Positions 1-64,000 of a stretch of 64,000 nucleotides of DNA are shown in pieces (the first letter of the stretch is position 1; the number at the start of each line of letters is the position of its first letter). Source of the stretch: Bombyx mori (Eukaryota; Arthropoda; Insecta; Lepidoptera; Bombycidae). Position numbers and translations under genes: made by a program. The stretch is from contig NC_085116.1 of the NCBI RefSeq assembly GCF_030269925.1, positions 14,322,001-14,386,000 of the forward strand, given 5' to 3'. The notes below the pieces were generated by a model. That model was not told the DNA's origin. It was given only the letters and a program-made list of their open reading frames with translations, and searched no databases.

Positions 1-258
1 TCGATGATTACGTAAAGCATCTATAAACAACTAAAACAGTCAGCCTCCGTCACTATCAATCTGTTATTTACACAGCGTACACCTTCCAAGTATTCCACTC
101 GTAGCCATATAACCGGTACCTTTATTCGGAGCCCATAAAAACTTCAATTTTAAAATTCCACAGCTCGGGCCTATCTAATTGACATTAATGTATCCGGAAA
201 TAAATTAAAGCGCAAGAGCAAATTTGATAAAAGGGTTCCGGATATCTTCGATGTTTAT

Positions 259-677
259 CTATATATTAATACGTGAAGCAAAAACTTTGTATCCCTTTTT
301 ACGAAAATTGCGCGGACGGAGGAGTATGAAATTTCTCACACTTATAGAAAATATAGAGAAGAAGTGCACAATGCTAATATTTTTTTTAAATAATGCATAA
401 AAGATACATTAAATCAATAAATAAAAACTTACACACACTACATACCATGTATTTGACGCACACACGCACGCATACTATTTATTGTCAAACTTTTGTTCTT
501 GACGTCTGTTGTCAAATTGAGAATAGATTAAATATTGTTTGCCTTTGTTAACATTTTTTATAGTGTAGTCTTGGCGAAATTTGTGATTATAGAAGTATAA
601 AATACAATCATAATAGTGTACAAACTTACAATTCCAATTAATTATAGTCGAATTTCGACTACTGCGGGACCTCTAGT
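259..677 (+). mobile_element. Helitron-like non-autonomous element
   Basis: The sequence starts with TCTATATATTAATACG after an A and ends with CTAG before a T, as expected for Helitron termini inserted at an A-T site. It has no coding capacity. The first 100 bases recur in inverted orientation at 59193-59303, which supports a dispersed family. The 3' end is assigned only from the CTAG motif. Confidence 0.5.
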
Positions 678-732
678 AATAATTAATGTTCGCCATGACG
701 GGTTGTCGGTTTGTTCCTTGATAGGAATCTGC

Positions 733-842
733 TACCGGCAGGCAGCGGATTAGCTCTGCCCCTGGCATTGATGAAACCCATGGGCAACAGTAACCACCTA
801 CCATCAGGTGGGCCGTATGCCTACAAGGGCAATACATAAAAA
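733..842 (+). repeat. 5'-truncated LINE 3' tail (BMC1-like?)
   Basis: The segment begins near GGCAGCGGATTAGCTCTG and ends GGGCAATACATAAAAAA. The same tail occurs at 4583-4699, 20331-20455 (inverted) and 31160-31270. The short A-rich end and ragged 5' ends suggest a non-LTR retrotransposon. BMC1 is suggested from memory only. Confidence 0.6.
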
Positions 843-2133
843 ACATAACATAATGAGTTTCTCGCGGGATTTTTTCAATGGGTCGCAATTACAATCCAGT
901 GGTAAATTCTGCGAAGTACTGCTCTTGCTACCAGTGCTGGAATATAGTCCCTTAACCTATCGGCGAATACTTAGCGGAAAAAAAGGAATCTATGTTTTTT
1001 TTTGTATTCTAGGTTTACAGGCTGTCGGTGTATTTTGCCTTCGTCTTTGCCCTATAATTTTGAAACACTTTCAAATTAGATTGACCTAAATCTGTCTATC
1101 GACGTAATAGAAAATTTCATTGTCATTATCACCAACTTTAAATCGTCCGATTAAATTGGAAATTTGTATGAGTATTCAGGATCGATGAAAATATCGTGAT
1201 TTCATTATTTTACCTTAATTCGGGCAGGTTAGCCGGGATAAGGAGAATTAAAATTAATTTGGTTCTTATGGTATTTTCTAAATTATGGACTTTTTCTAAA
1301 TTATATAATGTAAATGGACTTTTTCTAAATTATATTTATGGGCACATGAGCGCGCGGCATTGGGACACAAAATTGAAATTTCAAACGTATTACATAACAG
1401 CTGAAATAGTCGCACTAGTGAAACCAATCCAAATTGTGTGCTTTATTATCATAAAGCACTATCAATTTGGCTGGTTTGCTTTTCGATACAGTATTAGTTT
1501 TTTCATGGTAAAAGTCGATCATGAACACGCAAAATCATGACACGAGGTAAATAATAACAAATAGAACATAATATATAGTTTAATTCACAGAATTTGAATA
1601 AAGACCCAGTTTCTTCTCACGGTACGAGCAGCGCATCTAACTAACGGACGCATGAGAAACCATTACCGGTGTTAAAAAAGAAGCCCAAGTTTTTTTAAAC
1701 CGCCTACTTCCTACTGCTTTTATTCCATTAGTGTAAATTTAAAATCGCCGTCAAACTATTTTACAAATAACATAATCGAATCAAAATAACAGATCACCTT
1801 TCGCCTTTTAAGTAATTTATCATTATCGATTTTGTAACTTAGTTCTCTAAAAAATATAATTAAAATGTCACTTTTAAAACGTTCTTTTTAAAATCGTTGA
1901 AGGTGTTTTATTTATTTTTATGTAGTTTATTACGTTTTTATTTTCGAATTTTTAAGGACGCGTCCACTCACTTAAAAAGGAAGGACCGATGTCGGAAAGT
2001 GAAAATAGCTGTGTTTAGAAATGAAAAAATCCCAAGTTGTCAAGATGGTTCAATTGGCTTTCGAATTTCACATTCAACCGCTTTCTTGTGGATTGCCTTA
2101 AGGTATTATTTGCGATAATCCTTGCTCTCCATT

Positions 2134-2398
2134 TTACCAGCGCACAACCGGAGCATCACGACAGGAGAAATGTTCATCCATACTAACTGGAATCACCACG
2201 CTGATGGTAGATCCCTTTCCAGATATTATTTCGTCCATGGGCCTTCCGGCTCTGAAGGGAAGTCCCTTTGGCGGTTTTTCTTTCCGCGTTATGGTTCTTA
2301 GTGGTAAACATAGCTGTGCCTCTGGAATTGTTGACGTGACCACTCACATAAGTGGACTTGTCTTCATTCGAAATCAACAACAAATATATACTTAGCAT
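2134..2398. other. Coding-like patch, identity unknown
   Basis: Open frames occur on both strands across the same 200-265 bases: 63 residues on plus from 2204, 69 on minus from 2343 and 71 on minus from 2398. Base composition is more GC-rich than the flanks. I recognise no domain. It could be the remnant of a transposon ORF, an unlinked exon of a neighbouring gene, or chance. Confidence 0.15.
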
Positions 2399-3007
2399 TT
2401 AATTATACGAGTATTATAGATTATCCCACAGAAAAGTGCCTTCGTCAAAACCAAGTTACGCTCGTCAATATAGGCGGTGATTTGTCAAAGATCTCAAAAA
2501 TGATTTAAAGTACACAGATTAGATTATATAATAGACACTATTATAATTATTAATCAAATACTATTTTGGTTATATACGATGCGAGACTGCTTGATTTTAA
2601 GATTTATCGCGCGCTTTGATTAATGTCTCTCAAACATTATGATTAATCAAACGCTGTGAACGGAAGCGATAAAAAAGATTGAAAATTAAAATCAATTTCT
2701 CGCGTTTATAAACGAGAACTATTATTATCAAACGAATAGGTATGTATTTGAAATCAAGTAGACACAATTATAATTTTATTTACGGTCTAATGTCTTATTA
2801 AAATTTGTTTATTATCATTTGGTCATGGTCCTCCATAAAAGTAATTTTAATTATGTCGAAAATCCGCGAAAACCGAAGAAAAGACTTGCCAAATACGACT
2901 TGGAAATAGTGAACAATATCAGGGGGCTAGAATAGTTCGTGACCACGAAAACTGTAAGAATTAATATGATGACTACAAAAAAACTATATGAACAGTAGAG
3001 ATTAGTT

Positions 3008-3276
3008 TTTTTTTTTTATTGCTTAGATGGGTGGACGAGCTCACAGCCGACCTGGTGTTAAATGGTTACTGGAGCCCATAGACATCTTCAACGTAAATGC
3101 CACCCACCTTGAGATATGAGTTCTAAGGTCTCAGTATAGTTATAACGGCTGCCCCACCCTCCAAACCGAAAGGAATTTCCAAACCGAAAGGAATTACTGC
3201 TTCACCGCAGAAATAGGCAGGGTGGTGGTACCTACCCATGCGGACTCACAATAGGTCATACTACCAGTAAATCTCA
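3008..3276 (-). repeat. Bm1-type SINE with internal 18-bp duplication
   Basis: Read on minus, it carries the conserved body (GTAGGTACCACCACCC, GAAGCAGTAAT, CACCTTGAG complement) and ends in an A-rich tail, seen as a T-run at 3008-3018. An 18-bp segment is tandemly duplicated at 3161-3178 and 3179-3196. Confidence 0.85.
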
Positions 3277-3425
3277 GTAAAAACCGTGTTTAATAATATA
3301 AAAAATTAATCCCGTAATGTAACAGCCGAGATTCCGCCTGAGGGCGGTAGGCGGAGCATGTTGGAGTCAAACCGACAAAACCTTCTTTCTCTCAATTGCC
3401 TATAGGCCTCGGATGAGATAAAAGT

Positions 3426-3475
3426 GAATTAAGGCAGATGAGGAAAATTGGAATTAAGGCAGATGAGGACAATTG
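3426..3475 (+). repeat. 25-bp tandem duplication
   Basis: Two adjacent 25-bp copies beginning GAATTAAGGCAGATGAGG differ at one base. They sit in an unassigned stretch, 3300-3720, which is GC-richer than its surroundings and may be an old repeat. Confidence 0.8.
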
Positions 3476-4516
3476 GATTGGTCTTGGCTCGGAGTATATG
3501 AACACTATCGTTGCGAGTTGTCGGCCTTATGAACCACCCTGACCTCTCGCCTGGCTAAATATTCCAAGGCCACCTAATCGGTACCACCAACTCACACCCC
3601 CGGGATATCCTATTGATTCAGAAGCAGCATTGGGTAATGTGATCCTTCTGATCGCTCTTACGCAAAACGTGTATACAGCAGCTTGTTTCTTATGTCTCCC
3701 CCTCTCTATCTCTTCCTCCTAATAGGTTGCAGCATATTAACGCCACAGTTATATCTCTCAATACGAGTACACCTTTGGAAGCTACTTACCACCGCTTGAT
3801 TTTTATGAAAATGACTGTATGTCCTATCAGCAAGCAATAATGGCTTTATTATACCGCAATAAGTACATAACAAACAGACGGTAGCTTGATACAATTTAAC
3901 TAAGAGCACAGATTAAAACTAACGATGTACTTAATCATTGGGGTCTATTCGTTTTCAGAAACAAACCCAAAAGATTTTAACAGCTCATCTATCTTATCCA
4001 ATAAAAAAAGAGAAAATGGTAACGGTAATGATATACAACACACATGCATTAAGTAGTTTTACAGCATTTATCTTTCTATCTATCCGTATTTCAATTATAG
4101 TTAAAGGTCTCAAATTTCGTAGAGCCACTTATAATCAAACGCCAATTCAATTCAATCACTAAGTCACATTGTAGGGTATGGATCATTAAAATTTATAATT
4201 TCCTATAAATTAAATCGTGCAAGTTAGAGATACCAATCTATGTGGAACAGTAAACATTAGTAATCAATATTTCAACAACATTCCGGGTCGATGTTTTTAT
4301 TGGGAAGTGAATTTCACTCATTTGAATGTGGAACAATGGCTGGCTTCTTGTCAGTTGTATAATACTATGAATTTAGAAATCATCATTTAAAGTCACAAAA
4401 ATACACAGGGTTCGAACCATTTTCAAAGACGAAGGATAAATATTCGAAATGTTAAACATAATAATATGTATTTGACTGAGATATTTAGTACTTTGCAATG
4501 TAGTTACAGTCTAACA

Positions 4517-5000
4517 CGGTTTTTCCCGACGGAGCGCTATGACATGTCCTTCTTCAAACGAGGCTTGTGGAGAATATTAAACGGTAGGCAGCGGCTTGGC
4601 TCTGCCCCTGGCATTACTGAGGTCCATGGGCGACGGTAACCACTCACCATCAGGTGGGCCGTATGCTCGTCTGCCTACAAGGGCAATAAAAAAAAAAAAC
4701 GTGGGACCCAGGCCCCATAAGGTGGCAAGTTCATAAATAAGGAGGGCAATCGCACTAAATGAATATAGAAAAGCTGTATTAAAATTATTTTGAATTTGAA
4801 TTTCAGTTTTTTATTTATATGTTTTGAAATATTACTTACTGTGTGTTTGATAACAATTTCATAGTGATCTGTTCCCTAAAACCTATCATTTATGTTTCTT
4901 AAGTGAGCAATTTTTTTATGTTACAAATTATGTATGGGGGGCATAAAAAATTTAGAAATATTACAGTGGGGCATGGCACAAAAAAGGTTGGGAAACACTG
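4517..5000 (-). mobile_element. hAT-like MITE interrupted by a LINE tail
   Basis: The ends are related inverted repeats, CGGTTTTTCCCGACG on the left and GGTTGGGAAACACTG on the right. They are flanked by the 8-bp duplication GTCTAACA (4509-4516 and 5001-5008), the length typical of hAT transposition. The interior matches the inverted copy at 31825-32366. A LINE tail has inserted at 4532-4699. Confidence 0.75.
4532..4699 (+). repeat. LINE 3' tail (BMC1-like?) inside the hAT-like MITE
   Basis: It ends in GGGCAATAAAAAAAA and includes the GCAGCGGCTTGGCTCTG segment shared with 733-842. The MITE sequence resumes at CGTGGG immediately after the A-run. The insertion therefore postdates the MITE and defines about 168 bases of the tail. 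Confidence 0.7.
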
Positions 5001-5163
5001 GTCTAACATCAACCGCCAAACGAACCCTATGGCTCGTGTGTTTGGACATTCGACCGCATATTGTAAGACGTGTCTGTCAGAAATGTTCCTATCGTTCCCC
5101 GCGTCAATGTTTCATAAGTATATCAGCGTAATGCTAGTAATTTGAGTAAAACATTTTTTTTTA

Positions 5164-5330
5164 ATGCTGAGTTGGTTTGTTGACTACACGACTCACTTGT
5201 TGTTATGTGCTTAAAGGAACCCGTAAACAACACAACCCCTAATATCACCACACACTTTGAGATATGAGGCCGAAATTTCATTTCTAGTTTATAACAACTA
5301 TCCTATCCCACAAACCCGAACACATGGCTA
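5164..5330 (-). repeat. Highly diverged Bm1-type SINE
   Basis: Only scattered blocks resemble Bm1 on minus (GAGATATGAG and the AACAACTATCCTATCCCAC region). This is an old copy and the assignment is weak. Confidence 0.4.
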
Positions 5331-5902
5331 ATTAGTGACTAACTAGTCATTTTAGCACCATTCGGCAAAGTTTTTTAGTATGCGTTTACAATACACCAAT
5401 ACCAATTTCACTCGAACTATTCACGTTACAGACTTAGAGATATTTTTTATATATTTTCTGTCAAACACATCGTAAACAATGCGACGAAGAAAGCTGTTAA
5501 CGATTCATCCTATTTTGTAAAATGAATACATTAAAAATAATATTTAACATAACAAAAACAAAAGTTTAATAATGTTTTTGAGATGTTCTTTTGAATTTTT
5601 CACAACGCATGGTTTTAGTTCTAGTTTAAGAAACACAGCACCAAAGCGTGTACATAGTACTAAATTAAAAAAATAAAACATTTATCATGTCCTCCTCGAT
5701 CATATAATTTATTGTGTATAAGCTAACGACGTAGGAATTGGGACATTCATATCACCGACTCAATCTTCACATCCTTTTCCTATTATATCCCTTTTGATAT
5801 CCTCAATGTCCCATGGAGCTCGATTGAAACGACCTCAATTTGAATTTTATAGACGGAAGGGTCAAGGAAAACATTGCTTAAAGTATATGTAAATATATTT
5901 TA

Positions 5903-5999
5903 ATCTATGGATAGTTTGGAAAGCACTCATGGAAGAAATGTTTGAAGATTTATATCTATGGATAGCTTGGAAAGCGGTCATGGCAAAAATGTTTGAAGA
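5903..5999 (+). repeat. Two-copy imperfect tandem repeat, period 51
   Basis: The 46-bp segments 5903-5948 and 5954-5999, each starting ATCTATGGATAG and ending TTTGAAGA, differ at a few bases. Confidence 0.75.
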
Positions 6000-6046
6000 A
6001 ATCATCGAATTTTCAGTATTTTTAAATCTTTCGCCACCTTACTTTA

Positions 6047-6240
6047 CGGGTGGTAGGACGTCTTGTGAGTCGACATAGGTAGGTACCACCGCCCTGCCTA
6101 TTTCTGCAGTGAAGCAGTAATGCGTTTTGGTTTGAAGGGTGGAGTAGCCGTTGTATTGTAAAACTGAGACTTAGAACTGATTTTTCAAGATGGACGGTGG
6201 CATTAATTAACCTGGTTGATTTCTGTGGTTTCCAGTGACC
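6047..6240 (+). repeat. Diverged Bm1-type SINE
   Basis: GGTGGTAGGACGTCTTGTGA, GTAGGTACCACCGCC and GTGAAGCAGTAATGCG are present in order. The 3' half is degenerate. Confidence 0.75.
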
Positions 6241-6342
6241 AGATAGTGATATCGTCCAAACGTCTTAGGATTTAAGAAAAAAATAACAACCTGATCCCAT
6301 GAGACTTTTTTCGAAGTTTTGAAGAAGACGAAGTTTCAATTT

Positions 6343-6440
6343 TATTGTATAACTGCTATCTCACCCTAAAAATCGGACCACACGACCACTTTGCGGCAGA
6401 CATTGGCAGAGTCGTGGTACCTACCCGTGCGAGCTCAAAA
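6343..6440 (-). repeat. Diverged Bm1-type SINE fragment
   Basis: The complement carries GTGGTACCTACCCGTGCG and the TATAACTGCTATCTCACCC block of the Bm1 body. Both ends are missing. Confidence 0.55.
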
Positions 6441-6907
6441 TACGCTTTACCGGTACATGACCCAAAATGCACACAAGATCTTCTAAATTTCATTAACAAT
6501 TCAAAAATCATAGCGAATCATTCACGATTTGAGTTCGCTGAGCAGCTGTTTTTGATTGACGTGTTTCATTGCTGGGTTTTCTTAAAAGTAAAATAATGTA
6601 TTTTTTATGAAACTTATGTTTCATTTAGCTGTACTAACATGAAGGAACTTAAATAATGCTAATAAAACGTTTAAAAAGTATGATTTTTTTTAAATCAGGA
6701 TCGGTTTTTCTTCCGTCCCATTATCATTCATTAGTACTATCGTCTGTCTTCGTTTTCGGAAGCGGTCTCCTAACACCCTTTATATATCTACGTACGTAGA
6801 TCGTAGTCTCTGGTAGTAATAACACAGGGAATCCTAATTTGAGGTCGGATGACCGTGCGTGATTGCTTCACAGTTAGTTAGTCAGTAAAATTAAATGTTA
6901 ACAAAAT

Positions 6908-6930
6908 CACACACACACACACACACATAC
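6908..6930 (+). repeat. (CA)n microsatellite
   Basis: A run of about ten CA units with one interruption. Confidence 0.9.
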
Positions 6931-6987
6931 ACGAAACACACAATAGCGAAATGAAAACACGTATATCTAAATAAAATTTCCAATAAA

Positions 6988-6993
6988 TTTATT
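6988..6993 (-). terminator. Putative poly(A) signal of white
   Basis: AATAAA on the minus strand lies about 129 bases past the white stop codon. It is the first canonical hexamer after the C-rich 3' UTR, so the transcript probably ends about 10-30 bases further (roughly 6960-6978). No cDNA supports this here. Confidence 0.55.
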
Positions 6994-7070
6994 CTCAAAA
7001 AACAAATACAGGTAAAAAGATATCGGAATACGATTGATGATTTGTTCGTAGTTGGGTGTTAGGAAGGGAC

Positions 7071-7121
7071 GGGGGGGTTGGGGGGACCGGGGGGACTGGG
7101 GGGCCCTGGACGTTTGGGGGG
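7071..7121 (+). other. G-run tract (quadruplex-prone) abutting the white stop codon
   Basis: G-runs of 7, 6, 6 and 6 lie at 7071-7077, 7080-7085, 7089-7094 and 7098-7103, separated by loops of 2-3 bases. A fifth run lies at 7116-7121. The tract is on the template strand, so the white mRNA carries the C-rich complement immediately after its stop codon. Confidence 0.7.
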
Positions 7122-7223
7122 TCACTTGGCCCTGCGCGTCCTCCACAGCAGGGCGAGGTACGCCAGAAATCTGAAGCCGACGAATAACAAGATCATGTTC
7201 ACCACGTCCATCGCGAAATCGTC
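7122..7223 (-). CDS. white: white exon 13 (C-terminus and stop)
   Basis: It codes residues 655-687, starting [19 protein letters not shown] and ending RTRRAK before TGA. The hydrophobic stretch is the last transmembrane helix. The acceptor is CGCAG at 7228-7224. Confidence 0.93.
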   Translation of the reverse strand, partial: DDFAMDVVNMILLFVGFRFLAYLALLWRTRRAK

Positions 7224-7551
7224 CTGCGAAACAATTAAACGTATAAAACTAATGATCTCGAAAACAAAACCAAAAGGTCGAAAGCGCCGTATTCCGAGCA
7301 CGCAAAAATCAACTTAACTAAAATCACAATAGAGGAATTTAAACACGGTCTGTACCTAAATATGTTGCCTGGTTTTCAGATTGATGAATGCTGTAACAGT
7401 ATCAAAGATAATAGTGACTTGGGGCAGTGTGTAACGAAAAGCTTAGCACTAGCTTATCTATCTATCTAATTCAAGGTATTTTCTGGACAATATCAGTCAT
7501 TTAGGATGAAAAAAAAATTAGCGATCACATCAAATCAAAATTTCCATCAAA

Positions 7552-7594
<43 letters not shown>

Positions 7595-8040
7595 GGTCGA
7601 GGTACTTATTATATTATGGGTTTCCCATAGACTTCAAAACGATTTCAGTGTAATTTGAGGAAAATCTTCAGATTTGTAAATTTTGAATGATATCCAAAGT
7701 CTATTATTATTTAATTGATTATATATTATTTAGATACTACGCGTATTTAATAAAGGTTATATAAAGAGAAATTACAGCATCTTCAACAAATAATGAAAAG
7801 TTAGAAATACATCAAATCGGTGCTGTAATATAAAAGAGTCGATTGATATAGACAAAACTTCGAAATCAATATTCAAATATCAATTGTATCATCATATATA
7901 ATAAGAATGCAACGAAACGAATTAGAACAAAGCACTAAAACTCAACATTGATTACCAAACGCATTTCAAAGACATTGATATTAAACTCGGTCTTAAGTTA
8001 AGATCAGAAGCGATTAGCGGTCGACGCGATAATATTCTAA

Positions 8041-8071
<31 letters not shown>

Positions 8072-11000
8072 CGGTCCCTTACTGCTGAGGATCGTGACTC
8101 CGTCCGATTCCGTCAACCAGCTGTCTCCATCGATCCCGTTTTGTAGCTTGGTGGAGTGCGTCGCTGACAGATACCCTCAGTTCCTCCGCTATTTGGTCCG
8201 ACCATCGTTTGGGACCTCTACCCCTAGGCCCTTTTCCCTCTATTTTACCGGTCACCACAAGGCAATATAATAAAAAAAATTGCGTAATTACTGGTGGTAG
8301 GACCTCTTGTGAGTCCGCACGGGTAGGTACCACCACCCCGCCTATTTTCTGCCGTGAAGCAGTAATGCGTTTCGGTTTGAAAGGTGGGGTAGCCGTTGTA
8401 ACTATACTTGAGGCCTTAGAACTTATGTCTTAAGGTGGGTGGCGCATTTACGTTTTAGATGTCTATGGGCTCCAGTAACCACTTAGCACCAGGTGGGCTG
8501 TGAGCTCGTCCACTCATCTAAGCAATAAAAAATATATATATATATAGTACATATATAATATTATATATCAATAATATTCTAACACACCTGTGAAAAGCTA
8601 AGCGTCTCCAGTACGACCTGTCCCGAAGCTGGACAGGTGAAGTTCTCCCTTGTGCAGGCGATAGTCTCCACGCCGGCCCACTGGTTGATGAGAAGCGCTT
8701 CGTTGCCGTAGTGGAACCAGGATAGATACGATATCCAACTTAAGTACGGTGGGACGGACCTGACGAAGACGGACGTGTAAATTTATTTGTAATCTGCCAG
8801 GCCGATATGAAACTAAATTGAAAGCCATATGGCCTATATTGCGTTGAACAAAGAAGTTGCTGAATCACGTCTAAGTATTAATGTTCCAAGCTCGTCTTGA
8901 TACTTCACTAATTGCACTCAATGAGCTGAACTATTAAAATGGAAGGCAGATGAGTCAATTTCTAATCTGGTAGTCATAGATTAGTACAACTTTAGTGCCA
9001 AGGGCGCCATAGCCAAATTCGCTATCGACCCCTTCTAAATACCATTTCGAGAGAAAAATCACAAATAAAAATCTATAGTAAATTTTATTAATTTAATGTA
9101 GCCAAAAGACTAATCTTGTATGGGTAATTCTTGGTTTTTAATTTTTAATTAGATAAAATAATGTACATTAGTTATAATGGTTTGTGGCATCATCCTGCCA
9201 CGGCTACCTGAGTGCGGACCTGCGCGCAAGAATCAGGTGATGCGTGCGCGCGCCAATCAGGAGCCAACGCGCGGCCGCGTTATCGCAGGTGACGCCGGGC
9301 TGCTGCGCCGGCAGTCCGCCACAAAGCCTCGTACTGATCGCGCGTTTCTCTCTCATTATTGTAAATTCATATATTTGTTAGTCGTTTGTTTTGTGTCTCG
9401 TTAATTTGTTAATAATCTGTAGTGTATCGTGTTGTCGCAATATATAACTATTTCTCGTATTGTTTCGTTTAATTTACCGACATCGATTTGCTTGTGGCCG
9501 GACGCCGTTCGGGTTCGATTCCTGGACGTATCGACTGTTAGTGGGTTGATACCTGAATATAACCCGCTACATTGGTGACCCCGACGTGATCGTGGATCGA
9601 CGTGCATCATGGCTTCCAAAAAAGATAAGAGCAGCGCGTCGACTAGCGAAGATACCGGCGGTAGCGGAGAAAACACAGGGCCGAACTCAGAGGTGAGCCG
9701 AGTGTCTGTACGAGTGCCGCCCTTCTGGCCTGAAGAACCGGAGGTGTGGTTTGCGCAAGTCGAAGGCCAATTTGCCCTCGCTGGCATAAATAGCGACAGC
9801 ACCATGTACCACACGGTGTCATCACAGCTCAACCAGGAGTACGCTAGGGTGATGAAAGACATCCTAACTGCACCACCGCTTATGGATAAATACAAAACGT
9901 TTAAAGAGCAGCTAATCCGTCGGATAACCGTGTCCAGAGAAAAAAAAACGCTACAGTTGCTGCAACACGAGGAGCTGGGAGATAGAAAGCCGAGCCAATT
10001 CCTACAACATCTACAGTACTTGGCCGGACCGGACATTCCGAGCGACTTTCTACGGACGGTGTGGACCAGTCGGTTACCTGTAAACATACAGACTGTTGTA
10101 GCATCACAACCAAAGCTGGACCTCGAAGGCGCAGCCGAGCTTGCCGACCGCATCGTGGACATAGTGCAGCCGTCAACACCAGTAATAGCCAGTGCCGGAT
10201 CAAGAACTACTTCGACAAGTACACCCAGTTCTACATTAGAGCTACGCATAGAAGCGCTGTCGAGGCAAGTAGAAGCACTTGTTAATATACAGAGCCGCCG
10301 TGGCAGACAGCATGGAAGACGCGACACCCGTTCCAGGTCAAACTCGCGCCACATACGCTCCAGGTCCAGAACTCAAACACGGCAACGACCAGACGACCAT
10401 CCACACTGCTGGTACCACTTTGAGTTTGGAGATAAGGCAAAGAAGTGTAGACAGCCGTGCAGCTACGCCTCGGAAAACTCCAAGGGAAACCGCTAGTGGC
10501 CTCAACCGGTTGTCCCGCGCCATCAGGCCGAATCTTCGTCGTAGAGCGAAAAAGTAAGGTGCAGTACCTGGTGGATACAGGGTCGGACTTATGCGTTTAC
10601 CCACGTACAGCAATACGAATTCCTGTACAAGCCAAAACAAAATACGAATTATACGCAGCGAATGGCACGATAATTGCTACTTACGGGCACGTTAACTTAC
10701 ATTTGGACCTAGGCCTTCGAAGAGACTTCCGATGGCGTTTCGTCATAGCTGATGTATCAAAGCCGATTATTGGCGTAGACTTTCTCAGCTTTTACAACCT
10801 GCTCGTAGATTGTAGAAACAAAAGGCTACTCGACGGACTCACATCACTTTTCGTCACAGCACCACACCGGGGACGGATCGACGAACTACAATCCGTTCGC
10901 ACAGTACTGAGCCATGAAGGTACGAAATACCACGACCTATTACGCCAGTATCCAGATATTACTCGGCCAGTTGGTAAACACGTTGATCCTAAGCATACCA

Positions 11001-14000
11001 CGGTGCATCATATAAGAATAACCCCGGGTCCGCCAGTAACCAGCCGCCCGCGACGTCTTGACCCAGAGAGACTCCAAATCGCTAAAAAGGAATTCGAAGA
11101 AATGCTACAGAACGGCACCGCTCGAAGATCCGAAAGTTCGTGGTCCTCTCCTCTTCACCTTGCACGTAAGAAGGACGACGGCTGGCGACCGTGCGGCGAC
11201 TACAGGGCACTCAACGCTCGCACTATACCAGACAAATACCCTGTTAGAAATATTCAGGACTTCACATACCAGCTGGCAGGTAAGACGATATTCAGTACTG
11301 TGGACTTAATAAAGGCCTATAACCAGATACCAGTTCATCCTAACGACATCAAGAAGACGGCAATAACAACACCATTCGGCATGTTCGAATTTCCGTTCAT
11401 GACGTTCGGACTTCGGAATGCCGCGCAAACATTCCAACGTTTCATGGATGAGGTACTCAGAGGCTTAGACTTCGCCTTTGTCTTCTTAGATGACATTTTG
11501 GTATATTCGTCATCCGAAGAAGAGCATCGCCAACATTTAAAAAAACTATTCCAGCGTCTTCAAGAGTACGGTGTTCTAATCAACATTGCTAAATGCCACT
11601 TCGGCAAACCAGAAGTCACATTTTTGGGATTCCACGTATCTTCTGCCGGAATACGCCCGCTCGAATCGAAGGTGCAAGCCATTTTAGATTTCCCCTTCCC
11701 TGCAACGATTAAAGAGCTTCGACGCTTTTTAGGTATGATCAATTTTTACAGAAAATTTCTACCAAAAGCCGCAGAAATTCAGGCACCACTTAACGCGCTG
11801 CTATGTGGAGAAAAGTGCAGAGGGAAACAGCCGATTGAAGCGACCCCAGCGCTACAGCAAGCTTTCGAGAACTGTAAACATTGCTTATGTCAATCCGCTC
11901 TTTTAGTACACCCGGACGTGAACGCTGAACTAACCATCCAGACTGATGCCTCAGATAAGGCTATCGGAGCCGTGCTCCAGCAACGAACGACAAAAGGTTG
12001 GGCACCATTAGCTTTTTTCTCCAAGAAACTAACGTCATCCCAGAAGAGGTACAGTCCGTACGACCGAGAACTGCTAGCAGTCTACGAAGCGATACGATAC
12101 TTCAGATACATGGTAGAGGCAAGGACATTCGCCGTGCTTACGGACCATAAACCGTTGACTTATGCCTTCACCACACGTCGAGACAGCTGTTCACCACGAC
12201 AATACAGGTACTTGGACTACATTTCCCAGTTCTCAACCGACATCCGCTACATTCCCGGCAAAGACAACGTAGTCGCTGACACTCTTTCCCGCATCGAAGA
12301 GGTAGGAGCTGCGACGCTAGAGTACCAGTCCCTCGCCCAAGCTCAGAAAACCGATGCCGAACTCAATAACCTCATCCGAGAAGGCTCAAGTCTCACACTC
12401 AAAAGTGTTAGAGTACCCGGCACAGATGTCGACGTGTACTGCGACATGTCAACATCAGTTCCACGACCATACATCACTGAGCAATTCCGAAGACAGGTAT
12501 TCCATAATCTGCACAACCTCAGTCATCCGGGTAGAAAGGCTACAATCAAACTCATCACCGACCGCTTCGTATGGAAAGGCATACGCAAGGACTGCAGCAA
12601 ATGGGCGAAGGAATGTCAGAAATGTCAACGCTGCAAGGTGCATAAACACACAGCAGCACCTTTGTCCGAGTTTAAACTACCTACTGCTCGTTTTCGTCAC
12701 GTACACATGGACATTATCGGACCTTTACCTATTTCTGATAGTTACAGGTTTTGTCTTACGCTTGTTGACCGTCACAGTAGATGGCCCGAGGTAATTCCCC
12801 TGCGCGACATCACCGCAGAGACCTGCGCCAGCGCCTTTGTCGCTGGCTGGGTCGCCCGCTTCGGCTGCCCAGAACACATCACGACCGACCGGGGCAGGCA
12901 ATTTGAATCTCACCTGTTCAAAGCTATTGCTACCCTGGTCGGCACCTGCCATCACACAACGACGGCCTACCACCCCGCAGCCAACGGCCTTGTCGAAAGG
13001 CTACACCGACAACTCAAAGCAGCCGTCATGTGCCACGCCAACCCACGATGGACCGAAAGTCTTCCCATGGTACTTCTGGGCATCCGCAGCGCCTGGAAAG
13101 ATGACATCCAGGCATCCGCAGCAGAACTGGTCTACGGTGAGCCTCTCCGCTTACCTGGACAGTTCTTCAACACATCCGCAGCACCCCCAGGAGACGACAA
13201 CGACCTGGCTTATCGACTACGCGGACATATGAACAAACTTGCCCCTCGACCGACTACATGGCACAGCGAAAACCGAACCTTCTACGTGCCTAAGGACCTA
13301 AACACGACATCCCATGTGTTCTTGAGGCAAGGACCCCTCCGAAAGTCGCTCGAACCACCATACATTGGCCCCTACAAAGTCTTAAGAAGAGGATCGAAAT
13401 CGTTCGACATTGAGGTAAATGGCAAACAATTAACCGTCACCATAGATCGCCTAAAACCTGCCTATATCACGCGAGACGATGGCAAGAGAGAAGACAAACA
13501 GAAGACCAGCGAGGCGAGCGAAGAACATCAGCGTCCAGTACAAAAGACGAGAAGCGGCCGTACAGTCACCTTCCCGGACTACTATCGACCGTAGCTATCG
13601 GTCTCGGCGGGGGAGTACTGTGGCATCATCCTGCCACGGCTACCTGAGTGCGGACCTGCGCGCAAGAATCAGGTGATGCGTGCGCGCGCCAATCAGGAGC
13701 CAACGCGCGGCCGCGTTATCGCAGGTGACGCCGGGCTGCTGCGCCGGCAGTCCGCCACAAAGCCTCGTACTGATCGCGCGTTTCTCTCTCATTATTGTAA
13801 ATTCATATATTTGTTAGTCGTTTGTTTTGTGTCTCGTTAATTTGTTAATAATCTGTAGTGTATCGTGTTGTCGCAATATATAACTATTTCTCGTATTGTT
13901 TCGTTTAATTTACCGACATCGATTTGCTTGTGGCCGGACGCCGTTCGGGTTCGATTCCTGGACGTATCGACTGTTAGTGGGTTGATACCTGAATATAACC

Positions 14001-17000
14001 CGCTACAGGTTTATAATATTTCTAAGCGGATATTCGAAATTAGAAGTCTTTTAGATTGACTATAATTAACTACGACTAAACCAAACTCACCCAGAATTCA
14101 AGAAGAATCCACCAAATAGCATAAAGGGGATGATGATTGGAGGACCAACGGAGGCTGCCATACTGACGCTGCTGCTGGCACAGGATATTAAATAACCTGA
14201 ATAGGAAAATGTTATTGTTATAAAAAACAGGATGAAAAATAATTGGTAGAAATTACACCAGTCGGTACTGGTCAACTACTCATTTTTGGTTGGTTCCTCA
14301 TTTGGTTCCTGTACGATGGGCCGGATAACCAATATAATTAAGATGGGCATCATGGTACTGAGGGGGCGGGAGCATTAATACCGTGGCTGAAGGGAACCAC
14401 TAACCGTAATGGACCGTATGGGGTCGATAAACAGTACGATTGATGAATATAGCAAGATTCGTGGTTCAAGTGACAAGTGACATAAATAAGCCCGAACCTT
14501 CGATCCCTAAATGTCTTTAGTATCATCGCCGTTTTCTTTTCTTTCTAGCAATGCTGCCTTGAGAGGCTATTTCAGCTTCTCCTTGACGTGTAGGTGAGCT
14601 CACGGGGCTCAAACCGAAGTGTTGCTAACACTAGCCCTAGCAAGGGTAGTGCTTTGCTGAATCTACCACTGGATCAGAAACGCGACCCACTGAGAAGATC
14701 CGGCGAGGAACTCAGTGGGCTGTGTCTATGGATTTTCCCCGATATTAACTCCTCTCTGAACACCACCTATGAATTTTGCTGTGTTCTTAGAACAGGAACC
14801 TGTTGAGTATACGCGATCGGCTAGTGCACCAAGAAATTGCATGGTGAATAGCATCTTATCCATCGAAACCAACAAGTTGGTTCAGTTAAGTTCATTTTAC
14901 AAAGATACAGGGCTAAAGGTTTCTATCGTGTATTTAGAGCGGTATGGATTCAAGTATATGTTCTGAATTGGATTTTAAAGTAGTTTTAGAGTCAATCCGC
15001 TGCCTATAATATATCTAATTCACTTGTATTAATAATATTGGGTTAATTTTGTCAAAATATATTTGTCGAATAATATATTGTATGATATTGGAATAAACAT
15101 TGAAACAAAACGAATTTTCCTCAAATAACTTTCTAAGCTCTTTAAATATTTAATCGGACAAAATTAGCAATTTGATCTCAATCAAGATCGGACGGTGTTC
15201 GAGTTCACGACTGACACGCCGATTAGAATATATTTTTAGAAATAATTAATGCAGCAAAATGTTCACACTACACTTTTGTTTCGCCAATAGTATAATTTAA
15301 TAATAATTAAAACCTACTTATGATATGTTACAATTAAAATAACTAATTTAAAAACTAAAATTGTGTTTTTTTTTTAAAACCTAGGATCAATAATTTCATT
15401 GAAAATGTAGGTTAAGGTGGTTAGGTAAGGTAAAAGATAAAAAATGTAAGGTGATATGTAATTTTAACAATGGCTATTAATGTTATAGAAGATAACACTC
15501 TGGAGAAGATACTACATGTTCTTCTGTGGTAGATTTGTGCGTTCTTGGGCTCTTGAAGTCCATGATTAACAAATTGTGAATGAAAACTTTTTGAAAGATG
15601 AGTTCAAAGACTCAGTGCCCAATACTTATGAAAATGCCTCGACCAAGCCTCATAATTAGAACCAATTTATCAGTTATCCATCCATTCCCATAGACTTTTT
15701 GTTCGTTTTTATTATGGTAATCGCATTCGGAAATTTTTATATGCCTACAACGTAGCCCCCACGATTGAGAGACGGAAACAACATGTAAATTAATGCTCCG
15801 TCATCTGTCTTATCTTTTTTTCATTTCAAAAAGGCTCATCATTAGAACAAACCCGTCCACTATACCTCAGAATGTTACAATTCCGGTTTCCATTCCAAGG
15901 AATTATGTAAAGATTGTCGACCTAAATATTAATGGGAACTTTATACTGTTGAGGTGATTATATGTATACGAGAAAGTACTGTTTCTGTTTTGTTTCACGT
16001 CATTCGATATGTTGTGGTCACATTGCATACCGTTATTTTGAAGTGTCAAAGCCTTTAACTGCATTATATCGATTAGTGGAAAGTTTACACAACTTTAGAA
16101 TTTATATAGAATATAGTTTTTGTTTATTTTGTTAAGATTCAAGTTAAACAGACGCACTCGCAGCTCCTGTGCGTTTACCGGAGTGGTCGTGGCCTAAAGG
16201 ATAAGACGTCAAGTGCATTCATATGTAGCGATGCACCGGTGTTCGAATCCCGCAGGCGGGTACCAATTTTTCTAATGAAATACGTACTCAACAAATGTTC
16301 ACGATTGACTTCCACGGTGAAGGAATAACATCGTGTAATAAAAATCAAACCCGCAAAAATTATAATTTGCGTAATAATTGGTGGTAGGACCTCTTGGGAG
16401 TCCGCACGGGTAGGTACCACCACCCCGCCTATTTCCGCCGTGAAGCAGTAATGCGTTTCGGTTCGAAGGGTGGGGCAGCCATTGTAACTATACTGAGACC
16501 TTAGAACTTATATCTCGAGGTGGATGGCGTATTTACGTTGTAGATGTCTATGGGCTCCAGTAACCACTTAACACCAGGTGGACTGTGAGCTTGTCCAGCC
16601 ATTTAATAAATAAATAAATAAATATTCTCTCTCTCTCGCTCGTCCATCCATATAAGCAATAAAAAGTCCTTTCTGATGCTGTCAAGGAATAGGACTGTCA
16701 GCATTTCAGAAGCCAATTGGATAAAGCATTAATAGCTGCACTCCTTGTGACAAAAAGTAGTAACTGCTTTTTCCTACCTTCAAATCGAAACGCAAGATTA
16801 CTGCGCATTAGGATACATACATATTTCCGTGGGGTCCCATTACATCGTCTAACATTAACTAGTAAGATAAAGTTATCTCTTAAAATGATGCGGGTTTGTT
16901 TATTTTACACAATTTTACTCTATTAACGTGGAAGTCAGTCGTGATTATCATGAGCAAATCAATAAAGTTGGACCGGACCAAGGATTCTACTAAGATAATC

Positions 17001-20000
17001 ACAGGTTCATGGTTATGATTTGTTAGATCGAACGTCTTATGTAGCTGCCCATGGACGGCTTTATTTCGAATGGAACTTTTTATTTATCTAATCGTATGAG
17101 TATAAGGAAATATTTTAAAACATAAACAATTTAAAAAAATATCCACAAAACGGAGCTTAATTCGTAAGTGGGCTTTCTACGGGTCGACCAAAAATAGATT
17201 CCATCACATTCAGTACAAACATAACTTAATTTATCAATGCACCAAAACATTAAGATTTATAGACCGACTATTTAAAAAATCATTCCGACATCTATTTCCG
17301 AATTCAAAGCCAACTCAAAATCAATTTTTAACGCTATGATTAAAAGCTCATTTGCATTTAAAAATGAATGCGAAAAAAAATAAAACAAATCAAGCCTATG
17401 CTAATTTATTAATCTTTTATATTCAAACAGGCCTACTTTAGATTCACTGCTGATAAAATATTATGAATGATGTGTTTTTAATTCGATTGAACTCATTTGT
17501 TACGTGTTAGCTGTCACAAAGTTGCATGATAAATAATAATTTATTTTACTAAATTTACAACGTTAGTTTTTTAAATATTAGTGTTTTAATTTGAAGCTTT
17601 AGTATTGTTATGTTTTTAGTATTTATTATCCGAATGGCAATAAAAGAGTACATTAACATAAATAAATAAATGTCCTGTACGTTTGTCAGTGCAGCTTGAC
17701 TCAATGCGTTTCCGATCCGGTGGTAGATTCTGCTAAGCACGGCCCTTGCTAGGGTTCGTGTTAGCAACATCGTTAGATTTGAGCCCCGTGAGCTCACCTA
17801 CTAGCCCAGCGACGCTGACATGGTCTCTCTAGAATCTAGAATCTAGACCATCAGATTAGTTAGAAAAAAAAATGACTCAATATCTGCACTGTAGAAGTTG
17901 TAAGGGAAGCATTTCCGAAACCAAATAAATCACTAAGCTATCGTAAATACAAAACGGTATTCAGCTACTAAAATAATTATGAATATTTATTTATTGTTTT
18001 GTAAAACTTATGTTTAGTGAACCAGCAATGTATATCAACATAAGTTAACATATGAAGTCAATATACATAGCTGGCTCACAAAACATAAGTTTTACAAGAC
18101 TCTACCATGTTTTTTCGAGTTCACAGAATTCTCGTTTTACGATTTTCCTCGCGTCACTGATATTAATTTAGTTTGAAAACGGTTTTAGTGCATCTCGTTT
18201 GCCGCTAGGGGCGCTGTTTTAACTCCATACAAATTTGAGTTAACTTTTACGTGATCGACAAGTTAAAAAACTCACATTAAGCACACATCTCTAAATATTC
18301 TTGACTAGTTGTGGTAGGATGTGTGCTGAGCACGTACGGTGGGCCCGCTTGCTTCTGCCCCAAAGCATTAATGCATGTCGGTTTAAAGAGCTACCCCGAT
18401 AACAGTCAATACTGAGAATCGACGTGAATAACCAAAGATTTAGTAACGGCATGCAATTTTAGATTTTAACTTAATGCCGTAATTCTCAGAGTCAAACATC
18501 GTGAGTTAGCTCGCATAAAAGGCTACTGAAAGAATTCTAATTCAATTTTCAAAGTCCACTTGATAATTTGTTTTGATAATAATCCCACAGTACTATAGTA
18601 ATAGTTCAGAGAGTGAGGTTGCATGTTGTTATTCGTAGTCAAAGTTCATTGCCTTCGGAGAACCTTCAACAAGATTAAGAGGTGGGACGAAGCCAAAAAA
18701 AACTTAGATTAGTTCGATAATCCTTCCGAAATCCGTCGGCATGAGTGACGCAACGTCTCCTAACCAAAACAGGTTTTGAACCAAACCTTGACTATTATAG
18801 CCCTCGCTTAAATAACTTAGTTACAAAAAATGTTGTGTAATACCCAAGTAATATATTGAAGTTAAGTAAACATTAGCGCAATGATGATGTTAATTTAATG
18901 GGCATTGTTACGATTGTTGTTTATATGAAAAATTATGCTATCGAAAATTTAAGGGGAATTTATTTTTTATTTGCTAATTCGTTCATTTTTAAACCCGTTT
19001 CTAAAATATCTGCCGCGTCACTTAACTAATTTGGACGCTATGTCCTTAAAGAGTTTTTTTTGTATAATACAACTAGTTATTATTGCATGTTACATAATTA
19101 TAACTTGTTTAAAATAACGCACAGGAAATATAAAAAAATATAAATACATACCACGTAACCTAATTGTATCTTTTTTGTGTTGAATAAAACATCAGAACAC
19201 ATCATAGATGATGACGTCATTCAAGAGAGACATTTAGATAGAAAGCGTATACCCGCCTTGCAGATTAAAAATATCAAAAATAAACTGTCTCTCTCCTCTT
19301 CCTTGAATTTTTCTCTAAACGATTAGTGTAACATAAAATACATATTTATAATCCATTATTGTTATTACAATATTTTACCTTCGCTCAATTATAAAGACAT
19401 TAAAGGTAGTTTGATAATTAATTTTGTTTATTGTCAATTATTGTGCAACTAATGGAGTGAGTCTTTAATAATAATAACTTTAAAAACAATAAATGCTATT
19501 GATTATTTTAAAAGATTTGTCGATTTTGTCATGAATTCGTAGATCTAATGCATCATCGTTAAATTTTATTGCTATTGATATTAAATTGTAGAAATGGAAA
19601 ATTTTGTATTAGACCTTTCCCTGAAGCATCGTAGGAGGCGTTCAAATCATAATGGAAAAAAAATCACAGTAATTTATTCAACTTAGATACTATGTATTTG
19701 TATTTAATGTCGAAATAAACCTGTTTTGTTAGTATTGTGTGGTTTGTTCCCATGCGGTCACAGATTTAGAGATCTCAGCATTTGCACATTGTGAATGTAA
19801 TTTTAACATTGTGCATAACACTAATGTTAGATTATTTTTTTCACTTAATAGAAGCATGAGCAACGTGAATCATATTTAAAATATCCCTCCAATGAAAAAT
19901 ATCACACCAAATACTCAGAGAATCAAAGTTCGTAGTATCCAGACCGTTCCTAATGATTTTAAGATTTCGTCTTTAAAGACCGAATAAGTTTCAATGAAGC

Positions 20001-23000
20001 TACCAATTCTTATCCAAAAATCCAAACTTACCGAACGAAGTAGCGACGTTCGTAACCAGAGCAGCCAATCCTGAAGCGATGAAGAACCTCTTCGGATCTG
20101 GGTTCAATCCGATCATGTAATAAGCTATAGTTGTGAAGACTAATGGTATAGTGGCGAAAACGGGAGCTTCGGCTAACGTCTTCGATAAGAAATAGACGTC
20201 GGCTCGATACATTCCCGAGTGGTGCTCTCTGATGAAGATTGGTAGTTCAGAGCAGAATACCTGTAGGAAAATGCCAAATTGAGTATTAGGCTAATCATTT
20301 TTCTAAAATATCACCTGTGAACTGACTTTTTTTTTTATTTATTGCCCTTGTTGGCAGATGAGCATACGGCCCACCTGATGGTGAGTGGTTACCGTCGCCC
20401 ATGGACTTCAGCAATGCCAGGGGCAGAATCAAGCCGCTGCCTACCGTTAAAACTGCCAAAATGACACCGCTGTTAAAATATTGAAATTCTGAGTAATAGA
20501 TTGGATGTCTTTTTTACAATTAGTTCTAGTGTTAATCGTTCATTATAAAAGAAACACTGATGTATTTAAAATTTTTACTGGTGTTAGGACCTCTTATGAG
20601 TCCGCACGGGTAGGTACCACCGCCCCGCCTATTTCTGCCGTGAAGCAGTAATGCGTTTCGGTTTGAAGGGTGAGGCAGCCGTTGTAACTCTACTGAGACC
20701 TTAGAACTTATATCTCAAAGTGAGTGGCGCATTTACGTTGTAGATGTTTAGGGGATCCAGTAACCACTGTGGGCTGTGGTGTGTGGCACACCAGGTGGGC
20801 TGTGAGCTCGACCACACATCTAAGCAAAAAAAAAAAGAAGACGATAATCTTATAATGACTGTATTATTAATATTTTCGTTTGGGTTGAAAAAAAGTAGCA
20901 AAATTGCGATGTATAAAAGGTTGTTTTTTTGCGCTTATGGATAGCCGAGTTGAATCGTTGTAATATATTATATCAAAATGTAAGTGCCGCCATCCGTCTT
21001 AACGTAGAAGGTCCAAATCTCAACTGTATAGATGTGCGGCCGAACAAACCTTCACACTGGAATGTATGGCTGCTTTATTACAGAAATTAGATGGTAGTGG
21101 CTATACGTGATAATTTACAGCTTGATATCTACACATATAAATAAAATTGGAGTGTATGTTTGTAATATTGAAATAACCGCTTTTTACTACATGCATATGA
21201 ATACATACAACCAATGGTGCATACACCAAAATTAAATTTTTTACAATTTTTGTCTGGCTGTCTGTTTGTTCCGGCTAATCTCTGGAACGGCTGGACCCAT
21301 TTTGACGAGACTTTCACTGATAGGTAGCTGATAATATAAGAAGTAACTTAAGCTACTACTTTCTTTAGACTAGCTTCGCCCCGCGGCGTCATCCGCGGTA
21401 CGACAGTAAACGCGGGTAGGTAACATCGCGGGACTCAGCTATCAATAATAAAATTCAACGCTTCCGACGCGACGCGAGGGCGGGTCGCTAGTATTATTAT
21501 ATAAAGCAAAAAAAATATCCAAAAGGAAATTTAAATATCCTTCAACTCATTAATACAGATCAAGTATGTAAGTCTACAAAAAAATTATTATCAACTAATA
21601 AATTCCATTTGAAATCCCTCGAGTGAGTATTAATTATCAGTATTAAAATAAAAATGTGTACATATAATTAAAGCAGATATCCCGCTGACAAAATTAAATT
21701 AAACTAAGTTGTGTTTGTAGTGTGTGAACTGTGTGAAATAAAAATAATAAACTTGACATTTAAAAGTTCATTGAAATCGCCTGCTTTAGATAGTATCCGT
21801 GTTTAAAATGTTCGTAATTCCAAACACGCATGTTAAGATTATAAGTTTCATAAGTAAAATTTTAATTTAATAGAACATCAGTACAGAATGGATTAAATGA
21901 GCGAATGCGGAATTACCCCACCTAGTCTAAATTAGACTAAAAAGTTCATGAACGCTTCCTTAAAAATGCTACCGTCCAACTTAGGATATAAAGCTCAAAT
22001 TGGAAGCACAACTTCAATTAATTCGGAGAGCCAAATTTGCAACTAAAAAGACAAGACGGTCGTAGCAACACGTGCTAAACAAGCTATTTGAATTTTGAAC
22101 AAAACCCCAATCATTTTACATTTTTACTATTCTAATTAAGGCTTACACCGGTTTATAAGTTTTCGTTGTGCTTTGCGTGGCCTTGTGAGATCTAAGGAAA
22201 TGACTCCTTTATTTTAAATTCCTTTAATTTAATTAATAAAGTAAAAACAAGGGACAGCTTATATACAATACTTTAAGAGACTTTAGACTCATGTCTCATT
22301 TAGTGTTACCGACGCAGGGGCCTCGCCGCAAGGCGAGCGCGTGTTTAAGTCCCGGGGCAGCCCCCCCTGGGCAGTGCGAAGAAATGGAGTTTTCTCCAAC
22401 CAACACACTGCTCGCGGAATTCTTAAGCGAGAAATACCCGGCCCTCGAATCAGAATTTTTAGCTTACAAAGCTAAACGCGCCGTGAACTGTTCTGCCGTG
22501 CCCGCCGCGCCCGCCGTTTCCGCCACGCCTGCCATTCCCGCGTCCCCTGCAAGCGCGCGTAAAACTCCCGCGCCGTACACCGTAGCCTCCGTCGCGCCCA
22601 GCACACCCGTGTCCCCCATACTGTCGCGAAAAACTCCCGCGTCTACCGCGGCAGCTTCCGTTCTACCTCAGCGACCGTCTGCGGCCTCCGTCGCGTCCGC
22701 AGCTCCCGCGCCTTCCTCCTCGTCCTCCGACTCTGACTCGGATATGGAGGTTGACCTCGTTCCCGCCTCATTAACAGATGGATTCACTCTCGTGCAAAAG
22801 GGTAAGAAGCGCGCCGCGGAGTCCCGAGCTTCCGCGGCCGCTAAAATAAGCAAAGCCGCGAACGCGTCGCGCCCCCGCCCTCCGACCCCCGTCGCTCCCT
22901 GTCCCCGTGCCACGCCGTCGCCGCGCCCGGTGGCACAAACGAGAAATCAGGCCCCTCCTCCGTTGATTCTTCAAGAGAAGGCTGCTTGGGACCGTGTCTC

Positions 23001-26000
23001 CCTGGCCCTTAAGGCCAAGAACATAAATTTTGTCAGTGCCCGTAACCTCGCGAACGGGATACAGATAAAAGTAGCAACACCCGACGACCATAGGGCCCTC
23101 TCAAGCTACCTCCGAAAGGAGCGTATAAGTTATCATACGTATACGCTCCAGGAGGAGCGTGAGCTCCGTGCAGTCATACGTGGCATCCCCAAGGAGTTAG
23201 ATGCCGAGCTCGTAAAGGCCGACCTACTCGAACAAGGCCTACCCGTAAACTCCGTGCACCGCATGCACACAGGACGCGGGAGGGAGCCATACAATATGGT
23301 TCTCGTCGCCCTCCAGTCTACCCCCGAGGGTAAGCAAATCTTTAACGTCCGAACGGTCTGTAGGCTTTCCGGGATCACCGTGGAAACCCCTCATAAAAAA
23401 GGCACTCCGAGCCAGTGCCACAATTGTCAGTTGTACGGGCATTCTTCCCGTAATTGTCACGCGCGCCCTCGATGCGTCAAGTGTTTGGACAATCACGCCA
23501 CGATTCTTTGCACTCGCGATCAAAAAACCGCGACGGAACCACCTAGCTGCGTCCTGTGCCGAACACAGGGTCACCCCGCGAATTACCGTGGATGCCCCCG
23601 AGCCCCTAAAATAAATCACCGCGTCGCGCGTCAAAACCGCCTCCGAGCTTCCGGCCCTGACATCAAAGCCACGGCACCCTCTGTGTCGAAGGCTAAGCCT
23701 GCCTTCGTGCCGGCGCCGGTGCCCAGCGGCTCGGCCTGGGCTAAACCCTTGCCGTACACGAACACGGCTGTAGCTCCCTCCCCCGCGATTCGTCCCGCCC
23801 CCGCGATACGTCCCACCCCCGTGATTCGTTCCTCTCCCGTGATTCGTTCCTCCCCCGCGACCAGCACTCCGACCGCGTCCGACAATCTCGCTCTAGCGAT
23901 CGACTTTTTTCAGTCGATCAACTTTGAGCGTGTTAATGCTTTGGGTGACGCCATTCGCGCCGCCTCCACTGCACAACACTTCATCGCCGTTGTGCAAGAA
24001 TACGCTGACGTATACGCGTCGTTAAATACGTACGTCCTCCCCTCGCTCCGCCGGTAATCAATGGCGTACATAAATAGAATAAAGCCCCTATCCGTAACGA
24101 TAGGATTTTTTAACGCTTACGGTCTCGCAAATCAACGTGATCAGGTTTGTGATTTTTTGCGTGACCATCAAATTGACATCTTTTTGGTGCAGGAGACCCT
24201 GCTTAAGCCCGCGCGCCGCGACCCTAAAATCGCGAACTATAACATGGTTAGGAACGACAGGCTCACTGCTCGTGGTGGTGGTACCGTCATTTACTATAGA
24301 CGAGCCCTGCACTGCGTCCCACTCGACCCCCCCGCGCTTTCTAACATCGAAGCATCAGTATGCCGAATCTCACTGACTGGACACGCGCCGATAGTTATCG
24401 CGTCCGTTTATCTTCCACCGGATAAGATCGTTCTAAGCAGTGATATCGAGGCGCTGCTCGGCATGGGAAGCTCTGTCATTCTGGCGGGCGACCTTAATTG
24501 TAAACACGTCAGGTGGAACTCGCACACCACAACCCCAAATGGCAGGCGGCTTGACGCGTTAGTCGATGATCTTGCCTTCGATATCGTCGCTCCGCTAACC
24601 CCGACTCACTACCCGCTAAATATCGCGCATCGCCCGGATATACTCGACATAGCGTTATTAAAAAACGTAACTCTGCGCTTACACTCGATCGAAGTAGTTT
24701 CAGAGTTAGATTCAGACCATCGTCCCGTCGTTATGAAGCTCGGTCGCGCTCCCGATTCCGTTCCCGTCACGAGGACTGTGGTGGATTGGCACACGCTGGG
24801 CATCAGCCTGGCTGAATCTGATCCACCATCGCTCCCGTTTAGCCCGGATTCTACCCCATCTCCTCAGGATACCGCTGAAGCCATAGACATCTTAACGTCA
24901 CACATCACCTCGACATTAGATAGGTCATCGAAGCAAGTTGTAGCGGAGGACTTCCTTCACCGCTTCAAATTGCCCGACGATATTAGGGAACTCCTTAGAG
25001 CTAAGAACGCCTCGATCCGCGCCTACGATAGGTATCCTACCGTGGATAATCGTACTCGAATGCGTGCCCTACAACGCGACGTAAAGTCTCGCATCGCCGA
25101 AGTCCGAGATGCCAGATGGTCTGATTTCTTAGAAAGACTCGCGCCCTCCCAAAGGTCTTACTACCGCTTAGCTCGTACTCTCAAATCGGATACGGTAGTA
25201 ACTATGCCCCCCCTCGTAGGCCCCTCAGGCCAACTCGCGGCTTTCGATGATGATGAAAAAGCAGAGCTGCTGGCCGATACACTGCAAACCCAGTGCACGC
25301 CCAGCACTCAATCCATGGACCCTGTTCATGTAGAATTAGTAGACAGTGAGGTAGAACGCAGAGCCTCCTTGCCACCCTCGGATGCGTTACCACCCGTCAC
25401 CCCGATGGAAGTTAAAGACTTGATCAAAGACCTACGTCCTCGCAAGGCTCCCGGTTCCGACGGTATATCTAACCGCGTTATTAAACTTCTACCCGTCCAA
25501 CTCATCGTGATGTTGGCATCTATTTTCAATGCCGCTATGGCGAACTGTATCTTTCCCGCGGTGTGGAAAGAAGCGGACGTTATCGGCATACATAAACCCG
25601 GTAAACCAAAAAATCATCCGACGAGCTACCGCCCGATTAGCCTCCTCATGCCTCTAGGCAAACTGTATGAGCGTCTGCTCTACAAACGCCTCAGAGACTT
25701 CGTCTCATCCAAGGGCATTCTCATCGATGAACAATTTGGATTCCGTACAAATCACTCATGCGTTCAACAGGTGCACCGCCTCACGGAGCACATTCTTGTG
25801 GGGCTTAATCGACCAAAACCGTTATACACGGGAGCTCTCTTCTTCGACGTCGCAAAAGCGTTCGACAAAGTCTGGCACAATGGTTTGATTTTCAAACTAT
25901 TCAACATGGGTGTGCCGGATAGTCTCGTGCTCATCATACGGGACTTCTTGTCGAACCGCTCTTTTCGATATCGAGTCGAGGGAACCCGCTCCTCCCCACG

Positions 26001-27168
26001 ACCTCTCACAGCTGGAGTCCCGCAAGGCTCTGTCCTCTCACCCCTCCTATTTAGCTTATTCGTCAACGATATTCCCCGGTCGCCGCCGACCCATTTAGCT
26101 TTATTCGCCGACGACACGACTGTTTACTATTCTAGTAGAAATAAGTCCCTAATCGCGAAGAAGCTTCAGAGCGCAGCCCTAGCCCTAGGACAGTGGTTCC
26201 GAAAATGGCGCATAGACATCAACCCATCGAAAAGTACTGCGGTGCTATTTCAGAGGGGAAGCTCCACACGGATTTCCTCCCGGATTAGGAGGAGGAATCT
26301 CACACCCCCGATTACTCTCTTTAGACAACCCATACCCTGGGCTAGGAAGGTCAAGTACCTGGGCGTTACCCTGGATGCATCGATGACATTCCGCCCGCAT
26401 ATAAAATCAGTCCGTGACCGTGCCGCGTTTATTCTCGGTAGACTCTACCCCATGATCTGTAAGCGGAGTAAAATGTCCCTTCGGAACAAGGTGACACTTT
26501 ACAAAACTTGCATAAGGCCCGTCATGACTTACGCGAGTGTGGTGTTCGCTCACGCGGCCCGCACACACATAGACACCCTCCAATCCCTACAATCCCGCTT
26601 TTGTAGGTTAGCTGTCGGGGCTCCGTGGTTCGTGAGGAACGTTGACCTACACGACGACCTGGGCCTCGAATCAATTCGAAAATACATGAAGTCAGCGTCG
26701 GAACGATACTTCGATAAGGCTATGCGTCATGATAATCGCCTTATCGTTGCCGCCGCTGACTACTCCCCGAATCCTGATCATGCAGGAGCCAGTCACCGTC
26801 GACGCCCTAGACACGTCCTTACGGATCCATCAGATCCAATAACCGTTGCATTAGATGCCTTCAGCTCTAATACTAGGGGAAGGTTTAGGGACCCCGGTAA
26901 CCGTACTCGTCGAACTCGACAAAGAGGTCGACGTGCAACCTAATCCATGCATCAGCCCGCTGAGTTTCTCGCCGGATCTTCTCAGCGGGTCGCGATTCCG
27001 ATCCGGTAGTAGATTCATTCGCGAAACAATTGCTCTTGAGTTGTTAGGTCTCCTTCGGAGGCGCTCGGGCAGTTGTTAGCAAATCCCGCCCCTCTTGGCT
27101 GAGCTTTTGCTCGCCCACCTGTCCTGGTGAAACTGGAAAGGCCTTCGGGCCACCAGTAAACTTACAAT

Positions 27169-27241
<73 letters not shown>

Positions 27242-30200
27242 ATGTCTCAAGTTTGGCGATACTCTTAACGTTATCAATTGGCCATGGTAACGACTTAACA
27301 ACAAATGTTCCATGATGAGCTCCTAATTTAATTAGAGCAATAACAGAATTCGAAAATCCACAAATGGATTTTAAATTTAAAGTACGCTTAAAAGATCGTT
27401 AAGATTCTACAGTCAAAACCTTCTAAGGTATTTGATGAGAGCCTTGCACAACACCAAACATTTGTTGCGCAATCCACCGCGGCGCCTATAAAACAAACAA
27501 GTTTTTTTTTAATAACCTTACCGGAACGTTTAACTATCAACATTTTTGTCTAATGCCATAAAAATTTCAAGTCAATTTCCTCCCATTATTAAGGTACTTG
27601 GAGCATCGTGGAAGGTCTCTTTGTATATTGAATAAATTTTCGATTGATTTGTACTATTAATGGGTGAAACGAATTCACTGGGCAAGTGGTTTTCGTGCAG
27701 TGGGGACCTTGAAAAGGCACACTTGCCTACCGCTGATTGACTACTAACCTAATATAGCTGTAGTCAAAACCGAGATCAAACTTTCATCCCAAAGAACATA
27801 CGACCTTTTCATAGGAGCCACTCGTTAGTATTTTTAAGGCAACATTTAATAGCTTTATGGAAATATGTGGTAATTGGGTACTTGATTAAGGTCGTGTATA
27901 CAGTTAAAAAGTTAAAAACCTATAATAAAATTATAAAACCAGCGTTTTAGCAGTAGTGTTGGATTCCCCAGCGTTATGGATTCCCCAGAGTTAAAAAAAA
28001 AGGTATAGCGAGTTAAACTAAGAATGAGAAATTATTAATATGTCATCCGTGTGATTCGAATCATATCAGGTCAGTTTAATAAAACTATTGTATTGTCACG
28101 GGTCCTACGTAACAACTTATGTAAATTTTTTAGTTAATTGGACGTATTCAAGTTGTTGGAAACAGTGTTGAAAGATTCTGTTACACACAAGTTAGGCTAA
28201 TAAATAAATAAATTAATTAATTAATGCAATAGTTTGAAATATTTGAAGTTCTCAAATTCAAGGGATTAAAGATTTTGATGGGGATTGTGGAGGTTGCAGT
28301 TTGATGGTTGAAGATTGTATCAGTTTTCAGAACGTTGACGTCATTATACAAAAAGTAAGTTCTCTTTGAAGCTTCTAACTGCCTTTTTTCTAAGCACAGC
28401 TTAATTCTGATTTCGTTATTTATTTGAGGCCGTCAGCGCAAAAGTGGCCTAAGCTTATCATAGTTAGTATGGAGATAATGAGGTTCGAATTTACCTTTAC
28501 AATACTTCGTAGGCATAAAAATACGCGCTAAAATGATGTTTACAAAGTCTATTTGTCTATGGATGAAACGGGATTTTTCATCAAAATTTATTATGTTTTA
28601 AATAAATTGCAATACATAAGCACAAATATGACTTGTGGGTTAGGCCACTTTTGCCCTGACGGCCTCATTTATGGTTGGTTGTTATATGAGACTGTGAAAT
28701 AATAATATCAAATATATCAGTCATATAGGTGGATAACGGACACGAACTGTGTGAGTTAGAGCTTAAAATGAATATTATAAAATAATATAGCAAAACATTT
28801 CCTCTAGAGTAGATTTAACTGTATTAAATAAATAAACAAAGAATTTTTTAACACTTTTTAAGAGTCGTCGAACTCAATATATAGTCAAAATAACTGAGCA
28901 CAATGAAAGATATACTGAATTGAAAAAAAAGAACCTATTATCATAAGACGAACGTAAGGTTATCCGCGAAACTATAAATTGAACTATAAAAGCTATCTGT
29001 ATATGTGGGCGTTTAGTGATTCACGAAAGGCAAAGCTTTTAAGATTGGTGTCTATTTTAAATATCAAAGATTTTTCTTTTGTATATTTTTATGTTTATCC
29101 GCATTAAATCTACATTTATAAAATTTTGTTTATCACTGTATTAATTTTTTTAGCGCCTTAGTCGCTTAGTGTAGACATATATTATACTGAGACTTATGCG
29201 GCCTACACACGACCCTTAAATCAGTTACGATAATCAGGACAGTGTTTGGGGAGGACCCTAAATCGTATCCTAAATCACCTCGTGTATAGGCAAATCGTAA
29301 CCCGTTTTTTATTGTTTACCCTAAACTGTAAAATCGCTTATTTTATTGCTTAGATGGGTAGACGAGCTCACAGTCCACCTGGTGTTAAGTAGTTACTGGA
29401 GCCCATAGACATCTATAACGTAAATGCCGCCACCCACCTTGAGATATAAGTTCTAAGATCTCAGTATAGTTACAACGGCTGCCCTACCCTTTAAGCCGAA
29501 ACGCATTACTGCTTCACGGCAGAAATAGGCGGGCTGGTGGTACCTACACGTGCGGACTCACAAGAGGTCCTACCACCAGTAAGCCTCGCTTCGGGCAAGC
29601 TCTCGATTTAGGGACGATCATTCTCACCACCGCTGTCCCGGTATCGCTACCGATTTTAGGGTCGTGTGTAGGCCGCATTAGGCCCCAGGTATATGCCGAG
29701 ATTGACGAGGTGATTTCACTTAAAACTAGACGAGTCGTAAACTCGGTTACCGTTAATACAACAAAAAAAGTACATTCTTTTTTTTTATTGCTTAGTTGGG
29801 TGGACGAGCTCACGGTCCAGCTGTTAAGTGGTTACCAGAGCCCATAGACATCCACCTTGTAAATGCCGTCACCTACCTAGAGAAATGAGTTTTAAGGTCT
29901 CACTTTTTAACTATGGCTGCCCCACCCTTCAAACCAAAACCATTACTGCTTCACGGCAGAAATAGGCGGGACAGTGGTACCTACCCGTGCGGACTCACAA
30001 GACGTCCTAACACCAGTAGGCTTAGTTACTTGTAAAGATATACCCAGCACTAATGTTGCACAATACGTCACCTGTATAGCTACAGATATACTGCTATTAC
30101 GCATGTCGGTGGTACTGGTGGTAGGACCTCATGTGATTACTGGTGGTGACCTCATGTAAGTCCGTACGGGTAGGTACCACCACCCCGCCTATTTCTGCCG

Positions 30201-33200
30201 TGAAGCAGTAATGCGTTTCGGCTTGAAGGGTGGGGCAGCCGTTGTAACTATACTGAGACCTTAGAACTTATATCTCAAGGTGGGTGGCGCATTTACGTTG
30301 TAAATGTCTATGGGCCCCAGTAACCACTTAACGCCAGGTAGGGCTGTGAGCACGTCCACCCATCTAAGTTATAAATAAAAAGGCCGGTGACGCGATCCCA
30401 TAAGTTTTCCCCTACTAAAAAGTGCTTAATAAAGAATCAGAGCGCAGTGTCTAACGCAGAATCCAATTGTTGGCACCATCCAGGGACCCAATGAAATCGG
30501 TACGAGTTCATCAAAATCGGTCCAGCCATTTTGTTGGAGCTCATTGACAAACAGACATGATAAAGATAATTACGATTTCGGTTGTGTGAGGCTACGGTTG
30601 TTGCTGTATGTGTGTAACATCTAGATTAACAAAACTGATAAGGCTCTCAATTGCACAATCGTTAACAAACTGTCTCGCCATCTTAGATGTAGCTTTTTGC
30701 GTCAGAACAAAAAAGACGAAGACAGGTCAACGATCCCTTAGCTTATCTAACAAAAAAAAACCGTATAAGATAAGATAAGATACTCACGTTAATAACAGCG
30801 AATATGTTCTGGAACGTCATGTTCGTTAGGAACATGAAGATCGCCCCGTTGATGTTCATCACCCCGTCCTGGTCCAAGTTCTGGCCGAAGTATATGACGC
30901 CTATCAGTATCGACACCATCTGGAACGTTCGAGACGATGTCAATGTATACGAGATGAGCGTTTAGAGAACGGATACCGCAACATGTGTGCTTTACAAATC
31001 ATGGACCTAACTCCTACCAACTTCGGTTCGGAACAGAGGTACCTGGGATACAGAGTTTCCCTTTGCAAACCCAAAAAGTGATGAGTTGTTCACGATTGTA
31101 CAATGGATCAAAAGTTCATTTCTAATTTTTAATACTAGTGCGTTAATCTGCAAGATCAAATTTCGGCAGGCAGCGGCCTGGCATTGCTGAGGTTCATGGG
31201 CGACGGTAACCACTCACCGTCAGGTGGTCCGTATGCTCGTCTGCTTATAAGGGCAATAAAAAAAAAAAAGGACCACTGCTAACCAAAGCCAAGCGTCTTG
31301 GGTTTTTGTTGCATATCATTGTCCCATTATATCAAAGTATCCATGGGGCTATTCGGCTATTAGTGATTTCAATATCGTTCCACGGATACGGGAAATTAAT
31401 GAAAGGCTTTAGATTACAGGAAGAGGTAGACGATATGTGTAAGAGAGGAGTGAGCGAAGAAATGGTATATGGTACAGGAGTTATGGAAGGAGGAAATATG
31501 TTGTGCCGAATTCCGGTGACTGGGAAAAAGGCAGGAGAATGATGATGATGGATTCGGGAAATTAATGTTACTCGTTAATCAAGTTAAGAAAGCGTTCGAC
31601 AACAGAACTCACAATGGTCTGTAGGAAGCGAACTTTGATGAGCATCGGCTCCTTGGTGACGGAGAGCCAGGAGCGCCACAGCACGGCCCGGAACTGCGTG
31701 CACCACGACGCCTTGTACGGGGAGCGGCGGGCTCGCGTCGTCGACGACATGGCCCACGGCGCGTCCGCTAGCCCGGCCTGTATCTTACGCTAGAAACAAA
31801 TACAATTCATGTAATAGTCTATCATAGTGTTTCCCAAACTTTTTTTTGCCATGCCCCACATACATAATTTGTAATATAAAAAAATTGATTTGTTCACTTA
31901 AGAAACATGAATGTTATAATAGATTTTAGGAAGAAATAACTTTTTTTTGCTTTGATGGGTGGACGAGCTCACAGCCCACCTGGTGTTAAGTGGTTACTGG
32001 AGCCCATAGACATCTACAACGTAAATGTGCCACCCACCTTGAGATAAGTTCTAAGGTTTCAGTATAGTTACAACGGCTGCCCACCCTTCAAACCGAAACA
32101 CACGAAACTGCTTCACGGCAGAAACAGGCAGGGTGGTGGTACCTACCCGTCCCGACTCACAAGAGGGCCTACCACCAGTAAGTTAACAGTTAAGTTGTTA
32201 TCAAAACACAGTAAGTAATATTTCAGAACATAATTATAATAACAAACTGAAATTCAAATTCGTAATAATTTTAATAAAGATTTTCTATATTAATTTAGTG
32301 CGATTGTACCCCTTAATTATTAAATTGCTCCCTAGTGGGGCGTGGGCCTCACGTTGGGAAACACCGGTCTATCACGATAAATTTGTTGGGGTATTATATT
32401 TTGAAGATCAACTCGAAACTTCAACTTTCGTTGATTTCACCAATATATTTTTTATTGTTTTCAATGTGCTCACAGTGAACCTGTCTAATGAACTATAGTC
32501 GTCAGAATTGCAATTTTCATAACGTTATAAAGCTACGCTTCTAGTAAGGACACCAATCTGATATTGTTTCCGTCGATAAGGTTGGGTGGAGATATGGTAT
32601 TGGTACCACCACCCTGCCTGTTTCTGCCGTGAAGCAGTAATGCGGTTCGGTTTGAAGAGTGGGTCAGCCGTTGTAACTCTACTGAGACCTTAGAACTATA
32701 TCTCAAGGTGTGTGGCGCATTTCTATACTAATATTATAAAGAGGAAAGATTTGTTTGTTTGTTTGTTTCGAATAGGCTCCGAAACTACTGGACCGATTTG
32801 AAAAATTATTTTTCCATTAGAAGCCGACATTGTCCCTGATGAACATAGGCTACTTTTTTTATTTTTGGAGTTTACTCCTTTAGAATCGATTTACATATAT
32901 AGGCCCGGGGTATGAAAATTATGGGGACCAAAATCGTACTAGCATGTCACACGAAATGCGTTATGCGCCTGATTGGCTCCTGATTGCGTGATGCGTGCGC
33001 GCGCCAATCAAAATCGTACTAGCATGTCACACGAAATGCGTTATGCGCCTGATTGGCTCCTGATTGCGTGATGCGTGCGCGCGCCAATCAGGAGCCAACG
33101 CGCGGCCGCGTTATTGCAGGTGACGCCGGGCTGCTGCGCCGGCAGTCCGCCACAAAGCCTCGTACTGATCGCGCGTTTCTCTCATTATTGTATTTTCATA

Positions 33201-36200
33201 TATTTGTTAGTCGTTTGTTTTGTGTCTCGTTAATTTGTTAATAATCTGTAGTGTATCGTGTTGTCGTAATATAGAACTATTTCTCGTATTGTTTCGTTTA
33301 ATTTTTTATATCCAGTAAACTCCAGTCGTGCGTCGGAGCGGACACACACACTTTTTGGAGTTTACTCCTTTAGAATCGATTTACATATATAGGCCCGGGG
33401 TATGAAAATTATGGGGACCAAAATCGTACTAGCATGTCACACGAAATGCGTTATGCGCCTGATTGCGCATGTCACACGAAATGCGTTATCGCAGGTGACG
33501 CCGGGCTGCTGCGCCGGCAGTCCGCCACAAAGCCTCGTACTGATCGCGTGTTTCTCTCATTATTGTATTTTCATATATTTGTTAGTCGTTTGTTTTGTGT
33601 CTCGTTAATTTGTTAATAATCTGTAGTGTATCGTGTTGTCGTAATATAGAACTATTTCTCGTATTGTTTCGTTTAATTTTTTATATCCAGTAAACTCCAG
33701 TCGTGCGTCGGAGCGGACACACACACTTTTAATTTTTTTATATCCAGTAAACTCCAGTCGTGCGTCGGAGCGGACACACACACTTTTTTTTTTGGAGTTT
33801 ACTCCTTTAGAATCGATTTACATATATAGGCCCGGGGTATGAAAATTATGGGGACCAAAATCGTACTAGCATGTCACACGAAATGCGTTATGCGCCTGAT
33901 TGGCTCCTGATTGCGTGATGCGTGCGCGCGCCAATCAAAATCGTACTAGCATGTCACACGAAATGCGTTATGCGCCTGATTGGCTCCTGATTGCGTGATG
34001 CGTGCGCGCGCCAATCAGGAGCCAACGCGCGGCCGCGTTATCGCAGGTGACGCCGGGCTGCTGCGCCGGCAGTCCGCCACAAAGCCTCGTACTGATCGCG
34101 CGTTTCTCTCATTATTGTATTTTCATATATTTGTTAGTCGTTTGTTTTGTGTCTCGTTAATTTGTTAATAATCTGTAGTGTATCGTGTTGTCGTAATATA
34201 GAACTATTTCTCGTATTGTTTCGTTTAATTTTTTATATCCAGTAAACTCCAGTCGTGCGTCGGAGCGGACACACACACTTTTTTTTTTTTTTTTTTTGGT
34301 TTCATGTGTCTTTTAATGTTTCCGAAGCGAAGCGAGGGCGGGTCGCTAGTACTTTGTAAATGTCTTGGGCACCAGTTACCACTTAACACCAGGTGGCTGT
34401 GAGCTCGTCCACCCATCTAAACAATAAAAAAAATTATAATATAAAACATAATAATATAGTTATTCAATAACCACTTACTTCATTATAGAGCGCATTTTCA
34501 GCTTCCGCAGCTATCCTACACCCGATCTCGGATTTGGCGAAGGCCGTGCAAACTGTATCTATGGTGTGCCTCGTGACCTCCTCTCTTCCAGGTACTCCGG
34601 CGAGGAGTTGGATGAAGTGGTCAGCCGGGTTGTAGTTAGCGGGACACGCGGCGCCCAGCCTTGAGGTTAAAGATAGAGATGCTGTAGATTTTGTACGTAA
34701 CTTTTGCGACTACATACATCGCCTTTTCGCATTAAAAGTGTAAAATTTCCAAAAATGTTCGTAATTCAGTTAATATGCGTAAACATTTGGTATCACCGGT
34801 TTTTTTCTCATCAATACTGTCAAAAGAGCGTAAGAGCGTAATTTAGTTTTAGTTTTTATTTTTTTTATTTTCCTTTTTTTTGACTACCATTAACAAAATT
34901 AATACATACTTTTATCTTACTTTAAAAGACAGATAATGTAACTGGTAAAAAAGTATATGACGGAGGAGAAACGCTGAAGGAATGTTTTTAAAAAGTGTGA
35001 CGTCAGCATTGTTGACGTCACGGTCTTTAAGTTCTCGATGATGACTCATATTTGGGCTTCCAAAACAAAACTTCACGAGAACTGCGTATATTGCACGAGA
35101 AGCATAACAACGTTACAGAGAGATCCGTACTGTACTACGGCTCGGACACGAATGCCTAAACGCTAGACAGCACGGCCGTATTTATAGGACTTCGTACACG
35201 TCAGCGTGTTTACAAGTATTAAACACGTGAGCGTGTTTACAAGATTTTAAAGTATTGAAATTACAATAAAAGGGACTGTTTAACATCAATTTCTTATCAC
35301 AGAGTAATTAGTTGATGATCAGTAGGTAAATAGTCATATTTGCGCCGACACGGCCATACTGACAGGCGGTGCGCGCTCTGCACCGGCCTCGTTGATTCTC
35401 GTAGGTTTTTCTTTGATTCTCATTGACCTGTAGGAATAAAAAGTTTCTCTGAGTAGCGCATCTGTTATACTTGCGTTACTTGTAACTATGAAGGTTTGAG
35501 ACTTATTAATGCGATTTGATTGTAGGGTTCTCGGAGGGTATCGTAGGGTTCTCGGAGGGTATCGTAGGGTTCTCGGAGGGTATAGTAGGGTTCTCGTAGG
35601 GTATAGTAGGTAGGGTTCTCGTAGAATTCTCGGCGGTTCTCGTAGAGTTCTCGGCGGTTCTCGTAGAGTTCTCGGCGGTTCTCGTAGAGTTCTCGGCGGT
35701 TCTCGTAGAGTTCTCGGCGGTTCTCGTAGATTTATTTAAGGTGTTCGGATAAGGATGTTGTCTAGTGTGATGTTGTGGCGTACACTGTGGTACTTATGTA
35801 GTGGGCGTACACTGTGGTACTTATGTAGTGGGCGTACACTGTGGTACTTATGTAGTGGGCGTACACTGTGGTACTTATGTAGTGGGCGTACACTGTGGTA
35901 CTTATGTAGTGGGCGTACACTGTGGTACTTATGTAGTGGGCGTACACTGTGGTACTTATGTAGTGGGCGTACACTGTGGTACTTATGTAGTGGGCGTACA
36001 CTGTGGTACTTATGTAGTGGGCGTACACTGTGGTACTTATGTAGTGGGCGTACACTGTGGTACTTATGTAGTGGAATTTTAGTAATCAAAAATAAAAACT
36101 TATCTTTGAGTGTTGATTTTGTTGCTCGACCATGCTGATTTGTGAAGTAGATGTATAGGCTCATCGGCTGTTGCTGGGGGGTAGTCTTCTTCCGCCGATA

Positions 36201-39200
36201 TGGTTAAATGGTCTCCAGGTTGTTGCTGAGCGGAGGCGGCATGTGATCCCACTTCTGATGACGGAGGAGAAACGCTGAAGGAATGTTTTTAAAAAGTGTG
36301 ACGTCAGCATCGTTGACGTCACGGTCTTTAAGTTCTCGATGATGACTCATATTTGGGCTTCCAAAACAAAACTTCACGAGAACTGCGTATATTGCACGAG
36401 AAGCATAACAACGTTACAGAGAGATCCGTACTGTACTACGGCTCGGACACGAATGCCTAAACGCTAGACAGCACGGCCGTATTTATAGGACTTCGTACAC
36501 GTCAGCGTGTTTACAAGTATTAAACACGTGAGCGTGTTTACAAGATTTTAAAGTATTGAAATTACAATAAAAGGGACTGTTTAACATCAATTTCTTATCA
36601 CAGAGTAATTAGTTGATGATCAGTAGGTAAATAGTCATATTTGCGCCGACATATATGAAAATGTTGCAAAGATCATTAATATTAAAAATATCACATGTTA
36701 AACCTTTAAAACACTCTCCTGTAAAATTTGTAAGTTTTGAGATTATACAGTTTTAATGCGAGAAGACGACATTATCGAAGAAGACAACATCGTATTTAAG
36801 AGCCCTGTATAAAATTTACTAACTATCGCAGTTTTTATTACGTAAATTAGAAGAGATCGCGATTCAAATCCAAGAATCGATTTTCTTACTCGTTAAGGCA
36901 TAATCGAATTCTAAGCCAATTCTAATTATGTAACTGAATTAGTAGCCTTTATTCAAATCCATATTACAATTATATGATCAAATTTATAGAAAACTTAAAT
37001 TTAATGTAAGCTTTAAACTAGTCTCTTATTTAAATTTTACTTATTTTTTATAGATCTCTTTGCCAATCGATAAAGGCCTGCAATATTTTCCACTCATGTC
37101 TTGCTTGAGCCACTCTGTTCCACGCGATAGCCAAGATTACATAGTGTATACGAAAAAAAATCCTTGATTAATGACAATGATAAGTACGTAAACAGTCCCC
37201 AAGTATATCGGCTTGCAAAATCATACCATTTTAATAATCACAAATTCATTCTCAACTGGTCATATTTATTACATTATCATAAAGTTCCAAAATTTAAAAT
37301 TATCTAAACAAAATCTCAAGAGCCACACAAGTCTTCTCCATTTTGTTCTGCAGACGGCAAACGAGTTGATGCCTTAGAGACTTGGATACCCTGGACTGCA
37401 TATAAGACCATAGGATCTACACTTACTAAGCTCAAAAACAAAATAAAGCTTTTTACCCTCTGCTTCAAGCAAACCCTAAAGAGCTGCGGACGCATTAGAA
37501 GAATAGACGAAGAAAATCTTCGAGTGATAATTTCTTCAAAAGGCAAGAAACAAGAACTAGAAGTCGCAGCTCATTGCATTGGTCTGATCAGATCCATACC
37601 TCCCTGAATTCTAGCACGATGCTAGCTGAGTAGCCAAAGATAGAATGAAACGGCAGAGTATCGTAAGGACGACAGGCATGACTGGAGGTAGTCACTTAAC
37701 CTGAGGAGCAAGACTGGAGGAGGAGGGAGGACTATCGCACAGTACCGAATAAGCTAGCACATCACATGTAATAGTCAGATTTAAAGCTAAGCTACTTACT
37801 CTTTGAAGAACTGGAAAGCTTCATCAGATGATCCTAAGAAAGCAACTCTTCCGTCAGCCATTATGAGGAGCTTGTCAAACATAGCGTAAAGCTCTGAAGA
37901 GGGCTGGTGAATTGTGCAGACCACGGTCTTGCCCTTCTGTGCCAAGCCTTTCAGTACCTGAGTAACAAAATGCATTAAGTTTAGAATTTTTTTTTGTTAA
38001 AATTTGAACTTGAAATTCCTAAAAAAAGCCTAGATATGATGTTGAACTTAAAACAAGTGAAAACATGATAATGAAAACTGGAACATTACTTTCTTCAGTA
38101 AACATTGTGAATGTAATAGTGCGCAATGATAAAGAAAACTCACTGAGTTTCTCGCCGGATCTTCTCGGTGGGTCGCGATTCCGATCCGGTAGTAGATTCA
38201 GCGAAATACTGATCTAGCTAGGGCTAATGTTAGCAATTCACTCAGGTTGAGCCCGTGAGCTCACCTTCCCCATGAAGTTGGAATAGCCCCTTAGGCTACC
38301 AACGATTAGGTAGGGGACAAAGGATGGAGAAATAAGCATACTGACCTGTATAACGTTTTGGGCCATAAATGAATCAAGCCCAGAGGTGGGTTCGTCGCAG
38401 AACATGAGAGGAGGATCCGTGAGGACTTCACTGGCGAAGGAAAGCCGCTTCATCTCACCCCCCGATATGCCCTTCAGTCGACCGGGTATACCGATCACTG
38501 TGTTCTGGCATTTCGACAGCGCCAACTAAAGATACAAAATGGCCGATTTTTTAATTGTTTGGTTTGATTTCGATTAAGGTATTTCCTTTGGTTTTCCAGA
38601 TATAACGTAAAAAAAAATTAAGTAACTAATGAAATTTATTGATTACTATAAATTTGAAAGGGCTAAAATGAGAGTCTATCACAACAATGATGTAAAGTAT
38701 ATTTCGGAAATAACTAAATGCTTAGTCTAATTATGTCTTCTCAGACTTGGAAAACCAAAGAATCGAAAAAGATCCAATTTTGTTTATTTACAATGAGAAT
38801 AATTTTGTTGTGCGCCTTTATTAATTTCAAAATAGGATTAGTAAATTGTAATGTATATACATACCTCTTGAATAACTTCTTGAACTCTCTTCATTCTCTG
38901 AGCGTATGGTATGTGGCGATCCATTCTCACCATCGCCTATAAAACATTAAAACTGGTCACTTTAATCCACAGAATTAAAAAGTTGCATACCTAGCTTCCG
39001 GTAGGAGAAAAAAAAAACAGTTTTTTTTTTCTTAAAAAACACAAAGTAATCAAGCACCATTTTCTCTTAATTGGAAACAGTACTTTTTTTATTTGTAGTT
39101 ATAACACAACCTTTAGTGTTATCAATAAAAAAAAACAACACGTTTATTTAGAACGCATTTTTTTACAGCTTAGACTATCGGGCGATTATTTTTAAAGTAG

Positions 39201-42200
39201 CAATGGCTTACGCTTATGTTTTCAGAAACAGTTGTGGAGGAAGCACCTTGTTATTAAAGCTGTCATAGAAAGAAGTCATAGGGCATCTTATAAGTCCCCA
39301 CACTTAGATACCACGACCCTGCCTATTTCTGCCGTGAAGCAGCAATGCGTTTCGGCTTGAAGGGCGTTCTAAAGCTAACCCTGTAATAACACGGTAGATA
39401 CGTCTCGTGTTGTGCGAACCCGTGATATAAGACTAGAAGTCAGTACAAAAATGAGGGTAATTTTTCTAAATGGAACATCTCAACTATACCTGTATGTATT
39501 TTTTACCTTTTAAACATAGGAAAGAGGCAGTAAAATTTCGGATTTTCATATTATGTTCATAGTTCAAAAATCTCGTTATCGTATTGTAGAAGTAACGTGT
39601 TATAATAAGAGGGTTTTGGGCGATTTTTTCTTTTCGTGTTAGAGTGGTACCGTGTTGTAAAAAACCGCGTTATAAGACCTGTGTTCATTCAAAACTCGTG
39701 TCCAAGGTGGACAGAGGCATCTACGTTGTTGATGTCTATTGGCTCCATAAATCCCAACTCAATTTTGTATCGCTTCAGCCGAGTTATTCCTTCTTGTGTC
39801 TCGGCTATACAAACTGTATAATTAGCGATTTAGCTTCAAATTTGACTTTTTCGTACCCTTGAATAGAATGTAGATTACAAGGCCGTATAATTTTTCCATT
39901 CATTAAATTTTAAAATGAAACTATCATATGTATAAAGCTCGTTCCGGCCTTGGTAACACAACTTCGTTAATCAATTAACATACTTAAATTTAGATTTACT
40001 GTCTGGTTTTTAAGTGTTTTTTTTTAATATATGATTTACGCTGTCAGCCGGTGTTGATGCCATGTCTGTCAATTGGTAAGGTTAAATGTGAAAACATCTC
40101 AATTTAAAAATACACGAGTTTTTGTTGCTCTAAATAGTAGCTTAATTATGCAATGTTAGGACATAGACTGAATTCATAAATTTTATACTCATTTATCATT
40201 ATTTTTTTAAATTTATTTGCTAATTTATTTTATCTACCAATGTACCTGCTACGTTCTTTTCCGCATAACACTTCGTTGACTGGTAGAGAATCGCTTAGTC
40301 ATTAAGTCCGCTAATGTATATTTATGTGCAAAAATAAATAAAAAATACAACGCGAATTCCGCCACCCACCTCATTACATGAGGTCATATTATCCATTTCT
40401 GTACAGTATCTTTAAAATCTGAATCGCTGCAGAATATTTAGGGATCATTACGGAATCTATATTTTTTTATTGCTTAGATGAGTAAACGAGCTCACGGCTT
40501 ATTTGGTGTTAAGTGCTTACCGGAGCCTATAGACATCTACAACGTAAATACAAACCCATCTTGAGTCAAGAGTTCTAAGGTCTCAGTTTTAAAACTACAA
40601 CGGCTACTCCACTCTTCAAACCGAGACGCATTACTGCTTCAGGGCCGAAATAGGCAGGGTGGTGGTACCCACACGTGCGGACTCACAAGACGTCCTACCA
40701 CCAGAAAATTTATGTACATGTCTATGAATTAACTATCCTGTAAATGCCAATGCATATGGATTAACGTGGTCCTATAACCTATTGGAATCCCTTCATCCGA
40801 GAAGCAACTATGCTTGTTAACGCAGGAGTCACTCACTGCGTTATTACCACAAAGAAATACCAAAAAATATATTTATCACGGATTAGAATTAACTTGTTTT
40901 AAAACAGAGACGTCTTAACACAGTTTTATAGAAAATATGTTTTTTTTCACTGGTCAAGGCCTCGTAAACCGGATTCGTCTCCGTTTAGTTTTCGAAGCTT
41001 CTACTGTTTTTGTTCTAGCGTGTTGTGTAACGTGCTCATTTGCCTCGAGACGGAACGAATTTTATTATTCATACATTCTTTTATTTATTGAATACTATAA
41101 CACCTGTATCATTAAAACGAATTTACGATGACAGGGACGTGGAGAAAGTGAATGACGCACAAATAATAATGTCTTAAAGTCGCCAAATATGTACTGTATT
41201 GCATTTTTAATACGCTTTTATTAGCTTCAGACGTATGTATGTAACGGAATCTTTGAACATGATTTTGACCCCCTTCAAAACGTCGGATTAACTCGAAATT
41301 TGGTATATTTATTATGGACCGATGACAATTAAATATTTGAAAAAATATATTGAAGAAATTGAAATTCAACTAAAAAATGAAAAATAAATAATACTTTAAA
41401 AAAAACTAACAAAATACGCTTTTATAGAAAATCCAACTTAACATATAGAAAATACATTTTAATAAATTTGAATTAAAAATAGTGTAAGAAAAAATGATTT
41501 TATTGTAAAAAAAAGCTTTTCAGGATATTATCAAAATAACCCTTCTACTCATATCTGTTCATAAAATATTTATAACTACTTTTAAACTATTATTTAGTTT
41601 TTTTTTATCTATTATTTATTTGAGTAAATAAACGTTCTATTCAATTGTTCCTCGATTAATGTTGCTCAAGTTTTACGACTAAGGAACATATCCAGCGTCA
41701 CTGAACAACGAGCTCATCATTCAGTACTTATATTTGAGGCTTGTGTGTAGAGCGTGGACTGTATTTTGGACTGGTCGCTTCAATAAAGCTATATTCAGAG
41801 CGAAGGATTTTTATTTTCTTTTAAGGTACAACACGTGCACGTACGACCAGATTTTTTTATTCAAAAACGATCATACAAAACTTCATGCTTAGGATTGCTC
41901 TAAAGAGCCTCAAACCCGTGAAGTTGAAGTATGAACCCGCAACAAGCTTTTAATTCCTTCCTTTATTAGTCCGTTATCCAATTGTATTTTTTAAATAGAG
42001 AACGCTGATACATAACTTAAAAGTTACGAAATATTTACCACTACTACGAACCAAGAAAAACAAATTTACGGCTAATTCGTTGTCAAAGCCACTAGTTTCC
42101 AGTTAGGTAGGTACGTGAAATTTTCCGCGCAGTTAATGTCGTAATATTTAATTAAACAAACCGTAATTACCTGAAATACCAAATGCTCTCGCACGGTCAA

Positions 42201-45200
42201 AGTGCCTATGAACAGATCCTGTTGCTGGACATAAGCCGACAGCGCTGTCAAAGCGTCAGGAGTGGCCGGTTGCCCATTCAACGCCCTGGTACCAGTGGCG
42301 ACAACACCACCGGGCGTTCTGAACGTAAGCGTATTGAGGAGTGTGGTCTTTCCGGCTCCCGACGATCCCATGATGGCCAGCAGTTCACCAGGATAGGCCG
42401 CTCCGTTTACTGTTATGAGTCGAGATAATTTTAATGAATAAAAAAGTATAAAAGATTGAAATAATATATTTCTAGTTAAAAATATATATTTTATTTTGTT
42501 TTCATCATTTGTTACATTGAAATAACAAATGATGAAAACAAAAACTATAATAATATACAAGCAATAAATACACAAAACATAAATATATCTAGCTCAAGTA
42601 TATTTTTAATGCCAGCTACATGTGAGGAAATTTATAAAACAATTCATTCTCTCAATAATACTAACTCAACAGGTTATGATGAACTGCCCACCTTTATACT
42701 AAAACAATGTGCAATAGCCATTACACCTGTACTCTGTCATATTATCAATCTTTCATTAACTGAAGGTACATTTCCTGATAAATTGAAAATCTCAATAGTG
42801 AAACCTATATACAAAAAAGGACATAAGGAATGCATCAATAACTACCGACCGATTACTTTAATACCTATACTTGCAAAAATATTCGAAAAAATCATGCATT
42901 CTAGACTCACAACTTTTCTTAATAAATCTGAAGTTATAAAATCTGAACAACACGGTTTTCAAAAAGGCAAATCTACTACACTAGCAGCTTTTAAACTCAT
43001 TAGTAAAATTACTGAAAATGTAGACAGAAAAATACCCACGGTTGGAGTTTTCTTTGACATGACCAAAGCCTTTGACTTTGTTGACCATAACATTCTTCTA
43101 CGGAAGTGTAATAATTATGGCATTAGAGGGATAGCTGAAAAATGGCTTAGTAGTTATCTAAGCAACAGACAACAATATGTTGAAATTAGGGATATTGATA
43201 ATAACAATGAAGAAGTGGCTTTTAAATCTTCATTAGCGTATAATAAAGTAGGTGTCCCACAAGGGAGCATTTTAGGACCGCTACTCTTTATCATTTATAT
43301 AAATGATCTCCCAGAACACATACATTACCCATGCAGCTTATTTGCTGATGATATAGCCGTTGTAATCACCAAAGATGCCACACTAGATTTAAATGATGAG
43401 ATAAATGCTACTGTTAGTAAGGTCATAGATTGGATGAATAAGAATAACTTAAAAGCTAATTTAGACAAAACGAGATATATACAATTCTATAATAGACACA
43501 AATTTATTAATAACTTAAATATAACTTATAATAATAACACACTAAATGAATGTAATAGCATAACATTTTTAGGATTAAATGTGGATAATCAATGTAGCTG
43601 GAATCTTCACATAGATATTACTTGTAGTAAAATTAATCGATTCTCATATGCACTTTGGCGACTTACAAAAATATGTAATTTAAAAACTGCATTACAGGCC
43701 TATCATGGATATGTCGCCTCAAATATCAGATACTGTATACCCCTCTGGGGAAATTCTAGTCACATAAATAGAGTGTTCATTGCACAAAAGCAATGTGTTC
43801 GTGCCATGTGCAATATTCATCCTCTGACTTCTTGTAAACCATTCTTCCAAAAACATAATATTTTAACTGTACCATCCATATATATACAAGAATGTTGTTT
43901 GTTTGTTAAAAAGCACCCACAATTATATAAATCGTGTGGCGAGTACTGTCAATTTAATACAAGATACCCTACTAAACTAATGTTACCAAGTATAAATACT
44001 CGTTACTACCATACAAACTGTTATCCTATGACTATCAGAATATTTAATAAGATACCAAACAGCATAAGAGATCTTCCACTAACTCAATTTAAAAGAAAAT
44101 TATATTTATGGCTGATAGATAAGGCTTATTATAGTGTGCAAGAATTTTTAAATGATAAGTGTTGTACATAATAAAATATTAGAATAAGAAGTGATAGAAT
44201 GTAAAAATAGATAGATTTAGTAAATTTTGTGTTATAATTAATATAAAAATAAATTAAATTTTCGCATGCCTAAACAGGCGAAATATATGAAGCTATGTCC
44301 TATATCTTATAAACTATATTTCTGGCGAATAAAGATTTTCTTTCTTTCTTTCTTTCTTAAAAACACAAATTTGTTAATAAAGGCGGAATCACCTCTGACA
44401 GGTATATGTAACAAAATTCTATTACATTAACATATTTTTGATTTTCAGGAAAAATTCCACCAAATATATCATAGCGTGATGTAATAATATAATGTAATGG
44501 TATGTAATGTAATCTACCCAACTTTATTATATATCTAAAAGTAAACTGTTCTATGGATGGAATGGTTACATCGCGCTATCTTATTTGAATTGACAGTCAG
44601 CTTGCAAAGCACGATGCTAAGATGGGTATGGGTACAAGCTACAATTTGTTACACCGGCTATATTAATTAGCTTAGAAATTTCTTGACTTTGCAACAATCT
44701 GTCTACGATTCATGAAAATCTTATTAAAATTCTGTAAATCTTAATATAAAATGTGATTTTATTAAAAACTAGTTTGAGTTAAAAGATATATTTCAAAACA
44801 ACATTTGGTGTATAAATACCGACAGTATCCGTAATTCAGTTGAATGTGAATATGTAAATGATGTAGGTGTGTTTTTATGTTGAAATTATAAATTAAACGA
44901 AGTGATATCAGATAACGAGACATTAAAAGCCTTATCTGTGAGATTCTGAATGATCTAAAAGTAATTCAGACAGACGTTATCGTCAAAATTTAATGCTGCG
45001 TTATATGCAGATTTATCAGACAATTCTTCTGGTTTATTGATCTATGGTATAGTTGTACACAATTATGTTTGGAGAATTTGGATTTGTGAAGAATAAATGA
45101 AGAAAATACTAAAGACATTTCTTTCCCAATTCTCTTGAACTAATCGGCGCAGAATCTTGTCAGCTGTTAGTACGCAAAATATCGTCTTCTCGCATTAAAA

Positions 45201-48200
45201 CTGTATAATCTCAAAACTTACTAATTTTACAGGAGAGTGCTTTAAAGGTTAACATGTGATATTTTTAATGTTAATCTCTTTGCAACATTTATTTTTTATC
45301 TTTTACCAGTCACATTATCTGTCTTTTAAAGTAAGATAAAATTATGTATTAATTTTGTTAATAGTAGTCAAAATATAGGTAAACTAAAAAAAAAAAAAAA
45401 AAAACTAAACTGGCGCTCTAACTGACAGTATTTATGAGAAAAATACTGGTGATACTAAATGATTCCGCATATTACCTCAATTTCGAATATTTTTGGTAAT
45501 TGTACACTTTTAATGCGAAAAGACGATATACTGATCAGCTTTTGGCTCATGGAAGTTATTCTAACTTAGACCTTAACGGTATTCAAATTGTCATGTCGAC
45601 TTAGCTTAAAACTATCGTTAGAGATGCCAATGCGACTAGGAATAATATCTAAATTATTTTTCCAACTATCATATAAGCCGGTCAGATTTGAAGTAGTCTA
45701 CAATTACAAAATTTACTGACTACATATATGTTTCTTTGATGACCGAGCATTAACAATGTTTAATCTCATAAAAAAAAAGCTTACTAAAGAGTGTAATGAA
45801 AGGGAAAATTAAAATATTAATAAACTCTATCGCCTCAGTAATTTACAGTAGTTTTCGAGAAAAGTGTATATTAAGCTAATCAAAAAATTATACGAATATA
45901 TTGTGAAAATCAAAGTACATACAAACGTAATACGTTCACGTACAGATTGAATGTTCGTTGCTTTGAGATTGTTTATTGCAAGTTGAAGCAGTAGCCGAAT
46001 TGAATATGCAATTTCGAAAAGGGCACATCTCTGAAAATATAAAATGTTCAGGAAATGAAAAAAACTGATTTTTTTCTAAAGCAGTGTAAAATTTATAATA
46101 TTAACTTTCGAGATATATTTTAGTGTTAATTAGCAATTGAAAATTACTGGAATTATTATAAAATGGGTGTAGGTAAGCCTCAAAACTACATGTATATGAA
46201 AAAACGTATTTGACAAAATATGCGACATGTGCCCTTTTCGAAATTACATATTCAATTATTTATGGCATTGATAACCAGTCTATAAAAATAAATGAGAATC
46301 TCACCATTTCTAAGCAACTGCTTTCTTTGCTGGAACATGCGATCCGAAGAATTTTTCCAAAAGCTCCAGAACCTTCTTCCTCTCGATCTGGACTCTGTGG
46401 CGAAAGCGTTGACATCGGCCCACGTGTAAGTAACTTTTTCAATACCTCCGATGGCTCCGTAGTTGCGATTTTGAGGTATGGCCACAGTGACTTCACCGAC
46501 ACTTGATCGTGGCGAGTCATTTGGCGTTTGACCATCCTGGTTAAACAACATAGAAAAATGGTATCATTTAAAAAAAAAACTGAAAAAAAGAATTGACATC
46601 CGCGGGGTGGTACCACCACCCTACCTATTTCTGCCGTAAAGCAGTAATGCGTTTCGGTTTGAAGGGTGTGGCAGCCGTTGTAACTATACTTGAGACCTTA
46701 GAACTTATATCTCGAAGTGGGTGGCGCATTTACGTTGTAGATGTCTATGGGCTCCAGTAACTACTTAACACCAGGTGGGCTGTGAGCTCGTCCAGCCATC
46801 TAAGCAATAAATAAATTAAAAAAAAAAACAGTACGAGATATAACCGAATGTGATAAAGTGGCAAAGGCTAAATATCTACACCATAATAGAATTCACTGCT
46901 CGGAATTTAAAGCACTTTACTAAATTGTAATTAGCTACATTAATTTAAATGATTGTAAGTATTTAGTATAAGACTCTTCGAATACAGCGACAACTACTTC
47001 ATTCCATCATAATTCAAAAAGTCAAACAATCTAAAACAAATAATTGAATAACAACAAGCATTCGATACTTATCTACACAATCCTGTTTTAACTAGAGCGT
47101 GGTTTATTGGGTATTCAATACCCGGAAAGAATTTGAACATATCAGTTTCAATTCAGGCTTAAATTTCTAATACAACTGAAAGACGGCTTCAGTTTTATGG
47201 AGTAAATTATACACTAATTAGATTAGTATAGGTCAAGTTCTTATCTAAGCTGGACTTGTTTTACCCAATGAAACATTCTAAAGTTCGAAATGCCGGGCAA
47301 TTGCGTTTAACTCCTAAAATGACTTGTTGAATTAATTATCTATAGTATCAAATATTAAAAAGAAAAAGAGAGAGTGTGTGCTTTATTGTAAACTAAATAA
47401 ATAAATAAATGTGAAACGTTAAATACAAAAAATACAGTTGGCGGTCTTATCGTTAAGAGCTATCCAGTCAACCATCAGGTGGACAAGAATCATTAGGAAA
47501 CAAATTACACGTGGTGTACCTATCGATCGAAATATACATATTTTTCGACACACAGCATACATATATGTATAGAAACATACACACATACACATATATACAT
47601 ACAACATATATACATATACAAATATCTAACAGTCAAAACAGAAACAGTTTAACTGTGATAATGGCGTTTGCAACAGTGAATATTGGGAGCCCATTAAATA
47701 TGAAAGTCGTGATAAGAACCTGTTAAATGTAGTATTTAAAGCAGTTTTTATTGCGTAAATATGCAAAAGAGATCTCGATCCAAATACAAAAATTGTCAAA
47801 GCTTAACCGATAACGATTTCTTCTTCTGAATTCTTACTGATAAGGAAAAATTCTAAGCCAGTACTATACAGAGTATAAATCAAACATTTTACTTGATATT
47901 AAATAGTAGCATTGGGAAATAATGATTAGATCAATAGTGCTGCCGTGAAACTTTAAAATAATTGGTAATTAAGAACAAAGTCCAAAAACCTTGCATATTC
48001 AAAGGGATTTTATAGGTAAACCTTTAATGTTATTTTGAGTGATTACCGTAGCCCACAAACATTAAGATGTTACTCGTATAAAAAAAACCCGGAGTATCAG
48101 TTGCCTGGGAATAACAGCTACTTTTTACCTAACAGATTTCTCTGTATATTGTCTACATAGAATAGCATCACCCCATCTCTTCCTGTGGGTGTAGTAAAAG

Positions 48201-51200
48201 ATGACTGAGGAACCTTTAACACTATAAAAAAGCGGCTTACAAGCATATTTTGGTTCGTGTTTTTTTTTTTAATGGAACCTGCTTATATGCTACCGTATTT
48301 AACCGCCGCTTGGATAAATCGCTTCAATACCATCATTGAGCATAGTTTTGGTATGCACCACTGTGTTTTCGTTCTATAGGCGATTTTTTTAATACATAGT
48401 ACATAATCTAAAGTTAAAAGTGCCATAACTGACTAGCGAAATGTGTGGTCTCAGGTCTTCGTCAATCGTTGTCTATCTCTATATATAAAAATGAATTGCT
48501 GTTCGTTAGTCTCGCTAAAACTCGAGAACGGCTGGACGGATTTGGCTAATTTGGGTCTTGAATTATTTGTGGAAGTCCAGAGAAGGTTTAAAAGGTAGAT
48601 AAATATGAAAATGCTCGGAATTAAATAAAAATAACAATTTTGTTTTCCCTTTGATGTGTCCCTCGTTGGACGAATTCTTTTTGTTTGTTTTAAGTTTTAA
48701 TTATACAAATGTTTAGGTCTTTTATTTATCGATGGAGGCAGTACGAAGTCTGCCGGGTCAGCTAGTTAGTAATATAACAAAGCTTGCTTACGAGATGCAC
48801 GATGGTTCGATTTAAAGAAGAAACGCGTGTTAAAATTGGATGAAAATATATTTTTGTTTTTAGACTGGAACCCACTCGATATACTTATTATGGCCTTGAT
48901 TAAAACATATAACTATTTCGCATCGGACTAGTGTTCCGTCTGTCATACATATTAGTTTATGAATCACTTAAATTTGACCTTTATAACAAATTCTTTAAAT
49001 GCTTCAGGTTTTTGCATTGGGTCTCTAGATTTATACGAGATAATAATAAATTAGTTTATCCATTTATTTATTGATTAACATTTCAAGTTCTATACTGATG
49101 TTAAAAATCCAGCTAAACGAAAACGAGGAAGCTTGTATTAAATATAAATGTTAAACAAATTTTAAATTGGCTTTGATCTGCCGTCTTCTAATGTTGTTCA
49201 ACGATCTGCGATATAACTATTTTAGTTGAGTAAGCGAGCTGCATTTTGATCTAATGATATTAAATTCGATCAATTATTGAATTAACATTTTTTTAAGAAG
49301 CCCCTTGGAGTAAGCGTGACTGATATGAAATCTGTATAAATAATAATAAAAACGCCAAAAATAAGCAAGGCAGTACCTATCTGTGGAAGCTCATTAGACC
49401 CCCTACCACATAAATAACAAAAGTACTTATTTATCGCATGGACGAATGGAAATAGGGTTCATATAATATTGCTAGTATTGCGTCATATAATTTCAATAAA
49501 TGTCCCTTGAATTTTTTTTTTTTTTTTTATATTTGAGAGATGATTGGTGGCCCGGAAGCCTTTACAGTTTCATCAGGCTCAGCCAGGTGGGGTTTCCTAA
49601 CAGCTCCCCGAACGTCTCCAAAGGAGTTCAACTCAAGAGTAGCTGCTTCGCGAATGAATCTACTACCGGATCGGAATCGCGAATTTTAAAGTAATGCATC
49701 AATTTCTTGATAACCGCATTTCGTGTAAAGAATATGAAGACAGCAAAAGTAAGGACTCGAAAAGAACTCGACTCAAGAACCAAGCTTCGAGAATAGTACC
49801 CTACTTCGTAGCACGTGCTCAAAAACAACTTCCAGGATAGAGGTTTGCTAAAATAAAATAGCACCCGTAAAATTAATTAATTTTCTTCGTTTTTGTTGGT
49901 AGGATGTATAGTGAACGCTCAGGGGCTGGGATACCGTCCATGTCCGCGTAATGGCATAGAAACTACATTGAATACTATATACGCAAATATATGTAAGTAT
50001 AAACAAAGAGGTGATAGTATTTTCTGCGGTTTCCCCGAGACTTAGACATTAAAACTAAATCTATTTCTACGGTTTGATTTCTCATTTGTATTATCATTAT
50101 ATACTATTTTCGTGGTCACGGATCAAATCTGTAAAGTGTTCGGAACATTGAATATTATTATATTGGATATGACATTATATTTAATGACAAAAACACGGAA
50201 TGAAAGCGTCAAAGTAATTTTAATGAAAAAGAGATGATGTTGAAAACAACAAGTCGCGTATCTCTTATGTGCAGCTAACTTGTTTTAAGACGATGGAAAT
50301 AATCATGAAAATTAAAACGGTTAAAGGCGATATTTGACGTCGTAGCAACGATAACGGTTTTCGCGAACGTAAAAACGGGTCGATCGTTCAAAGAAAAGAT
50401 ATTCAGTTATTTATTCATTCGCAAAACAACACCATCAAAATAAACGGACCAACATTAGCAGTCAGCTTGTCTATTTTGAACAGGTGTATACAACATAATT
50501 AATTAAAATAACAATTAATACTCCTGTAAAAGCAGGAACATAAGTCAGACTTTAATAAAATACATTAAAATGTGTATTAACAGAGTTAGGCTACAGTAAG
50601 TTCTTAAAAATCTTGTTCTTAAACACCTGCAGTGACTCAAACAAATAATGAGATCTAGATTTACTTAAGCGTCTTAATCAGGGAACAAACCACTTTAAGT
50701 AAGTAAAAAAAAAGAGTGGCAATACTTAAATATAATATCTATATATATAAAAGAAAGTCGTGTTAGTTACACTATTTATAACTCAAGAACGGCAAAACTG
50801 ATTTGACTGAAAATTGGTGGGGAGGTAGCTTAGAACCAGGAGAAGGAAATTTTTTTTTTTTTTTTTTTTTCCACAGGAGAAAATCGCCGGATCCCCACCC
50901 GCACAGCAGGTGGGGTATGTGGGAGTCGAACCTCACTAAAAACTCCTGCCGCTCACAGCCGGCGCCCTACCCCGGACCGGGTGGGAACCCAGTCGGAGCT
51001 ATTGAGACGGCGGGACAGGGTTTACGCAGTGCACATTACATCCATCCCGCCGTCCCCCAGACGCCGGACCGGCGGCCGCCAGCAACACGACCGCCGGTTC
51101 CCTCGGTCGACGGGCCAAGAGCCCGATTGATAGCGCCGCGCTACACCTTCCCCCGGAGCGGTCGGGGGAACGCGACCTACCACGCCGCCCCACGCCTAGG

Positions 51201-54200
51201 TTGCTCCCCGCACAAAGCGGGTGGAGCCCGAAGCCCTTAGGGGGCCGGGTCACGGACGGGACCCCGGTCCCGGCCCCCTGCTCGGCGGCGGCGGGTTTCT
51301 GCGTAGTGAGGAGAGCTTTGCCTCACTCGCCCCGCCGCCTCCTTCTGCGAGATGGTGCACTCGCAGAAGTCGAGCATAGCCTTCCAAGACTCGTCGCCGC
51401 CAAGCATCGACGCCACGACGCCAGGCAGCGACAAGTCTGGTCCTATCTTTGCGACAAGGACACGGCGCTGCACCTCCCATGCGGGGCAGACAGCGAGCGT
51501 ATGCTCCGCCGTGTCCAGGTCGTGTCCACAATGGTGGCACCTCGTCGTCGGCTCAGCTCCTATCCGGTGCAGGTACTTTCCGAAGCATCCGTGCCCAGTC
51601 AGCACCTGCACCAGACGGAAGGTGAGGCGTCCTCGGCCACGATTCACCCAGTCATAAAAGACTGGGTAAACCGCCTCGACGGTCCGTAGACCCCACGTGG
51701 GGTTGGCCAACCGCCTCGACCACGATTCGAGCACGGACCGCCGAGAATGGGCCTTCCGCGCCCGCAGCTCACTTTTGGAGGGACGCGCCACGCCCAGAGC
51801 ACGAAGCTCACTGCGCCACCGATAGTCGGCAGCGAGCGACTCCGCCTCCAGCTCCCATGGCGGCGTCCCCGCCAACACACACGCCGCCTCGAATGAGACG
51901 GTGCGATATCCACGGATGACCCTGATAGCAACGGTGCGCTGCGGCCGGCGCAGGAACCGAGCCATAGTAGCCCGATTGCGCGGCTCAGCCCATACAGGCG
52001 CACCGTACAGGGCCATCGATCGCACCACCCCAGCGTAGAGGCGGCGTACAACCTGATCCGGCCCCCCGATATTTGGGAGCAGTCGGTTCAAAGAACCGGC
52101 CGTCCTCATTAACCGGGGGACCAGCTCCGCAAAGTGAGCACGAAAAGCCCACCGGCCGTCCAACACGAGGCCGAGGTACCTTAACTGCACCCCGACCCCT
52201 ATCCGGACGCCCCCAACCACGATGTGGGCGTCGACAGGTGGCGCTCTCCGCGGCCCGTGAAACCACAAGGCCTCGGATTTACTGAGCGCCACGTCGAGGC
52301 CCAGTCTCTTTATCCTCCCGACGACGAGGGCCACTCCCGCTGTGGCGAGACGGGCAGACTCTCTATAATCATCCCCCCGGGCCACGACCAAAGTGTCGTC
52401 CGCGTAACAAATAACACGGAGGCCCGGGAGGAGGGCACCCCTCAGCACCCAGTCGTACCCGATGTTCCACAAGAGGGGTCCGAGAACCGACCCCTGTGGA
52501 ACACCACGCACGACCGGAAAACGGTGAAGGGTCCCACCGTACCCGGTACATTCGACCGACCTGGCCTCCAAATAGGAGCCAACCAGCCGGCGGAGGTAGA
52601 GGGGCACTCCATGCCTCTCCAGTGCCCCCCCTATCACAGACCAGGGCAGGGTGTTAAATGCGTTGGCGATGTCAAGAGACACCGCCAGCGCCACCCCACC
52701 CCGTGAGACAGCCTCGTCCGAGAGGACCCGCACGCGAAGTATCGCATCCACGGTCGAACGGCCCTCCCGGAAGCCGAACTGCTCCGCCGACAGGTCAGGT
52801 CCAACCCCGACCAGGTGCTGAACGATGCGGGCAGCCAGAATACGCTCCAGCAATTTTCCCGCCTCGTCCAGCAGTACGATAGGACGATACCCGGCGGCTG
52901 TATCCACCGGGCGCCCCTCCTTTCTTAACAACACAAGTCTGCCCGTCCGCCAGAGCAACGGAAACCGTCCCGACTCCAGGCAACCATTAAATAGCTCCAG
53001 GAGCCGGTCCCCCAGGGCATCGAGGGCCAAGGCCAGCACCCGGCCATGGACTCCGTCCGGGCCGGGGCCCGTGTCCTTTGCAGTCATCCTGACAACGGCC
53101 ACACGGAGCTCTGCCCCAGTGATACGGGGCACCTCAGCAGGGGCTTCGCCGTCGATGGCGTCCGACGGCTCACCCATAGCAGGGGGAACAAAACCCTCCC
53201 GCTCCTGCGGGAACAACGCCGAAACGATGTCCCGCAGCTGTTGAGGCTGAAGTCGCTCAGTCAAAGGGGGGGCCCACGGGCGCAGTTTGCCGCGCACCAG
53301 CCTATACGGGCTCCCCCATGGATCCGCTTCGAGCGCCTCCAAGAGTCTCTCCATGTTCTGCTCCTTGGCCCGCCTGATGGCCAGCCGCAGGGCGTCCTTC
53401 GCAGCACGATATTCGCCGTGCAGCCGGGTCTCCTCCTCCGCGAACGCGACGGGGCCGTCGCGCCGCAAGTGGCGGCGACGGCGGTGTCTAGCGCACCGGC
53501 GGCTCGCCCGAATGGAGACTGCACGCAGTCTCGCAATTTCGGGCGACCACCAGGGCGACTGCCGCCGTCCACAATGCCGAGGGCCGACCCGGGGCATCGA
53601 GGCATCGCATATGCGGTGCATCGCGCCGCGGAACCATTCGGCCTCAGCCTCCACGTCGAAAGGATGTGGACGCATGGGCGTCCACGCCGCCACTATAGAA
53701 GCCTCCACCAGGAGCTCCTTCTTCAGGAGCTTCAATGCCCACCTAGGGAATGATCGGGACGCACTCCGCGGGGGGTTAACCCCGCGAGCGCCTGCGGCCG
53801 GCGTCGGTGCGGGAGCGGAAAGATCGAACCGGATATACCGGTGATCCGACAACGATTCCGCCCCCACCACCACGCCCCAGCCCAGGATGCGCTGTGCGAT
53901 GGACGAGCTCGCGAACGTCAAGTCCACGATAGACTCTCCCATCCACCGCACGCATGTCGCGACCGAGCCCCTGTTAACGATACAGAGATCGGCCGCGACC
54001 GCCCACTCCTCCAACAGCCTACCACGAGCGTCCGTGGATGGGGAACCCCAAGCGACAGACTTCGCATTGAAGTCCCCCGCCAGTATCACCGAACGGGGAG
54101 AGAGGTGACGAGCGATCACCTCTAGCCCGTCCAGAAACCGCTCGAACTCGACGGTAGGCCGATTTGGAGAGAAGTACACCCCGATCACGACGGTATTTTC

Positions 54201-57200
54201 TAGTTGTACCGCGACGATCCCGGGGCCCCTGGTCACCATCGCCAGGGGAGGAATCATCGCGGATCTTCTTATATGTATGGCCGCCAAGCCATCAACGTCC
54301 CCAAACCAGCAGTCGTCCGCTGGGGGAACGAAGTACGGCTCGGCGACCACAGCCACGTCAATTGACCACTCCGCCATAGTCTGGAGCAGCATGTCCTGAG
54401 CCCCGGCGGAGTGGTTCAAATTTCCTTGGAGGAAGCGATAGGTGTGATCCATTAAGGCTGGACCACATCCATCGCCCCCTCCCCTACTCTATTGTCCCCG
54501 CTATCAGGCTCGAACGCCTCAGCGGGGGCCAAAGTGTCAGCCGGTGCTCCCCCGGCCGACCGCTTCTTTTGGCGCCGCTTAGCTTGGCGGCGCCAATTTC
54601 GAATTGCATTTTTGCCGGCCGGGGGGCATGCCTTGCCCCCGGTCCGGTGATCAGCCTTGCGTCCGGCCGCCGCGCATAGTGAACAATGCGGCGCAGCCAA
54701 GCACACGGCCGCCTTGTGTCCAGGCTGACCACAGCGGAAACACAGTCCACTGCGGTCAACCGCACTCACGCACCTGGCGAGGCAGTGCCCAGTGCTGAAG
54801 CACCTTAGGCACCGCCAGGCACGCGGTTCTAGCAGGCGCACGTGGGCTGCTATCCAGCCCACGCGCAACCTGCCCGGATCCCCCGACGGGAGAAGGACAT
54901 AGGATACTTTTTATTACGTTGCCGTAGGACGTGACATAAAACGTGGTATATCAAAACGCCACTGATATGGAATAACAAAACGCAACTGACAGCTAAACGT
55001 AATGTAGTCTATGGTTAATTATAGTAGAATTTTGAAGTTGACCGATTGATGTGTTTGTTTCGAGTTTCTATTAGCTTATTGTGCCGAGATGGGTAATCAT
55101 TAAGAAAGCCATGCCGCGACCAATACGATCAAATCTTTCCCGACGAAGCCGTAATGCAACTTGGATTCGAAACATTGCGAGTGAAAGGAATGAAGAAGAA
55201 CAAGAAAATATAATAATAATAAAAACAGCTAAAATATATAGCCAATAAAGTATGATTAAAATACTTGCTTTTTTAATTTACATTAATTATCTAAATAAAA
55301 GTTTTACCTTGATAAAATCAAAAGTTTGCTCATTTATTACCTCTAAGGCGGAACAAAGTTCGCCGGGTCACCTAGTAATTTAATAAATAAAACATGAACA
55401 TTACCCACCCATTTAGGTCGATAATTTCATCCAATAAGTAAAATCAGAATGCAGGATGAACCAAACCACTCATTACAATTCATGAAATAGACGGATTAAT
55501 GGTCGGGCGTCCTCGGGGTGGCGCCGCGTGTTTGGTTGTAGTGTTGACCGCGGGAACCCGCCTACTCTGACCGGGTTCTGACCCCGGACGGAGATCGGAC
55601 GTCGGGTGTAAGAGTGCAGGAGAGTCGTTTAGTGGGTGGGCACTAAAATTCCTTGGGCCCGCGGTCTGCTCTCAACACCTGCAGACCGTTGAGTCTCACA
55701 TACCCCGCGCGCCCCCGAGGCGCGGGGACCTCGTAGGAGTTTCGGCCCCCGGCCCGAAAAAAAAAAAAAATGGCGGATTAATCTCTCACGGATGGTTGAA
55801 TTTAAGCGATCAAATACACTTGTCGATCTTCGTAAGTAAAATAAATAATCCTCTGTGATTATTAATTACTGTGGGGGCAATAAACTTTATAGCGGTCCCG
55901 GAGAGTTAAATTTATTTAATACGTTGTGATGAGTTAAAAATATTCTTTGGAACATCGCAAAATTTAATATGTTGTTCAAAAGCCGTAGTACATATAACGC
56001 GTAACATTCATAAGAAAATGTGTGTAAATGTGAATAATTCAGAATTATATGATAAATCCAAATCTAACACAAAAGTCTATGACCGCTATAGATTAAATGA
56101 AAAATAGCTGAAGACTTTGACGCATTTTTTGTAGCTCTGTGGTTATTAATGGGTGATTGATGTCTGTTACGTGTAAATGTTAGTCACTTAGCAGTTAGTT
56201 ATTATTTTAATGAGTACCGTTTATGGATAGACGATCTACGTGGAGTTAAGTGGAATCCATAGTTATTTTTTGCATAGAAATAGTGGCTTTCCTCCTCTTT
56301 TATGTAGAATGCTTCGTGACTACGAACTTTAATTTATTTTGCAACGGTATTCCTTCATCGTGTGAGTCGTTCGTCAGTATAAGTTAGAGTAGATATGATA
56401 TGTGGACCGTTGTAGGAGCTTCCGTGTTCGCTTCGAGAATATCACCCTTGTTCATCCGACTTTTTCAAAGCTTCTCCTTACCCCTATCCTACTATATGGG
56501 GTCAGTGCAACATGTTCTTCTTCCATTAAGCTCTAAAACACGTCATTTTGGCACTCTTCTTCATTAAAGTGCCCATTTTTAGGACACCCCTTCCCAACTC
56601 TTCTTTTGGGTTAGACTAGTTCCAAAATATCTGCTTAGGAAACCTTCTTAGCAGACTTTTCCAGAACATCGGTGGGCTACGCTCAGTAGCGCATACGTTC
56701 TGGGACTCCACCCTAGAACTTGGAAATCGAGTCGCTGGTCACTGACTATGAGTGGTGATACAATCTACGCGACCGAGTTGAGCCTCGCCCTGACCCTAGA
56801 AATCAATTGGCCTTCATACGAGTGCGGAGTCCGCAACCTTGTTGGGACGTGCTGGAGGTCTGGTCTCCCCTTTGGTAGAACCGACCGCTATCCTACGGAC
56901 CATCGAGACGGTCGTCTGGTCCTTGAGAACTGGTTTTATCATGACCGAATGTGTCTGACCTACCGATGGACGGAGATACTTATCCATCGCCGGGACGGTG
57001 GTGACAATATAATTAGTGCCACCAATAAGCAGCATTTTCACAATTTTCGAGAAGCAGGTGGCGGACCGTGAAACAGCTCTTCTTCACCGATCCACCGCCG
57101 TCAAATCGTAAGACACTCTTGTCCCCGGCTCAAGAAAATAAAGTTTAGACATGTGTTTGTTTTTAAAGAATGTAACTGTTTTAGTTACTTCCATAGCATA

Positions 57201-60200
57201 GTTGTATTACTAAATATGAGTATACCGAGCATCTTATTTATTAGCCGGTAGAAGCTACCGACCAATAACTGCTACACATTATATGTACCGGCCCTATAAG
57301 CAGGATAACGCCGGTCACTACGAATTGATGTCAGTTAATTGAATGGACTATAAGATGATTGACCCACTGACTATTGTCAACGTTGCATAAGGGTCGGCAA
57401 CGCAGAAAATAGATATTGGTTAGAATTAGAATAAAAAATGCTAAACGCGAAATCGTCATTAAATTTACATTTGTGGTTTTCTTGATATTTGTAATAGCAG
57501 CGGCTTGGTTTTCCCTTGGTACTGTTGTTGTCCATGAGCGATGGTGACGTCACACCATCTGTAGGGGCGTGCATGCATCCCCGAATTGGGAAAATAGGTA
57601 AAAACATGTTGTTTATGTTTATTTGATAAACAAATCGTTGTCAGCGGATCAGCGAGAAGTGAAACTAATTTGAAGAAAATTTGATTTAAAAAAATTAAAT
57701 TAGCAAGATCCTAGATTTATAATTTTTCGTTTACTTTTGAGTTTTCGTGAATATCTCTTAAACTCAACAGTCTGCGCTATCTTCGGCATCACTAATCTAA
57801 AAGTTAAACCTTAGTTTAAAAAACTTAGATTACGGTTTCCACAATTTATGGAAAGACGAACATTTTTAATGGCATGGTAAACGTATTGTAGTTTACAATA
57901 TTTTATTTATTTATTATTATTATAAATTATATATTATTATTATATTAAATAGTAGATCCTAAAAGGCAGTCTAGAAAATACGACCTCAAGTTGCCTTTGA
58001 TTTGAGAGTTACGTATTATTGCAAGTGATTGACACTAATGCTAGAACAATTTTGTGTCGAATTTCTAACATTTATAATTGTTTGTTGTAGAATTTCTGAG
58101 GACGTTCAATTTTCATAATTTGTAATATTAACGAAACTTGTTTACCTAATACAATTATAGTGTACCTAGTTAGGATAGTTGTCTTATTAGTTTATTAATT
58201 ACATTTAGTGACCATAATTAAGGAAATGGTACTAGGTACGATAATGTGACGAAATCACAAAACTGACGTAAGTAATAGGGGAAATTCGAACATTATGATA
58301 AAATACTTTTACTAAAAATTAAAGTTTCTTTTGTTGTTTTGAAAAATAGTTTACAGATACCAGTTCGATGGGGCAACAGGTCGGGTTATGTCGGATACCG
58401 GCGGCTTCGAGAAGGCAGACAAACTATCCTGCTCTCCGGAGGTTACGCCATGAAAAACCCGCGCTGTAAGAGTTGCACAAGCCCCACACACTGTACCTAC
58501 TAAGCTCAAACGAGCTTCACCATGCTATTTACACAGAATTAGCGCCGAAAGTCCGCCTTTGCCAGTACTCGTCCCGGTGGTAGGACGGGATCCCGTCACG
58601 TTGGCGCCGCGGAAGACATCGTGGGCAGTGCATGGAAGCGAACTTGCGCTGGCTCACCACCAGACTGACTGTAGAGCACCGGACACCCCCGCACCTGGCA
58701 CTCGATGGCCCCTACGGGAGTTGAGCGAGGGGCTCACGCCCGCGCCACTCACCCCGCCATCTGCGCTGAGGTGCCGAAGAGGAATCCCACTTCCTTTCGC
58801 GCTTCTATGCCTCTCGGTGTACCGGGTCACTCAACATGGCCATGGCCTCTCACGACTGTCTGTCTCCCATGTCGTCATTAAAAAATAGAGTTACTCAAGC
58901 TGTCAAGTTTTCACGCACCAGCGGGAAGTTTACCACAAGTAATTTAAATATTGTTATATAGCCTTAGATCGGTCAAGAAGTTAACGGACCACCTGGTGTA
59001 AAGTGGTTACTGGAGTTCATTGACATCACAACCTAAACCGCCAACCATCTTGAGGCAAAGTCGAATTTAATTGAGTATAGTATAGCGGTTGTCCTACGCA
59101 TCAAACCGGACTGTTTCGCGGCTGAATCGACAGGATGGTTGTAACTACCCGTGCGAGCTTAAAATACGCCTTCAATTCTATTCTGCACTCCTTCTTTATA
59201 TTCTCTATAGGTATGGGAAATTTCATACTCCTCCGTTCGCGCAATTTTCGTAAAAGGGGGTACAAAGTTTTTGCTTCGCGTATTAAATATATAGATTAAC
59301 GAGTGTAATAGTAATAAGTTATAAATGCTTTCGTATTCTGCAATATGGAATGAAATATAGAATGGGTAAATTTATTAGTCTACAGATTTGTATAATTTAA
59401 ACACTGATATTTAAAACCTGAATCGTTACTATTTCCAAAATTAACTACAAGATACTTGATTACGGTCATTATGCCACATAATTTTTATTGATTTTAATGA
59501 GCAGATACACATGCGAACTGTGTTATTATTACAAGTCTCATTTGTATGGCTACAACGATTGTTCTAATTCTTCAAATCAAAACAAACCATTGCTTCGTTG
59601 CTCAAACACGACTATGGTATCAAGCCCTGGTCATAAAACGATTTTTTAATAGCACGCATTAATATGGAGACTTGAAAGATAAATAGTATATTGATCAGGA
59701 AAAGAAAAGGATATAAATACTGGAAATGGATCCAGCATTGGTTGCAGCTGATGAGGATTGTTCACCCAGACTCGTATCTTCTGATTAAACGCTGGACAGA
59801 CTTTGCTTTACGAAGACCCTCTGATCGCAAAATATTCATGAAGTTGAATATTAAAAATATGTAAAATTTCGCGAAGGTTACGTACTCTCGGACAAGCGTA
59901 GTATTCAATGTTGCATAATTAACTTTCGAATTAGGTGCATCGGTTACCAAATAATTATACCTAAAGCTTATACTTTCAAAATCGTTCCACGTGTAAGCTT
60001 GATTGTCTAAGAAATCTATTGATTTGCACAGAATATTTAAATTACGAAACCGATCGAGGGAAGCTTGTGCGAGATATGAAAATTTACACGTGCGCGCGGA
60101 TTACGGAACCGTGCGGGTAGTTATAATAACAGCGATTTTATAAGTTGTATCTGTACTGATATTCATACTATAAATATATTATACTTCATACAATGATTTT

Positions 60201-62680
60201 TAAAGTGATAGTATCAAGTCAGAAAAGTGACATAGGATATTTTTTATCCCGAAAAAAACATCTCGTTCCCCATGTGAAACTACACGGACAGATTTTCTTG
60301 ATCGCGCGACGAAGCCGCAGGTAATTTAATATTCTTAATATTTCTTTAAGTTAAAACTAAGAAAAAAGACAATTTAAATTTATAGTATTCTCCGTGATTT
60401 CAGAGTCGCAGATATAACTAAAATTACTTTTATGGTTTGATCTCGCGTGTCGTCATTAAGCTATTTCCGACGTTTTGAATACTTTAAATTCGCGACAGTC
60501 AAGTTTAACTACGTCGAAACTAAATATCCGAGGTCAAGGCGTCAACTTTGAATTAAATATTGGAACCTAACATCGTAGAGTGTGGCGTGACCGGATCGAT
60601 TGAACTTTGTTTCATTATATCGTGTTACCAACGAAAAGCACTGCTCAGCCGGTCGCGATCACGTGTTCCGTTAAGCATCCGATATATCGGAAATTGTAAA
60701 ACTAAAAAAAAACACTATCTAAATTACACTATCAAAGTGTAGATGTTTTATGTTAGCTTGTGTGTATCTGAACTGTTCCAGGAAACGGAAGTGGTGCTGG
60801 TGACATTTGAGAAGAGAAAAATGAGAAACACATTTCAAAATTACAGTTTTCAGTGTTTCAACTATACGCAGTGTATCGTGATATGGCGGGGGCGGTGAAT
60901 CTACGATCACCAGCAAGCACGAGGAGCCGCTACCACCAGTCGGACTCCTGCGCCTCCAGAGAAAAACAGGAGGAAGAGGAACACCGAAATTCTCCTCTAT
61001 CCAGTCCTGCCATTCCTCCTAGGAATCTAGCCCTTGAGAAAGGCGCGCGAGAATCACCTAATATCTAGACAGAGCTTGAGAACAATCTTGGAAAATCAGT
61101 CTCTTTTTGTAATCAGCGAGTATTGTCCAAATTCTACTAAGTCTAATGTAAAGTATTTCATAAATATTACATGAAGTAATTAGAATAGTAGTCGTGCCTT
61201 TATGGTATTAGTATGATAATTGCCCCAAATTTTATTGCTTAGGTGGGTGGACGAGCTCACAGCCCACCTGGTGTTAAGTGGTTACTGGAGCCCATAGACA
61301 TGCACAACGTAAATGCGCCACCCACCTTGAGATATAAGTTCTAAGGTCTCAAGTTTAGTTACAACGGCTGCCCCATCCTTCAAACGTACGTTGTACGTAT
61401 TTTAATCTAACATAGTCATAAATACCTATTCATGTTTTCTTATTAATAGTAATTTGTACTGTTTGCAAAGATATTACGAAAAATAGTATGTGCAAATTTC
61501 CGTGCACAAACACAAACAACACAGTACACGCTTGGTTTTTTTTTTAAGCATAAAATGATAAAATTTTGTACACCGACGTCAGCGATTGGGTATTTTATCT
61601 TTTGAATAAAGATGAAATAGTTTTGTTAAGATCAACTCATATTAATTAATTAAAACTGAATGCATAATATCGGTATTTTTATACAAAAATAGTTGAGAAT
61701 ATAAAGATCATGTTAACGTCTCAACCGAATAATAAATTGCGTTTTTAAAATTAGATATATATCATTTATGTTGTAATGTGTATTTGTCTTGCTTATCTTA
61801 AAAAAAGCGTATTCTCTAACTCTATTAAATTGTCTCCACTGTTTAATTACCTTCATAGTGGTTAGTAAATGAGGGAGGTCGCGTGTTGAGCTCGTACGCA
61901 ATTTAAATCTGAGGCAATTCAGATTAGGACCTCATGCCTCATAGCGAAAGCGACATTTACGCTTTAGCATAAATTTTATGTCTTTTAGCTACACTTACCG
62001 TTTTAGATCAGGCGAGCCCTAAGGAATTTTAACTATTCCATGAAAAAATAAACGGAAGCAAACTTGAGATCAAAGGAGTCCAACTGAAGCTTTCAATGAC
62101 CAGTCAGACAAACCGATGCCTTTTTAAATAGCAGATATAATGTTAGAATACATAGAAAACTATTAGATTCTTGTGCATTTTTAAATATGAATTGTGCATT
62201 TTACTATAACAGTGGAATATTTGAAAATTAAAACATGAGGTATCATCCGTCGAAGCATTTATAAATGAAGCCAGTAATGTTAAATCCTGATTGAATCACT
62301 TTTTAATTCGATTTTCGGGAATAAGATTGAGATACACATTCAAAAATACATCATCTAATCCCAGTGCTTAATGCTAAACTTATTTCGATTTCATTCTAAC
62401 ACTGTTATTTTATGAAAGAAGAATTAAAACCGAAGGCTACTGAAATATATGTATAAACAAAACTTGAATGTTTTATACGAGAAAATAATAAATAAAATAA
62501 ACAAACTTCGCCGTTCTTATACCTTTAATTAACAACGTTCTTTTCACGTCAATTTAATTTCATTCTGTTACGAAAATCTAAAAAAAACTATCTTACCTGT
62601 GGGGAGTTGTTGTATGTTACGCGCTGATTATCAACCGAAGTTGATATTAGGGGCTCTTGTTCTTCGTTTCCGGCAGTCAT
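7122..62680 (-). CDS. white: White ABC half-transporter (13 exons, 687 aa), Bombyx w-3 orthologue
   Basis: This is an ABCG-family half-transporter. In insects White pairs with Scarlet, Brown or related partners to load pigment precursors into pigment granules; in silkworm the gene is known from memory as w-3/Bmwh3. Exons, minus strand: 62680-62597, 46536-46305, 42409-42171, 38936-38865, 38525-38346, 37957-37800, 34659-34479, 31789-31613, 30919-30788, 20260-20032, 14196-14091, 8759-8588, 7223-7122. They total 2064 bases. All junctions are GT-AG and phases agree. The nucleotide-binding domain comes first: Walker [10 protein letters not shown] (120-128), signature ISGGEMKRL (229-237), Walker B LMFCDE (249-254) and switch His286. 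The transmembrane domain follows, about residue 400 to the end. No premature stop, frameshift or missing catalytic residue was found, so the allele looks functional. Introns total about 53 kb and hold all the large retrotransposons. Transcript ends are not determined. Confidence 0.95.
8041..8250 (-). pseudogene. RTE-clade LINE 3' end fragment
   Basis: The minus strand reads [19 protein letters not shown], then [19 protein letters not shown] and a stop. This is the C-terminal signature of RTE-type endonuclease-reverse transcriptases. A (GA)n run on minus (8041-8067) follows the stop after about 20 bases, like the short tandem tails of RTE elements. The 5' part is missing. Confidence 0.7.
8287..8531 (+). 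repeat. Bm1-type SINE, body and tail
   Basis: A well-preserved copy runs from GGTGGTAGGACCTCTTGTGA to CATCTAAGCAATAAAAAA. The tRNA-like head is absent. Confidence 0.9.
8588..8759 (-). CDS. white: white exon 12
   Basis: It codes residues 597-654 with [20 protein letters not shown] and [11 protein letters not shown], the extracellular loop region before the last helix. Extracellular Cys residues follow ([14 protein letters not shown]). It starts by completing a split Gly codon. Confidence 0.95.
9183..9571 (+). repeat. Gypsy element 5' LTR
   Basis: It starts TGTGGCATC and ends CCGCTACA (TG...CA). The GC-rich first third contains GCGCGCGCCAATCAGG. Fragments of a close relative recur at about 32990-34250. 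Confidence 0.95.
9573..9590 (+). promoter_or_regulatory. Primer-binding site, tRNA-Trp
   Basis: TGGTGACCCCGACGTGAT starts one base after the LTR. It is the exact complement of the CCA-bearing 3' end of insect tRNA-Trp as I recall it. Confidence 0.85.
9609..10496 (+). CDS. Gypsy element Gag, 295 aa
   Basis: This is the structural polyprotein of the LTR retrotransposon. The acidic, Ser-rich N-terminus is followed by a capsid-like region with [20 protein letters not shown] at about 36-55, the pattern seen in Gags of this retrotransposon group. The Arg/Ser-rich C-terminal region carries [18 protein letters not shown], a CX2HX9CX3C finger rather than the usual CCHC. The frame closes at TAG 10494-10496 and overlaps the -1 frame of pol by 40 bases. 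No canonical slippery heptamer is obvious; GGAAAAC at 10472-10478 is the nearest candidate. The frame is open throughout. Confidence 0.9.
10457..13594 (+). CDS. Gypsy element Pol (PR-RT-RNaseH-IN), 1045 codons from first ATG
   Basis: This is the polyprotein for cDNA synthesis and integration. Protease active site LVDTGSDL lies at about 38-45. Reverse transcriptase has FLDD at about 343-346, a Phe variant of YxDD common in Gypsy elements. RNase H begins at TDASDKAIG, about 495. Integrase has an HHCC finger at about 683-728, then catalytic Asp in HMDIIGP, Asp in TTDRG and Glu in NGLVERL, with 35 residues between the last two (DD35E). The frame is -1 relative to gag, so expression probably needs frameshifting and the ATG at 10457 is unlikely to be a true start. 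No stops interrupt the domains. It ends 24 bases before the 3' LTR. Confidence 0.93.
13606..13615 (+). promoter_or_regulatory. Polypurine tract of the Gypsy element
   Basis: GGCGGGGGAG lies three bases before the 3' LTR, where plus-strand priming would occur. Confidence 0.7.
13619..14007 (+). repeat. Gypsy element 3' LTR
   Basis: It has the same 389 bases as 9183-9571 by eye and is followed by the GGTT duplication. Confidence 0.95.
14091..14196 (-). CDS. white: white exon 11
   Basis: It codes residues 562-597: [20 protein letters not shown] then [16 protein letters not shown]. This is a transmembrane helix and is almost identical to fly White as I recall it. It starts in phase 1 and ends in phase 2. 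Confidence 0.95.
14594..14738 (-). repeat. Jockey-type LINE tail fragment
   Basis: The complement carries CCACTGAGTTCCTCGCCGG and a relative of GATCCGGTAGTAGATTC, also seen in the 3' UTR of the full-length LINE at 26960-27030 and in fragments at 17695 and 38146. Confidence 0.65.
16178..16624 (+). repeat. Full-length Bm1-type SINE with tRNA-like head
   Basis: The head has pol III promoter boxes: A box TGGCCTAAAGG at 16190-16200 and B box GTTCGAATCC at 16241-16250. A unique linker, the usual Bm1 body from 16380 and an (AAAT)n tail follow. A second small piece of the Bm1 3' end follows at 16640-16667. This copy shows that the family is tRNA-derived. Confidence 0.88.
17695..17812 (+). repeat. 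Jockey-type LINE tail fragment
   Basis: GTTTCCGATCCGGTGGTAGA and GAGCCCCGTGAGCTCACC match the fragments at 14594-14738 (complement) and 38146-38270. Confidence 0.6.
17999..18097. repeat. 99-bp imperfect palindrome (MITE-like)
   Basis: Arms starting TTGTAAAACTTATGTTT and ending AAACATAAGTTTTACAA pair over about 37 bases with a few mismatches around a short centre. No target duplication is obvious. Confidence 0.65.
18310..18425 (+). repeat. Diverged Bm1-type SINE fragment
   Basis: GTGGTAGGATGTGTGCTGAG and CATTAATGCATGTCGGTTTA align with the Bm1 body. Neither end is preserved. Confidence 0.5.
20032..20260 (-). CDS. white: white exon 10
   Basis: It codes residues 486-562: [20 protein letters not shown], then [13 protein letters not shown] and two hydrophobic helices. 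This is the core of the ABCG transmembrane domain. It ends in phase 1 within a Gly codon. Confidence 0.95.
20331..20455 (-). repeat. LINE 3' tail (BMC1-like?)
   Basis: It starts with a T-run and TTGCCCTTGTTGGCAG and ends CAAGCCGCTGCCTACCG, the inverse of 4583-4699. Confidence 0.7.
20575..20835 (+). repeat. Bm1-type SINE
   Basis: The body runs from GGTGTTAGGACCTCTTATGA to an A-rich tail. A short duplicated stretch sits near 20767-20810 around TGTGGGCTGTGGTG. Confidence 0.85.
21128..21491 (+). mobile_element. Helitron-like non-autonomous element
   Basis: It starts TCTACACATATAAATAAAAT after an A and ends GGCGGGTCGCTAG before a T. The 3' end matches that of the element at 32722-34349. It is non-coding. 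Confidence 0.65.
22384..24057 (+). CDS. Jockey LINE ORF1, Gag-like RNA-binding protein, 557 aa
   Basis: This is the RNA-binding ORF1 protein of a Jockey-clade element. I place the start at ATG 22384 ([13 protein letters not shown]) because the in-frame ATG at 22291 lies in the target duplication, outside the element. The N-terminal third is Ala/Pro/Ser-rich with an acidic [14 protein letters not shown] patch. The C-terminal part has three zinc knuckles: [27 protein letters not shown] and [16 protein letters not shown]. It stops at TAA 24055-24057, three bases before the ORF2 ATG. That spacing suits coupled termination and reinitiation. The frame is fully open. Confidence 0.9.
   Translation: MEFSPTNTLLAEFLSEKYPALESEFLAYKAKRAVNCSAVPAAPAVSATPAIPASPASARKTPAPYTVASVAPSTPVSPILSRKTPASTAAASVLPQRPSAASVASAAPAPSSSSSDSDSDMEVDLVPASLTDGFTLVQKGKKRAAESRASAAAKISKAANASRPRPPTPVAPCPRATPSPRPVAQTRNQAPPPLILQEKAAWDRVSLALKAKNINFVSARNLANGIQIKVATPDDHRALSSYLRKERISYHTYTLQEERELRAVIRGIPKELDAELVKADLLEQGLPVNSVHRMHTGRGREPYNMVLVALQSTPEGKQIFNVRTVCRLSGITVETPHKKGTPSQCHNCQLYGHSSRNCHARPRCVKCLDNHATILCTRDQKTATEPPSCVLCRTQGHPANYRGCPRAPKINHRVARQNRLRASGPDIKATAPSVSKAKPAFVPAPVPSGSAWAKPLPYTNTAVAPSPAIRPAPAIRPTPVIRSSPVIRSSPATSTPTASDNLALAIDFFQSINFERVNALGDAIRAASTAQHFIAVVQEYADVYASLNTYVLPSLRR
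24061..26943 (+). CDS. Jockey LINE ORF2, endonuclease-reverse transcriptase, 960 aa
   Basis: This is the enzyme for target-primed reverse transcription. An APE-type endonuclease fills about 1-230: [47 protein letters not shown]. The reverse transcriptase covers about 450-740: [55 protein letters not shown] and catalytic FADD at about 683-686. There is no RNase H. All motif blocks are present and the frame is unbroken. Clade placement rests on motif spacing and ORF1 type; BMC1 or a relative is possible. Confidence 0.93.
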   Translation: MAYINRIKPLSVTIGFFNAYGLANQRDQVCDFLRDHQIDIFLVQETLLKPARRDPKIANYNMVRNDRLTARGGGTVIYYRRALHCVPLDPPALSNIEASVCRISLTGHAPIVIASVYLPPDKIVLSSDIEALLGMGSSVILAGDLNCKHVRWNSHTTTPNGRRLDALVDDLAFDIVAPLTPTHYPLNIAHRPDILDIALLKNVTLRLHSIEVVSELDSDHRPVVMKLGRAPDSVPVTRTVVDWHTLGISLAESDPPSLPFSPDSTPSPQDTAEAIDILTSHITSTLDRSSKQVVAEDFLHRFKLPDDIRELLRAKNASIRAYDRYPTVDNRTRMRALQRDVKSRIAEVRDARWSDFLERLAPSQRSYYRLARTLKSDTVVTMPPLVGPSGQLAAFDDDEKAELLADTLQTQCTPSTQSMDPVHVELVDSEVERRASLPPSDALPPVTPMEVKDLIKDLRPRKAPGSDGISNRVIKLLPVQLIVMLASIFNAAMANCIFPAVWKEADVIGIHKPGKPKNHPTSYRPISLLMPLGKLYERLLYKRLRDFVSSKGILIDEQFGFRTNHSCVQQVHRLTEHILVGLNRPKPLYTGALFFDVAKAFDKVWHNGLIFKLFNMGVPDSLVLIIRDFLSNRSFRYRVEGTRSSPRPLTAGVPQGSVLSPLLFSLFVNDIPRSPPTHLALFADDTTVYYSSRNKSLIAKKLQSAALALGQWFRKWRIDINPSKSTAVLFQRGSSTRISSRIRRRNLTPPITLFRQPIPWARKVKYLGVTLDASMTFRPHIKSVRDRAAFILGRLYPMICKRSKMSLRNKVTLYKTCIRPVMTYASVVFAHAARTHIDTLQSLQSRFCRLAVGAPWFVRNVDLHDDLGLESIRKYMKSASERYFDKAMRHDNRLIVAAADYSPNPDHAGASHRRRPRHVLTDPSDPITVALDAFSSNTRGRFRDPGNRTRRTRQRGRRAT
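28425..28667. mobile_element. 243-bp element with 28-bp terminal inverted repeats
   Basis: The left end begins TGAGGCCGTCAGCGCAAAAG and the right end finishes TTGCCCTGACGGCCTCA. The arms match over 28 bases with one mismatch. The interior is AT-rich and non-coding. No clean target duplication is seen, so the superfamily is open. Confidence 0.7.
29197..29677. mobile_element. PIF/Harbinger-like MITE carrying a Bm1 SINE
   Basis: Ends TGCGGCCTACACACGACC and GGTCGTGTGTAGGCCGCA are inverted repeats of about 26 bases, flanked by TTA on both sides (29194-29196 and 29678-29680). The TTA duplication suggests PIF/Harbinger. A Bm1 copy (29340-29582) inserted later. Confidence 0.72.
29340..29582 (-). repeat. 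Bm1-type SINE inside the PIF-like MITE
   Basis: A good minus-strand copy from the tail complement TTTTATTGCTTAGATGGG to GAGGTCCTACCACCAGT. Confidence 0.88.
29779..30020 (-). repeat. Bm1-type SINE
   Basis: Minus-strand copy with T-run at 29779-29787, then TTGCTTAGTTGGGTGGACGA, ending near CGTCCTAACACCAGT. Confidence 0.85.
30112..30382 (+). repeat. Bm1-type SINE with duplicated 5' body
   Basis: The start motif ACTGGTGGTAGGACCTCATG is partly repeated about 28 bases on as TACTGGTGGTGACCTCATG. It is in opposite orientation to the copy just upstream. Confidence 0.85.
30788..30919 (-). CDS. white: white exon 9
   Basis: It codes residues 442-485: [38 protein letters not shown] and IFAVIN. The first two transmembrane segments and the NMTFQN motif are conserved with fly White. 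Both ends are phase 0. Confidence 0.95.
31160..31270 (+). repeat. LINE 3' tail (BMC1-like?)
   Basis: GGCAGGCAGCGGCCTGGCAT through GGGCAATAAAAAAAA, with a small deletion relative to 4583-4699. Confidence 0.7.
31380..31550 (+). pseudogene. RTE-type LINE C-terminal remnant
   Basis: The plus frame reads [18 protein letters not shown] and ends in a stop embedded in an (ATG)n run at about 31540-31551. This resembles the degenerate C-terminus and short tandem tail of RTE LINEs. Assignment is by resemblance only. Confidence 0.4.
31613..31789 (-). CDS. white: white exon 8
   Basis: It codes residues 383-441, including [20 protein letters not shown] and [15 protein letters not shown], the linker into the first transmembrane helix. 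The acceptor TCTAG before CGT AAG was chosen over a second AG six bases on; both are in frame, so a two-residue shorter isoform is possible. Confidence 0.93.
31825..32366 (+). mobile_element. hAT-like MITE interrupted by a Bm1 SINE
   Basis: Ends TAGTGTTTCCCAAAC and CGTTGGGAAACACCG are inverted repeats, flanked by the 8-bp duplication GTCTATCA at 31817-31824 and 32367-32374. The family is the same as 4517-5000 in opposite orientation. Confidence 0.82.
31942..32180 (-). repeat. Bm1-type SINE inside the hAT-like MITE
   Basis: Minus-strand copy from TTTTTTTGCTTTGATGGGTG to GGGCCTACCACCAGTAAG. Confidence 0.85.
32722..34349 (+). mobile_element. Helitron-like element loaded with LTR-derived tandem units
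   Basis: It starts TCTATACTAATATTATAAAG and ends AGCGAGGGCGGGTCGCTAG, lying between two T bases of a Bm1 SINE. Its 3' end matches the element at 21128-21491. Most of its length is the three-unit array at 32862-34278. No Rep/helicase frame is present, so it is non-autonomous. Confidence 0.7.
32862..34278 (+). repeat. Three-unit composite tandem array containing Gypsy LTR fragments
   Basis: Units start at 32862, 33352 and about 33784, each at TTTTTGGAGTTTACTCC, and end in CGGAGCGGACACACACAC. Each contains a stretch matching the Gypsy LTR, from GCGCGCGCCAATCAGG (units 1 and 3) or GCGTTATCGCAGGTGACG (unit 2) to CTCGTATTGTTTCGTTTAAT. Unit 2 has an internal deletion, and a terminal sub-block is duplicated at 33680-33782. 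Confidence 0.85.
34479..34659 (-). CDS. white: white exon 7
   Basis: It codes residues 322-382: [20 protein letters not shown] then [20 protein letters not shown], the linker between the ATPase and the membrane domain. It enters in phase 2 and ends in phase 0 (GAA before GTAAGT). Confidence 0.95.
34958..35350 (-). repeat. LTR of the short element (3' LTR if minus is sense)
   Basis: TGACGGAGGAGAAACG to TTTGCGCCGACA, 393 bases. It contains a pair of TGACGTCA sites near 34999-35020 and a TATAAATA on minus at 35179-35186. Confidence 0.85.
35520..35729 (+). repeat. Two 21-bp minisatellite blocks
   Basis: About four units of GTAGGGTTCTCGGAGGGTAT type (35523-35605) are followed by about five units of GTAGAGTTCTCGGCGGTTCT (35640-35727). 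The unit length keeps frame on the minus strand, reading YDTLREP and YENRREL heptads. Confidence 0.85.
35779..36075 (+). repeat. 27-bp minisatellite, 11 uniform units
   Basis: The unit is CGTACACTGTGGTACTTATG followed by TAGTGGG. Eleven copies show no difference that I can see. On minus it encodes PLHKYHSVR repeats in a 142-codon frame (36164-35736); the plus strand is also open, so coding meaning is doubtful. Confidence 0.93.
36259..36651 (-). repeat. LTR of the short element (5' LTR if minus is sense)
   Basis: A second 393-base copy, same ends. TATAAATA on minus lies at 36480-36487. On the sense strand a frame beginning [12 protein letters not shown] follows the LTR for about 50 residues before a stop and might be a gag relic. 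Confidence 0.85.
37330..37605 (+). pseudogene. RTE-type LINE reverse transcriptase remnant
   Basis: The plus strand reads [20 protein letters not shown] and [19 protein letters not shown], the region before the C-terminus of RTE-type polymerases, and ends IGLIRSIPP and a stop. Upstream domains are absent. Confidence 0.6.
37800..37957 (-). CDS. white: white exon 6
   Basis: It codes residues 270-321 plus part of 322: [20 protein letters not shown] then [20 protein letters not shown]. It holds the H-loop His286, needed for ATP hydrolysis in the family. It ends in phase 2. Confidence 0.96.
37958..38345 (-). other. white intron 5
   Basis: It carries a Jockey-type tail fragment at 38146-38270; nothing else recognised. 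Confidence 0.85.
38146..38270 (+). repeat. Jockey-type LINE tail fragment
   Basis: CTGAGTTTCTCGCCGGATCT and GATTCCGATCCGGTAGTAGA match the 3' UTR of the intact LINE at 26960-27030; GAGCCCGTGAGCTCACC ends the block. Confidence 0.7.
38346..38525 (-). CDS. white: white exon 5
   Basis: It codes residues 210-269 with the ABC signature ISGGEMKRL (229-237) and Walker [14 protein letters not shown] (249-261). It begins [19 protein letters not shown]. Both ends are phase 0. Confidence 0.97.
38526..38864 (-). other. white intron 4
   Basis: A short AT-rich intron without recognised elements. Confidence 0.9.
38865..38936 (-). CDS. white: white exon 4 (72 bases)
   Basis: It codes residues 186-209, [20 protein letters not shown] then VIQE. 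It was located from GT-AG ends and homology to the RVARVDQVIQEL region of fly White. Confidence 0.95.
39270..39366 (+). repeat. Bm1-type SINE fragment
   Basis: CCTGCCTATTTCTGCCGTGA and GCAGCAATGCGTTTCGGCTT match the body; the 3' half is missing here. A further scrap with ATCTACGTTGTTGATGTCTA lies at 39700-39755. Confidence 0.7.
40463..40705 (-). repeat. Bm1-type SINE
   Basis: Minus-strand copy from TTTTTTATTGCTTAGATGAG to CAAGACGTCCTACCACCAG. Confidence 0.85.
42171..42409 (-). CDS. white: white exon 3
   Basis: It codes residues 106-185: [20 protein letters not shown] with Walker [10 protein letters not shown] (120-128), then [20 protein letters not shown], including the Q-loop. The first codon is split with exon 2. 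Confidence 0.96.
42494..42543. repeat. Perfect hairpin, 21-bp arms, 8-base loop
   Basis: Arm 42494-42514 is the exact complement of 42523-42543; the loop is CATTGAAA. The right arm reads in frame with the downstream LINE ORF (ITNDENK), so the left arm appears to be a snap-back copy made at LINE insertion. Confidence 0.85.
42523..44358 (+). mobile_element. 5'-truncated CR1/Jockey-superfamily LINE with TTTC microsatellite tail
   Basis: It has one open RT frame, a short AT-rich 3' UTR and a (CTTT)n end at 44336-44358 instead of poly-A, as in CR1-like LINEs. The endonuclease and ORF1 are missing. It is antisense to white. A target duplication is not clear. Confidence 0.8.
42609..44171 (+). CDS. 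LINE reverse transcriptase, 5'-truncated ORF2, 520 codons from first ATG
   Basis: This is the reverse transcriptase part of a LINE. The frame stays open upstream to about 42497, so the ATG is internal and only truncation sets the start. Motifs in order: [89 protein letters not shown], catalytic FADD at about 244-247, and a thumb/C-terminal domain with [20 protein letters not shown]. The codons are AT-rich, unlike the GC-rich R1 and Jockey copies here. No stop interrupts the 520 codons, suggesting a fairly young insertion that lacks endonuclease. Confidence 0.88.
   Translation: MPATCEEIYKTIHSLNNTNSTGYDELPTFILKQCAIAITPVLCHIINLSLTEGTFPDKLKISIVKPIYKKGHKECINNYRPITLIPILAKIFEKIMHSRLTTFLNKSEVIKSEQHGFQKGKSTTLAAFKLISKITENVDRKIPTVGVFFDMTKAFDFVDHNILLRKCNNYGIRGIAEKWLSSYLSNRQQYVEIRDIDNNNEEVAFKSSLAYNKVGVPQGSILGPLLFIIYINDLPEHIHYPCSLFADDIAVVITKDATLDLNDEINATVSKVIDWMNKNNLKANLDKTRYIQFYNRHKFINNLNITYNNNTLNECNSITFLGLNVDNQCSWNLHIDITCSKINRFSYALWRLTKICNLKTALQAYHGYVASNIRYCIPLWGNSSHINRVFIAQKQCVRAMCNIHPLTSCKPFFQKHNILTVPSIYIQECCLFVKKHPQLYKSCGEYCQFNTRYPTKLMLPSINTRYYHTNCYPMTIRIFNKIPNSIRDLPLTQFKRKLYLWLIDKAYYSVQEFLNDKCCT
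45182..45526. mobile_element. MITE with TIRs, intact copy
   Basis: The ends are TCGTCTTCTCGCATTAAAA and the complement of TCGTCTTTTCGCATTAAAA, with TA on both sides (45180-45181 and 45527-45528). It matches in inverse orientation the two halves of 34719-36769 and so gives the empty site of the LTR element there. Confidence 0.78.
45998..46257. mobile_element. 260-bp element with about 30-bp inverted ends
   Basis: The left end AATTGAATATGCAATTTCGA and its extension AAAGGGCACA are matched by the complement of 46228-46257 with one mismatch. It ends 47 bases from the exon 2 boundary. No target duplication is evident. Confidence 0.68.
46305..46536 (-). CDS. white: white exon 2
   Basis: It codes residues 29-105: [40 protein letters not shown] and the basic stretch [20 protein letters not shown], ending QQRKQLLRN. 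It is the cytosolic N-terminal part before Walker A. The donor is GTGAGA and it ends in phase 1. Confidence 0.95.
46605..46818 (+). repeat. Bm1-type SINE
   Basis: Body from GGGGTGGTACCACCACCC to ATCTAAGCAATAAATAAA, well preserved but 5'-truncated. Confidence 0.88.
48478..48765 (+). mobile_element. Helitron-like non-autonomous element
   Basis: It starts TCTATATATAAAAATGAATT and ends CCGGGTCAGCTAG before a T. The element at 50738-55375 has similar ends. It is non-coding. Confidence 0.65.
49512..49686 (-). repeat. 5'-truncated Jockey-type LINE 3' end
   Basis: A T-run (49512-49528) is followed by complements of GGCCACCAATCATC and GATCCGGTAGTAGATTCATT. The order matches the 3' UTR of the intact LINE (26980-27170), with many differences, so it is a related subfamily. 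Confidence 0.78.
51237..54452 (-). CDS. R1-clade LINE ORF2, endonuclease-reverse transcriptase, 1071 aa
   Basis: This is the polyprotein of an R1-clade non-LTR retrotransposon. The APE-type endonuclease covers about 1-220: [52 protein letters not shown]. The reverse transcriptase covers about 440-720: [66 protein letters not shown] and catalytic YADD. A C-terminal cysteine-histidine motif, [18 protein letters not shown], is typical of the clade. The start ATG (54452-54450) overlaps the ORF1 stop as TAATG. The frame is unbroken. Confidence 0.92.
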   Translation of the reverse strand: MDHTYRFLQGNLNHSAGAQDMLLQTMAEWSIDVAVVAEPYFVPPADDCWFGDVDGLAAIHIRRSAMIPPLAMVTRGPGIVAVQLENTVVIGVYFSPNRPTVEFERFLDGLEVIARHLSPRSVILAGDFNAKSVAWGSPSTDARGRLLEEWAVAADLCIVNRGSVATCVRWMGESIVDLTFASSSIAQRILGWGVVVGAESLSDHRYIRFDLSAPAPTPAAGARGVNPPRSASRSFPRWALKLLKKELLVEASIVAAWTPMRPHPFDVEAEAEWFRGAMHRICDASMPRVGPRHCGRRQSPWWSPEIARLRAVSIRASRRCARHRRRRHLRRDGPVAFAEEETRLHGEYRAAKDALRLAIRRAKEQNMERLLEALEADPWGSPYRLVRGKLRPWAPPLTERLQPQQLRDIVSALFPQEREGFVPPAMGEPSDAIDGEAPAEVPRITGAELRVAVVRMTAKDTGPGPDGVHGRVLALALDALGDRLLELFNGCLESGRFPLLWRTGRLVLLRKEGRPVDTAAGYRPIVLLDEAGKLLERILAARIVQHLVGVGPDLSAEQFGFREGRSTVDAILRVRVLSDEAVSRGGVALAVSLDIANAFNTLPWSVIGGALERHGVPLYLRRLVGSYLEARSVECTGYGGTLHRFPVVRGVPQGSVLGPLLWNIGYDWVLRGALLPGLRVICYADDTLVVARGDDYRESARLATAGVALVVGRIKRLGLDVALSKSEALWFHGPRRAPPVDAHIVVGGVRIGVGVQLRYLGLVLDGRWAFRAHFAELVPRLMRTAGSLNRLLPNIGGPDQVVRRLYAGVVRSMALYGAPVWAEPRNRATMARFLRRPQRTVAIRVIRGYRTVSFEAACVLAGTPPWELEAESLAADYRWRSELRALGVARPSKSELRARKAHSRRSVLESWSRRLANPTWGLRTVEAVYPVFYDWVNRGRGRLTFRLVQVLTGHGCFGKYLHRIGAEPTTRCHHCGHDLDTAEHTLAVCPAWEVQRRVLVAKIGPDLSLPGVVASMLGGDESWKAMLDFCECTISQKEAAGRVRQSSPHYAETRRRRAGGRDRGPVRDPAP
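54452..54888 (-). pseudogene. R1-clade LINE ORF1, C-terminal fragment
   Basis: About 140 residues of the ORF1 nucleocapsid protein remain: [28 protein letters not shown] and [13 protein letters not shown] knuckles, then a basic [14 protein letters not shown] tail. The 5' part was lost at insertion; the frame runs into the target duplication. The stop TAA (54454-54452) shares its last A with the ORF2 start codon. Confidence 0.85.
55501..55773 (+). mobile_element. R1-type LINE 3' tail, strongly 5'-truncated
   Basis: A GC-rich 257-base block with TCTCACATACCCCGCG and GGCCCCCGGCCCG ends in A-run 55757-55770. The 9-bp duplication CGGATTAAT flanks it (55492-55500 and 55774-55782). Its end resembles the 3' UTR of the R1-clade LINE above. 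Confidence 0.75.
56460..57080. other. GC-rich unassigned block, possibly old LINE
   Basis: CCCCTATCCTACTATATGGG at about 56479 resembles an antisense stretch of RTE-type LINEs from memory. The 56640-57080 part has a 107-codon plus frame without recognised motifs. Confidence 0.3.
58371..58888. other. GC-rich island of unknown origin
   Basis: About 520 bases clearly richer in GC than both flanks, with a 109-codon plus frame (58559) of unlikely composition. It ends in CATGTCGTCATTAAAAAATA, a possible LINE tail. Not recognised. Confidence 0.35.
58984..59170 (-). repeat. Diverged Bm1-type SINE
   Basis: Complement pieces CACCTGGTGTAAAGTGGTTA and ACTACCCGTGCGAGCTTA match the family; many substitutions. 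Confidence 0.65.
59193..59303 (-). repeat. Helitron-like 5' fragment
   Basis: Its complement matches 259-370: TACGCGAAGCAAAAACTTTG and GGAGGAGTATGAAATTTC. Only the first 110 bases remain. Confidence 0.65.
60225..60325 (+). repeat. Possible Helitron-like scrap
   Basis: GACATAGGATATTTTTTATC resembles the interior of 50738-55375 and CGCGACGAAGCCGC resembles other Helitron-like 3' regions. It is weak. Confidence 0.3.
60853..61068 (+). other. Coding-like ORF of 71 codons, unknown
   Basis: From about 60883 the frame reads [20 protein letters not shown] and continues with a basic/acidic low-complexity stretch to [15 protein letters not shown] content rises over the ORF and TTTCAG precedes it at 60846-60851. 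I do not recognise it. It could be an exon of a nested gene, a processed fragment or chance. Confidence 0.2.
61229..61387 (-). repeat. Bm1-type SINE, 5'-truncated
   Basis: Minus-strand copy from TTTTATTGCTTAGGTGGGTG to CGGCTGCCCCATCCTTCAAA; the remainder of the body is absent. Confidence 0.85.
62597..62680 (-). CDS. white: white exon 1 (start codon)
   Basis: It codes residues 1-28, [20 protein letters not shown] then VTYNNSPQ, ending in CCACAG before GTAAG. The start ATG (62680-62678) is the only one in this frame near the donor. The EEQEPLI start resembles the QEDQELLI of fly White. Confidence 0.93.
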
Positions 62681-64000
62681 TTTTAATGTTGATCACAAAA
62701 TTAAACTATAACAATATTAATCATACGATCAAACTCATGATTTCACACACACATACACACAGCACGAGATTATTGTTAGTTACGTCACAATTTTTTTATT
62801 TTGATTTGGCGGGAAATGTGCAGGTTAGGCAACGGCGCGCGAGTGCTGCGATGCCACAGAGCGATGTGTTTGTTAGACAGACGGAGGCGTGGTCGACCGT
62901 ATTCTATGCCATTTGACTGATGAACGGTCGTTCCTACGAGGTATTTAGCCAAGCTAGTCAAGCTAGTTAACGAGGAAGTCTGTTTGTAAAATACTTTTGG
63001 TAGCTTTAATTCTAAATAATTAATTACTGAAATTAGGCGGTTTTTTGTACTACGTAAAAAAAACATAACGCATCGTATGTAAATATTTATTCAAAAAATC
63101 ATATTTGAGATAGCAAATAATAATGGGTATTTTTTTTCTCTATTATATACTTTTTAATATTCTCCTATAACAAATCCTCACGTAACTTGTATGATTAAAT
63201 GACACATGACAAAGGAACTATTGTATGTAGACTTGAGATGCTTTATGAACCTTAATATAATTAGCAATATGGCTAAATTACATGTATAATTATGAAAACT
63301 TACAGACTATTTCACAATAACATTGCTTTAACATAGACTTTCCCTTCATATAATTATTATTTGGTGATATCTCTTCATCCGTACGACCGGGGTCTGTTCG
63401 ATCGAATTAAAAGAAAACTATGACAATAAATGCCAAGAAAAGTTATACATTAATAACGTTTCCATTTAATATATTAAGTGCAGAATTATACTCGAGTAGT
63501 TTGAACCGAAAGTTTGGTTGTATAAGGAATATCTTTGATGACTTTATCAATGTAATAGTTACATTATTTCAATAGATTAACAAACTGAAATCACTTGGCA
63601 TTTAGGTATATTTCAGTGATGTCAGTAGGAGAATGAGCAAGCAATTCTTCAACGGGCCCTACTGAGTTCAAAACGAAACTCGCCTAGTATATAATATGTT
63701 TAAATAAATAACATACTCATTTGTATGTTTTAAAATGTGATGTTTACGATAATTTCAAAATCGATTAATATAAATTTTATCGATATTAATCTTCAATTTG
63801 ACATAATGCTAAAAATGAATCGTTCTCCTTATTTATAGCTATTGAGGAAGCATTATATTATCCTATTAACAAATCTTGTAAAATATGGCCAAATATTGTA
63901 TTTTACGATGACATTTTGGTAAATTTGCTTTTTAAGAGAAAAACGAATGTGTTGAAATAGATATTAATATAAGTATTTTAAAATTTCAACATTTTTATCA
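62681..64000 (-). other. Upstream flank of white
   Basis: The 5' UTR and promoter should lie here. A (CA)n-like stretch lies at 62744-62760 and a locally GC-richer patch at 62810-62960. From 62970 the sequence is AT-rich with nothing recognised. Confidence 0.6.
62914..62922 (-). promoter_or_regulatory. Possible initiator (TCAGT) of white
   Basis: TCAGT on the minus strand at 62920-62916 is an arthropod-type initiator 236 bases before the start codon, in the only GC-richer patch of this flank. No TATA box or clear downstream element supports it. Confidence 0.2.

Follow-up and report, generated by a model that had tools for sequence, protein, structure and literature searches.

The direct repeats at 34958-36651 of the window (the whole 64,000-nucleotide stretch of Bombyx mori DNA analysed here) delimit a complete LTR element whose sense strand is the minus strand. 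We interpret it with high confidence as a short LTR retrotransposon that is non-autonomous, presumably mobilised in trans and most likely of the Ty3/gypsy type. Its relatives in the genome differ in the unit numbers of their interior tandem arrays, and several of their LTRs have received LINE insertions at a single base.

Both LTRs (34958-35350 and 36259-36651) are 393 bp long with TG..CA ends and are separated by one T/C mismatch at LTR position 53 (35010); each starts TGTCGGCG and ends CCGTCA. A TATA target site duplication (34954-34957 and 36652-36655) flanks the element. The analysis confirms the repeats, the single substitution and the duplication as described in an earlier note on this DNA. 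Its description of an interior made mostly of two 21-bp arrays and one 27-bp array also holds, with about 511 of the 908 interior bases of the window copy falling within tandem arrays (Tandem Repeats Finder), as does that of a minus-strand TATA box in each LTR: TATAAATA occurs once per LTR on that strand. The box of the sense 5' LTR is probably the promoter of the element RNA.

Table 1. Features of the element and its flanks (positions in the window)
Feature	Position	Strand	Source
Target site duplication TATA, left	34954..34957	.	
LTR, 393 bp, sense 3' LTR	34958..35350	-	
9-bp inverted repeat GTGACGTCA/TGACGTCAC, toward the LTR's sense 3' end; loop holds the LTR-LTR difference at 35010	34997..35021	.	
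LINE-insertion site AGCGTTTAGG, sense LTR positions 187-196, unoccupied in this LTR	35155..35164	-	
TATAAATA of sense 3' LTR, LTR position 165-172	35179..35186	-	
Interior end adjoining sense 3' LTR, without polypurine tract	35351..35521	-	
21-bp tandem array, 4.2 units	35522..35610	-	Tandem Repeats Finder
21-bp tandem array, 5.6 units	35614..35730	-	Tandem Repeats Finder
Open frame, 142 codons, through the 27-bp array; ATG common to most copies; length varies by copy; probably no gene	35736..36164	-	
27-bp tandem array, 11.3 units	35770..36074	-	Tandem Repeats Finder
Interior leader, 184 bp, common to the copies	36075..36258	-	
Primer-binding site TCAGAAGTGGGAT, predicted complementary to tRNA-Leu, directly 3' of sense 5' LTR	36246..36258	-	
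LTR, 393 bp, sense 5' LTR	36259..36651	-	
LINE-insertion site of sense 5' LTR, unoccupied	36456..36465	-	
TATAAATA of sense 5' LTR	36480..36487	-	
Target site duplication TATA, right	36652..36655	.	

An LTR search of the window's own assembly returned 376 first-look candidates. The 40 that were scored are each at least 98% identical and are spread over 18 contigs; the 26 loci behind them, which form our copy sample, comprise 16 intact elements, six elements with one interrupted LTR and four solo LTRs. Intact elements measure 1404-2287 bp with LTRs of 393 bp (n=16), and their LTR pairs (16 x 393 bp) contain 15 differences in all. All 26 insertions checked carry 4-bp duplications (TATA at 22, TGTA at two, TATC and TGCT at one each); many of the TATA duplications sit in stretches of TA, in which the appearance of a duplication arises easily, and the case rests on TGTA, TATC, TGCT and those flanks that are less repetitive. 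The proposal of a recently active, gene-less LTR family is borne out by the copies with their duplications, by the solo LTRs and by how little the paired LTRs differ. Direct repeats could also have been made by segmental duplication or satellite spread in place of retrotransposition, and arrays do fill more than half of the window copy's interior. This is almost certainly not what happened, given the 18 contigs, the common primer site, the solo LTRs and the fact that the insertions checked have their own duplications and different flanks. The earlier note would have abandoned the retrotransposon had the LTR been unique or part of a segmental duplication with unrelated flanks and without target duplications, and these same observations show neither.

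The note had also seen no obvious primer site, which the minus strand in fact carries at 36246-36258; it is predicted to use tRNA-Leu, an identity taken from papers on Drosophila and on the ant. TCAGAAGTGGGAT lies directly 3' of the sense 5' LTR in 15 of the 16 intact elements and overlaps the LTR end in the other (L014) because three junction bases are absent. The Drosophila pre-tRNA-Leu primer is TGTCAGAAGTGGGATTCG; judged by the match to this primer, with the tRNA-Leu sequence being that of Drosophila, the site would pair inside the 3' end of the tRNA and not with the terminal CCA. At the other end of the interior, ..TGTCAGTATGGCCG precedes the sense 3' LTR in all 16 intact elements, and no polypurine tract was found there (24 bases in each of the 16, 40 bases for the window copy). 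A special RNA fold replacing the tract was considered and rejected, as folding of the 80 bases around this end of the interior is no stronger than in shuffled sequences (z 0.48).

These features suggest the following cycle. Transcription would start in the sense 5' LTR, on the minus strand, some 20-30 bp past TATAAATA. A gypsy-type element elsewhere, perhaps a member of the mdg3 group, would supply the proteins that package the RNA and reverse transcribe it from tRNA-Leu, and the integrase of this helper would insert the copy. The mdg3 criteria as in Spoink, a Drosophila gypsy/mdg3 element (PMC10965091), are a 4-bp AT-rich duplication and a primer site directly after the LTR, and both are present in the silkworm element, which is without reverse transcriptase. 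According to the available text on Spoink, its 4-bp duplication is ATAT-enriched, its primer position is unlike that of most Ty3/gypsy elements, and its published PCR primer starts with the same 14 bases, TCAGAAGTGGGATC, which we take as the primer site. Spoink differs in its length of 5,216 nt, its gag-pol and its LTR ends (TG..TA, as against TG..CA in the silkworm). TATA targeting is ascribed to errantiviruses in the literature excerpts available, and TATA in 22 of 26 duplications would fit errantivirus-like integration, which counts against the Spoink/mdg3 guess.

A close parallel in overall features, as distinct from sequence, is the red harvester ant family PbTRIM (PMC3532108). Its available text describes a gene-less, small and young family with solo LTRs, no partner found, a tRNA-Leu site directly after the 5' LTR and 4-bp duplications, among which ATAT is commonest. 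PbTRIM is shorter (480-781 bp, LTRs 152-184 bp) and has a polypurine tract, and the word 'tandem' is absent from that text. The earlier description of our element as TRIM-like holds in so far as it is gene-less; its size, its 393-bp LTRs and the missing polypurine tract do not suit the strict label, which the portion of PMC6934838 available defines as under 1000 bp with terminal repeats of 100-250 bp.

Other gene-less classes fit less well. LARDs have large non-coding interiors of several kb, and interiors of 618-1501 bp exclude that class. Retrozymes carry a hammerhead ribozyme in the LTR. An LTR with such a ribozyme, or with a tRNA-like promoter as in Helenus-type TRIMs, would go with a similar overall build, and tRNA-Leu users also occur among hymenopteran Helenus families. 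Rfam, however, gave no match up to E 5 across 34900-36700, and against pol III consensus sequences the LTR has at best two mismatches to an A box on either strand and three to a B box on the sense strand. These results make both types extremely improbable.

No autonomous partner with the same LTR was found, and the shared primer-site pattern gave nine other places, none a demonstrated partner. Seven loci (L065, L066, L068 and L070-L073) represent a second family in the same genome, alike in that its LTR ends CA directly followed by TCAGAAGTGGGATC and unlike in that BLAST shows no relation between the LTRs. An open frame runs from the primer site, in six of the seven as far as the fetched sequence extends (133 codons), and is weakly gag-like (E 0.0085, below the cut-off). 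In the two copies sampled an identical second LTR follows at a distance of no more than about 1.8 kb, which leaves too little room for a complete gag-pol. With this spacing, the gag-bearing family is unsupported as the partner.

The frames listed in the copies run through the arrays, and the element might encode a repeat protein. The sense frame from MSLYIYF crosses arrays whose unit lengths of 27 and 21 bp are multiples of three, keeping the frame, and is listed with 70 codons or more, counted from its ATG, in 13 of the 16 intact copies, with a maximum of 394 codons in L011. Pfam matched NUMOD1 on the window's frame (E 9.4e-06, above the cut-off, with no single stretch significant) and Plasmodium_HRP on the L011 frame (E 2.8e-09, below its cut-off); we read both matches as effects of the short histidine-rich repeat. 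Neither gag, pol nor any other credible domain was found by Pfam in two window frames and the longest L011 frame. Frame length ranges from 70 to 394 codons, no such frame is listed in L012, L015 or L017, and antisense frames across the same arrays are also open in most copies. A coding interior therefore seems unlikely.

The arrays themselves are the same and in the same order across copies, and the 27-bp array ranges from 2 to 31 units among intact elements with interiors of 618-1501 bp. Two copies whose LTRs are one base apart hold 19 and 2 units of it. The earlier view of an interior expanding as a minisatellite is right about changing unit number; expansion as the direction is unsupported because some copies exceed the unit number of the window copy and others fall below it. 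Units may be added and removed by slippage or template switching, either in the course of reverse transcription or once a copy has been inserted.

LINE insertions interrupt six of 48 sampled LTRs, so that six of the 22 sampled two-LTR elements have one LTR interrupted, and one more insertion was found separately. All seven LINE poly-A ends join the same LTR base, which lies some 15 bp beyond the TATA box, and do so in one orientation; the junction reads poly-A followed by GCGTT..CATTCGTG, and the target is AGCGTTT within the sense LTR. A shared base and orientation are what copies of one event would show. Such a single origin is nonetheless very unlikely, since the truncation points differ (about 349, 638, 705, 747, 1240 and over 3,700 bp), the insertions belong to three LINE subfamilies, the six interrupted LTRs each match the local variant of their own intact mate, and GCATTT in L030 occurs in no other LTR listed. 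Nor is the LINE specific to this LTR: among 30 close copies fetched, 27 lie at other targets, L042 was unreadable, and two lie at the LTR, one being the query's own locus. A tentative reading of these repeated independent insertions, possible though at somewhat less than even odds, is that the LTR acts as a landing pad, where endonuclease-type LINEs that are elsewhere scattered nick one base near the expected transcription start. Target-primed reverse transcription would then be steered either by the sequence of the LTR or, where the LTR is transcribed, by its open promoter.

Among the open-access matches listed, in the portions available, we recognised nothing on this family or on LINE insertions at one LTR base. 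The accessible text on the maize TRIM Wukong (PMC6934838) names hAT and Copia-like elements as inserted and does not mention a single site. A review (PMC9659126) cites mouse MaLR LTRs and a soybean study for transposable elements with tandem arrays; these examples likewise tie minisatellites to LTR elements, and the sections available describe no family whose copies differ by fixed-order arrays. BmTEdb (PMC3722987) required Pfam protein domains before it accepted LTR elements identified by structure, so a family lacking genes could sit among its other repeats.

The primer site suggests a helper of gypsy type in a moth and has a counterpart in the ant PbTRIM. The family offers a clock with two hands, insertion age from LTR substitutions and unit gains and losses from the arrays, and can therefore be used to ask whether minisatellites mutate in reverse transcription or afterwards. 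If the landing-pad reading is true, one retrotransposon's promoter is being broken by another. An element whose 5' LTR is interrupted may be silenced by it. Repeated insertion at the same base gives a handle on the guidance of a LINE with loose target choice.

Re-reading of the sequence bore out the earlier note's description of the window element, which has two 393-bp repeats differing by one substitution, TG..CA ends, flanking TATA duplications and tandem arrays in its interior. A chance origin is excluded for a repeat pair this long and identical with a matching duplication. The proposed TRIM-like label holds, though not a strict TRIM one: the element shares the TRIM manner of working but departs in size, LTR length and polypurine tract from the criteria printed in PMC6934838. 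Because of these departures, we file it as TRIM-like, a non-autonomous LTR retrotransposon. The element was inserted beside an older repeat, one copy of which directly adjoins the insertion site; the two inverted copies of this repeat in the window are about 85-90% alike.

Using one LTR as a query against the assembly to which the window belongs (461.7 Mb in 30 contigs; the window is C10:14322001-14386000), we obtained 376 first-look candidates and scored the best 40, each at least 98% identical. These confirm that the LTR occurs elsewhere in the genome, and they represent 26 loci, all of which were read (the window's included): 16 intact two-LTR elements (again counting the window's), six elements with one whole and one interrupted LTR, and four solo LTRs, called where no second LTR lay within about 4.8 kb. 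As loci were picked by closeness to the window's LTR, the sample is biased to young copies. A further interrupted LTR, L044, was reached via a LINE and is treated as a solo LTR because neither leader nor tail adjoins it. With L044 added and L026 removed (its far end falls outside the fetched stretch), 4-bp duplications flank 26 of 26 checkable insertions: TATA in 22, TGTA in two (L013 and L014), TATC in one (L022) and TGCT in L044. TATA on both sides is, taken alone, weak evidence, as many insertions lie within TA-rich runs. The two LTRs of the 16 intact elements differ per 393 bases by zero in eight, one in four, two in one and three in three (15 differences in total).

The earlier note's impression that an obvious primer site was lacking does not survive a minus-strand reading, in which the interior of 15 of the 16 intact elements starts with TCAGAAGTGGGATCACATGC, directly abutting the LTR. 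L014 keeps the primer-site bases, and its site overlaps the LTR end because three bases are absent at the junction. In the same reading, TATAAATA lies at LTR position 165. No polypurine tract is seen before the sense 3′ LTR, where all 16 intact elements read ..TGTCAGTATGGCCG; none was found in the 40 bases preceding that LTR in the window element. A Drosophila pre-tRNA-Leu study gives the primer as TGTCAGAAGTGGGATTCG (PMC11495624). Spoink is assigned to the gypsy/mdg3 group, has 4-bp ATAT-enriched duplications and carries a primer site directly after its LTR; its published PCR primer starts TCAGAAGTGGGATCGGG (PMC10965091), and we infer that this PCR primer sits on Spoink's primer site. In the ant PbTRIM, too, a tRNA-Leu site follows the LTR immediately, and the commonest duplication is ATAT (PMC3532108).

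The 27-bp array precedes the 21-bp arrays in 16 of 16 intact elements, among which the former spans 2.3 to 31.3 units and the interior measures 618 to 1501 bp. L011 and L012, whose 5′ LTRs differ at one of 393 bases, nevertheless carry 19 and 2 units of 27 bp; L010 and L013, likewise one base apart, carry 10 and 5. Unit number thus seems to change faster than single LTR bases. Such change, seen between copies within one genome, may take place during reverse transcription or after insertion. A sense frame runs from a common ATG through the arrays in 13 of 16 intact copies (70 to 394 codons), and Pfam detected no gag or pol on it. Searches of the repeat frames returned NUMOD1 (E 9.4e-06, no single stretch being significant alone) and Plasmodium_HRP (E 2.8e-09, below cut-off). 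We regard this frame as a by-product of repeat units without stops.

The family is probably mobilized by a Ty3/gypsy-type element. A helper of the mdg3 group would be a guess, and one review speaks against it: there, integration into TATA, CGCG or ATAT is a trait of errantiviruses and elements derived from them, and the blastopia and 412 subgroups are described as unspecific (PMC5408687). A pattern joining the LTR-end CA to the primer site, designed to exclude the window family, matched nine places (reversed control, 0), among which no autonomous partner was found. Seven (L065, L066, L068 and L070-L073) form one family with an LTR unrelated to the window family's. Its weakly gag-like frame stays open from the tRNA-Leu primer site onward: in six copies it reaches the limit of the fetched sequence at 133 codons, and in L073 it spans 110 codons. 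In both copies that were sampled, an LTR that is identical over 503 bases recurs within about 1.8 kb, and comparison with the pol of the window's gypsy-type element gave a best match of E 6.9 only; this family is therefore also short and seems to lack pol, perhaps being a gag-only relative with little room for pol. The longest frames after the site in the other two places, L067 and L069, are 60 and 90 codons.

Features of the window and their positions
Feature	Window position	Strand
Gypsy-type element, apparently complete	9183-14007	
LINE with endonuclease and reverse transcriptase domains	about 22299-27238	
Cluster of repeated LTR-like pieces with 80-bp tandem	32857-34291	
Inverted repeat, copy adjoining the element	34715-34950	
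TRIM-like element, sense 3′ LTR	34958-35350	minus
TRIM-like element, sense 5′ LTR	36259-36651	minus
Short frame like ABC transporter nucleotide-binding domain	42072-42593	minus
Inverted repeat, second copy	45301-45530	
LINE of a second type, with a frame for endonuclease and reverse transcriptase; smaller cysteine-rich frame upstream	51237-54910	minus

The two LTRs of the window's gypsy-type element are identical and 389 bp long. Its open frames span 305 codons (Pfam DUF7041) and 1047 codons; GGTT flanks the element at either end, TTGGTGACCCC follows the LTR, and the 3′ LTR is preceded by a purine run. The clustered LTR-like pieces match its LTR at 96-97% identity over 199-239 bases and are a rearranged LTR-only relative. 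The short frame contains GSSGAGKTT, which we take to be an ABC transporter nucleotide-binding domain motif, and may be an exon from a gene of White type.

Six of the 22 sampled two-LTR elements (6 of 48 LTRs) are interrupted by a LINE at an identical place, where poly-A joins GCGTT (GCATT in L030) at LTR position 187-188. All six insertions are in sense orientation, five in the 5′ LTR and one (L030) in the 3′ LTR, and target duplications of 7-11 bp occur in all five with the other junction read (L026's lies beyond the stretch). The inserts measure about 349, 638, 705, 747, 1240 and over 3,700 bp. Four belong to one subfamily at about 99%, that of L026 is 86-90% similar to these, and that of L030 is 98.8% identical to the first LINE in the table, which has a 67-base poly-A and the duplication ACTCATGTCTCA at a target unrelated to the LTR. 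The local variant of each interrupted LTR matches its own intact mate, L030's being found in no other LTR compared; the hits therefore postdate element insertion and occurred separately. BLAST found no split in the remaining LTRs at these loci, and the interrupted LTR of L029 has an additional small gap.

Were hits evenly distributed, the probability of six falling on one base in one orientation, among 786 possibilities, would be about 3e-15 (computed post hoc). In the reverse view, a LINE query gave 1308 candidates, of which 40 were scored and 30 read: two lie at the LTR site (one is the query's own locus), 27 at other targets, and L042 was unreadable. Independent LTR-site insertions thus number one among 28 readable copies, query excluded. 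Duplications of 7-11 bp were present in 18 of the 30, both LTR-site copies among them, and were not found in 12, six of which start beyond the fetched stretch. As most copies read (27 of 30) have other targets, specificity of the LINE for the LTR is ruled out. LTR base 187-188 is nevertheless strongly over-used by LINEs. The site lies about 15 bp past TATAAATA, near the predicted transcription start; this over-use could stem from the opening of the promoter or from the local sequence.
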